Below the pieces are notes generated by a model. It did no database searches. It worked only from the letters and a program-made list of their open reading frames with translations, and was not told the origin of the DNA. The translations under genes were made by a program, and so were the position numbers. From Phaeobacter sp. 11ANDIMAR09 (lineage in GTDB: Bacteria > Pseudomonadota > Alphaproteobacteria > Rhodobacterales > Rhodobacteraceae): a stretch of DNA of 37,510 nt. Positions 1 to 37,510 of this stretch are shown piece by piece; the first letter of the stretch is position 1, and each line of letters opens with the position of its first letter. The stretch is taken from positions 1 to 37,510 of the forward strand of contig NZ_LIKT01000033.1 in NCBI RefSeq assembly GCF_001294455.1, in the 5' to 3' direction.

Positions 1-93
1 GACGGCCATCCAGATATGCCTGACGATGAAGGTGCTGTTCGGTATGGCGCTCCGACATTTCAATCTCATGGGCTTTGGATAGAGCGAATGAAG
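1..93 (+). other. Possible C-terminal end of a gene entering from the left
   Basis: The first forward frame is open from base 1 to a TAA at 91-93 and gives about 30 residues. It could be the tail of a gene that begins outside the window. No family can be recognised from so little sequence, and the overlapping frame at 75-332 is an alternative. Confidence 0.2.
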
Positions 94-332
94 ATTTAAT
101 CTCAGGTGCTTACGAGGCATGTAATCAGCCTGTTCTGTTCGCTTGGTATGGTAGCTTTGGTGGCGGCCCGGTGTTGCCCGATGAACTAGCAGTCCCCGCC
201 TCGACTGAATTTGACGAAGTCATTCTATTTCGCTCCGGTATCGTTCGTGAAGGCACTCAGATAGCACTCGATAAAATAGCAATCTTCAATGACATTACTC
301 ATTCGCGCTGTTTCACTGAGGCCGAAAGCTGA
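75..332 (+). CDS. Hypothetical small protein, doubtful
   Basis: An 85-residue open frame from a TTG start. The frame is open from position 30 but has no ATG, and no ribosome binding site is visible before the TTG. The composition is protein-like (mixed hydrophobic and acidic residues, a GGGPVLP turn), but I recognise no domain. It may be the 3' part of a gene whose 5' part is the partial frame at 1-93, joined by a frameshift, which would make it a remnant. It ends at the edge of a dispersed repeat copy. It is listed because no other gene explains this stretch. Confidence 0.25.
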   Translation: MDRANEDLISGAYEACNQPVLFAWYGSFGGGPVLPDELAVPASTEFDEVILFRSGIVREGTQIALDKIAIFNDITHSRCFTEAES

Positions 333-334
333 CA

Positions 335-592
335 TCCACGCACCTTGCAGCATTCGGGATTTTGGGCTCGAAGCGGACATGCGGCGGTGCGGCGGCAGGG
401 TCGTAGCAATACCGCACGAGTTCCCAGCCGCCTGATGACAGCAGTCAGCCCGAAGTAGTCATCCGTGCCTGGCACGACATGAGGTGAGGCCCTTGCATGG
501 GGGGCGGAAAGCGGAACTTCGCCGCAAGTGCAGTACTTCAATAGCAAATTGGTGAAAGCGGCCGTTCCCTTGGGAAAGGGTTGCAACAAGCA
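335..592 (+). repeat. Dispersed intergenic repeat, copy A
   Basis: This stretch carries the marks of the repeat family found in most long gaps here: a GACAGCAGTCAGCCC core near 434, a GGGCGGAAAGCGGA segment near 501, and an AAAGCGGCCGTTCCC end near 555. The order and spacing match copy B at 9928-10155, but this copy is strongly diverged. The minus-strand frame across it (299-589) is taken as spurious. Confidence 0.6.
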
Positions 593-804
593 GATGGAGC
601 ACCCAGTTGCGCTATCTTTGTGAAAACCTGTCTTTGATCAATGAGCCTACAGGCACCCTTTTCGGTGAGGTCATTGAGGGATCCGGGCTTTGGGCGTAGG
701 TTTTGGGATCATAACTCTGAGCTATGTATCCCAAGGTCACCACAACAAATAGAAGAAAAAGGCGCTCCACTCTTGGCTTCCTAGTCTTTCAATGGCCGGT
801 TGAT
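593..804. other. Gene-free gap
   Basis: About 210 bases between repeat copy A and the mipA stop. No convincing gene, terminator or operator was seen. Confidence 0.5.
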
Positions 805-1620
805 TTAGAAACTGTACATGGCAAAGAGACCAACAGAAGTGCCACTTTTGTCCTGCACAAAGGGGCTATTCTTGGCATCTCCCATGAGTTCAGAATAGGT
901 CACCGAGGCCCCAAGGCTCCAGCGATCTGTCAATGGGGCACGAATGCCGAGTTCCAGGTTGACTGCGTGAAAACCACTGGTTGCAGTGAATTGACTTAGG
1001 CCCGAAGTGCCCGCCTGCGCACTGGAAACACCATAGTAGGTCTGATTGAAGTCATCGTTCCCCCAATCCGCAGACAGCCCGGCGATCAGCATCGGGCCAG
1101 CCTCTCGTGGAGAGTCAAAACGCCCCATGTCCGCCATCGACATCCGGCCGGTCAGAACCCGCAAAGGGATCGTGCCCTCAAGGCCGACCGTGGCGCTTAC
1201 ACCTTCAGAGCCCTTGGTATATTTGGTCATTTCCAGATATGGCGTGACCGGACCTAATTCGTATTCGAACGCCAGGTTAAAGGTCGCACCTCCGTCGATA
1301 TCCCCAAGACCATTCAAGAAAACACTATCGCTTTCATCGCGTCCAAAGTCATAGCCAACCGAAGCTGAAACCGTGAAAGCGTCTGCATTGTAGGAATAGC
1401 CAATGCCACCGGGGCCGATGAAGATGCGATCGCGCCAGTTCAGTTCGAACATGGGCATAGCTCCGGTATCTGTCTCGCTGGAGCCGAGGAACTCTGGCCC
1501 TGATACAGCTCCAATACCGATCCGGCCTTCCCAATCACCTTCTGCAAGCGCGCGGCCTGCTGGGAATGCTGCGATCAGGAATACTCCGGCCCCAGCCGCT
1601 AGTTTGAAAAGTGGTTTCAT
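805..1620 (-). CDS. MipA/OmpV family outer-membrane protein
   Basis: A 271-residue protein with a Sec signal peptide (residues 1-26, ending AGRALA-EGDW). Alternating amphipathic strands follow, and it ends in an aromatic residue (MYSF) typical of outer-membrane barrels. The GDWEGRIGIGAVSGPEFLGS start, the NWRDRIFIGPGGIGYSY block and the LGASVTYSELMGDAKNSPFV block near the C-terminus are characteristic of MipA/OmpV. In this family MipA scaffolds murein enzymes, while relatives near efflux loci are often induced by cell-envelope stress. Here it lies 97 bp downstream of the RND permease on the same strand and across from an OmpR-type regulator, so I infer co-regulation with the pump. The start is fixed by the signal peptide. 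Confidence 0.88.
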   Translation of the reverse strand: MKPLFKLAAGAGVFLIAAFPAGRALAEGDWEGRIGIGAVSGPEFLGSSETDTGAMPMFELNWRDRIFIGPGGIGYSYNADAFTVSASVGYDFGRDESDSVFLNGLGDIDGGATFNLAFEYELGPVTPYLEMTKYTKGSEGVSATVGLEGTIPLRVLTGRMSMADMGRFDSPREAGPMLIAGLSADWGNDDFNQTYYGVSSAQAGTSGLSQFTATSGFHAVNLELGIRAPLTDRWSLGASVTYSELMGDAKNSPFVQDKSGTSVGLFAMYSF

Positions 1621-1704
1621 ATCTCTTTCTCAGTCCTTTTGAAGAGGGTCTTCGCAGCGGTTTACCGCGCTGATTTCGCGCATTTGTCGCGAGACAGGGC
1701 TAAA

Positions 1705-1720
1705 GTGTAAAAAAGTGTCA
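1705..1720 (-). promoter_or_regulatory. Candidate response-regulator box before mipA (TGT-N7-TGT)
   Basis: The plus strand reads GTGTAAAAAAGTGTCA, overlapping the RND permease stop and about 85 bp from the mipA start. It nearly matches the sequence at 7560-7577 in the divergent tolC/response-regulator promoter region. Two TGT half-sites 10 bp apart suit an OmpR-family dimer. The function is inferred. Confidence 0.45.
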
Positions 1721-4700
1721 CGCGGCACTTCGGCGTTTTGATGTGCCGAACCAGTGATGCAAGAATGTGTCCGACAAAGCGGCACTCAGGCTGAGCAAAA
1801 CGGGGATCAGGAACAATGTGATCAGGGTCGCGAACAACACGCCAAAGGCCAGAGACACAGCCATGGGGATAAGGATCTGTGCCTGTTCCGAAGTCTCAAG
1901 AACCAGTGGGATCAAACCGGCGAAGGTGGTGATTGAGGTCAGCATCACGGCTCTGAAACGCGCCTGACCGGCATCTAGCAGGGCAGCGTCTCCCACCAAT
2001 CCCTTGTCCAGATTGCTGCGGTAGCGACTGACCAGAACCAGGGAATCGTTCACCACAACCCCGCTGAGGGCCAGAATGCCAAAGAACGACAGCAGCGACA
2101 CGGGCAAGCCGATGACCAGATGGCCAATCACTGCGCCGACCACGCCAAAGGGTATCGCCAGCATGATGATCACCGGCTGCAGATAGGATTTCAGCGGGAT
2201 CGCCAGCAGCGCATAGATCATCAACAAGGCCAGAACAAACCCGCTGCTAAGCTGGCCGGTTGCCTCTTTTTCCTCAACCGCCTCGCCAGAGATGCTGAGT
2301 GTCAGGCCGCTGTGCTTGGCCAGCAGATCGGGGAAGACCTCCCGTTCCAAATTGGCTACCAGAGCGGCGACCGAGGACAGGTCCTTGTTGACCTTGGCGG
2401 AAATCTCAACCGTGCGAATGCCATCGATCCGCTTCAGCTCCAGCAGAGTTTCACGTTGGTGCAGACGCACCACGGTATTCAAGGGCACCGTTCCGCCCGC
2501 AGGCGTGCGCAGCCGGATCTGGCTCAGATCACTGACGCTATTGCGTTCATTTTCAGGGTAGCGAACCCGAACCTGGACCTCCTCGTCAGCACGCTGGATA
2601 CGCTGCGCCTCATAGCCAAAAACCGCATTGCGGATCTGGGTGATCACGTCGCGATTGGTCAGGCCCAGGGCCTCACCAAGGGGGAGCAGCTCAAATGACA
2701 GTTCCAGAGTTTCTTTGTCCAGATCTGTGAGGATGTCGTATAGCTCCGGCATGGTAGAGAGGTGTTGCTGCAGCTCCGCCAAAGCTGAGGTCGCCACCAC
2801 AGGATCTTCCGATCCAAAGCGAATGTGCAGGTCTTCAACCCCGTCAAAGTCGGCATAGATTTCCATCTGTTGCACCCCGACCGGTAGGGTTTCCGGCAGG
2901 CCAGCAGCCGCGCGCCAGCGGTCAACGAAAACGCCAGATCCAAAGGCGCGGCTGGTACCATCAATCAGGGCTACCGAAATCAACAGGCTCTCGGCTTTGG
3001 TTGAGGAGACATAGTAGTTTGATACTGGCGACTCCGTCATGCCGTTGTCTTTTTGCAGATTTTCGGCGGCTTTGATCAGGCTGTCCTCTAATTGACGCGC
3101 CACCTTTGCAGTGAGCGCTGGGGGCGCGCCGCTTTCCAGGGTCACAGACATATAGACCGCACTGGAATCATTGTTGGGAAAGAAGTTGGTCTTGACGATG
3201 CCGTGACTTAACAGGCCGAGGGTAAAGATCATCGAGGCGAGAAAGATCATCATGGCCTGCAGTGGATAGCGCAGGGCAATACGCAGCATTGGTAAGTAAA
3301 GATGCTGGATTGCCCCTTGCATTGCCCGATCTACGCTAGACTGCGTTTTCCGCCATCCTCGACTGATTGCGGTGTTCTTAGAGGCTTTGTGAAGATCCAT
3401 ATGGGCCAGATGGGCAGGTAGGATGAATTTGGACTCCACCAAGGAAAACAGCAGGCACAGGATCACCACCACGGCAATGATTTTGAAGGAGCCGCCAAAA
3501 TCTCCGGAGAAAGTCGTCAGCGGAAAAAAGGCGGCTACGGTGGTCAACACGCCGAAGGTTGCGGGCGTGGCGACCTCTAGTGCGCCACGCACTGCGGTTT
3601 CTACCCCGCCGCCATGTTTTCGCTTGTGCGCATAGATGTTTTCGCCAGTGACAATGGCGTCATCCACCACAATGCCAAGGGTGATGATAAAGCCAAAGGT
3701 CGACAGGTCATTGAGCGAGTAATCATAGCCAATCGGCCCCATAACATAGAGCGCTCCGGCAAAGGCTACCGGAATACCCAGCGCCACCCAAAAGGCCACC
3801 CGAAGATCCAGAAACAGCGCCAGCATAACAAAGACCAGCGCCATGCCGGTCAAGGCGTTCTTGGACATCAGAGCCAGGCGATCACGTATCGATTGCGCCT
3901 CATCCTGCCAGCTCTCAAGCGTCAAACCCTCCGGCATCCATGGCGCAGCCCGCAGCTCTTCCAGCTTGGCCTGTACTGTATCCGAGGTCTGGGTAATGGA
4001 ATCCTTGCCGATCAACTGCACGTCCAGCCGGATGGAGGGGGCGCCTTTGTAGATCGACAGGATCGCATCCTCGGTGAAGCCATCAATGACCCGCGCCACA
4101 TCTGACAGGCGCACAACGCCGCCCTGTGGTGAGACCCGAATGCGTGTCTCCAGCAGATCGCTGCCAAAATAGGCCTGATTACGGCTTTGCAGGCTTAGGG
4201 TGCCGCGGTCCGATTGCAGGGTGCCAGCAGACAGGCTGATCGAGCGGCCCTGCACTGCCCGTGCCACCTCCTCAAACGTCAGCCCATAGGCGCGCAGCTT
4301 TTCTTCTTCCAGTTCAACCGTGATCTCGGAAGCGCGAGCGCCTTCGGTGGTGACTTTGCTGACAGCGGGAAGGGCCAAAAGGGTTTCGCGGACCCGGCGG
4401 GAAGCTTCCTTGAGGGTTGCGTGATCCTGCCCGCCCATGACCTGCACATAGATCACATGGCGCTCTTCCTGTTCCAGCGCGATGGTGGTGCTTTCGACCT
4501 GGGCTGGAAAGCTGGTGATTGCATCGACCCGGTCCTTGATATCGGATTTGAGCTGCGCCAGCGGATAATCCTTGATCCCCTGCACCGTGGTGATCGCCGC
4601 ATCGGCCGTGATGGTCGAGATGATCTGCTTAATCCCCTGCAACCCATTCAAGGCCTGCTCCACCTTAACAGCCGCGCCTTCTTCTACGTCCTCAGGCGAG

Positions 4701-4900
4701 GCCCCTTCGAAGTTGACGGTAATAGTGACATTGCGCGGGGCATCAGCGGGAAAGCCCTCGGTGCGCATATTCATTCCAGTGATCAAGCCCATGGAGAGGA
4801 TGATCAGCATCAGCAGATTGGCAGCCACTGTGTTGCGGGCAAACCAACTGATCCAGCCTTTGGCCTGTTCTTGTTTTGGCTTCGGCGTTTGGGTGCTCAT
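1718..4900 (-). CDS. RND efflux pump permease (AcrB/HAE-type)
   Basis: A 1060-residue inner-membrane proton antiporter, the usual length for the family. It opens with FARNTVAANLLMLIILSMG (first membrane helix, residues 20-40). Periplasmic porter domains follow, with the second helix set from about 345. The helix-4 motif TLGIVVDDAIVTGEN carries the paired aspartates D413 and D414 that relay protons. A second porter half and helices 7-12 follow from about 540. It is the energy-transducing part of a tripartite pump with the adaptor and outer-membrane channel just upstream. Its ATG overlaps the adaptor stop by 4 bp, so the two are translationally coupled. The substrate cannot be read from sequence; the DD motif argues for an organic-compound (HAE) rather than a heavy-metal pump. 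Confidence 0.95.
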   Translation of the reverse strand: MSTQTPKPKQEQAKGWISWFARNTVAANLLMLIILSMGLITGMNMRTEGFPADAPRNVTITVNFEGASPEDVEEGAAVKVEQALNGLQGIKQIISTITADAAITTVQGIKDYPLAQLKSDIKDRVDAITSFPAQVESTTIALEQEERHVIYVQVMGGQDHATLKEASRRVRETLLALPAVSKVTTEGARASEITVELEEEKLRAYGLTFEEVARAVQGRSISLSAGTLQSDRGTLSLQSRNQAYFGSDLLETRIRVSPQGGVVRLSDVARVIDGFTEDAILSIYKGAPSIRLDVQLIGKDSITQTSDTVQAKLEELRAAPWMPEGLTLESWQDEAQSIRDRLALMSKNALTGMALVFVMLALFLDLRVAFWVALGIPVAFAGALYVMGPIGYDYSLNDLSTFGFIITLGIVVDDAIVTGENIYAHKRKHGGGVETAVRGALEVATPATFGVLTTVAAFFPLTTFSGDFGGSFKIIAVVVILCLLFSLVESKFILPAHLAHMDLHKASKNTAISRGWRKTQSSVDRAMQGAIQHLYLPMLRIALRYPLQAMMIFLASMIFTLGLLSHGIVKTNFFPNNDSSAVYMSVTLESGAPPALTAKVARQLEDSLIKAAENLQKDNGMTESPVSNYYVSSTKAESLLISVALIDGTSRAFGSGVFVDRWRAAAGLPETLPVGVQQMEIYADFDGVEDLHIRFGSEDPVVATSALAELQQHLSTMPELYDILTDLDKETLELSFELLPLGEALGLTNRDVITQIRNAVFGYEAQRIQRADEEVQVRVRYPENERNSVSDLSQIRLRTPAGGTVPLNTVVRLHQRETLLELKRIDGIRTVEISAKVNKDLSSVAALVANLEREVFPDLLAKHSGLTLSISGEAVEEKEATGQLSSGFVLALLMIYALLAIPLKSYLQPVIIMLAIPFGVVGAVIGHLVIGLPVSLLSFFGILALSGVVVNDSLVLVSRYRSNLDKGLVGDAALLDAGQARFRAVMLTSITTFAGLIPLVLETSEQAQILIPMAVSLAFGVLFATLITLFLIPVLLSLSAALSDTFLHHWFGTSKRRSAA

Positions 4901-6060
4901 TGGTTTGTGTTCCCAATCTTCAAATTGGCGCGCAGCTCTTCCAATGGCAGCGATGCAGCGATAACGCGGGGCCGGACTTTGGAGCCTTTTAGGTAGCTGC
5001 TGCGGGGCAGGGCGACTCGCAACTCGGTCTCATGCCCTGCTGGAGGAGTAATAAAATATCGGCCGTCGGCAACAAAGATTGGTTCAACTGAAACCGACTT
5101 CAGGTGATCTGTTTCATCCAGAAACCAGAGCTGCCCCTGACGAGAGATCAGCGCTTCTGGTATGTCATAAAGCGCCGCATGGTGGCGGCCTTGCAGATCA
5201 ACAGTGACAAATTGCCCAGGCATGGCACCTGCATGGCTATCCATCTCCACCACGACATTGACCCAGCGGTTTTGCGCATCCACCGCCGGGTCTACCCGGA
5301 CAATCCGCCCCCACCAATTGTTGCCCTGTGGGGTGGACAGTCTTGCGCGTGTACCTTCGCCTTTCGGATCCAGGTCCAGGCGCTTCATCTGATCAGCTGT
5401 GAGCGGCGTAGTGACCTCAAAGACACTGGCGTCAAACACCACGGCAATTTGGCTGCCGGACTGGATGACTTCGCCGGGGTTGAGGCTGCGGCTGACCACC
5501 ACTCCGTCAAAAGGGGCCGAAATACGCGTTTGATGCAGATCGTATTCAGCCTGCGCCAGGGCCGCCTCAGCCGCTTCAAGTGCAGCCTGAACCTCTGCCA
5601 ATTGCGGTTGGCGCAGGGTCAAAGGGCTGGGCTCGCCACCAAGACCAGAGGCCCGCCAGTTGTCCAAGGCAAGTTTCCCGCGCTGCTCTTCTTCCAACAG
5701 GGCCCGTTGCGCCGAAGCCAAGGAGGAGTGTGCTGAGGCCACGGCACTGCGATAGGTGGTATCTTCGATTTCTGCCAGGATATCGCCCCGCTTGAACTGG
5801 GAGCCGGTTAACAATGCCGGGCTGATAGAAACGACACGCCCACTGACCTCGGCGGACAGCGTGCTTTGCCAACGCGGGCTTATTTGGCCATGGCTGGTAA
5901 TCAGATCCTGTTTTGGACCGGGGCGCAGCAGATGCACCTCTGCCGGTATGAGCGGCGATATTTCCTCGGCTAGGCTTGGTGTGCTGTCTTCGCTGGGGGC
6001 ATAAAGCAGGAAAGCGCAGGCCCCGGCCAGGACGGCGGCCCCAGTCAGTTTCTTGAGCAT
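4897..6060 (-). CDS. RND efflux periplasmic adaptor (HlyD/AcrA-like membrane fusion protein)
   Basis: The frame is open to 6153, but the start is placed at the ATG at 6060, where MLKKLTGAAVLAGACAFLLY forms an N-terminal anchor; the product is 387 residues. It links permease to channel across the periplasm. Two lipoyl half-motifs are visible, AEVSGRVVSISP with FKRGDILAEIE, and ISAPFDGVVVSRSLNPGEVI. They flank a long Ala/Glu/Gln-rich alpha-hairpin (about residues 105-165), followed by beta-barrel and membrane-proximal domains. The start lies 4 bp from the channel stop and the stop overlaps the permease start, so the three genes form one tight operon. Confidence 0.93.
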   Translation of the reverse strand: MLKKLTGAAVLAGACAFLLYAPSEDSTPSLAEEISPLIPAEVHLLRPGPKQDLITSHGQISPRWQSTLSAEVSGRVVSISPALLTGSQFKRGDILAEIEDTTYRSAVASAHSSLASAQRALLEEEQRGKLALDNWRASGLGGEPSPLTLRQPQLAEVQAALEAAEAALAQAEYDLHQTRISAPFDGVVVSRSLNPGEVIQSGSQIAVVFDASVFEVTTPLTADQMKRLDLDPKGEGTRARLSTPQGNNWWGRIVRVDPAVDAQNRWVNVVVEMDSHAGAMPGQFVTVDLQGRHHAALYDIPEALISRQGQLWFLDETDHLKSVSVEPIFVADGRYFITPPAGHETELRVALPRSSYLKGSKVRPRVIAASLPLEELRANLKIGNTNQ

Positions 6061-6064
6061 GAGA

Positions 6065-7483
6065 TCAAACTCCGGTTCCCAGCGCCAGGCCAAGCGCCAC
6101 GCGGTTTTGCAACCGCGCGTTCCGCAAGGCCCAAAGCTGGCTTTGAATGTCAAACACCGCGTTGCGCGCGCTCAGCAGGCTGAGGATATCCACCAGTCCG
6201 GCGCGATAGCGTGTTTCTGTGGTTGTTTCTGCTGCTCGGGCATGGGTGACGGCCGCCGCAAGCTGTGTTTCACGCCGCGCCAGAATATGTTCCTGCTCCA
6301 GCCCACGCTCGACCTCGGCAAAGGCCGTGAGGGCGGTCTGCAAGTAGGTGAGAACGGCCTGATCAGCACGGTTTTTGGAACTGGCAATATTGGCTTTTAA
6401 ACGTCCCGCCTGGAAAATCGGTACTGTTAGCGCCGAGGCCAATGACCAGATCGTGGCCCCATGGCTGAGAGCGCCAAAATCGGAACTGGTGCTGCCGAAC
6501 TGTCCGGTGATGGAAATCTGTGGTAGCAGGTCTTTTTGGCTGACCGAAATACGTTTGTTGGCAGCCACCACATCCTGCCAGGCCGCCCGCATGTCAGGTC
6601 GGTTGGTGAGAACTGTCAGGGGAACCCCAGCCGCCGGGGCGGGCAACAGGCGGGGAAGGTAGGCCGGGACCGCAAGATCGTTGTCCGGATATTGCCCCAA
6701 CAGAATCTCGACCCCGCGGACAGCGTCGTGCGATTGTCCCGTGTTCAGTGCCAGGGCGGCTTTGGACAAGGCTACATCGCGTTCAATGGCCGACAGATCT
6801 TCCAGGGCGCCAATACCAGACCGGTAGTTTTCGCGGGCGTTTTGCGCACTGGCCTGCAGAACCTTCAAACGCTGCCCCTCCAGCGTCTGTTGTTTGTGCG
6901 CGGTCACCGCATCAAACCAGGCCTGCATCAGCTGCGCTGCAGTTGAGGCTCGCATGGCATCATGACGGGCGATCTGTGCTTGCTGGTCGGCCCTGGCTGC
7001 AAAACGGCGGTCCGACTGGCGCCCCCAGATATCCACTTCCCACTGTACATCGAGCGCGGGGCTGAGGCTGTCACCGGCTTGGTTGGCACGGCTGGCATTC
7101 ACATTGCCTGACAGCTGTGGCCAAGCGTCGGCCTTTGTGGTGTTTAGATCAATCCCAGCCAGTTCCAGCTGTTTAGCTGACAGTAAGACATCAAGATTGT
7201 TTTCCAGGGCCTGGGTTACTGCGGCGCGCAGAGCGGCGTCGTCAAACAGATCCAGCAGCGTGTCGGTGATCTGACTGTTAAGGGAGGCACGGTTCGAGAA
7301 CTCCGCTGGCGCATTCAAAAGCTTATTCGGTTCCTCCAGTGGTATTGGTTGCAATTCACTACAGGCCACCAGGCCCGTTGATAAAACCGCAAAGGCGCTC
7401 CACAGTCGGCGTGATCCCGGCTGCCTCGTACTTCCACTTACCCAACCCTCTGGGCGATGCCCCTGGCTGCTGTTCTTTGTCAA
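6065..7483 (-). CDS. Outer-membrane efflux lipoprotein, NodT/OprM family
   Basis: A 472-residue TolC-superfamily channel and the first gene of the efflux operon. The N-terminus has a hydrophobic segment ending in a lipobox (STGLVAC), so Cys41 is the likely lipidated residue. Repeated long helices rich in Ala, Gln and Leu with NNLDVLLSAKQLELAGIDL, VQWEVDIWGRQSDRR and TVPIFQAGRLKANI motifs are typical of NodT-type proteins, as is the AEVERGLEQEHILARRE hairpin near the end. The basic tail before the hydrophobic stretch is unusually long, so a downstream start is possible, but no better start codon is obvious. It forms the exit duct for the pump. Confidence 0.93.
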   Translation of the reverse strand: MTKNSSQGHRPEGWVSGSTRQPGSRRLWSAFAVLSTGLVACSELQPIPLEEPNKLLNAPAEFSNRASLNSQITDTLLDLFDDAALRAAVTQALENNLDVLLSAKQLELAGIDLNTTKADAWPQLSGNVNASRANQAGDSLSPALDVQWEVDIWGRQSDRRFAARADQQAQIARHDAMRASTAAQLMQAWFDAVTAHKQQTLEGQRLKVLQASAQNARENYRSGIGALEDLSAIERDVALSKAALALNTGQSHDAVRGVEILLGQYPDNDLAVPAYLPRLLPAPAAGVPLTVLTNRPDMRAAWQDVVAANKRISVSQKDLLPQISITGQFGSTSSDFGALSHGATIWSLASALTVPIFQAGRLKANIASSKNRADQAVLTYLQTALTAFAEVERGLEQEHILARRETQLAAAVTHARAAETTTETRYRAGLVDILSLLSARNAVFDIQSQLWALRNARLQNRVALGLALGTGV

Positions 7484-7674
7484 ACCGAACGCCTCATGTC
7501 ATTTTCGATTTGTCAGCTAGGCAGCCATTGTCGCCAATTTGTGCCGTTCACTGAGGCAAATGTAAAAAAATGTATCAGGCATCGCCTCTGATATATCTGG
7601 CGACAATTGGGCAATTCTTTTTACCTAATAAAGTAGCTAGGCTGGTGCCAACAGTACCGAGAAAGACCCAAGTG
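7484..7674. promoter_or_regulatory. Divergent promoter region between efflux operon and its two-component genes
   Basis: This 190-bp gap separates the minus-strand channel gene from the plus-strand response regulator. It holds an inverted pair, ATTGTCGCCA (7527-7536) and TGGCGACAAT (7598-7607). Between them is a TGT-N7-TGT motif at 7561-7573 within an A-run, very like the one at 1705-1720. Placement between divergent promoters suggests control of both by the adjacent regulator. Exact -10 and -35 boxes are not clear. Confidence 0.5.
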
Positions 7675-8403
7675 ATGCCTGCGCATGAACCACATATTCT
7701 GGTCGTTGATGACCACAAGAAGATCCGCGATCCCTTGGCCGAATACCTGGAGCGCAATGGGTTTCGTGCCACAAAAGCCGCCAATGGCACCCAAGCCTAC
7801 AATGCACTAAAAACAGCCAATATTGACCTTGTGGTTTTGGATATTCTGATGCCCGGTGAAAGCGGTTTAGATATCTGTCGACGCGTTCGCGAAACCCGTG
7901 ACATCCCGGTCATTTTGTTGACAGCCGTTACGGATGAAACCGACCGGATTGTCGGGCTGGAGCTAGGGGCTGATGACTATGTGACCAAGCCCTTCAATCC
8001 TCGCGAGCTCTTGGCCCGGATCCGTAGCATCCTACGGCGCGTCAACAGTCTGCCCAAGCAATATTCAGAGCTGTCTGATGGCTTTATGCAGTTTGGCCCC
8101 TGGCAGCTGGACATGGGGCAAAGACATCTGAGCAAGATCACCAACCCGGAAGAAGAGGTCGAACTGAGCAGCGTCGAATTCAAACTGCTCAGCTCTTTCC
8201 TGCTACACCCGCGTATGGTGTTATCACGCGACCAACTGCTGGATCAGGTCAGCGGACGCGCGGGCACAGTCTTTGATCGCAGTATCGACAATCAGGTCAG
8301 CCGTTTGCGAAAAAAAATCGAAGACAACCCCAAGAAACCTGAGTTCATCAAAACCGTCTGGGGCGGCGGCTACACCTTCAGCTGCGATGTGGTGCGGCTG
8401 TGA
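7675..8403 (+). CDS. OmpR-family two-component response regulator
   Basis: The frame runs back to 7570, but the receiver starts at MPAHEPHILVVDDH, so the ATG at 7675 (or the GTG just before it) is chosen, giving 242 residues. The receiver (residues 6-122) shows the acidic pair DD in VVDDH, phospho-acceptor Asp56 in VVLDILMP, the conserved Thr in LLTA and the Lys in YVTKPF. The winged-helix effector (about 150-240) contains the VELSSVEFKLLSSFLLHP segment, the RSIDNQVSRLRKKIE recognition region and an FIKTVWGGGYTF wing. It is translated with the kinase that overlaps its end. Its divergent position beside the RND operon makes that operon its likely target. Confidence 0.93.
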   Translation: MPAHEPHILVVDDHKKIRDPLAEYLERNGFRATKAANGTQAYNALKTANIDLVVLDILMPGESGLDICRRVRETRDIPVILLTAVTDETDRIVGLELGADDYVTKPFNPRELLARIRSILRRVNSLPKQYSELSDGFMQFGPWQLDMGQRHLSKITNPEEEVELSSVEFKLLSSFLLHPRMVLSRDQLLDQVSGRAGTVFDRSIDNQVSRLRKKIEDNPKKPEFIKTVWGGGYTFSCDVVRL

Positions 8404-9776
8404 GGTGGCTTCCCCAAAGTCTGGCAGGACAGATGATTGCCGTCACTGTCATTGCAACAGTTGTGACACAGTCGCTCGTTGTCATTGGTGTCTTCAGTTA
8501 CACTGACAACAAATTTGACGAATATGACGATGCCTTTTTCTTCCAAAAAATCTCCCGTACCATCGAGCTTCTGGAAACCGGTGATCAGGCCCAACGGGAG
8601 CTGGTTCTGGAAACATCCACCAGCGAAGAAATAAAATTCCTACTCACGCAAAATCCCTGGGGTTCTGAACCGTTGAAGGAATCTTTTCGCGCCAAAGAAC
8701 TACAAGCGAATATGCCAGGATATACGATCCTGACCTCGGTACACCGGATCGACATTTTTGATATTTTGGGAGTGCTTTTCGGGACTCTCCAAGAGCATTG
8801 CCTAGTGCAACAGAATAGCCCAACGATTGAAAGTGACTGCCCGCATTGGACCATCTCTGTTCAGCTCAAGACCGGTTCCTGGCTAAATATCACATCCCAC
8901 AGTCTCGCAGATTCTTCAGTCTATCTTGTGCCAGTTTTGCTGTCCGCCTTTACTTCGCTTATCGGCATCGGGGGCAGCATCATTGTTCTTGCCCGCCGTA
9001 TCACCAAACCACTGCGAGACCTTACAGAGGCCGCTGAACAGCTGGGTCGTGGCGAAATGATACAGGCAATTCCCGAAAAGGGCCCGGTTGAACTTGTAAG
9101 AACCGCGCGTGTTTTTAATCGGATGCAGGAAAGATTGAGCCGTTTTGTAACGGACCGCACAACCATGCTCGCGGCAATCAATCATGACCTGCGCACTCCG
9201 CTTACCTCGCTTAGGCTACGGGCAGAGTTCATTGAAGAGAACGCCCTACGCGAAGACATGATTGAGACCACGGAAGAGATGCGCACCATGGTGGACAGCT
9301 ATTTGGAGTTCTCTCGCCAGGAGGCGACTGAGGAGGATCCACAACTGGTTGATCTAACCGAAATGCTGCAGGCACTGGCGCTGGAAAGCACCAACATCGA
9401 ATTTCCTCACCAGTCTTCGTTTCTCCTGTCCTGCCGACCGGTTTCGATCAAGAGAGTGTTTCGCAATATTCTGGATAATGGCCTCAAACATGGGACCGAA
9501 GTGCGGATAGAACTAAAACAAACACCAGAGCAAATACAGGTGGAGATCTACGACAACGGCCCGGGCATTCCTGCCGATTCTTTTGAAGAGGTCTTTACGC
9601 CTTTCCTGCGCCTGGACAGTTCTCGCAATGTGTCGGAGGGTAACGTTGGTCTGGGCCTATCGATTGCTCGGACAATTGTTCGCAAACATGGTGGCGACAT
9701 AACACCTTTCTATAAGGGTAGTGGGTTCGGAATGCGCATCTCTTTGCCGCATGATCCGAGAACGCGGTACTCATAA
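8400..9776 (+). CDS. Sensor histidine kinase (EnvZ-like architecture)
   Basis: A 458-residue inner-membrane sensor that starts at a GTG overlapping the response-regulator stop by 4 bp. Helix 1 spans residues 12-34. A periplasmic domain follows (about 35-172) with two cysteines, C134 and C147, that could form a disulfide. Helix 2 spans about 173-198, followed by a HAMP linker (RRITKPLRDLTEAAEQLGRG). The HisKA box AAINHDLRTPLTSLRLRAEF puts the phosphorylated His at 262. The ATPase shows an N box (RNILDNGLKHG), a G1 box (EIYDNGPGIP) and a G2 box (GNVGLGLSIARTIVRKHGG). It pairs with the upstream regulator. The stimulus is unknown and probably an envelope stress or a pump substrate. Confidence 0.93.
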   Translation: MRWLPQSLAGQMIAVTVIATVVTQSLVVIGVFSYTDNKFDEYDDAFFFQKISRTIELLETGDQAQRELVLETSTSEEIKFLLTQNPWGSEPLKESFRAKELQANMPGYTILTSVHRIDIFDILGVLFGTLQEHCLVQQNSPTIESDCPHWTISVQLKTGSWLNITSHSLADSSVYLVPVLLSAFTSLIGIGGSIIVLARRITKPLRDLTEAAEQLGRGEMIQAIPEKGPVELVRTARVFNRMQERLSRFVTDRTTMLAAINHDLRTPLTSLRLRAEFIEENALREDMIETTEEMRTMVDSYLEFSRQEATEEDPQLVDLTEMLQALALESTNIEFPHQSSFLLSCRPVSIKRVFRNILDNGLKHGTEVRIELKQTPEQIQVEIYDNGPGIPADSFEEVFTPFLRLDSSRNVSEGNVGLGLSIARTIVRKHGGDITPFYKGSGFGMRISLPHDPRTRYS

Positions 9777-9927
9777 TGCCAATGTTTGCACAGTCATTGC
9801 CACCGCGAAGATGCTGCATGATGTTCGAATGGCAGGAATGCGAAAGCTGGACAGCAGCGATTTGATCTAAACTCAACAGCCGCTATGGGCCGATCCCTCA
9901 TCTTCGCGCTGCATCGTACTTTAGATT
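9777..9927. other. Gap after the kinase gene
   Basis: No gene was seen. A GCCGCTATGGGC segment near 9878 is a near-inverted partner of GCCCATAGCCGC near 9946 inside the neighbouring repeat, so this may be a fragment of a second inverted repeat copy. Confidence 0.35.
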
Positions 9928-10155
9928 TTGCAAAGCTCGCTTCCCGCCCATAGCCGCCGTTGCCCATGCGTCGTGATGGTCACGCGAACCTTCAAGGGCG
10001 GTGGGTGACTGCTGTCAGCCCATTCAAGACATTCGTGCAAGGTGCAGCGAGCGACCGGGCGCTGACACAGAGGGTGGAAACCGGACCTTAGCTGCGTCAG
10101 CGAAAGTTCTCGGCTAAACTGGCAAAAGCGGCCCTTCAAACCCTGGCAGACCGAA
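9928..10155 (+). repeat. Dispersed intergenic repeat, copy B (well preserved)
   Basis: It begins TTTTGCAAAGCTC and continues through CCCATAGCCGCCGTTGCCC, TGGTCACGCGAACCTTC, a core containing GACTGCTGTCAGCCC, and AAAGCGGCCCTTCAAA. Positions 10006-10074 are identical for 69 bp to the reverse complement of 31310-31378 in copy G, and the flanks align over more than 150 bp. No reading frame is conserved between copies, which argues for a non-coding element. Confidence 0.8.
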
Positions 10156-10371
10156 ACCTACATGCTGCGCCGCGCCTCAAGGTCGGCTGTGCGCAGATTG
10201 CGACCTTTGCAAAGTCAGCCTATCCCTCTGGGCTCTCTGCTAGAAGGCGCTGCGCAGCCGCGTGAGAAGCAGTCATTGGTTAGTGGTGCAGCACGATCTG
10301 GGGCTGAAGAGCCGCAAAACGAATTTTGCTGCTATCTGGGAAAACTCCAATTGAGTTTGTCTTTTTCACAG
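10156..10371. other. Gap with no recognised feature
   Basis: A plus-strand frame at 10162-10377 has no family signature and lies at the repeat edge; I treat it as spurious. No terminator is evident for the HD gene that ends here. Confidence 0.4.
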
Positions 10372-10968
10372 TCATAGGGTGCTTCGCGCCAACCTTCTGT
10401 CGCCACTTGCCGCAACAGCTTCAAAGCCCGTGTCGAGCTGTTCAAATACTGCCCATCTATCTTTCTGTAGTCTTGCTGCGACCTCATCGATCACGCGAAG
10501 TTCCAATTCGGGTTCTCTCTTACCTTTCCATAACTTGTCGGCCAAAGCGACCAGCAGTTCCTCCAACGAAACGCTCATTTCCTGGTATTGCGCGTGGCTT
10601 ATGCAGAACCGGGCGATTTTTTCACTAACGCCCTGCTCCAATAGCAATTTTTGTCCTGCCGATTCATGCAAATTGCCGCTTTCCCTGAGTTCATTGGGAT
10701 GAGCTATCTTGCCGACATCGTGCAGTGCCATGCCGGTAAGAGCCAGAGGCTCGTCAATTTCGACATTTAGCTCCTCTAAAAGGAGCAAGATTTCCTGACC
10801 AGCCTCTAATACCAAATCGGCATGCTTGATCAGGCGCTTTGAAGCGCCAAGTCGCTCTAGAAGACATTTTGCTTCTTCAGGGGAAATCAAGGTCCACCTC
10901 ATTTCTGTTGAACAGGAAGGGTGGTATCTGGCTATCTTGCCTACGTTTTTCAAGTTTGAGGTGCGCAC
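10372..10968 (-). CDS. HD-domain metal-dependent phosphohydrolase family protein
   Basis: A 198-residue soluble protein with an HD-superfamily metal site: the His in KHADLVLEAG (near residue 50), the His-Asp pair in MALHDVGK (about 83-84), the HES in GNLHESAG (about 100), the His in ISHAQY and the Asp in ALADKLWKG. The HDxGK form is seen in nucleotide and cyclic-dinucleotide phosphohydrolases, but the substrate is not predictable. The start at the GTG at 10968 is preceded by GAGGTAG at good spacing. The ATG at 10902 (MRWTLISPEEA) begins closer to the domain but has no clear ribosome binding site. It stands alone between two repeat copies. Confidence 0.8.
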   Translation of the reverse strand: MRTSNLKNVGKIARYHPSCSTEMRWTLISPEEAKCLLERLGASKRLIKHADLVLEAGQEILLLLEELNVEIDEPLALTGMALHDVGKIAHPNELRESGNLHESAGQKLLLEQGVSEKIARFCISHAQYQEMSVSLEELLVALADKLWKGKREPELELRVIDEVAARLQKDRWAVFEQLDTGFEAVAASGDRRLARSTL

Positions 10969-11033
10969 AATACTACCTCGCAGCGGTGCAGCGCCACTAC
11001 TTTAAACCTGCGCGTGGGTAGACACGGTTTCGG

Positions 11034-11095
11034 GTAGCTGCTGTCAGCCCAAAGCAGACATAGGTAGGCAGAACAGTAGATGAAAAGCTGCCATT
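11034..11095 (+). repeat. Dispersed intergenic repeat, short copy C
   Basis: A reduced copy: AGCTGCTGTCAGCCCAAAGC with GACATAGG after it, then a GAAAAGCTGCCATTCCAA end. It matches the core and end of copy B with the middle missing. It lies between the HD gene and the stop of the membrane-anchor gene. Confidence 0.6.
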
Positions 11096-11130
11096 CCAAT
11101 TTCCAAATCCGAATGGCAGCTCTTTTGGTC

Positions 11131-11754
11131 TTAGCTAGCGTTCTTGAACTCTATGTATTCGCCGCGCACCTGAACCTTGACCGTGACATCGACCTTATCC
11201 CGGTTGCGCCAAAACCATCCATGCTCACCCGCAAAATTGGCAGAAATAGTACCTTCGGATCCTGTAGACCCGCGGCCTTTTTCATAGGTGACGGACTGAC
11301 CGGACCCATGGCCATGCAAATCAAAGTTCACCCGTCCTCCCTCGACATTCATGCGATACTCTGCCGTCTGCCCCTGGCTCATGACCAGTTTCCACTCCGT
11401 AGAGGCGCCCGGCGCCAAGGTGAAGGTGACTGCGTCGCGCCAGACCTCGGTCTCCTGCGCATGAGCTGCCCCTACGAACAGACCAAAGATATCATTGAGC
11501 AAACTGGATTGAGCCTCTTCGGCGCCCCCCATCTGGCGGTCAGCCTCAGCCTCTTCTTCAAGCTGCACCTTGATCTCGCCCATTTCCGTCAGCCCCAGCA
11601 TTCGGCCGACGCCCGTTGGGTCGATGCCATATTCGGACGGCAGAACAATGGTTGTCAGGATCACGATGGCCGATGCGGCAGCAATGGCTGTGGATTTGAG
11701 AAGCTGCGCCGTGGTGGGCAGATCTTCCAGGGAAGGTTTGTTGGAATTAAACAT
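11131..11754 (-). CDS. Membrane-anchored periplasmic protein ('transmembrane anchor protein' type)
   Basis: The frame extends to 11814, but the ATG at 11754 has GGAGAC at good spacing, giving 207 residues. One membrane helix (about residues 19-39, AIAAASAIVILTTIVL) follows a short cytoplasmic tail. An acidic segment (KVQLEEEAEAD) and a small second hydrophobic stretch come next. A beta-rich soluble domain (about 105-207) follows, with the motifs LAPGASTEWKLVMSQGQTAEYRM, VNFDLHGHGSG and HGWFWRNRDKVDVTVKVQVRGEY. As I recall, proteins of this type are annotated only as transmembrane anchor proteins and often sit next to HupE/UreJ-type genes, as here. A role in sensing or holding metal at the membrane is inferred from context only. 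Confidence 0.75.
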   Translation of the reverse strand: MFNSNKPSLEDLPTTAQLLKSTAIAAASAIVILTTIVLPSEYGIDPTGVGRMLGLTEMGEIKVQLEEEAEADRQMGGAEEAQSSLLNDIFGLFVGAAHAQETEVWRDAVTFTLAPGASTEWKLVMSQGQTAEYRMNVEGGRVNFDLHGHGSGQSVTYEKGRGSTGSEGTISANFAGEHGWFWRNRDKVDVTVKVQVRGEYIEFKNAS

Positions 11755-11776
11755 GTTCTTGTCTCCATGCCGCACA

Positions 11777-12499
11777 TCAGGCGACGAAAAATCCGGTGAT
11801 TTGCACGCCCACAAGGATGAACCCGAGGGTCATCATCACGACGTTTGCAATATAGGCCTGGCGCAGGAAGGCAGGTGAGCGGCGCCAGTATCCCATGACA
11901 ATCAGGATCACTCCAAGGGCGAGGACCTGTCCGATCTCAACACCAATGTTGAAGGCCAACAGGTTGGGCAAAAGCCCCTCCGAGGCGATCTCATAGTCCA
12001 GGATCTTGGTGGCGAGCCCGGTTCCGTGGAACAGGCCAAAGATCAGTGTCGCGGCCTTGGTATTGGGCTGAAATCCGAACCAGCGTTGATAGGCGCCAAG
12101 GTTGTCGAGCGCCTTGTAGACGACCGACAGGCCAATGATGGCATCGACGATATAGGCATTGACGCCCCAGCCGAACCAGACGCCTGCCAGCATTGTGGTG
12201 GAATGCCCTAGGGCGAAGATGCTGACATAGATGCCGACATCTTTCATCTTGTAGAGAAAGAAGACGACACCCAGCAGGAACAGGATGTGATCGTAGCCGG
12301 TGACCATGTGTTTGGCCCCCAGATACATAAAGGGAATGATGTTCACTCCCCAGATTTCTTGGATATAGCCTGCGTCACCTTCGGTGACATTATGGGCAGC
12401 GGCTGTTGACGCCATGAGCGCCAGGGCCGCGAAAAGAGGGAGGATGGTCGCGCTGCGCAGGACACGATAGCGCCGACCATCCGCAAAAGCGGATTGCAT
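11777..12499 (-). CDS. HupE/UreJ-type membrane protein (probable metal permease)
   Basis: The ATG at 12499 has a strong AAGGAG site 6 bp upstream, giving 240 residues. A signal peptide ends at STAAA-HN, so the mature protein would begin with His-Asn. Several membrane helices follow. The diagnostic GAKHMVTGYDHILFLLGVVFFLYK and FALGHSTTML blocks and FGLFHGTGLATKI mark the HupE/UreJ_2 family, whose members are linked to nickel or cobalt uptake. It is the middle gene of a three-gene minus-strand operon with a His-rich peptide upstream and the anchor protein 22 bp downstream. An RNA stem that includes part of its ribosome binding site is described separately. The metal identity is not shown by sequence. 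Confidence 0.85.
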   Translation of the reverse strand: MQSAFADGRRYRVLRSATILPLFAALALMASTAAAHNVTEGDAGYIQEIWGVNIIPFMYLGAKHMVTGYDHILFLLGVVFFLYKMKDVGIYVSIFALGHSTTMLAGVWFGWGVNAYIVDAIIGLSVVYKALDNLGAYQRWFGFQPNTKAATLIFGLFHGTGLATKILDYEIASEGLLPNLLAFNIGVEIGQVLALGVILIVMGYWRRSPAFLRQAYIANVVMMTLGFILVGVQITGFFVA

Positions 12500-12508
12500 G
12501 TGTTTCTC

Positions 12509-12582
12509 CTTGGATTGTCCGCAAAAATCGGGATGAAAGGCCAATCAAGACCCTTCATCACGCGCGTGGCGGACGATCCAAG
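12509..12582 (-). promoter_or_regulatory. Long-range stem covering the hupE ribosome binding site
   Basis: In the transcript, CTTGGATCGTCCGC (12582-12569, inside the end of the His-rich gene) can pair with GCGGACAATCCAAG (12522-12509) at 13 of 14 positions. The 3' arm shares AAG with the AAGGAG ribosome binding site of hupE. Ribosomes finishing the upstream gene would melt the stem, which suggests translational coupling. Confidence 0.5.
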
Positions 12583-12920
12583 CGATAGAGAAGAGAAGAC
12601 CAACGCCCCGACAGCCTGCCACGCCATGCGGCACGCGCATCAAAAGAGGTCTGAGTTATTTGGGCTGGGAAAAGAGCAGCCTGGGTGTGATCGTGATCGG
12701 CCGCATCGTGACTGTGCCCGTGCATGGCCCACATCATTTCTTCTTCCAACCCATGAGAGTGCCCGTGAGAAGTGATCATCTCTACGTGTTCCTGAAGGGG
12801 CTCGACGAGCTGCGGCACATGTGCGGTAGAGGGCGCTAGGGTCCAGATGATCAGACCGAAACAGGCCACTGAAAGCAGCATTCGCCGAAGCAAGCGCACA
12901 ATGTCTTTGCCCTGGTTCAT
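12558..12920 (-). CDS. Small histidine-rich membrane protein
   Basis: A 120-residue protein that opens the putative metal operon. One hydrophobic helix (about residues 13-33, LLSVACFGLIIWTL) is followed by a histidine-rich segment (EHVEMITSHGHSHGLEEEM and MHGHSHDAADHDH, about residues 44-80) and a basic tail. Clustered HGHSH units are typical metal-binding stretches in zinc, nickel or cobalt handling proteins, so a chelating role at the membrane surface is inferred. I recognise no enzymatic family. The ATG at 12920 lacks a strong Shine-Dalgarno sequence (GAGA directly before it). The frame ends 58 bp before hupE. Confidence 0.7.
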   Translation of the reverse strand: MNQGKDIVRLLRRMLLSVACFGLIIWTLAPSTAHVPQLVEPLQEHVEMITSHGHSHGLEEEMMWAMHGHSHDAADHDHTQAALFPAQITQTSFDARAAWRGRLSGRWSSLLYRLDRPPRA

Positions 12921-12959
12921 TCTCGTGTCTGCCCTGTCCAGCCCCGGCTCTGGTTTCCT

Positions 12960-12982
12960 CAGATATCCCCCCTAGGAGGTTC
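12960..12982 (-). promoter_or_regulatory. C-tract operator candidate (RcnR/DmeR-like) before the metal operon
   Basis: The plus strand reads GATATCCCCCCTAGGAGG about 40 bp upstream of the first gene. A six-C tract flanked by AT-rich half-sites resembles operators of nickel/cobalt-responsive RcnR/CsoR-family repressors (DmeR-type sites of rhizobia contain TATACCCCCCTATAG). No such regulator gene is in the window, so this is only a candidate. Confidence 0.35.
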
Positions 12983-13189
12983 TTCACCATCTACGCCCAG
13001 GTCACATAGGAGCGCAACCCAAACAAGGCCCGCCCTTCGGCTGAAACGCGCCGAAAGACCATTGCTGTGTTTCGAACGATCTCTCGCAACTAGCGCGGTT
13101 CTTACTTTCATGAAGCCCTGATCATTGGGTGGAATGACCCATATCCATTAGCCTTACTGCTCGATTGAATGTCCGCTTAGAGAAAGTTG
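12983..13189. other. Gap upstream of the metal operon
   Basis: It probably contains promoter elements of the operon. An imperfect inverted pair, TGGGT near 13125 and ACCCA near 13136, is visible. Nothing else could be assigned. Confidence 0.3.
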
Positions 13190-13480
13190 ACTATTTTGCA
13201 AAGGTCGCCATCTGCGCATAGCTGCCGCTGGTGCTGACTGCAGCATTGGCGATCCAAGGTCAGGGTGATTCAACGGCTGCTTTCGGGAAAACGGCCCGAA
13301 GATCTCGCAACTGCGGCATTGATTGCGTGGCAGTCTCTGTCAATGACCGCTTTGGGCTGACAGCAGCCATCCACAACCTGGACGGATCGGCGCCAGCTGC
13401 TTTGCCCCCTGCTACGTCGGCTATGCGCAGAAAGCCACATTTGCAAAGTTTGATAAACTGCACGGAGCTGACATTGGTGC
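13190..13480. repeat. Dispersed intergenic repeat, copy D (two inverted parts)
   Basis: The left part (about 13194-13250) reads in plus orientation: TTTTGCAAAGGTCGCC then TGCGCATAGCTGCCG. The right part (about 13330-13470) reads in minus orientation: CCGCTTTGGGCTGACAGCAG, then GGCTATGCGCAGAAAGC, then TTTGCAAAGTT. The two boundaries facing outward suggest a pair of inverted copies, or a larger palindromic unit. Frames across it in both strands are judged spurious. Confidence 0.6.
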
Positions 13481-13704
13481 AAACACGACTATTAAAGGTT
13501 CGGCAACCCAAATCGGACATTGCGATACCCTTAACAGCGCTGTTCCACTCAGTGCCTGAGTATCTTGGGGGGAATTACACAGAATTTCCAACGCCAGACT
13601 AAAAACAGGTCAGGTATTTTCACCCGTTATCGCCAGAAAGCTATCACTCTCGATGCAACGGCCGTATTTTACACGTCACCTGAAGCTTTCTGCCTAAGCC
13701 AGTT
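13481..13704. other. Gap with no recognised feature
   Basis: No gene or clear terminator was found between the repeat and the GST stop. Confidence 0.4.
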
Positions 13705-14340
13705 TCACGCGGCAAGATCAACTCGCGCCGAGGTGCCTTGCATCTCATGCACCTTCTGCACCGCGGGGTCCGACGCCAATTTACGTAGGACGCGGTCGAT
13801 GTTGGGATAGGCGCTGGTTGGCTTGTCCAGATCATAGCCCCAGCTTGCCATCGGATAGAGGAAAGCATCTGCAACGGACTTGCGGTCCCCGACTATCCAG
13901 TTGCGTCCCTCAAGATGCTGGTCGATCTGCGTCAGCGCCTTGTCTATCAGGATGTGGCTGGCGGCCTGCACTGGCGGTTGTCCTTCCGGGGCGACGGTAA
14001 AGCGCATTGGCGTGAAATGAAGCCAGAAATAAGGGTGCAATGTTCCAGTCAGGTAGGCCAACCAGCGATGCAGGTCTTTGCGTTCGGCGCTATCGGGCGC
14101 CGGACCGATCTTTGCATCAGGGTGCTGATCAACGAGATAGAGCAGGATTGCCATCCCTTCCGGCAGAGCCATGTCGCCGTCCACCAAAGTCGGCACCACA
14201 CCCGACGGGTTCAGTTCAAGATAATCCGGCGCCTTCATTGCGGCGTGGTCAAGATGTTCGACCTCATAGGGTTTGCCGATCCATTCAAGGGCGATATGCA
14301 TCGCGGTAGAACAGGTGCCTGGGGCAGAAAAGAGTTTCAT
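13705..14340 (-). CDS. Glutathione S-transferase family protein
   Basis: A 211-residue cytosolic two-domain protein of normal GST length. The thioredoxin-like N-domain (residues 1-80) shows MKLFSAPGTCSTAMHIALEWIGKPYEV with a likely catalytic Ser or Cys near residue 10. The cis-proline motif GVVPTLVDGDMALPEGMAILLYLVD (about 48-72) carries the glutathione-binding Glu. The helical C-domain (about 85-205) contains the N-capping motif VADAFLYPM. The product would conjugate or reduce electrophiles with glutathione. It is the last gene of a minus-strand operon with a SnoaL-like protein and an NAD(P)H-dependent oxidoreductase, which suggests quinone or electrophile detoxification. Confidence 0.92.
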   Translation of the reverse strand: MKLFSAPGTCSTAMHIALEWIGKPYEVEHLDHAAMKAPDYLELNPSGVVPTLVDGDMALPEGMAILLYLVDQHPDAKIGPAPDSAERKDLHRWLAYLTGTLHPYFWLHFTPMRFTVAPEGQPPVQAASHILIDKALTQIDQHLEGRNWIVGDRKSVADAFLYPMASWGYDLDKPTSAYPNIDRVLRKLASDPAVQKVHEMQGTSARVDLAA

Positions 14341-14374
14341 GTCTGGTGTCCTTTCTGGAGTTGGGTATGGCTGA

Positions 14375-14773
14375 TCACGCCTGCACCTGCAGCTTGTGGG
14401 TCTTCAGACGCCATCCTTGCGCGGTTTTCACCAGCGTTTCGAAATAGCGCCCAACCACGAAGTGCTTGATCTCGCCGTCATGGTTCTGGATCGCCTGGCT
14501 GACGCAGCTCAGTTCAGCGGTGTCGTTATTGCCATCAATTACAAAGTTGCTTTGCACATGGGTCAGGCCCGGCGGGAAGACCGCAGCGTTTTCGGTGATC
14601 CATTCTACGATCGTGTCGAGCCCTTCCAGATGGATGCCCATCTCTTCAACGATGAACTGCGCATCATCGACAAACAGATCACGCATGGCCTCGGGGCCAT
14701 TTACGTCAACGGCCAGCGCAAAGCGCCCCATCAGGTCTTGGATTTCGATTTTGTCTCCGGTGGTAAGTGCCAT
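14375..14773 (-). CDS. SnoaL-like (NTF2-fold) protein
   Basis: The frame is open to 14848, but the ATG at 14773 follows CAGGAGC at ideal spacing and gives 132 residues. The sequence has the cone-shaped NTF2-like pattern: an N-terminal helix pair (DKIEIQDLMGRFALAVDVNGPEAMRDLFVDDAQF), then GIHLEGLDTIVEWI, and a beta sheet ending RYFETLVKTAQGWRLKTHKLQ. Such proteins act as small hydrolases or isomerases, or as ligand binders. The substrate is unknown. It lies 34 bp upstream of the GST start and 86 bp downstream of the oxidoreductase stop, on the same strand as both. Confidence 0.85.
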   Translation of the reverse strand: MALTTGDKIEIQDLMGRFALAVDVNGPEAMRDLFVDDAQFIVEEMGIHLEGLDTIVEWITENAAVFPPGLTHVQSNFVIDGNNDTAELSCVSQAIQNHDGEIKHFVVGRYFETLVKTAQGWRLKTHKLQVQA

Positions 14774-14859
14774 GGTTTGCTCCTGTTTCAGTCGGGGATT
14801 GGCAAAAGGATGCCGTTCGCCCAAGCAGGCGCTACGGCTGGATTTCATGTGAAGCTGAA

Positions 14860-15423
14860 TTAAGCAGGCACTCGTTCTTTTCGAAGGTGCAGATCAGCGA
14901 TGGGCGTTGTGGCATAGGAGATCACCGCCGGGATGCTCGCATCGACTATGGCGCGATCCCGCGACATAGCGCTGTGCAGCACAAAGTGAGGCAAGTAGCG
15001 CATTCCAACCATTTTTGCGGTTTGCTCAAACGGGGTAAGGAACTCAGTCATGGTGAAGCTGTTGTAAGAGCCGCTGGCATAGCTCTTCGCGGGGCCGCCA
15101 GTGGAAATCACCAGCCCCAATTCCTTGCCAACCAGCTGATCTCCGCCAGGTCCGTAGGCAAATCCCGGTAACAGCACCTGATCAAGCCAGGCCTTGAGCA
15201 CCGGTGGCGCCGAATACCAGTAGAACGGAAATTGCATCAGCACCCGATCCGCGCTTCGCAAAACCACGTGTTCAGCCCTCGGTTCGAACCGCATTTCGGG
15301 GCCGCCGACCGCCGTCAGGTCGCGGGTGGTGACCGTTGGTTCCCGCGACAGAGCCTCATACCAGCGGCGATTGACCGACGAGGTGTCCAGATCGGGATGG
15401 GCAGTCAAAACAAGCGTTTTCAT
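14860..15423 (-). CDS. NAD(P)H-dependent oxidoreductase, flavodoxin-like quinone reductase family
   Basis: A 187-residue flavoprotein of the KefF/MdaB/NQO type. The FMN phosphate loop LTAHPDLDTSSVN is at residues 6-18. The QFPFYWYSAPPVLKAWLDQVLLPGFAYGPGG block (about 64-94) and GLVISTGGPAKSY (about 102-114) are hallmarks of the family. These enzymes perform two-electron reduction of quinones, avoiding semiquinone radicals. It is the first gene of the GST/SnoaL operon and is transcribed away from the adjacent LysR regulator, an arrangement in which the regulator usually controls the operon in response to a quinone or aromatic inducer. Confidence 0.9.
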   Translation of the reverse strand: MKTLVLTAHPDLDTSSVNRRWYEALSREPTVTTRDLTAVGGPEMRFEPRAEHVVLRSADRVLMQFPFYWYSAPPVLKAWLDQVLLPGFAYGPGGDQLVGKELGLVISTGGPAKSYASGSYNSFTMTEFLTPFEQTAKMVGMRYLPHFVLHSAMSRDRAIVDASIPAVISYATTPIADLHLRKERVPA

Positions 15424-15549
15424 ATCAGGCCTCAGATGTTTTCCATCCGATGTCAGATGGGGTCGTTTCAGTGTTGCCTCACCCTAAGCCCAGCTGATAT
15501 TTACAACAATTGACTGAACTTCAAACACTATGGTGCAGGATATACACCA
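15424..15549. promoter_or_regulatory. Divergent LysR/oxidoreductase promoter region
   Basis: A 126-bp gap between divergent genes. It carries an inverted repeat CCATC-N8-GATGG at about 15443-15460 and an AT-rich segment near 15500-15510. It is the expected place for LysR binding, but no unambiguous T-N11-A pair could be selected. Confidence 0.4.
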
Positions 15550-16452
15550 ATGAGACTGCCGCTTTCGACCCTTGAAGTGTTTAACGCCATTGCCCGCGAG
15601 GGCAGCATGAGTGCCGCTGCGCAGGCGCTTGGCATTAAGCGATCAACCGTGAGTCACCAGTTGAAAAGCTTGGAAGATCAATTGGGGACAGCGCTATTTG
15701 TGCGCACCACGCGTGCGATCAACCTGACCGAAGCCGGGCGCGCCTTGATGCGCGCGTCTGGACCAGCGTTCGAGCAGCTGGCCGATGGGCTGGAAACTGC
15801 ACGCTCTGCTGGTCATTCGGCACGTGGAGAGCTGAAACTGGCAGCACCTGAATTTGCCTATCAGCTGCTGCTCAGGGATAAGCTTGTATCTTTCCAAGCG
15901 AAATACCCCGAGATCAGTTTGGAACTGTCCCTGACAGATGCGTTCTCAGATATTCTTCACGAAGGGTTGCATGCCGGGTTTCGGCTTGGGGGACTGGTTG
16001 CGCAGGATATGATTGCCAAGTCACTCACCTCTGCGCTGACCTCAGCCGTGGTGGCCAGCCCAGCCTACCTTGAGAGACATGGCGTCCCAGAGTTTCCCAA
16101 AGACTTGTTGAACCACAATTGCCTTGGCTATCGCTTTCAAAGCTCAGGTCAATTGGCGCCCTGGGCTTTTGCCAGTTCTGACGGAGACTACACGGTTATC
16201 CCCCCTGGAAACCTTGTCGCAAACTCGGTCCCGGTCACGATTGATATGGCGATGCAGGGGCTAGGCATTGCCTATACCTTCCGCGAGATTTGCGAAGTCA
16301 GTCTTGGGCGCAGCGACCTTGTGGAAATCTTGCCCGGGCATCGTGTCACAATGCCCGGTATCAATATTTACTTCCCACAGGAATACCGGTCCTTCATCCC
16401 GCTCCGCTTGCTCATCAAGCACCTGCAAGTGGACGAAACAGCACGGAATTAA
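15550..16452 (+). CDS. LysR-family transcriptional regulator
   Basis: A 300-residue protein of typical LysR length. The winged helix-turn-helix is at residues 1-60 (LSTLEVFNAIAREGSMSAAAQALGIKRSTVSHQLKSLEDQLGTALFVRTTRAINLTEAG). The effector domain runs from about 90 (RGELKLAAPEFAYQLLL) and carries a typical second lobe with GLGIAYTFREICE. AGGA precedes the ATG at modest spacing. It is divergent from the oxidoreductase/SnoaL/GST operon and is therefore its likely activator or repressor. The inducer is unknown; aromatic or quinone compounds are plausible. Confidence 0.93.
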   Translation: MRLPLSTLEVFNAIAREGSMSAAAQALGIKRSTVSHQLKSLEDQLGTALFVRTTRAINLTEAGRALMRASGPAFEQLADGLETARSAGHSARGELKLAAPEFAYQLLLRDKLVSFQAKYPEISLELSLTDAFSDILHEGLHAGFRLGGLVAQDMIAKSLTSALTSAVVASPAYLERHGVPEFPKDLLNHNCLGYRFQSSGQLAPWAFASSDGDYTVIPPGNLVANSVPVTIDMAMQGLGIAYTFREICEVSLGRSDLVEILPGHRVTMPGINIYFPQEYRSFIPLRLLIKHLQVDETARN

Positions 16453-16589
16453 GAAAGGCACGCTGAGAACTCGCTCCTACGTGAATCGTATTCATGTATG
16501 ACAACAGGCTGGTTCCCGATCTGCAGCTGACATTGAACGGAGGGATTGGGATCGACCGCTAACCACACCATGGTCGCCATTTGTTCTTT

Positions 16590-16775
16590 GGATGGCAAAC
16601 GTCTTCTTTCCGCCCAAAGGGCTAGAACAGCATGTCCGCTTTGGGCTGGGAACAGACCTCTAGCGATCATCTGAGCGGCGGCCGCTCATTGCTTAGTTTC
16701 AGAGGTCTGCAATGCGCAGTTAGTGACCTTTGCAAAGTTGAACATAGCCGCTTGAAGGAGCTCCGATACCGCGTG
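16590..16775 (-). repeat. Dispersed intergenic repeat, copy E
   Basis: Minus orientation. It contains CTTTCCGCCC, TGTCCGCTTTGGGCTG, AATGCGCAGTTAGTGACC and TTTGCAAAGTTGAAC in the order seen in copy G, with the middle diverged. It marks the left edge of the 16975-25887 island. Confidence 0.6.
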
Positions 16776-16974
16776 AGACGCGGTGGCTGCTGAGGCCAGT
16801 GGTGAACTTGATGTCAAAATGGCTATTTGATGGAACCTATTTCTTTCACCGTTGCCCAAGACTCCATTGGGTCGGAACGTCTGGGAATTTGTTGCTACTC
16901 TCAAGAGCTCAGATGAAAAACGGGAATCCACTTCTTTTGCTTTGTTTCCCCGAAAATCATTCTCCGTCTCGACA

Positions 16975-16991
16975 GTTCAGCCCGCATTCAG
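16975..16991 (+). promoter_or_regulatory. PmrA-like box before the PAP2 gene
   Basis: GTTCAG-CCCGC-ATTCAG: two TTCAG half-sites with 11-bp periodicity, 43 bp before the PAP2 start. They match the CTTCAG-N5-CTTCAG sites at 20185-20201 and 24325-24341. The layout fits OmpR-family regulators of the PmrA/QseB type; binding by the response regulator at 22343 is inferred. Confidence 0.5.
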
Positions 16992-17033
16992 GATCGAGAA
17001 CTAGCTGCTCTCCAACTTTGGGGAGAGATCGTG

Positions 17034-17576
17034 ATGTTCGGGAACTTCATCAAAACCAGAAACGGTCTGGTTTTAACTTCACTGCTGCTGACTGTGCTTT
17101 TGGGGCGCGGTCAGGTCGACCGTACAGGCGATCACCTGCAACTTGTCCTGCCAGTTGCTGCCTTGACTTGTTCGGTGGTCAACGGTGAGGCCGCCAGCTA
17201 CCTGTTCCGGCTGGTTTCTGTCGCAGCTGTCGTGCATGGCTCAAAGAGAGGCTTGCAAAACGCCCCAATCAATTTGCGGCCGTCCGGAGCGCAACACGGC
17301 TTCCCCTCTGGGCACACTGCGGCGGCTGCCTTTGGCACCAGCAGCCTCGTCAACAGTTGCGTGAAGAAAAATCCCTGGGTTAAGGGGGCCATAATCCTGA
17401 GCGGTGGATATGTTGGCGCGTCGAGGATCGAAGTTGGCGCGCATTTCCTGTTTCAAGTCGTTGCTGGTGCCCTACTGGGATGGTTGGGGGAAAGATCTCA
17501 TATCTTGCTTCGTGCTTTGCGAACTCTGGCGCTTCGACACTACCGAAGGCTGGTGCGCAAGGCCGTTTTTTCCTAA
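17034..17576 (+). CDS. PAP2-superfamily membrane phosphatase (non-canonical active site)
   Basis: A 180-residue integral membrane protein with an ATG at 17034 (a GTG at 17031 is possible) behind GGGGAGAG. Members remove phosphate from lipid phosphates such as undecaprenyl diphosphate, phosphatidylglycerol phosphate or lipid A. The three signature blocks are recognisable: NLRP (Arg82), FPSGHT (His94) and SRIEVGAHFLFQ (Arg131, His137). Two usual residues are replaced. The lysine expected seven before Arg82 is Gln, with Lys/Arg a few residues upstream, and the aspartate expected four after His137 is Gln. The nucleophilic His remains. A TTCAG-type box upstream ties it to the two-component system at 22343-24320. 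Confidence 0.85.
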   Translation: MFGNFIKTRNGLVLTSLLLTVLLGRGQVDRTGDHLQLVLPVAALTCSVVNGEAASYLFRLVSVAAVVHGSKRGLQNAPINLRPSGAQHGFPSGHTAAAAFGTSSLVNSCVKKNPWVKGAIILSGGYVGASRIEVGAHFLFQVVAGALLGWLGERSHILLRALRTLALRHYRRLVRKAVFS

Positions 17577-17624
17577 GGCGCAGCGCCGCTATTGGCCGCT
17601 CGACTTTCTGAAAAGACCTTCTGT

Positions 17625-18123
17625 TTACTCTAGGTGATCTGCGATTGCTGCGATACCTGCCGCGGCACGGAGATCGTCTAGGTCGTTGCCATCTGCATCT
17701 TGACCCGGAGCGCCTGCAATTCCAATCACACCAATCACTTGTCCATGGTAGAGGATGGGTGCACCGCCAGAGAGAGCAGGCCAATTTCGTTGAAGGCAGC
17801 CCCCAGGGATGGCTCATGCGCGTTTCTGCTTCGATGACCGCAGTCGCCGTACGACACGATGCTGTGGTGATTTCCTTTCGGCTTCTGATTTGAACGTTTT
17901 GGGGGAAGGCCCCTTCTCGCATCAGTTGCACACCCGGCTGAGCGCGCTGATCAACAACGGTGACAGTGGTGGCAAAGCCCATCGCGGCACAGGCTTGCGA
18001 GGCAACGGTGGCGACCTCTTGCACCCAATCCAGAGGGGTACTCATTTCCATATGGGGTGCGGGCTGAGCCTGTGCTGTCAATGTCGCGCCAGAGAAGGCA
18101 ATGATAGCCAGTGTTTTTTGAGA
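17625..18123 (-). pseudogene. GlcG/HbpS-like heme-binding domain protein, frameshifted
   Basis: A minus-strand reading resembles secreted GlcG/HbpS proteins: a hydrophobic leader (TLAIIAFSGATLTAQAQP), then STPLDWVQEVATVASQACAAMGF, VTVVDQRAQPGVQLMREGA and SRKEITTASCRTATAV. Near 17800-17815 the frame is lost. The rest of the domain, PALSGGAPILYHGQVIGVIGIAGAPG followed by AAAGIAAIADHLE, continues in another frame to a TAA at 17627-17625. No ATG, GTG or TTG precedes the leader, so the start may be lost too. I call it a pseudogene; a sequencing error could explain the frameshift but not the missing start. It lies just downstream of the DUF1554 gene. Confidence 0.7.
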
Positions 18124-18159
18124 GGGGAGGATATGGTGGGGATGCCTGCCTATTTGCTG

Positions 18160-18182
18160 AAAAGGCAATTGGGGCCTTTCAA
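18160..18182 (-). terminator. Weak hairpin after the DUF1554 gene
   Basis: Immediately after the DUF1554 stop the minus strand reads AAAGGC-CCCAATT-GCCTTTTC: a 6-bp stem, 7-nt loop and short T-run. It is a possible intrinsic terminator but too short to be certain. Confidence 0.35.
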
Positions 18183-18184
18183 GA

Positions 18185-18871
18185 TTAGTCGCTGGCAAAG
18201 CAGTAGAACCGCCCTGCACCACCGGTCTGCGCAAGCGCTTCTAACGAACAGCCTTTGCTGGCATGGGAGGAATTCCAGGAGGTGTTCCAAGAGCTCAGAC
18301 GGTCGTGGTGGCCGACCATTGCCTGCCCAGAGTTGCTGCCGTTGGTCCAGTTGTCACAGGTTAGGTTATTGAACCGCATGGCACCGGCGGCAAAGGCTCG
18401 GCCATGACTGTCTGATCCGGTTAGAATGTCATGCTGATTTGCGACCCGCTCTGGTCGATTGCGCCCCGGAACAATTGCCGCAGTCTCTGTCAAAGCCGTG
18501 CTTTGCATGATCCGGTTGCTGTCGCGCTGGATATCCCCGTGCAGGTCAGCAACAGTCTCCGCGATCAGAACGCCCTTGGCATTGAACCAAGGCCCTTTGC
18601 CGATCCGGTCGCGCGCATTGATGGCCTGAGTTTCACGGCTCCCATGGGTGCTGAGGTAAGCGCGCCAAACGCGATGGCCTGCGCCAACCTGCGTTGCCAG
18701 GGTCTGACAAATGGCATCAGCGCCTTGCAGACCATCCAAATTCCCAGAATGGGTGGAACTGGTGACAAAGAACGACAGCTTTGGGGAAACCTCTTCCTGG
18801 GCACTGGCTGGAAAAACCGCGAGAGTAAGGGAGGTCGCTGAGGCGATACCGCATCTAAGAATTTGTTTCAT
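18185..18871 (-). CDS. Secreted DUF1554 (endostatin/lectin-like fold) protein
   Basis: The frame extends to 19027, but the ATG at 18871 has AGGAGA upstream and begins a clear Sec signal peptide (MKQILRCGIASATSLTLAVFPASA-QEE), giving 228 residues. The body has the family's blocks: KLSFFVTSSTHSGNLDGLQGADAICQTLA, AGHRVWRAYLSTHGS, NARDRIGKGPWFNAKG and FNNLTCDNWTNGS, with paired cysteines that probably form disulfides in the periplasm or outside. Members are related in fold to endostatin and C-type lectins, and a ligand-binding role is likely but unproven. The gene is 106 bp downstream of the DUF3500 gene, with a stem-loop between, and upstream of the decayed GlcG gene. Confidence 0.8.
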   Translation of the reverse strand: MKQILRCGIASATSLTLAVFPASAQEEVSPKLSFFVTSSTHSGNLDGLQGADAICQTLATQVGAGHRVWRAYLSTHGSRETQAINARDRIGKGPWFNAKGVLIAETVADLHGDIQRDSNRIMQSTALTETAAIVPGRNRPERVANQHDILTGSDSHGRAFAAGAMRFNNLTCDNWTNGSNSGQAMVGHHDRLSSWNTSWNSSHASKGCSLEALAQTGGAGRFYCFASD

Positions 18872-18900
18872 TATAGGAAATTCTCCTGATCGAGGAAAGT

Positions 18901-18945
18901 GATCGAGGCCACGACGAGGTGTAGTGAGTGGTGGTGGCCTCGATC
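18901..18945 (-). terminator. Stem-loop between DUF3500 and DUF1554 genes
   Basis: GATCGAGGCCAC (18901-18912) and GTGGCCTCGATC (18934-18945) form a perfect 12-bp stem with a 21-nt loop. No T-run follows, so it may be an RNA-processing or partial termination site that lowers downstream expression rather than a full terminator. Confidence 0.45.
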
Positions 18946-18977
18946 TGAAGGGGCCTCGGCACCTTCGGTGACTTGGA

Positions 18978-20099
18978 TTAATGGCTTTCCGAAATGTGAC
19001 GCTGCAGCCAGTCGGCACCGTAATCATTACTCGGATCGCGGACGATTACATGCGGATGCGTGTTCCAATCAAATCCGGTGCGCTGATCGACAAAATCGAT
19101 CAGGATGGAGGGACCAGAGACACGATAGAAGATCTGTTCGCTTCCATCCGTTGGCCCCATCCACATGAAACGCAGATTTTCCATGCCGTCATGTTTGATC
19201 TTGGCCAGATGATCCGCTGCGACATCAAAATCGGAATTGCCGACAAATTCCTTGACCAGAGCCCACATCAGGGATCGCTGCTCTTGCGTCAGGTCCGCAG
19301 CTTTGATGCCTCGCTGTTCCACAACCCGATCATTCGTTCCTGGACCGGCGAACTCAACAGCGCCGAATTTGTTGAAAACGACCTTGTCGGCGACAACGGC
19401 TATTCTGCGCTGATCGGCGCTCAGGGAAGATAGCAGCTCATATCCCCGGTTGCGCTCCTGAGGCAAAAAAACGTGACCGGCCTGTGCTCCTGTAGATATA
19501 ACTGCAGGGTCTGAACCGTAGAACATCGGTACAAAGGTCGCTTTTCCATCGACCACTGTGAAGTTCGCCCCCAAATGATGGCCCGTGAGCATATAGCCCC
19601 AGCTGCTTTCAGTGCTTGGATCACCAAAGAAGGCGAGCCAGTAGTTTACAGCCCCCAAGTGGTTATTCTTATCAACAAACTTGGCACTTTCCAGCGGGAG
19701 GTTTTCCCCTTCAGCCTTGAGCGCCTCATCCCCACGCACAGCGGCCCAGATCTTGTGGTAGCCCTGTGAGCTGGTTGAGGAGACCAGCAGTTGATGCAGC
19801 AGCCCCCGCTGCGCCAGGGTAAGACGTGAAATTGGCAAACCAATGCGTTCAACAGATGACACTGGCGCATTGCTCCAATGGGTGCGGTCGGCGTCATTTA
19901 CAAATTCAAACACAGCCGCGCTGCGCTGCTCCTCGCTGAGGCTGTTCAGAAAACCTGTCGCTGCGGTGGTCATTTGCTGGCCGCTACGCGCGAACTGGGG
20001 CACGGCTATTGCATGATCGTCGTGGGCCGCGCCCAGAGTTGGAAACATCAGGCCGCAGCCCAGTGCCAGGGCCAATAGCTGTTTGGAATGGGTATGCAT
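18978..20099 (-). CDS. Exported DUF3500 family protein
   Basis: A 373-residue protein with a signal peptide (MHTHSKQLLALALGCGLMFPTLGAA-HDDH). The mature protein begins with a His/Asp cluster. Family features are TGFLNSLSEEQRSAAVFEFVNDADRTHWSNAP, RIGLPISRLTLAQRGLLHQLLVSS, YWLAFFGDPSTESSWGYMLTGHHLGANFTVV and RFMWMGPTDGSEQIFYRVSGPSILIDFV with HPHVIVRDPSNDYG. The family has no biochemical function known to me. The conserved histidines (GHHLGAN, NTHPHV) suggest a metal or ligand site. The gene reads away from the glycosyltransferase operon across a perfect 19-bp inverted repeat built from CTTCAG boxes, so both sides are probably controlled by the same regulator. Confidence 0.88.
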   Translation of the reverse strand: MHTHSKQLLALALGCGLMFPTLGAAHDDHAIAVPQFARSGQQMTTAATGFLNSLSEEQRSAAVFEFVNDADRTHWSNAPVSSVERIGLPISRLTLAQRGLLHQLLVSSTSSQGYHKIWAAVRGDEALKAEGENLPLESAKFVDKNNHLGAVNYWLAFFGDPSTESSWGYMLTGHHLGANFTVVDGKATFVPMFYGSDPAVISTGAQAGHVFLPQERNRGYELLSSLSADQRRIAVVADKVVFNKFGAVEFAGPGTNDRVVEQRGIKAADLTQEQRSLMWALVKEFVGNSDFDVAADHLAKIKHDGMENLRFMWMGPTDGSEQIFYRVSGPSILIDFVDQRTGFDWNTHPHVIVRDPSNDYGADWLQRHISESH

Positions 20100-20152
20100 G
20101 GGGTCCTCATCAGACTTAATAACGATTATGAGGATGCATCTGAGGCGCGATG

Positions 20153-20201
20153 CTGAAGCCTGTCTGAAGCTCCAGGCGATATAGCTTCAGACAGGCTTCA
20201 G
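20153..20201. promoter_or_regulatory. Perfect 19-bp inverted repeat carrying two PmrA-like boxes
   Basis: CTGAAGCCTGTCTGAAGCT (20153-20171) and its exact reverse complement (20183-20201) flank an 11-bp centre. Each arm contains CTTCAG-N5-CTTCAG, one box pointing at the DUF3500 gene and the other at the glycosyltransferase gene. Because the neighbouring genes diverge, an operator is more likely than a terminator. Confidence 0.65.
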
Positions 20202-20248
20202 GTTCGGGAGGGAAGGCCTTTTCAACCTTTCTTGCCGGAGCCGCAGTG

Positions 20249-20977
20249 ATGCCCAACCTGTCCATCGTCATCATCACCTTGAACGAAGCGCAACGCTTGC
20301 CGCGCCTCCTGCGCGATCTAAAACAGCAAACCTGGCGGGATTTTGAGATCATCCATGTGGATAGCCGCAGCGACGATCAGACCCTGCAGATCTCGCAGGA
20401 TTGGCGTGACTGTTTCGAGTATTATGACATCATCAGAATGCCACAGCGCGGCGTCAGCCTGGGGCGAAATACCGGCGCCCGCCATGCTGCCTGTGATCGG
20501 TTATTGTTCCTGGATGCCGATACCCGTTTGGCCCCAGATTTCCTTGAACGGGCGACGCAAGAATTGCAGCAGCGAGATTTGGAAGTTGGCATAGTTTGTA
20601 TGGATTCTACAGGCTTGCCGCTGCACCACAAAGTCGGATTCTCAGTTTTTAATTTCGGCATTCGCCTGACTTCGCGGTTTTTCCCCACTGCCATCGGGGC
20701 CTGCCTGTTTTCGGAACGAGAGATACACGATGAGATCGACGGATTTGATGAGCGGCTGAGCCTTTGTGAAGACTGCAACTATGTACTGAAGGCTTCGAAG
20801 GCGCCGCTCTCTACCTTAGGAGTTCTGCGCGCGCGGTTTTCCTTTGACCCCAGGCGCTTGGATCAAGATGGGACGCTCAAAACCGGGTTCACCTATCTAC
20901 GTGCAAACCTGCATCGCTTCTTTCACGGTGAACTGCTCAAGGACGAGATCCCGTATGAGTTTGGGCACTATCGGTAA
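20249..20977 (+). CDS. Family 2 glycosyltransferase
   Basis: A 242-residue GT-A fold enzyme. The ATG at 20249 is preferred over the GTG just before because GGAG lies 8 bp upstream. Visible features are the N-terminal strand LSIVIITLNEAQRLPRLLRDL, the Asp in IIHVDSRSDD, the metal and sugar-nucleotide DXD motif FLDADTRL (residues 89-91), and the acidic pair ED (174-175) as likely catalytic base. No membrane helix is seen, so it is cytosolic or peripheral. The donor and acceptor are not predictable. It is the first gene of a tight operon with DedA-LssY, response regulator and kinase. Its context suggests modification of a lipid-linked or envelope glycan. Confidence 0.88.
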   Translation: MPNLSIVIITLNEAQRLPRLLRDLKQQTWRDFEIIHVDSRSDDQTLQISQDWRDCFEYYDIIRMPQRGVSLGRNTGARHAACDRLLFLDADTRLAPDFLERATQELQQRDLEVGIVCMDSTGLPLHHKVGFSVFNFGIRLTSRFFPTAIGACLFSEREIHDEIDGFDERLSLCEDCNYVLKASKAPLSTLGVLRARFSFDPRRLDQDGTLKTGFTYLRANLHRFFHGELLKDEIPYEFGHYR

Positions 20978-20983
20978 AGTCAG

Positions 20984-22342
20984 ATGTTTGAGTTTTTTTG
21001 GTCTCAGGCGGAGACCCTCCTTTATCCTGCCCTGGCATTTATTGCCTTTCTCGACACCCTTATTGGTATCGGCTTTTTTGTCTTTGGCGAAGTCGCCTTT
21101 GTCACAGCAGGCGTGACCTTTGCCCGTTCCGGCGATCTTGGGATCATCGCCTTGGTCCTTGTGGCAGGTTGGGCGGGAGATATCACAAGTTTCTTCTTAG
21201 GGCGTAGTTTTGGCTCTCGGGTTGCCCACCGCGTCCTGCGCCCTGTCAAACGTCGCCGACAGTGGCGCAGGGCACGTAGACTACTTACGCGCCATGGTTT
21301 GGGCTTTGTCATCGTGTCACGTCTGCTAGGACCTGTCGCCTGGATTACGCCCTTTCTTGCCGGAACACTTGGGATGTCACCGCTGCGGTTCGCCCTTGCC
21401 TCATTTCCAGCTGTGATGATCGGCGGAGGGCAGTTCATCCTTCTGGGGTATCTCGGGAAGAGCACCGTATCACACTGGCCATTGGCCTTGCAGTTCTTGA
21501 CACAGCATTTCGGCTTTGTCCTGCTTTGTTGTGCTATCTGCATTGGTGTTGCCGTGGCCTGGTTTTTTAGTGGCGGTGGCCGATTGCGCCGTTTTCTGTG
21601 CTCGGCACTGACAGCCTTGCTCATATTCGTGGCCACCAATCTGTATTACTTTTTTGGCAGTGACGCCCATGCGGCCTCAGCGGCAAAAACGGCAACGGCT
21701 CTGGAGATTTCTGGGATTTGCGAGGTTGTAAATACTGAGTTTGTTGCAGTGCCGGGGGACACAGAACTGCACCTTCCGCAGCCAATCAATGTCATGTTGG
21801 TCTCCGCAACACCACCGGAGCAGTTGATGACAGATCTGGGCTGGCAGAAGAATTTGACCTTCAGCCAGGATAGGGTAGGCCTGCACACCTATGCAAAACT
21901 GCTGTGGAAGCAACAACCGCCGGTCTCCGAACTGTACTTTAACGGAACCCCTGCAAGATCCGCTTTCCAATTGCCAGGGACCTTAGCGCAAAGGGTTCAC
22001 ATCAGGTGGTGGACTTTTGGTCAGCACAATGGCTTGCCGGTCTACCTCGGTGCCATCAGCCGGGATGAGGAGTTGGCAATCAAATACTATCGCGCCATAC
22101 CTGCTCTGCTGCACGATATAGACCCTGAGGTCGACAAAGCGAGAGATTTGCTAATGAAACAGGCCCAATTAGGCTCGAAGGTGCAGGTTCAGGGGTTGAT
22201 CCCTTTGCAACAACCCGTCCCGGATGGTGTTGAAAGTGACTATCAAACCGACGGGCGTATTCTAGTGCTTTCGGACACAAAGCTCCACGGGGCACCGGGT
22301 GAACAGACTTGCCTCGGTTGGTCATCGGATGGAGAGGCATAG
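20984..22342 (+). CDS. DedA-family membrane protein fused to LssY C-terminal domain
   Basis: A 452-residue protein beginning 6 bp after the glycosyltransferase stop. The N-terminal half (about residues 1-200) is a DedA/SNARE-associated domain: FGEVAFVTAGVTFARSGDLG, the GWAGDITSFFLGRSFG re-entrant segment, and the basic SRLLGPVAWITPFLAGTLGMS motif. DedA proteins move lipid carriers such as undecaprenyl phosphate across the membrane. Another helix lies at about 200-225. The C-terminal LssY-type domain (about 245-440) holds QPINVMLVS, LGWQK, RVHIRWWTF and LPVYLGAISRDEELAIKYY. Joining a DedA domain to LssY suggests a periplasmic or cytoplasmic accessory domain acting on the transported lipid. The next gene starts at the base after the stop. 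Confidence 0.88.
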   Translation: MFEFFWSQAETLLYPALAFIAFLDTLIGIGFFVFGEVAFVTAGVTFARSGDLGIIALVLVAGWAGDITSFFLGRSFGSRVAHRVLRPVKRRRQWRRARRLLTRHGLGFVIVSRLLGPVAWITPFLAGTLGMSPLRFALASFPAVMIGGGQFILLGYLGKSTVSHWPLALQFLTQHFGFVLLCCAICIGVAVAWFFSGGGRLRRFLCSALTALLIFVATNLYYFFGSDAHAASAAKTATALEISGICEVVNTEFVAVPGDTELHLPQPINVMLVSATPPEQLMTDLGWQKNLTFSQDRVGLHTYAKLLWKQQPPVSELYFNGTPARSAFQLPGTLAQRVHIRWWTFGQHNGLPVYLGAISRDEELAIKYYRAIPALLHDIDPEVDKARDLLMKQAQLGSKVQVQGLIPLQQPVPDGVESDYQTDGRILVLSDTKLHGAPGEQTCLGWSSDGEA

Positions 22343-23002
22343 ATGCGGGTCTTGTTGGTCGAAGACGAAAAACTGATTGCCGATGCCATCAAGGTTTCGA
22401 TGGTCCGAGACGGCTATCACGTAGATTGGGTGGAGGATGCCAACAGTGCTGAAGAGGCGCTCGTCACATCCCAGTTCGATCTGGTGCTGCTGGACCTCGG
22501 ACTTCCCGGGCGCGATGGGTTGAGCCTGCTGCAATGGCTGAGAACTAAGGGCCGCAATGAACCCGTTATCATTCTAACGGCGCGGGAGGCGGTTGAGAAC
22601 CGGATCGAGGGGCTTGACCATGGCGCTGATGACTATTTGACCAAACCTTTTGACATGAAAGAGATGCTGGCAAGGGCGCGGGCTCAGATACGGCGGTCCC
22701 ACGGCCGCAGCTCCCCGAAGCTGACCCACCTGGACATAGAGGTTGATCCGGCGGCGCATACCGTTTCCCAGTGCGCTCAGGCAATTGAACTCGCCCCGCT
22801 GGCCTATCAAGTGTTGGTCTTGCTGCTGGAGCGCAAGGGGCGGGTTGTCTCCAAAGACGACCTCGCAGAAAGCCTTTATGGTTGGGAAGATGGCGCCGAG
22901 AGCAATACGGTTGAAGTCTATGTGTCACAGATCCGGCGCAAGATCTCTGGCAATTTGATCCGCACCATTCGGGGCGTCGGCTACATAATCGACAAGGACT
23001 GA
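22343..23002 (+). CDS. PmrA/QseB-like two-component response regulator
   Basis: A 219-residue OmpR-family regulator whose ATG immediately follows the DedA-LssY stop. The receiver has the acidic pair in LLVEDEK, phospho-acceptor Asp51 (LVLLDLGLPGRDG), Thr79 (IILTARE) and Lys101 (YLTKPFD). The winged-helix domain holds ELAPLAYQVLVLLLERKGRVVSKDDLAESLY and ESNTVEVYVSQIRRKI (recognition helix), then RTIRGVGYII. The sequence style matches the PmrA/QseB branch, whose members bind direct half-sites 11 bp apart. Exactly such TTCAG repeats lie at 16975, 20153-20201 and 24325, so these genes are its probable regulon. Confidence 0.93.
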   Translation: MRVLLVEDEKLIADAIKVSMVRDGYHVDWVEDANSAEEALVTSQFDLVLLDLGLPGRDGLSLLQWLRTKGRNEPVIILTAREAVENRIEGLDHGADDYLTKPFDMKEMLARARAQIRRSHGRSSPKLTHLDIEVDPAAHTVSQCAQAIELAPLAYQVLVLLLERKGRVVSKDDLAESLYGWEDGAESNTVEVYVSQIRRKISGNLIRTIRGVGYIIDKD

Positions 23003-23009
23003 AATTGCC

Positions 23010-24320
23010 ATGACTTCGATACGTTCCAGAATTCAAGGACGACTGATCCCATTGGTTCTATTGTGCTGGATCGCGGCGTCAGGGCTCGTCTATTTCGGGA
23101 CACGTGCAGAACTGCGTGACGCTTTGAATGCCCAATCCGACCTCATGGCGATTGTGATTGCGAGAATGCAGTCAGACGAGCTGGACCCTTCCGGCTTTGG
23201 CGAAGGGTTGGAACGCTATGAAGATGATTACCTGATCCGTGTCTGGAGTGCTCAAGGAGAGCTGCTTTTTGACTCACAAACCCTTTTGCCAGGCGGAAGG
23301 ATGGCCTTTCCAAGAGCAGAGAAACCAACAGCCTTGGGCCCGGATTGGCGACAAACAGAATACATGACACGATCGGGCGCGCGAGTTTTGATTGCTCGGC
23401 TTAAGGAGGAAACTAATGAGCTGGTCTGGCAAGTCGCACTCACTTCACTGCTGCCTTTGGCGCTGGCCTTCCTAGGGTCGGTAGCCGCTGTTTTGCTGTT
23501 TGTCCGTGACGGGTTGAGGCCTTTGACGCGCCTATCCCATGACCTTATGGAACGGTCTGCTGACGATCTTCGGGATCTGCCCTCGCAGGATCAGGCACAA
23601 GAGTTGCAGCCCATTGTGACTTCTCTCAATGGGCTTTTTACGCGCATTCGCGGATTTGTCGCCCGCGAACGTCAATTTGTGGATGACGCCGCGCATGAGT
23701 TGCGCACCCCCCTGACCGTGATCAAAGCGCAGTGTCAGGCAATTGACCCCGACGCACTGGATGCAGAGACTAAGGCGCGGCTGGACAATATCGTTCTGGG
23801 CGTTGACCGGATGGCCAACCTGAGCAATCAATTGCTGGGTCAAGCCAGAGCCGAACAGGAGGCAGCCCCGGCGCAACGGATCAAGGTGTCCCCCTTGTTA
23901 CGCGGTGTCGTTGCAGATTTGCTGACGGAAGCGGATCAGGCAGAGGTTGAATTGGCGCTAAACTGTGAGGCTGAACCCGAGGCAACCTGCTTGCCAGAAG
24001 ATCTCAGTGCGATTGTACGAAACCTCATCGAGAACGCGATCAAATACTCCTCTCGCCCCGGCGAGGTTCTCATCACCCTGACGGCAACATCAATCAGGGT
24101 AGAAGACAATGGAAGAGGAGTTCCGGAACACTTGTCAGACAAGGTTTTTGACCGGTTTTTTCAAGTGCCAAATGCCTCCCCTCCTACCACAGGAGCGGGA
24201 CTGGGACTTTCGATAGTGCAGGCTTTAGCGCGTAGAAATGGCATGACTGTATCCGTCACCAAAAGCCCGGTCCTCGCAGGCGCCATGTTCGAGGTGGGTT
24301 TGAGAACAGACCCTTCCTAG
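23010..24320 (+). CDS. Sensor histidine kinase, QseC/PmrB-like
   Basis: A 436-residue inner-membrane kinase that starts 7 bp after the response regulator. Helix 1 covers residues 11-30. A periplasmic domain (about 31-140) includes the acidic LERYEDDY segment, which could bind cations. Helix 2 is at 141-165, and a HAMP-like linker follows. The HisKA motif FVDDAAHELRTPLTVIKAQ places the phosphorylated His at 229. ATPase boxes are IVRNLIENAIKYS (N), VEDNGRGVP (G1), FDRFFQV (F) and GAGLGLSIVQALARRNG (G2). It would phosphorylate the adjacent regulator. The periplasmic signal could be metal, cationic peptide or envelope damage; sequence alone does not decide. Confidence 0.93.
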   Translation: MTSIRSRIQGRLIPLVLLCWIAASGLVYFGTRAELRDALNAQSDLMAIVIARMQSDELDPSGFGEGLERYEDDYLIRVWSAQGELLFDSQTLLPGGRMAFPRAEKPTALGPDWRQTEYMTRSGARVLIARLKEETNELVWQVALTSLLPLALAFLGSVAAVLLFVRDGLRPLTRLSHDLMERSADDLRDLPSQDQAQELQPIVTSLNGLFTRIRGFVARERQFVDDAAHELRTPLTVIKAQCQAIDPDALDAETKARLDNIVLGVDRMANLSNQLLGQARAEQEAAPAQRIKVSPLLRGVVADLLTEADQAEVELALNCEAEPEATCLPEDLSAIVRNLIENAIKYSSRPGEVLITLTATSIRVEDNGRGVPEHLSDKVFDRFFQVPNASPPTTGAGLGLSIVQALARRNGMTVSVTKSPVLAGAMFEVGLRTDPS

Positions 24321-24324
24321 ACCT

Positions 24325-24341
24325 CTTCAGCTTGCCTTCAG
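24325..24341 (+). promoter_or_regulatory. PmrA-like box before the multicopper oxidase gene
   Basis: CTTCAG-CTTGC-CTTCAG, a perfect direct repeat with a 5-bp spacer that starts 5 bp after the kinase stop and ends 50 bp before the oxidase ATG. It has the same hexamer and spacing as the arms of the 20153-20201 repeat, which supports control by the adjacent response regulator. Confidence 0.6.
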
Positions 24342-24390
24342 CTTACCTGTGCATTGCAGGTCAAAGCATAGGGTAAGTCTGGTGAAAATT

Positions 24391-25887
24391 ATGAATAGAC
24401 GGCACTTTTTGGCTCTCGGCGGGGCTTATGCGGTGGCACCTTTTGGCGGTCGTGCCCTGTTTGGACAAACCACTGCGCGACCGCTTCCTATCCCACCTCT
24501 TCTGGATTTTATGGCTGGAGATGAGAGGCCAGTCGCGTTGGACCTGTTGCAATCGCAACATGACTTTGGAACGGGAGTCAAAAGTCAGACCTTTGGCATT
24601 GGCCAATCCTATTTGGGTCCGGTGATCAAAGCAAAATCTGGCCACGACCTCCCCTTTGAAATCACCAACCAGCTTGACGAAGTGTCAACTCTGCACTGGC
24701 ATGGCCTGCATATTCGAGGCGATGTCGATGGCGGGCCGCATCAGGAAATTCAACCTGGTCAGACTTGGCGACCTGTGCTCCCAGTCTCACAAAGGGCCTC
24801 AACAAACTGGTTTCATTCCCACACCCATGGCCGCACGGCCCGTCAGACACATATGGGTCTCGCTGGGGTTATGCATATTGAAGATGATGCAAGCCTGTCG
24901 GCCGATTTTCCAAATGGCTATGGCATCGATGACTTCACCCTGGTGTTGCAGGACAAGCAGTTCGGCGATTTGGGCCGGATGACCTACGGGCTGACCGGCG
25001 ACGTGCTGGAAAATGGCTTCCAGGGCGACACATTGGTGGTCAACGGCACGGTCGCCCCAGTGCATCAAATGGTTCCCAGTGGGTTGGTACGTTTGCGCCT
25101 CCTGAATGCCTGTAACGCAAGGTTCTTAAAGATCTCCTTGTCTGATATGCAGACATTGCATGTGATCGCCTCGGATGGTGGTTTCCTTGCATCGACGGTG
25201 GAGACCGATAGCATTGTCATGTCGCCAGGAGAAAGATACGAGATCCTTTTAGATATGACCAATCAGGACCGCATCGGTCTAGAAGTTTCACTGAACGGAA
25301 ATGAAGGTCAAGGCGATCTGTTCGAAGGCCTTTGGCAGGGCCTTTGGGGGGTAAGTAACTTCGTAACCGCCATCATTCTAACCCGCGACCCATTGCGTCC
25401 AGGATTGCAGGCTTCGATGCCAAATCACTTAGCGAACCTCCCCGTCGCAGACCCTCTCTCGGCAGTCCGGAAACGTGAATTCTTGCTCAATATGGGCGAT
25501 GAGGCGGATCTTGCAGCAATCGCCACATCTTGGGGCAATTTATGTGGTGGCGGTGTCGGAATGGGGATCAACGGCCGCCCTATGAAGATGGATCATGTGA
25601 ATTTTGGCGTGAAACGCGGACAACCAGAGATCTGGCGTATTCAGTCCGAGGAACAGCTGCACCCATTTCATATTCACGGCTGCTCCTTCCGCATCCTACG
25701 CCAGAATGACGTTCCCCCTCCGGTCTATGCGTCGGGCTGGAAAGATATGGTGTCCGTTCAAGGTGGCTGGTCTGAAGTGCTTGTCTCCTTTGATCACGAG
25801 GCCACAAAGACGGCTCCCTATATGTATCATTGCCACATTCTAGAACATGAAGACTGCGGAATGATGGGGCAGTTCACTGTCAGTTAG
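24391..25887 (+). CDS. Multicopper oxidase, CueO-like, Tat-exported
   Basis: The frame begins at 24349, but the ATG at 24391 (or the GTG at 24382) starts a twin-arginine leader MNRRHFLALGG, giving 498 residues. All four copper-binding motifs are present: LHWHGLHIRG (HWHG at about 102), NWFHSHTHG (about 140-147), HPFHIHGCSF (about 424) and YHCHILEHEDCGMM (about 480-488). The last supplies the Cys for type-1 copper, as in HCHxxxHxxxxM. Three cupredoxin domains of normal length are expected. Such enzymes oxidise Cu(I), Fe(II) or phenols in the periplasm and protect against copper. It lies just downstream of the kinase behind a CTTCAG direct repeat, which links copper or oxidative protection to this two-component system. 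Confidence 0.93.
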   Translation: MNRRHFLALGGAYAVAPFGGRALFGQTTARPLPIPPLLDFMAGDERPVALDLLQSQHDFGTGVKSQTFGIGQSYLGPVIKAKSGHDLPFEITNQLDEVSTLHWHGLHIRGDVDGGPHQEIQPGQTWRPVLPVSQRASTNWFHSHTHGRTARQTHMGLAGVMHIEDDASLSADFPNGYGIDDFTLVLQDKQFGDLGRMTYGLTGDVLENGFQGDTLVVNGTVAPVHQMVPSGLVRLRLLNACNARFLKISLSDMQTLHVIASDGGFLASTVETDSIVMSPGERYEILLDMTNQDRIGLEVSLNGNEGQGDLFEGLWQGLWGVSNFVTAIILTRDPLRPGLQASMPNHLANLPVADPLSAVRKREFLLNMGDEADLAAIATSWGNLCGGGVGMGINGRPMKMDHVNFGVKRGQPEIWRIQSEEQLHPFHIHGCSFRILRQNDVPPPVYASGWKDMVSVQGGWSEVLVSFDHEATKTAPYMYHCHILEHEDCGMMGQFTVS

Positions 25888-26686
25888 AGAGGCTTGTTTT
25901 GAAAGAGGTCCCTGCAGGAACCGGTGCAATCGGAGAGCGCAGAGCCAGAAGACCGCAGTGTGGCTGCGATCGGGAAGACTGTCAGGTGATCTTTCAGTTG
26001 TGGAATTTTGAAGGTGCATCTTCCAGTCACTGACTGCTTTGAACGGGGAGCAGTCCTTACAGCGCTTCTAAGGTTGATCATTGGCCAGGCAGCTCGGCTT
26101 GGCGTCGACGGAGGCTATGCGCAGAAAGCGGAACTCGCAAAGTCGATGCTAAACTGATCAGGCCCATGACGCCTTCCGGCCCATTGCCGACATTCGTCAC
26201 CCCGAAAATCTAGCCGACCACGTTCCCCGAAGCGGACTTTGGTGCATGGAGCAGCATTTCACGGCATCCAGATAACTGGAACACGGAAAAGCTGCTGTTC
26301 CGCAATTCTTGCGACCTGTGAATTCTGGAAACAACTAAGCTGTCTCCGCAGTGCTGGTTGTTCTGAAGCTCGACCGTTCAGCCAGGGGGGGTACCCACCT
26401 TATCAAAATCATGGACCACTTCTTAGAGAAGGAGATTGGCTTTCAGAGTCTGACCGAAGAAATTGGCACAACGACACCCAACCGCAGGCATGCAACTGCA
26501 TTTTGAAGCAGACTTGACAAGGCTTCTTTATCCACGTTGCCCACCCTGCTACGCGCTCATTGAGACTTGATATGTTGCAACATTTTGATCACTTTGCAGA
26601 AATTGGTCATGTAGGGTCCATCTTTTGCCAGTTTTTTGTTGACGCAAAACACCTTATGCAACGCGACCAGATTTGGAGTAAGAGTT
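25888..26686. other. 800-bp gene-poor gap containing repeat copy F
   Basis: The gap between the oxidase and the MORN gene. Apart from the repeat described separately, the stretch 26160-26640 holds short frames (such as 26239-26517) without recognisable domains, and a TTGACA near 26512 with no good -10 partner. It probably includes the MORN-gene promoter. Confidence 0.4.
26005..26160 (-). repeat. Dispersed intergenic repeat, copy F
   Basis: Minus orientation and diverged: GTCACTGACTGCTTTGAAC, then GGAGCAGTCC, GGCTATGCGCAGAAAGCGG, CTCGCAAAGTCGATGCTAAAC. The GGCTATGCGCAGAAAGC block is shared exactly with copy D. It marks the right edge of the 16975-25887 island. Confidence 0.55.
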
Positions 26687-28840
26687 ATGTCATCTCGCGA
26701 TCCTTCGGACATCGGACATTCGACAAACGGTATGACGCTGCCCGAGCCTGGCCAATTGGACTACCCTTTGCGCGTAGAGAAGGTTCATGTGCAGGTCGGA
26801 GACTACGTAGACGAAAAGACATATGTTTACGTGATAATAGATCGAAGCGGTGTTCCGTTTGCCTTTCAACCTGACAAGCCGGGCCAAATCACCAAGGTTC
26901 TGATCGCCGAAGGTGATATTTTGAACTCACCACAGCGACTGTTCGAACTCTGCTGTGATGAACAGGCCCAAATTTTTTCAGCAGGTCGGGCAATCAAAAC
27001 GGAGTTTGCGAAAAGCGTTCGCCCGAAGGCCCAAGAAGACACATCAAATCCTCCGGCCCTATCAATCGCAAAGCCCGAAGCCGCACCAACTGCAGTTGCC
27101 ACGCCTGCACGATCTGGTGCTCGGCTCGGAGCGTTTGGTGTCGTAGCAGGTATTACGCTCCTTGTTGGTGGTATTGTCGGCGCCACCGGCGTTTTCGATG
27201 GCCTCTACACGCGCTTCAACATTTGGATGGATCCCAACAACTATGGCTATGAGTCATACGCAGATTATCTTGAACAGAAGACGAATCCGGCAGCCATTCC
27301 CCACCATTTCTCTGAAGGTGCTTCCAATTGGCGCGGGATCGAATATGCAGGAGAGCTAAAAAACTACCAACCACATGGTCAGGGAAAACTGGCACTCGCC
27401 GGTTATGAGGAATATTTTGGGACATGGATCGACGGCGAACGGCAACCCGAGGGTTACACCAAAATCCTGTTTCGCGATGCACGGCGCGAGGGCACGTTCA
27501 ACGATGACCTGCTATTGCACGGTAACGGCACGCAGGTATTTGACAATGGAGCTCGATACACAGGTCAGTTCAAAGCTGGCGTCCCACACGGTCGTGGCAC
27601 TTACACTTTTGCGGAAGGCACAACATATGAAGGCGACCTCTTAGACGGAAATCGCCACGGAAAAGGCACTCTGACATTTCCAAGCGGGGATACATATGAA
27701 GGCGATTTCAAGGAAAATGAACGCACCGGCCAAGGCGTCTACACGTTCAAGAATGGCAGTCGCTACTCCGGCGGCTACTTGAACGGAAAATGGCACGGCC
27801 AAGGAACGATTCAACATGCAGACGGTTCATCGTATCAAGGCGGCTTTGCCTCCGGTGTTCGTCATGGAAAAGGCACTCTGACTTTTGCCGGTGGCGAGAT
27901 TTACGCAGGTGATTTCTTGAATGGTGCACGGACCGGACAGGCAAAACTCACCTACCCAGACGGCGCTTACTACGAAGGCACATTTTTACAGGGGCGTGCG
28001 AACGGGCGTGGTGTGTTTCGAAATGCGGCTGGAGATATCACCACAGGCGAATTCAACAATGGGCTGGCCAATGGAAATGGGACGATCGAATACGCAAATG
28101 GCGACAGCTATACTGGCAACTTCAAGGACTTCCGCCGAGAGGGAATGAGCAAATTCGAAAAGGCGGCAGAAATCCGACTCAAAGCTGAACATGATCGCTG
28201 GGCTTGGGTCGAAAGGATGCGGCAACGCCACGACGATCGAAAAGAAGCGCGCAGACGAATGAACCGCGCTGGAAACAGGAACGCAGCTGGACAGAGTCTG
28301 GAAGACGATCAGAGCGCACCTGGCCGCATATTCTGGGCCTATATGCATCCAGGCGACCTGCCTGAGGAAGTGGGCCAAGCTATTCCTTGTCCCGGCGGAT
28401 ATGTTGGGCAAGCGGAATGTTCTGTGGTGCGCAAGGAAAAGATCTGGAGAATGCACAAAGGATGCGGCTTAAATGGCCGAGGGCGCAGCAATGCCGAAGC
28501 TGCTGACACAGAGAGAATTGTGGTTTTCGAGGCCCGTGGTGATCTAAAAAATGTGCGTGAATCTGTGAAAGCGCAGGTTGAACGAGGCAATAATGGAGAC
28601 ACTCCACCTCACCTTAGAACCCGTATGAGCGAGGGCTTGTTGACCAGTTTCCTTGTCGACGACATTTGGAACGATCTTCTGGATTTTAAAGCCCCCGTGA
28701 ACCAAAGCACCTATGAAGCCACCGGAGTAAGAGCCACACGGGTCTTTTTTCGGACGTACACGTCTTTGGCCACCTATACCCTGACTAGTGGCTGCTATGT
28801 CGACATCAACATAGGAGAAGGACCCACACGCATGCGGTAA
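26687..28840 (+). CDS. Single-pass membrane protein with lipoyl-like domain and about 12 MORN repeats
   Basis: The frame starts at 26636, but the ATG at 26687 has GGAG 8 bp upstream, giving 717 residues. Residues 17-88 resemble a biotinyl/lipoyl beta-barrel (LPEPGQLDYPLRVEKVHVQVGDYVDE and PGQITKVLIAEGDILNSPQRLFEL) without the modified lysine. A Pro/Ala linker leads to one membrane helix (about 148-172). About twelve 23-residue MORN repeats follow (about 219-497), of the form YEGDFxxGxxHGxGTxTFxxGxx, then a charged helix (KAEHDRWAWVERMRQRHDD). The C-terminal domain (about 540-717) has several Cys (PCPGGYVGQAECSVVRKEK, MHKGCGLNG, SGCYVDI). MORN repeats bind lipids or proteins. I know of no named protein with this order. 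Topology and function are open. Confidence 0.85.
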   Translation: MSSRDPSDIGHSTNGMTLPEPGQLDYPLRVEKVHVQVGDYVDEKTYVYVIIDRSGVPFAFQPDKPGQITKVLIAEGDILNSPQRLFELCCDEQAQIFSAGRAIKTEFAKSVRPKAQEDTSNPPALSIAKPEAAPTAVATPARSGARLGAFGVVAGITLLVGGIVGATGVFDGLYTRFNIWMDPNNYGYESYADYLEQKTNPAAIPHHFSEGASNWRGIEYAGELKNYQPHGQGKLALAGYEEYFGTWIDGERQPEGYTKILFRDARREGTFNDDLLLHGNGTQVFDNGARYTGQFKAGVPHGRGTYTFAEGTTYEGDLLDGNRHGKGTLTFPSGDTYEGDFKENERTGQGVYTFKNGSRYSGGYLNGKWHGQGTIQHADGSSYQGGFASGVRHGKGTLTFAGGEIYAGDFLNGARTGQAKLTYPDGAYYEGTFLQGRANGRGVFRNAAGDITTGEFNNGLANGNGTIEYANGDSYTGNFKDFRREGMSKFEKAAEIRLKAEHDRWAWVERMRQRHDDRKEARRRMNRAGNRNAAGQSLEDDQSAPGRIFWAYMHPGDLPEEVGQAIPCPGGYVGQAECSVVRKEKIWRMHKGCGLNGRGRSNAEAADTERIVVFEARGDLKNVRESVKAQVERGNNGDTPPHLRTRMSEGLLTSFLVDDIWNDLLDFKAPVNQSTYEATGVRATRVFFRTYTSLATYTLTSGCYVDINIGEGPTRMR

Positions 28841-29121
28841 AACAGTAACCTCTGAAATGTTGTCGACTGTCTTGCATTAAATCTTCAGTGCTGCATGACA
28901 AACATATTCACGACGCTTTGAAGTACTGGTTTCAACGCAAAAGGCTTGCGATGCGATATTTCAAGAACGGCCACCTGTTCGCTGAGGCATGAGAGGACAT
29001 TTGCCTCCGATCAGGGCCCAATAGGCCAGCATGGCAGGGTTGTTAGAGCCCGAGTTCGGTTCACTCTGAACGCTGTTGGCGACTTTGAATGATGGCGCAC
29101 TGCACTGTGGCTAAATCACAC
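28841..29121. other. Gap with no assigned gene
   Basis: The plus strand is open without an ATG from about 28850 to a TGA near 28990 and has a protein-like basic/aromatic stretch (LKYWFQRKRLAMRYFKNGH). It could be a gene remnant, but I recognise no family. Confidence 0.3.
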
Positions 29122-29472
29122 TCATTCCCAAACCTGATGTGCCAGCAAGGGTGTGTCTGGCACGTCCAAAAAGGTATTTTCGTCTTTGTTTGATTCTTCA
29201 AGGCGCACTTTTGCTCCTTCGCTGCCATCTACGAAAAACAAGAATACACCACACCAGTATTCTCCTTTGGCACTACCTGAAACCTGCAACAAAATTTCGC
29301 CATCTGACGTCCGAACCTGAAATTCTCGCGACAAGGAAAAGTCGTAAGTTCCATAATTTCCGCTTAATTCTCTGGGTATTTCACGAGCAAAAATTTTACG
29401 ACCACTGCTCGTATCTTGTTCTTCCTGCTGCCAGTCTTTGTTCAACGCTTTGTTCCTTTTTGAGGCACGCAT
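29122..29472 (-). CDS. Hypothetical protein
   Basis: A 116-residue frame with an ATG at 29472 and a weak GGAG 12 bp upstream. The N-terminus is basic (MRASKRNKALNKDWQQEEQD). The rest alternates in a beta-like way (YDFSLSREFQVRTSDGEILLQVSGSAKGEYWCGVFLFFVDGSEGAKVRLEE), suggesting a small beta-sandwich. No family was recognised and no signal peptide is seen. A longer plus-strand frame (29139-29603) overlaps it, but its composition (many Cys, His, Arg and Leu) looks like antisense noise. It lies downstream of the phosphoesterase pair on the same strand and might belong to that unit. Confidence 0.5.
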   Translation of the reverse strand: MRASKRNKALNKDWQQEEQDTSSGRKIFAREIPRELSGNYGTYDFSLSREFQVRTSDGEILLQVSGSAKGEYWCGVFLFFVDGSEGAKVRLEESNKDENTFLDVPDTPLLAHQVWE

Positions 29473-29538
29473 TTCACAATGTGCTCCCTACAACATACAG
29501 AAGTTATAACTGTTTACACACTCTGCAAGACGCATCAA

Positions 29539-30003
29539 TTACGGACGCCAGCCAGATCGAAGTGGTTCAATTTGCTCCGCCCCAAGCTCAAGACTTCCTG
29601 TGAAACCTCTCGTGGTTGAAAAAACATCCAGGTCTTTCTCGCTGGCATCGTATCTTAGCGTAATATGTGGCCGAAACACGCCGTTCGCGTAATCATGTGT
29701 AGCGCCTATCGCAAGATATCTCTTATGCGTTTCATCAATCTTGGGATGTTCTATTGGAAGCCCCAAGGCGCTGGATATTCTAAAAGGTCGTGCATTGTGC
29801 AACCGCAGCGAAATGGCGTCTCGTGCCAAAGGAATAACCGAAATATCGACTGGGGTTTTGGAGTACAGCACTGTCACGTGCATTTTTTCAGGAGCGATCA
29901 CGTCTTCAAGACCTAAACCGTTCGCCCAATTGACCAGTTCTTGCCCGTTCAAAAGCGGCCGGCTTACATAAGGTCGGATTATCGTGCCTATTTGGTCGCT
30001 CAT
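29539..30003 (-). CDS. 2H phosphoesterase-fold protein (RNA ligase/CPDase or Acb1-like)
   Basis: A 154-residue protein with the two HxT motifs that define the 2H superfamily: MHVTVLYS (His42, Thr44) and FRPHITLRYD (His113, Thr115). They are separated by about 70 residues, as usual. Members cleave or open 2',3'-cyclic phosphates or 2'-5' bonds. The MHVTVLYSKTPVD form recalls phage proteins annotated in the anti-CBASS Acb1 group, which degrade cyclic oligonucleotide signals, but this is only a resemblance. The gene starts 34 bp after a metallophosphoesterase on the same strand, so the two probably act together on RNA ends or nucleotides. Confidence 0.75.
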   Translation of the reverse strand: MSDQIGTIIRPYVSRPLLNGQELVNWANGLGLEDVIAPEKMHVTVLYSKTPVDISVIPLARDAISLRLHNARPFRISSALGLPIEHPKIDETHKRYLAIGATHDYANGVFRPHITLRYDASEKDLDVFSTTRGFTGSLELGAEQIEPLRSGWRP

Positions 30004-30037
30004 GATCTTAGCTCTTCGGAAATAGTGTGGACGTTGT

Positions 30038-30955
30038 TCAATTATGTATGGTCAAGCAATCGAGCGAGAGTGAACATAATCCCGGCTCTGCAGCATAAGA
30101 CACCAGAGGTCCACCAAGACCTGCAGAATAGTCCAAACATAGCGCATTTTTCGTCTGCAGGCGTGGCTCACCTTCCATCCAGTAGTGCCCGAAAAATACA
30201 GGAGGGGCGACAATGGAGTATGCAGACGTCAAAACGCTGTCGGGCAGATTTTGATCCGGAAGCTGTTCCAAGTCTGGCACTGACATTGCAATGTCACGCC
30301 AAGTGGTTGCGCCTTCATGCCACCACTTACTTCGGACGCTTTTACGCGTGTGCCCACCTTTGTCGACTATAGCGAAACCTTCCGGCAGCCTTAACTCTGG
30401 TCCTTTGAGCGCAGTTTCTACAAGCCTGAACAATCTACGACCGCGGGCCGCTGCCTCTATCAACTGATCTGCAGACAAGACTCCGTTTTGCGAGATCGTC
30501 TTTAACTCTTTGATATCTTCTTCATTCCAACAGGCATGTACTGCGCGAAAGCCTCCCACTTCCAAGTAAAGGGGAAGGGTACACATCCAGGAAATTGCTT
30601 CTTTGGTCGCCGCGTGTCCAACCGGGAACTCCCTTAAGAACGACGCATGTTGAGCATAACTCTTTTCAGAGCGATCCCGCAGTGCTCCATTCTTATCTTC
30701 AGTATGAAAATGTATGGCGTTTAGCTCGTGATTACCCATGACAGCAGAGGCCGTGCCCGCATCAATCATTGCGCGAACAACGCGAATAACCTCGCGATTT
30801 TCTGGACCTCGATCAATGAAATCGCCAAGGAATACGGCGTGACGTGCTGGGTCGCTGTGACGCCAGGCTCCGCGTTTTTCGGCGTAACCAAGATTGCCTA
30901 GTGCAGATTTCAATTTACTTGCATACCCATGTATGTCGGGAATTACATCATACAT
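30038..30955 (-). CDS. PPP-type metallophosphoesterase
   Basis: A 305-residue calcineurin-like enzyme with all metal-site motifs: PDIHG (Asp7, His9), GDFIDRG (44-50), GNHE (74-77), His140 in AVHACW and GHYW (256-259). The spacing and the GDxxDRG form resemble the Ap4A hydrolase, PrpE and Pnkp-phosphatase group. Substrates could be dinucleoside polyphosphates, RNA 3'/cyclic ends or phosphoproteins. No helicase, kinase or ligase domain is attached. The ATG at 30955 begins directly with the first catalytic motif, so the start is secure. It is first in a minus-strand pair with the 2H phosphoesterase. Confidence 0.88.
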   Translation of the reverse strand: MYDVIPDIHGYASKLKSALGNLGYAEKRGAWRHSDPARHAVFLGDFIDRGPENREVIRVVRAMIDAGTASAVMGNHELNAIHFHTEDKNGALRDRSEKSYAQHASFLREFPVGHAATKEAISWMCTLPLYLEVGGFRAVHACWNEEDIKELKTISQNGVLSADQLIEAAARGRRLFRLVETALKGPELRLPEGFAIVDKGGHTRKSVRSKWWHEGATTWRDIAMSVPDLEQLPDQNLPDSVLTSAYSIVAPPVFFGHYWMEGEPRLQTKNALCLDYSAGLGGPLVSYAAEPGLCSLSLDCLTIHN

Positions 30956-31014
30956 TCATAAAATCTTTTGTGTTTTTGTAGCGCTCTAGGGCATATCCTG
31001 CCGAATACCGGATC

Positions 31015-31179
31015 ATGCCTAAACGTCAGATTTATCCACGATGGCCAGAAAATTTACTAGGCGCAAGGGCGTGCTACCAAGGATTTGCGGGATCAAAATT
31101 TCCAGCCTTTGCGTTGCTGGATCACATCGGTCAAAACGATCGACTTTGTCAATGTGCACATGAGCAGTTATGGCTCTGA
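31015..31179 (+). CDS. Possible 54-residue small protein
   Basis: A short frame from ATG at 31015 to TGA at 31179. The composition is plausible (LLGARACYQGFAGSKFPAFA), but there is no ribosome binding site or known domain. It could equally be a remnant. Confidence 0.2.
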   Translation: MPKRQIYPRWPENLLGARACYQGFAGSKFPAFALLDHIGQNDRLCQCAHEQLWL

Positions 31180-31239
31180 TGGTACGAACAATTCCTTAGA
31201 CCAATCAACTGACGGTCAATCATTAGGCGTAAGTAGGCA

Positions 31240-31468
31240 GAACCACGAACGGCTGCTTTCTTCTGTGGATACATTTTACTTAGAGCCCGCAGCGAAAGTC
31301 GGCTTTCCGCCCTCTGTGTCAGCGCCCGGTCGCTCGCTGCACCTTGCACGAATGTCTTGAATGGGCTGACAGCAGTCATCCTCCGCCTTGGAAGGTTCGC
31401 GTGACCATCGCGGCCCATGGGCAACGGCAGCTCTGCGCAGATAGTGACCTTTGCAAACTTCAGCCATT
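31240..31468 (-). repeat. Dispersed intergenic repeat, copy G (well preserved)
   Basis: The reverse complement of copy B with high identity; 31310-31378 matches 10006-10074 exactly. It ends with GCGCAGATAGTGACC and TTTGCAAAC. The minus-strand frames 31149-31475 and 31276-31488 run through it and share their peptide only because the DNA is repeated. Confidence 0.8.
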
Positions 31469-31676
31469 TCTTCAAAGCCGACCTTCAAACAGGGCTCTCT
31501 AATCGCCTAAATGAAGCCGTTTCTAGCACGAAACGCAAGTTTCAGACGAAAGGTTTGAGTAGGGCCGACTTTCGAAGAGATGTTGGTGGTGTGAACAGAA
31601 CGTTGCGCTTCATGCTCATAGCCTTTGTCCTAGGGAGATCTCTTGAAGATCTGAACCAAGCTGCCCGTCCCAAGGG
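31469..31676. other. Gap before the transporter promoter
   Basis: A plus-strand frame (31417-31686) has no recognisable domain and begins inside the repeat. No other feature was seen. Confidence 0.35.
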
Positions 31677-31694
31677 TCATACTTGAAAGTATGA
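31677..31694. promoter_or_regulatory. TetR-type operator 1 (TCATACT-N4-AGTATGA)
   Basis: A perfect 18-bp palindrome just upstream of a TTGACG (-35 candidate, 31701-31706). It has the same half-sites as operator 2. Confidence 0.65.
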
Positions 31695-31724
31695 TAAGTG
31701 TTGACGAAAGCATCGTGCCCCAGT

Positions 31725-31746
31725 AATCATACTTTGCAGTATGATT
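31725..31746. promoter_or_regulatory. TetR-type operator 2 (TCATACT-N4-AGTATGA, extended)
   Basis: A perfect palindrome with two further matching bases on each side. It sits about 17 bp after the TTGACG, where the -10 would be, and 51 bp before the transporter start. Binding here would block the promoter. Confidence 0.7.
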
Positions 31747-31796
31747 TGTTGTGCCATGCAGGGAAACGTCCCCTGCCGGTACTAAGGAGCCAGAAC

Positions 31797-32681
31797 ATGA
31801 CCGACACCACCTCTGTTGAAACTGCCCGAAACATCCGGCTCAAGGGGCTAGGAATAGCGCTCATTGGCGCGCTATTGATGAGCCTTGATCCGGTTTTCAT
31901 CCGATTTTCTGGCGTAAACGAACTCGAAACATCATTTTTGTTTGGCCTTTTTACCGCCATTTCAATGTCCGTAGTCATTCAGCTCAACGACAGACGCGGG
32001 CTGGTCCAAGTCCTGCGCGACAGTGGCTGGCCTTTGCTTGTCGCGGGCTTCTTGATGCTGGGAAGTGCCAGCGGCCTCGTGTTCGCCATCAAGAATACTT
32101 CTATTGCGAACACCTTTTTGATCTTCAGTGCCACACCGGCAATTGCAGCAGCATTCAGCTGGCTGTTTCTGAAGGAAAAGGTGACCCGGCAAACGTTGCT
32201 TGCTATTGTAGGTGTGTTTATCGGCATCGCGATTGTTGTGTCCGGATCTGCCGGATCAGGCAACTGGCTGGGAGATCTGCTGGCGGTCTTTGCTGTCTCC
32301 TGTCTTGCCTTGATGATGACCCTCTTGCGCAAGTTTCCTGAGGTTAGCCGCATGGGCGCAGTAGGGTTTGGCGGGTTCCTTCTTGCAGTGGTGATGTTTT
32401 TCTTCACAGAGCCAGCAACGTTCAGCGCCAATACATGGCTGATCATGGGAGCAATGGGCCTGTTTACAGCGCCTTTTGGCCGCGTCATGTCCATGGTTGC
32501 GACGCGCTATACCACAGCGACCGAAGTGTCGATGACACTCATGCTGGAAACCGTATTGGCTCCGGTCTGGGCCTATTTGTTCTTCACTGAGGTTCCGGGG
32601 ATCAACAGCATCCTTGGCGGCGGGGTCATCCTGATCACGATCCTAGCCTATACCCTGTATCTGACCAAAGAAGACAGCTGA
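31797..32681 (+). CDS. DMT-family (EamA) transporter
   Basis: The frame begins at 31698, inside the operators, but the ATG at 31797 follows AAGGAGC at ideal spacing, giving 294 residues. Ten membrane helices in two EamA halves are evident: helix 1 at GLGIALIGALLMSLDPVFIRFSG, the IANTFLIFSATPAIAAAFSWLFLKEKVTR signature ending half 1, and TATEVSMTLMLETVLAPVWAYLFFTEVP with GGGVILITILAYTLYL ending half 2. Such proteins export metabolites or drugs across the inner membrane. It is followed by a GST and faces a TetR gene with related operators, so a drug- or electrophile-responsive efflux role is likely. Confidence 0.93.
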   Translation: MTDTTSVETARNIRLKGLGIALIGALLMSLDPVFIRFSGVNELETSFLFGLFTAISMSVVIQLNDRRGLVQVLRDSGWPLLVAGFLMLGSASGLVFAIKNTSIANTFLIFSATPAIAAAFSWLFLKEKVTRQTLLAIVGVFIGIAIVVSGSAGSGNWLGDLLAVFAVSCLALMMTLLRKFPEVSRMGAVGFGGFLLAVVMFFFTEPATFSANTWLIMGAMGLFTAPFGRVMSMVATRYTTATEVSMTLMLETVLAPVWAYLFFTEVPGINSILGGGVILITILAYTLYLTKEDS

Positions 32682-32730
32682 ACGCGCGAGCGCAAACCCT
32701 TTTCCGCATCCCAAAATACGCGAGACATCC

Positions 32731-33405
32731 ATGACCAAGTTGGAGATCGTGGGCTATGACTTTTGCCCATTCCTGCAGCCCTGCATCATTTCACTATTGG
32801 AAAAACAAGTGACGTTCACCGTCACCTATATCGAACCGAACAAGAAACCCGAATGGGTTCAGGAGTGTTCACCCCAAGGAGCTACTCCCTTTCTGTTGGC
32901 TGACGGAAAGGTGCTCTTTGAATCGGCTATCATGAATGACTTCATTGATGAGGTGACCCCAGACAGCCTGTATCCGCAGGATGCCTTTCTGAAAGCCCAG
33001 AACCGGCTATGGATCAATCACAGCTATGATCTTCTGGATCACATCTATGAAATCAAAACTGCGTTAGATCCCGTTTCGGTTGAAGTTGAAAAACAGAAGC
33101 TTTGCACCAAACTGCGGGCTTTGGGGGGGATCCTTGGGGATCGGTCGTTCTTTAATGGCGAAAAGTTCAGCCTGGTAGATGCGGCCTATGCGCCAGTCTT
33201 CAGGTCAATCACGCTGCTTGATCAGCATTTCGAGACGGGCATTCTAGCTGACTTGCCTGTGGTCAAGCAATGGGCTGCTAATGTGCTCAGCCGCCCCTCG
33301 GTGCAAGGCTCTATCCTCGACACTTATGAAGATACCTCGCTTGCCAAAATTGCCCAAAGCGGATCGGCGATCGCTCGACGGTGGGCCAACCAGCTGTCCG
33401 AGTAG
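32731..33405 (+). CDS. Glutathione S-transferase, omega/glutaredoxin-like N-domain
   Basis: A 224-residue two-domain GST. The N-terminal thioredoxin fold has YDFCPFLQPC with active-site Cys12 in a CPF(x)xP motif, as in omega-type and dehydroascorbate-reductase-like GSTs, which do thiol transfer rather than conjugation. The cis-Pro loop is GATPFLLADGKVLFESAIMNDFIDE (about 50-74) with the Glu-Ser pair for glutathione. The helical C-domain runs from about 85 and carries the FSLVDAAYAPVFR N-capping box. It lies 49 bp after the transporter on the same strand, presumably co-transcribed and de-repressed with it. It ends 7 bp from the convergent tetR stop. Confidence 0.9.
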   Translation: MTKLEIVGYDFCPFLQPCIISLLEKQVTFTVTYIEPNKKPEWVQECSPQGATPFLLADGKVLFESAIMNDFIDEVTPDSLYPQDAFLKAQNRLWINHSYDLLDHIYEIKTALDPVSVEVEKQKLCTKLRALGGILGDRSFFNGEKFSLVDAAYAPVFRSITLLDQHFETGILADLPVVKQWAANVLSRPSVQGSILDTYEDTSLAKIAQSGSAIARRWANQLSE

Positions 33406-33412
33406 CGCTTGC

Positions 33413-34003
33413 TCACTCTCGTTGGAGGTCGGCAAGCATCAGTCTGGTCGCGGAAACTGCCAGTTGGGCGATCTCTGGATCGCCCGGTCGGCCCAAGCCA
33501 AGCAAGACATCATCCCGGTAGGTCAAAAGCATCGAGGTCCATAGGCGTATGGATTCACTAGGGTGTTCAACGCCCAATCGTTCACTGAAGAACTTTGTCA
33601 GTATGGCATTGGTTTCATCCGGGGCTGCCGTGAAAAAGGTCGTGACGATTTCTGGAGATTTGCCACTTTCCGCCACCAGCAGCCTGAAGATGTTTAAAGG
33701 TTCGTCTTCCAGGTGCCAACGGATGAAACCCTCAGCAAACCGAAGCAGGGCCTCATGGGTATCGGGATGATCCAAATGCCGCAAAAAATCTGCGCCACTC
33801 ATTTTCCCAATCCATCTTACCGTCGCTTCGAACAGGTCGGTCTTTGATGGGAAATATCGATAGACTGTTTGCTTGGTGACGTTTGAAAGGGAAGCAATTC
33901 TATCCATGTTGGCGGCTTCAAATCCGGCCGACAAGAATTCTTCTCGCGCAGCATCCAGTATGGCGACGCGCTTTGCCTCTTTTCTTTCTTCCATAGTTCC
34001 CAT
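33413..34003 (-). CDS. TetR-family transcriptional repressor
   Basis: A 196-residue protein. The N-terminal helix-turn-helix (residues 8-58) reads KEAKRVAILDAAREEFLSAGFEAANMDRIASLSNVTKQTVYRYFPSKTDLF. The C-terminal ligand domain (about 70-196) is of the AefR-like type. It is convergent with the transporter/GST pair. Its promoter carries palindromes related to the two in front of the transporter, so it probably represses both units and responds to a compound handled by the pump or GST. The ATG at 34003 is supported by the promoter spacing upstream. Confidence 0.93.
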   Translation of the reverse strand: MGTMEERKEAKRVAILDAAREEFLSAGFEAANMDRIASLSNVTKQTVYRYFPSKTDLFEATVRWIGKMSGADFLRHLDHPDTHEALLRFAEGFIRWHLEDEPLNIFRLLVAESGKSPEIVTTFFTAAPDETNAILTKFFSERLGVEHPSESIRLWTSMLLTYRDDVLLGLGRPGDPEIAQLAVSATRLMLADLQRE

Positions 34004-34028
34004 GGTCAGACAGCCTGCCTCAAATTAC

Positions 34029-34096
34029 TCACTCTTATGCAGAGTGAATACTCTGGCTATGGATCAAGAACAAGATAATCATACTCCCAGGTGTGA
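34029..34096 (-). promoter_or_regulatory. tetR promoter with two operator-like palindromes
   Basis: On the minus strand a TTGTTC (34073-34068), a 17-bp spacer and TATTCA (34050-34045) form a fair promoter. A palindrome TCACTCT-N5-AGAGTGA (34029-34047) overlaps the -10. TCATACT-N4-GGTGTGA (34079-34096), a two-mismatch version of the transporter operators, lies just upstream of the -35. This fits autoregulation. Confidence 0.6.
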
Positions 34097-34214
34097 TTTA
34101 TTCAGAGGGCAGAGGTAGCATGACAACCAAAAGACACAACTGGAGCGAACCCGATCACACAATTTTGCCCATCTCCTAGCAAGTCTATAGCGGAGCAACG
34201 GAGGTCTGCTTTCT

Positions 34215-34292
34215 TGGAACCCAGTGTTTGTCATTTGGCCGCTTTGGGCTGCAAGCTGCCGTTAGACGGGTTTGTCACGAACGGCAGGTCAG
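34215..34292 (-). repeat. Dispersed intergenic repeat, fragment H next to the insertion sequence
   Basis: It contains GGCCGCTTTGGGCTGCAAGC with GCCGTTAGACGG after it, similar to the CCGCTTTGGGCTGACAGCAG part of copy D. It stops at the left inverted repeat of the insertion element, so the element may have inserted into this repeat. Confidence 0.45.
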
Positions 34293-35838
34293 GGCCTATT
34301 CTGTTGAAAAACTCGGGTTGTTTCGGGTGTTGAGTGCTGATTCACTTTCCGCAGGGCAAGCGGAGGTGCGTTGCAATGATGAGACCACGACAGGAAGCGC
34401 AGGGCGCGCTGTTCTACGAGTTCTCAATCGAAGATCATGTCCCGCAGGATCACGTGCTTCGGGCAATAGAACGGTTCGTCGATCTGTCTAGCATCCGGCG
34501 GCATCTGGCCCCGTTCTACAGTTCGACAGGCAGGCCGTCGGTTGATCCGGAACTGATGATCCGGATGCTTCTGGTCGGTTACACGATGGGCATCCGCTCG
34601 GAGCGACGGCTCTGCGAGGAGGTGCATCTCAACCTCGCATACCGCTGGTTCTGTCGCCTTGATCTAACTGACCCAGTGCCGGATCACTCGACCTTTTCCA
34701 AGAACCGACATGGCCGCTTCCGCAACAGTGATCTCTTGCGGCACCTTTTCGAGACGGGTGTTGCACGCTGCATTGATGAGGGGCTGGCCAGCGGGCAGCG
34801 TTTCGCGGCAGACGCCAGCCTGATCCAGGCGGATGCCAATCGTCAGAACTCCTCGCCGCAGCGAGACTGGTCACCTGAGAATATCACCGCTGAAGATGCC
34901 CCCCCGCGCTGTCAGGGAATATCTGGAGACGCTGGATGATGCCGCATTCGGCGCGGCCTGCCCAGTCAAACCAAAGTTCACTTCGCATTCTGACCCCGCC
35001 TCACACTAGACCGGTGCGCGGGGTGGACCCGCTTATTTTGCCTATTCTACGAACTACCTAATCGACACCGAAAACGGGGTAATCCTCGATGTCGAGGCGA
35101 CCCGCTCAATCCGGCAAGCTGAGGTAGGAGCGACCCGAAACATGATTGGCCGGGTGCGCGAGCGCCATGATCTTAAGCCGGAACGGCTGATCGCAGACAC
35201 GGCCTATGGTTCGGGGCCCATGCTTGGCTGGCTTGTCGATCAGGACATCGCCCCGCATATACCTGTCATCGACAAATCCGGGCGCTCTGACGGAACTTTC
35301 GAGCGAGCTGACTTCACCTTTGATGCTGAGAACGACGCGTATATCTGCCCTGGTGGCAAGGAGCTTAAACAATATCGCCGGGCCTTTACCAAACCGAGGG
35401 AACCCAAGCCAGACAAGGATGGCATTCTTCGTTACCGGGCTCGGAAATCCGACTGCGACACTTGCCTTCTGAAGAGCCGATGCTGCCCGAAGGAGCCGCA
35501 GCGCAAGGTAACGCGGTCTATCTACGAGCCATCCCGAGACGTGGCTCGTGCCATCGCCCAGACCACGCGATACGCGATCTCCTGCAAGCTTAGGAAAAAG
35601 GTTGAGATGCTGTTCGCCCATCTCAAACGCATCCTCGGCCTTGGGCGCCTCCGACTACGTGGCCCATGCGGTGCACGGGACGAATTCCGCCTCGCAGCCA
35701 CCGCTCAGAACCTCAGAAAGCTCGCAAAGCTACTGCCCCTGCCGCAAAAGCCACGTCCGGCATGAAAGGCGGAGAACGCCCGTAGCTGTAAAAGCCCGCA
35801 AGCCGACGGCTATGCGGAGTTTTTCAACGGAATAGGCC
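34293..35838 (+). mobile_element. IS1182-family-like insertion sequence, inactivated
   Basis: It is bounded by inverted repeats at 34293-34314 and 35817-35838 that match at 21 of 22 positions; each starts GGCCTATTC at the outer edge and ends GTTGAAAAACTC on the inner side. The single internal transposase frame is broken. No clear target-site duplication was found. Confidence 0.85.
34376..35765 (+). pseudogene. IS1182-like DDE transposase, frameshift plus in-frame stop
   Basis: The 5' part (ATG at 34376) has the N-terminal domain FYEFSIEDHVPQDHVLRAIERFVDL, PSVDPELMIRMLLVGYTMGIRSERRLCEEVHLNLAYRWFC, DHSTFSKNR and the first catalytic Asp in RFAADASLIQADANR. Near 34899-34905 a run of seven C (six expected) shifts the frame. 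The continuing frame then hits a TAG (near 34997-35010) where Trp is expected in a PASxWTGARGGPAYFAY-like motif. The remainder reads LIDTENGVILDVEATRSIRQAE, the second Asp in LIADTAYGSG, a Cys cluster (CDTCLLKSRCC) and the Glu in KKVEMLFAHLKR, to a stop at 35765. Two independent lesions make it inactive. Confidence 0.88.
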
Positions 35839-36021
35839 GTACGCGGCTATGGCGCTGGATGGCATGACACGATAGACGGTAGTGACTGCACCGTTTCGAT
35901 GGGTTTCGCTTTCGTAAGCAATTAGAAACCATGGGCAGCACGTGCTTAAAGTCTCAAACATGAAGGGAACCATTCTATCAAAAAGCACGAACCAAAGACA
36001 TTATCGACAGCTCATCAAGAC
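35839..36021. other. Gap right of the insertion sequence
   Basis: No gene or motif was recognised. The frame of the DUF1415 gene stays open upstream to about 35950 but without ATG. Confidence 0.35.
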
Positions 36022-36558
36022 GTGGTGAAAAACACACGTCGGTGGCTTGAACACATGGTGGTGGGGCTAAATCTATGCCCATTTTCCTCGAGCGTCATAG
36101 CCCGAGACCAAGTCCACTATGCGATATGTGACGCCACGACCGATGCGCATCTAAAGCAGTTTTTTGTGATGGAACTACAGCGCCTGCTCGTGACCAACGA
36201 AAATGACATCGCTACCAGCCTGCTCATGTTTACCCAAGGTTTAGAAGAGTTCGATGATTACCTCGACTTACTCGATTGGTTTCAGCAACTCTTGGAGCAA
36301 GCAAAGCTGACAGAGGATGTGCAACTGGCATCCTTTCATCCTCAATACCAATTTGACTGTGTGGCTCCGGACGATCTAAGCCATTTCACCAATCGCTCGC
36401 CCTATCCAACCATACATCTTCTGCGCCAAGACCAGATGACCAAAATCCTCGCGCACGTTTCGGACCCAGAGAAGATCTATTTGGATAACATAGAAACGTT
36501 GAAGAGGCTTGGTCGCCGACAGGTCGAGGCACTCTGCCCCTGGGGGAAACAAGGCTGA
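36022..36558 (+). CDS. DUF1415 family protein
   Basis: A 178-residue cytosolic protein with a GTG start (a second GTG is 3 bp later) and no good ribosome binding site. The frame remains open about 70 bp upstream, but no better start exists. The family blocks are clear: TRRWLEHMVVGLNLCPFSSSVIARDQVHY (Cys19 in NLCPF), TSLLMFTQGLEEFDDYLDLLDWFQQLLE, VQLASFHPQYQFD, NRSPYPTIHLLRQDQM and DPEKIYLDNIETLKRLG. The function of the family is unknown; the invariant Cys in NLCPF and the histidines could form a metal or redox site. As I recall the family is commoner in gammaproteobacteria, and here it sits next to an insertion sequence, so transfer is possible. Confidence 0.85.
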   Translation: MVKNTRRWLEHMVVGLNLCPFSSSVIARDQVHYAICDATTDAHLKQFFVMELQRLLVTNENDIATSLLMFTQGLEEFDDYLDLLDWFQQLLEQAKLTEDVQLASFHPQYQFDCVAPDDLSHFTNRSPYPTIHLLRQDQMTKILAHVSDPEKIYLDNIETLKRLGRRQVEALCPWGKQG

Positions 36559-37072
36559 TTGGGGTGGCCTGTAATCGCGCCCGGCGTCAAAGCTCTTTGG
36601 AACCAAAGGTGGATTAAACTAAGAGAGCGTTTGGCTCATCAGGTTTGGGACAGTGCTATGGTCCAATTCTGAGGTGCGCGGCCGCAAATTCGGCGGCGTA
36701 AACCTTGGACGTTTCACAGTGCAGCACCGAAACCCCCAGCGTCTGGTCTGGGGAAGCTGCATCGCAGCGTTAGATGATCTGGCCAAGGTCGGCTGTGGGC
36801 CGTCATGTGCAACTCGGATGGGCCGAAGCAACTTGAAGCAACCACTAAGAGAAGCGCTCCTAATGCGCCCTTTCCTTGTTCAGTACAATTCCGAAAACGA
36901 CCTATCCTTGGCAACCTCACACCAAGACCTAGTACAGGGCGGCATCTATCCTTGGCAAAGCCACCCTTGAATTGTTTCCGTGTATTTATCCTTGTTTTCA
37001 ACGTCTTATTGACGAATCACTTCATCATAAGTCAGCCTGGGATGAGGAATCTGATTTAGTGAGGGGCACGTC
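36559..37072. other. Gap of about 500 bp without a confident gene
   Basis: Two overlapping plus-strand frames (36653-36970 from GTG, and 36805-37059) have no ribosome binding sites and no known domains. The stretch near 36970-37060 is more A+T rich and may hold the promoter of the next gene. Confidence 0.35.
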
Positions 37073-37399
37073 ATGATCAACAAGCCAACAGGAGGAACCT
37101 CTCCTGCAAATCACGAAAGAGATGGACTTGGGTTGACAGATCTCAGCGCAGGCTTGGCGCAAAAGTATGTGCTCGATTGCCAGAAATTCTCCGCCTTTTG
37201 CACAGGCACCGCCACTCGGCCAGTTTGGGATCGCATTCTGCGCGAAGTCACCGACAACGAGGAGCTTGCTGCTGAGTTTGCCATGCGGTCCCAACCCCAC
37301 TTGGATGGGGAGAGCATCGTATCGCACTGCACAACCCAAGAAGGGGTCAAGGCCGTGGGAGTTTTCCTGTCCCAGATCGATTACGGCGTCTATGTCTGA
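37073..37399 (+). CDS. Hypothetical small protein
   Basis: A 108-residue frame with an ATG 8 bp after GAGG. There is no signal peptide or membrane segment. A hydrophilic N-terminus is followed by helical stretches (LSAGLAQKYVLDCQKFSAFC, PVWDRILREVTDNEELAAEF) and SQIDYGVYV at the end. No family was recognised. It overlaps the next gene by 8 bp, so the two are translationally coupled and probably work together. Confidence 0.6.
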   Translation: MINKPTGGTSPANHERDGLGLTDLSAGLAQKYVLDCQKFSAFCTGTATRPVWDRILREVTDNEELAAEFAMRSQPHLDGESIVSHCTTQEGVKAVGVFLSQIDYGVYV

Positions 37400-37510
37400 T
37401 CTCTCAGAGACCTGCTCCATCTGCACCTGCTGCGGAAACACAGCCCGCCTACAACAGCTCCAGAACTCCACCCAAACCCTATGTTGTTGGTGCTACAATC
37501 GAGAACGCCT
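37392..37510 (+). CDS. Start of a cysteine-rich (zinc-ribbon-like) protein, cut by the window end
   Basis: The ATG at 37392 lies inside the end of the previous gene (ATG and TGA 8 bp apart overall). The 39 visible residues contain CSICTCCGN and CCWCYNRER, a CxxCxC and CxxC arrangement about 25 residues apart, as in zinc ribbons. The rest lies outside the window, so no family can be given. Confidence 0.55.
   Translation, partial: MSDLSETCSICTCCGNTARLQQLQNSTQTLCCWCYNRER

Follow-up and report, generated by a model that had tools for sequence, protein, structure and literature searches.

The analysed window is a stretch of 37,510 nt from Phaeobacter sp. 11ANDIMAR09 (assembly GCF_001294455.1, contig NZ_LIKT01000033.1), in which the segment 16975-25887 carries genes for a two-component system and for several envelope-related proteins. 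On the forward strand it begins with a PAP2-family phosphatase of 180 aa (17034..17576; Pfam PF01569, 44.3 bits against a cut-off of 27.2). The reverse strand encodes a DUF3500 protein (18978..20099; PF12006, E 9e-77), a DUF1554/LenF-like protein (18185..18871), of which the LenF assignment is weak, and an HbpS-like gene (17380..18168; PF03928, residues 47-117 only) with an apparent frameshift near 17780, its C-terminal part lying in another frame as judged by eye. The remaining genes are on the forward strand and encode a GT2 glycosyltransferase of 242 aa (20249..20977; PF00535, E 2e-24, under the NCBIfam cut-offs), a membrane protein with a DedA (VTT) domain fused to LssY_C (20984..22342; PF09335 and PF14067, alignments A1 and A7), an OmpR/PhoB-family response regulator (22343..23002), a QseC-like sensor histidine kinase (23010..24320; Pfam HisKA and HATPase_c), and a CueO/FtsP-like multicopper oxidase (24391..25887). 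Pfam agrees with the gene identities proposed in the first-pass annotation, except that DUF1554 stays below its cut-off (23.8 bits against 27.5) and that the apparently frameshifted HbpS-like gene is an addition after it.

Four operator-like boxes are found in this segment. The box GTTCAG-N5-ATTCAG (16976..16991, forward strand) lies 42 bp 5' of the PAP2 start codon, and CTTCAG-N5-CTTCAG occurs at 20153..20169 on the reverse strand, 53 bp 5' of the DUF3500 start codon, at 20185..20201 on the forward strand, 47 bp 5' of the GT2 start codon, and at 24325..24341 on the forward strand, directly 3' of the kinase stop and 49 bp 5' of the oxidase ATG. The oxidase start was taken as ATG 24391, because GTG 24349 would nearly abut the box. 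The 20185 box points outward from the 20153 box at an offset of 33 bp. The common core TTCAG-N6-TTCAG is exact at all four sites (16976+, 20153-, 20186+ and 24326+) and has no fifth copy in the window, compared with a mean expectation of 0.15, and none of 100 shuffles gave four copies; with one mismatch allowed, 2 further sites appear and the total expected rises to 3.35. A shared box thus precedes every predicted transcription unit, as had been proposed, 42-53 bp from the start codons.

The whole genome contains 19 exact copies of TTCAG-N6-TTCAG versus 2 of the reversed pattern. Each of the 15 copies beyond the window lies within an ORF 110 aa or longer, and for 13 of them a covering ORF has a Pfam match at E <= 0.001, only a weak one at L010, the ORFs at L004 and L012 having none. 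By the same mechanical ORF rule the 16976 box falls in an ORF of 129 aa (16799-17188, forward strand); we took this box as intergenic because the ORF overlaps the PAP2 start out of frame and has no Pfam match. The longer word CTTCAG-N5-CTTCAG with one mismatch occurs at 33 genomic sites. Among the 30 of these examined, only the three exact window sites combine the lack of any covering ORF above 78 aa with a start codon 30-65 bp further on, and the near-matches examined revealed no regulon member beyond the window.

The response regulator contains a receiver domain (99.3 bits) and a Trans_reg_C domain (71.2 bits), both over their cut-offs, which places it in the OmpR/PhoB family. Its best NCBIfam scores are to PmrA (NF007928, 219.7 bits, cut-off 330) and QseB (NF007663, 219.1 bits, cut-off 345), ahead of the heavy-metal CopR/SilR/CzcR-type family (TIGR01387, 180.2 bits, cut-off 279.2), and support the earlier assignment to the PmrA/QseB branch, though under the family cut-offs. 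The kinase scores 210.3 bits against QseC (NF007664, cut-off 475) and 126.5 bits against the heavy-metal families. Among the best solved relatives of the regulator is 4s04 (PmrA/BasR; E 1.2e-43), which aligns without gaps over residues 1-216. The regulator's own operon is preceded, at the sequence level, by tandem direct-repeat half-sites with an 11-bp period. The spacing had been described as PmrA/QseB-type, and the 11-bp period supports this; the half-site is a subfamily version, CTTCAG in place of the CTTAAG of the PmrA box, and no CTTAAG pair was found in the window within one mismatch.

Orthologs of the regulator, 52-84% identical, were identified in five other genomes, and exact boxes are present at all five loci (one each in L034 and L051, two each in L036, L043 and L109; 8 in total), so that the expected conservation was borne out in other genera. 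With the window included, 12 exact boxes occur at 6 of 6 loci with an orthologous regulator, compared with 7 in 69 loci (287 kb) of other related regulators, where they are confined to L061, L068, L073 (three boxes), L080 and L081. For the six ortholog loci, permuted words averaged 0.15 with a largest count of 3, and alternative spacings gave at most 3; for the five outside loci, 200 simulations gave a mean of 0.12 and a maximum of 2 versus the 8 observed. The half-sites are largely retained among the ortholog loci, and the spacers vary. The PAP2 ortholog in L043 (69%) adjoins GT2, and its box keeps the TTCAG halves with a different spacer. A box directly after the kinase recurs in L043 (one mismatch) and L051. 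Across the five outside ortholog loci, the neighbouring genes that follow a box encode a YgiW/BOF-like protein, an MRJP-type protein with a cytochrome c gene next in line, a GT29-like transferase, or MipA. In one relative the putative regulon sits on a plasmid. No box accompanies GT2-DedA/LssY at L035, L037, L038 and L044, where the regulator is a different one or missing. Of 13 boxes with an assigned start codon, 12 lie 39-54 bp upstream of it and the last (L051) lies 26 bp upstream of a GTG; start codons at the 14 sites were chosen by us, including this GTG and a TTG for MipA of L109, one site being left without an assignment. Downstream of the box, position 12 is A in 11 of 14 sites and position 3 is T in 13 of 14. 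A fixed -10 element after the box is suggestive only.

The recognition helix of the regulator, ESNTVEVYVSQIRR at residues 186-199, has Y, S and Q at positions 193, 195 and 196, where PmrA has H, H and N. According to the accessible part of a crystallographic study, Asn196 and His195 of PmrA make base contacts (PMC4660055), unlike in a 2013 model that left Asn196 without a half-site contact; the available portion of the latter report names His193 and His195 as likely specificity determinants and describes a bond of PhoB Arg201, the 196 position, to guanine (PMC3973317). We surveyed 75 related regulators chosen by similarity to the window regulator (omitting L092, which equals locus L022, L055, which equals L109, and L021, which equals L054), scoring boxes within 250 bp upstream, where one mismatch was tolerated in the 12 fixed bases of CTTAAG-N5-CTTAAG but all 10 fixed bases were required of the TCAG types, of which the GTCAG-N6-GTCAG pattern was added post hoc, after seeing the data. 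CTTAAG boxes precede 14 of 27 H195 regulators and 0 of 29 S195 regulators, TCAG-type boxes precede 18 of 29 S195 and 0 of 27 H195 regulators, and neither type occurs with another residue at 195 (0 of 19). Box and residue are thus jointly readable in 32 of 75 cases, and no scored box was found within 250 bp upstream for 13 of the H195 and 11 of the S195 regulators. Among the regulators that had no part in framing the hypothesis (22 H195, 15 S195) the counts are 10/0 versus 0/9 (Fisher p 1.1e-5), or 0/8 for S195 without the GTCAG-N6-GTCAG pattern (p 2.3e-5), values that overstate independence, since 7 label changes suffice on the tree.

The S195-Q196 regulators form one clade (96/89). In 5 of 6 such rows the box lies at the operon start or by neighbouring genes and not before the regulator itself, and in L051 it is found solely after the kinase. 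Related S195-R196 regulators of other Alphaproteobacteria have TTCAG-N6-[GT]TCAG boxes. Serine at 195 alone does not predict the box, since no TTCAG-N6-TTCAG box was found at the more distant S195-R196 regulators L035, L044 and L045 (35-37% identical). Back-to-back pairs with the 33-bp offset are present in the window and in L109, and the offset is 33-34 bp in 13 of 17 boxed S195-R196 rows. Judging from these comparisons, the box and the residues predicted to recognise it seem to have evolved in concert.

The lipid-related functions were evaluated from domain content. In PAP2 the PSGH and SR-x5-H motifs are present and, judged by eye, Gln stands where Asp would be expected in catalytic motif 3. 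The DedA/VTT domain scores 46.6 bits against a Pfam cut-off of 33.9 and LssY_C 80.5 against 25; the AlphaFold model of the fusion protein has pLDDT 72 and pTM 0.46, and a PDB fold search with it returned no match at E <= 0.001. GT2 reaches 19 bits against the 529 of ArnC. A role in lipid-carrier modification is plausible from the family names, which are the whole basis of the undecaprenyl-phosphate or lipid A cycle suggested previously and leave that cycle unsupported as stated. The oxidase, with a twin-arginine start, three Cu-oxidase domains and the motifs HWH, HSH, HPFHIHG and HCHILEHEDCGMM, which we take to be copper ligands, is a multicopper oxidase; its match to CueO (NF008205) amounts to 478.3 bits in two stretches, below the cut-off of 525. 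Copper oxidation had also been assigned to the regulon, and the box before the oxidase agrees with this, whereas the sequence fetched for the five outside ortholog loci gave no match to the oxidase, which leaves the copper link weak.

We consider it likely that the segment represents a rare kind of envelope regulon of the PmrA/QseB branch, self-contained, autoregulated by its own two-component pair and equipped with a switched operator. The kinase would respond to some condition of the envelope by phosphorylating the regulator, a dimer of which is predicted to bind TTCAG-N6-TTCAG (mostly CTTCAG-N5-CTTCAG) head to tail about 40-55 bp 5' of start codons, in a putative activator position near -35, and to switch on PAP2, the DUF3500 operon, GT2-DedA/LssY with the regulator and kinase, and the oxidase. 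The most probable effect of the products would be to modify a lipid of the surface or a carrier lipid, with GT2 glycosylating a lipid carrier, DedA/LssY moving or recycling it, and PAP2 taking off a phosphate; the oxidase may have some role. The operator may be derived from an ancestral PmrA box (CTTAAG to CTTCAG), matched by H195 to S and N196 to Q.

Of the competing explanations, a CopRS/CusRS/CueO-type system for copper or metal resistance, with the lipid genes secondary, seems unlikely. It would account for the boxed oxidase and its ligand motifs, and the divergent cluster L045 unites a 58%-identical oxidase with PAP2, DedA/LssY, PepSY, a ferric reductase and a two-component pair; however, the L045 regulator is a different one without a TTCAG box, the stretches fetched for the other ortholog loci lack an oxidase match, and both regulator and kinase score higher against PmrA/QseB and QseC than against the heavy-metal families. 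Slightly less probable still is that a different host regulator reads the boxes and that the encoded pair is merely one of the controlled gene sets. Cross-reading is conceivable given the similar boxes of the S195-R196 relatives, and three regulators of the branch in this genome match at E <= 1e-45, but only two do so at E <= 1e-52, the second best (L110) being G195-R196 with no box in 9 kb, and the boxes accompany all six orthologous regulators and are missing from GT2-DedA/LssY loci with other regulators or none. That the boxes are chance occurrences or dispersed repeats without a regulatory role is highly improbable: exact copies do exist beyond the window, some at loci of other regulators, but the many equal boxes at random genome sites feared in the first-pass annotation did not materialize, the 15 outside copies lying in ORFs while the window four precede genes at similar start distances, and the retained half-sites with differing spacers and the far lower spacing and word controls argue in the same direction.

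The envelope regulon favoured here resembles PmrAB (BasRS) in its OmpR/PhoB branch, direct repeat of 6-bp half-sites, 11-bp period and envelope-related targets, and differs in the half-site (CTTCAG versus CTTAAG-N5-CTTAAG). With QseBC/PreAB it shares QseB- and QseC-like proteins and a local autoregulated neighbourhood, but it has other gene cargo and scores under the QseB and QseC cut-offs. At the Pseudovibrio locus (L036) one box lies in front of a BOF/YgiW-like gene, and in Salmonella ygiW is activated by PreA alongside the operon of PreA itself, according to the accessible text of PMC2653508. DedA proteins are known from lipid A modification and colistin resistance, and the Burkholderia thailandensis DedA protein DbcA is reported, in the part of PMC7835334 available, to be required for lipid A modification; here the DedA (VTT) domain belongs to a PmrA-branch regulon but is fused to LssY_C and paired with a short GT2 rather than ArnC. 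The oxidase shares with CueO its three domains, ligand motifs and twin-arginine leader, but it stays under the CueO cut-off and is placed in an envelope regulon. Literature searches covering few subscription papers, with supplements outside their scope, found neither CTTCAG as a direct-repeat binding site of a response regulator nor a paper joining LssY and DedA. Nothing related was seen by title among the LssY matches listed, nor by title and abstract start for TTCAG with two-component, alphaproteobacteria and response regulator, and the main text of a P. aeruginosa binding atlas contains neither TTCAG nor CTTAAG.

Natural changes of DNA specificity within the large OmpR/PhoB family are difficult to follow, since few operators have been identified. 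We tentatively propose, at somewhat less than even chances, a natural specificity switch in which H195S and N196Q accompany a single base substitution in each half-site (CTTAAG to CTTCAG, or also GTCAG where residue 196 is R), and which would let a transferable envelope-modification cassette run beside resident PmrA/QseB-type regulators without cross-reading, via the operator pair that recurs in back-to-back arrangement at a 33-bp offset. With box and residue readable from sequence, the survey offers a simple, testable recognition code, and the regulon provides an entry point to the function of LssY_C and of the GT2-DedA/LssY pair.

Pfam upholds most of the gene identities proposed for the island at 16975-25887, namely PAP2, DUF3500, GT2, DedA (VTT) with LssY_C (20984-22342, +), an OmpR/PhoB regulator (22343-23002, +), a HisKA kinase (23010-24320, +) and a multicopper oxidase, whereas DUF1554 fell below the cut-off. 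The regulator had been placed in the PmrA/QseB branch, and the closest NCBIfam models are indeed PmrA/QseB for this protein and QseC for the kinase, although both score far under the curated cut-offs. The oxidase has a twin-arginine start and the copper-ligand motifs of multicopper oxidases. The DUF3500 operon ends in an HbpS-like gene (17380-18168) whose N- and C-terminal parts lie in different frames near 17780, probably because the gene is broken or the sequence contains an error. Downstream of the island, 26636-28840 encodes a 734-aa protein with MORN repeats.

All four TTCAG-N6-TTCAG boxes described in the first-pass annotation are exact (16976+, 20153-, 20186+ and 24326+) and are the only exact copies in the window, compared with 0.15 expected by chance in 37.5 kb, and the gaps to the start codons are 42, 53, 47 and 49 bp. 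The 4.7-Mb draft genome, in which the window is contig C33, contains 19 exact copies, as against 2 of the reversed control pattern. Equal boxes at many other genome sites, named in advance as evidence against the proposal, amount to 15 copies outside the window, all within ORFs of at least 110 aa; 13 of these ORFs have a Pfam match at E <= 0.001 (a weak one in the case of L010), and those at L004 and L012 have none at this threshold. By the same mechanical rule the 16976 box is also covered by a 129-aa ORF, which lies in another frame, overlaps the PAP2 start and matches no Pfam family. With looser criteria the genome yielded 33 sites, of which 30 were fetched and checked; apart from the window's three exact CTTCAG pairs, none of these both lacks a covering ORF longer than 78 aa and has a start codon 30-65 bp downstream. 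At the sensitivity of this search, the predicted regulon is limited to the island.

Conservation of the boxes in relatives is borne out by the orthologous regulators of Parasedimentitalea psychrophila (L043, 84% identity), Thalassovita autumnalis (L034, 68-70%), Pseudovibrio flavus (L036, 68%), another family member (L051, 65%) and a more distant member (L109, 52%), all five loci having exact boxes (eight in total). Across the six ortholog loci, window included, the true pattern occurs 12 times, control words 0.15 times on average (largest 3) and other spacings at most 3 times; among other related regulators, 69 loci totalling 287 kb hold seven exact copies, in L061, L068, L073, L080 and L081. 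Before orthologous genes the spacers differ and the half-sites are mostly conserved. The P. psychrophila boxes, two of four with one mismatch, precede the PAP2, GT2 and MRJP-type genes, and one of them follows the kinase; a short open frame read by eye in the kinase-MRJP-type gap (L043 8015-8141, plasmid pQS-2), behind a one-mismatch box, possibly encodes a small protein. The second Pseudovibrio box lies before a BOF/YgiW-like gene. L051 has a single box, which separates the kinase from a GT29-like transferase, and its regulator is not preceded by one. In L109 two boxes separate the regulator from a MipA-FrsA gene pair. MipA, the divergent boxed neighbor there, also recurs in the window (805-9776) as the last gene of an RND efflux operon (OEP, HlyD, AcrB) divergent to a response regulator (7570-8403, +), behind which a 458-aa ORF is probably its kinase.

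The DedA/LssY protein is rare, being found among 12 genomes of the genus only in our own (E <= 1e-20) and, at E <= 1e-40 with our own genome included, in 4 of 390 genomes sampled from the order and 1 of 385 sampled from the class. Five loci were found in the genome collection, and five plasmid records match, one of them closely (P. psychrophila pQS-2). GT2 adjoins DedA/LssY in eight of nine loci, the exception being L045; the fetched stretches of two Photobacterium GT2-DedA/LssY loci contain neither regulator nor kinase. Exact boxes are absent from the five DedA/LssY loci with another regulator or none (L035, L037, L038, L044, L045).

The most interesting aspect, missed by the first-pass annotation, is that operator and recognition helix appear to have changed together. 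The window regulator aligns with PmrA without gaps up to residue 216 and carries Y193, S195 and Q196. In the PmrA crystal structure, bases are read by Asn188 and Asn196 and contacted by His195 (PMC4660055); an earlier PmrA model names His193 and His195 as likely specificity determinants, with Asn196 making no contact in that model, and the PhoB residue at position 196, Arg201, bonds to guanine (PMC3973317). Outgroup regulators L022, L023, L052 and L053 (42-45%) have an exact classical CTTAAG-N5-CTTAAG upstream, and L054 (48%) has it with one mismatch, farther upstream. Nine S195-R196 regulators have TTCAG-N6-GTCAG, with GTCAG-N6-GTCAG instead in L032, and this pattern suggested that residue 195 sets the fourth base of the half-site.

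A further set was then fetched, and boxes were scored up to 250 bp ahead of each regulator. Overall, CTTAAG (one mismatch allowed) accompanies 14 of 27 H195 regulators and 0 of 29 S195 regulators, the TCAG-type box 0 of 27 and 18 of 29, and neither occurs with any of 19 regulators having another residue. The scored box is missing within this distance for 13 H195 and 11 S195 regulators, five of which are window-type regulators whose boxes sit at the operon start or by neighboring genes. For rows unused in forming the idea (22 H195, 15 S195) the split is 10/0 versus 0/9 (Fisher p 1.1e-5), or 0/8 for S195 (p 2.3e-5) when the GTCAG-N6-GTCAG pattern, a post hoc addition to the scoring, is removed; these p-values should not be read literally, because the regulators are related and seven label changes suffice on their tree, where the S195-Q196 group forms a single clade (96/89). 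Three more distant S195-R196 regulators (L035, L044, L045) have no TCAG-type box, which counts against a simple residue-195 rule.

Some boxes also form pairs. Two of them face outward with a 33-bp offset in the DUF3500/GT2 promoter region; the L109 pair has the same offset, and 13 of 17 boxed S195-R196 rows have 33 or 34 bp, the others being L071 and L076 (21 bp) and L078 and L081 (no such pair). Outward [TG]TCAG-N6-[TG]TCAG pairs at 33-34 bp occur near the S195-R196 regulators of L024-L032, L101, L103, L105 and L108, and pairs at 21-23 bp in L071, L073, L074, L076 and L080.

The first-pass observation is confirmed, and its interpretation as a link between lipid-carrier handling and copper oxidation is supported in part only. 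A lipid-carrier role is an idea drawn by analogy from the family functions of DedA, PAP2 and GT2. It also draws on Burkholderia, where lipid A modification is reported to require DedA (PMC7835334). A copper role is likewise an idea, based on the one boxed oxidase of the window and on a divergent cluster of another genus (L045 7879-16134; ferric reductase, regulator, kinase, PAP2, PepSY, multicopper oxidase, methyltransferase and DedA/LssY). There, a 58% identical oxidase lies, without a box, beside PAP2, PepSY, DedA/LssY and the ferric-reductase-linked two-component pair. These findings are consistent with a local, positive-feedback regulon, for which we infer binding, direction of control and signal: the kinase and regulator would act on boxes at activator distance, and the output would be envelope proteins.
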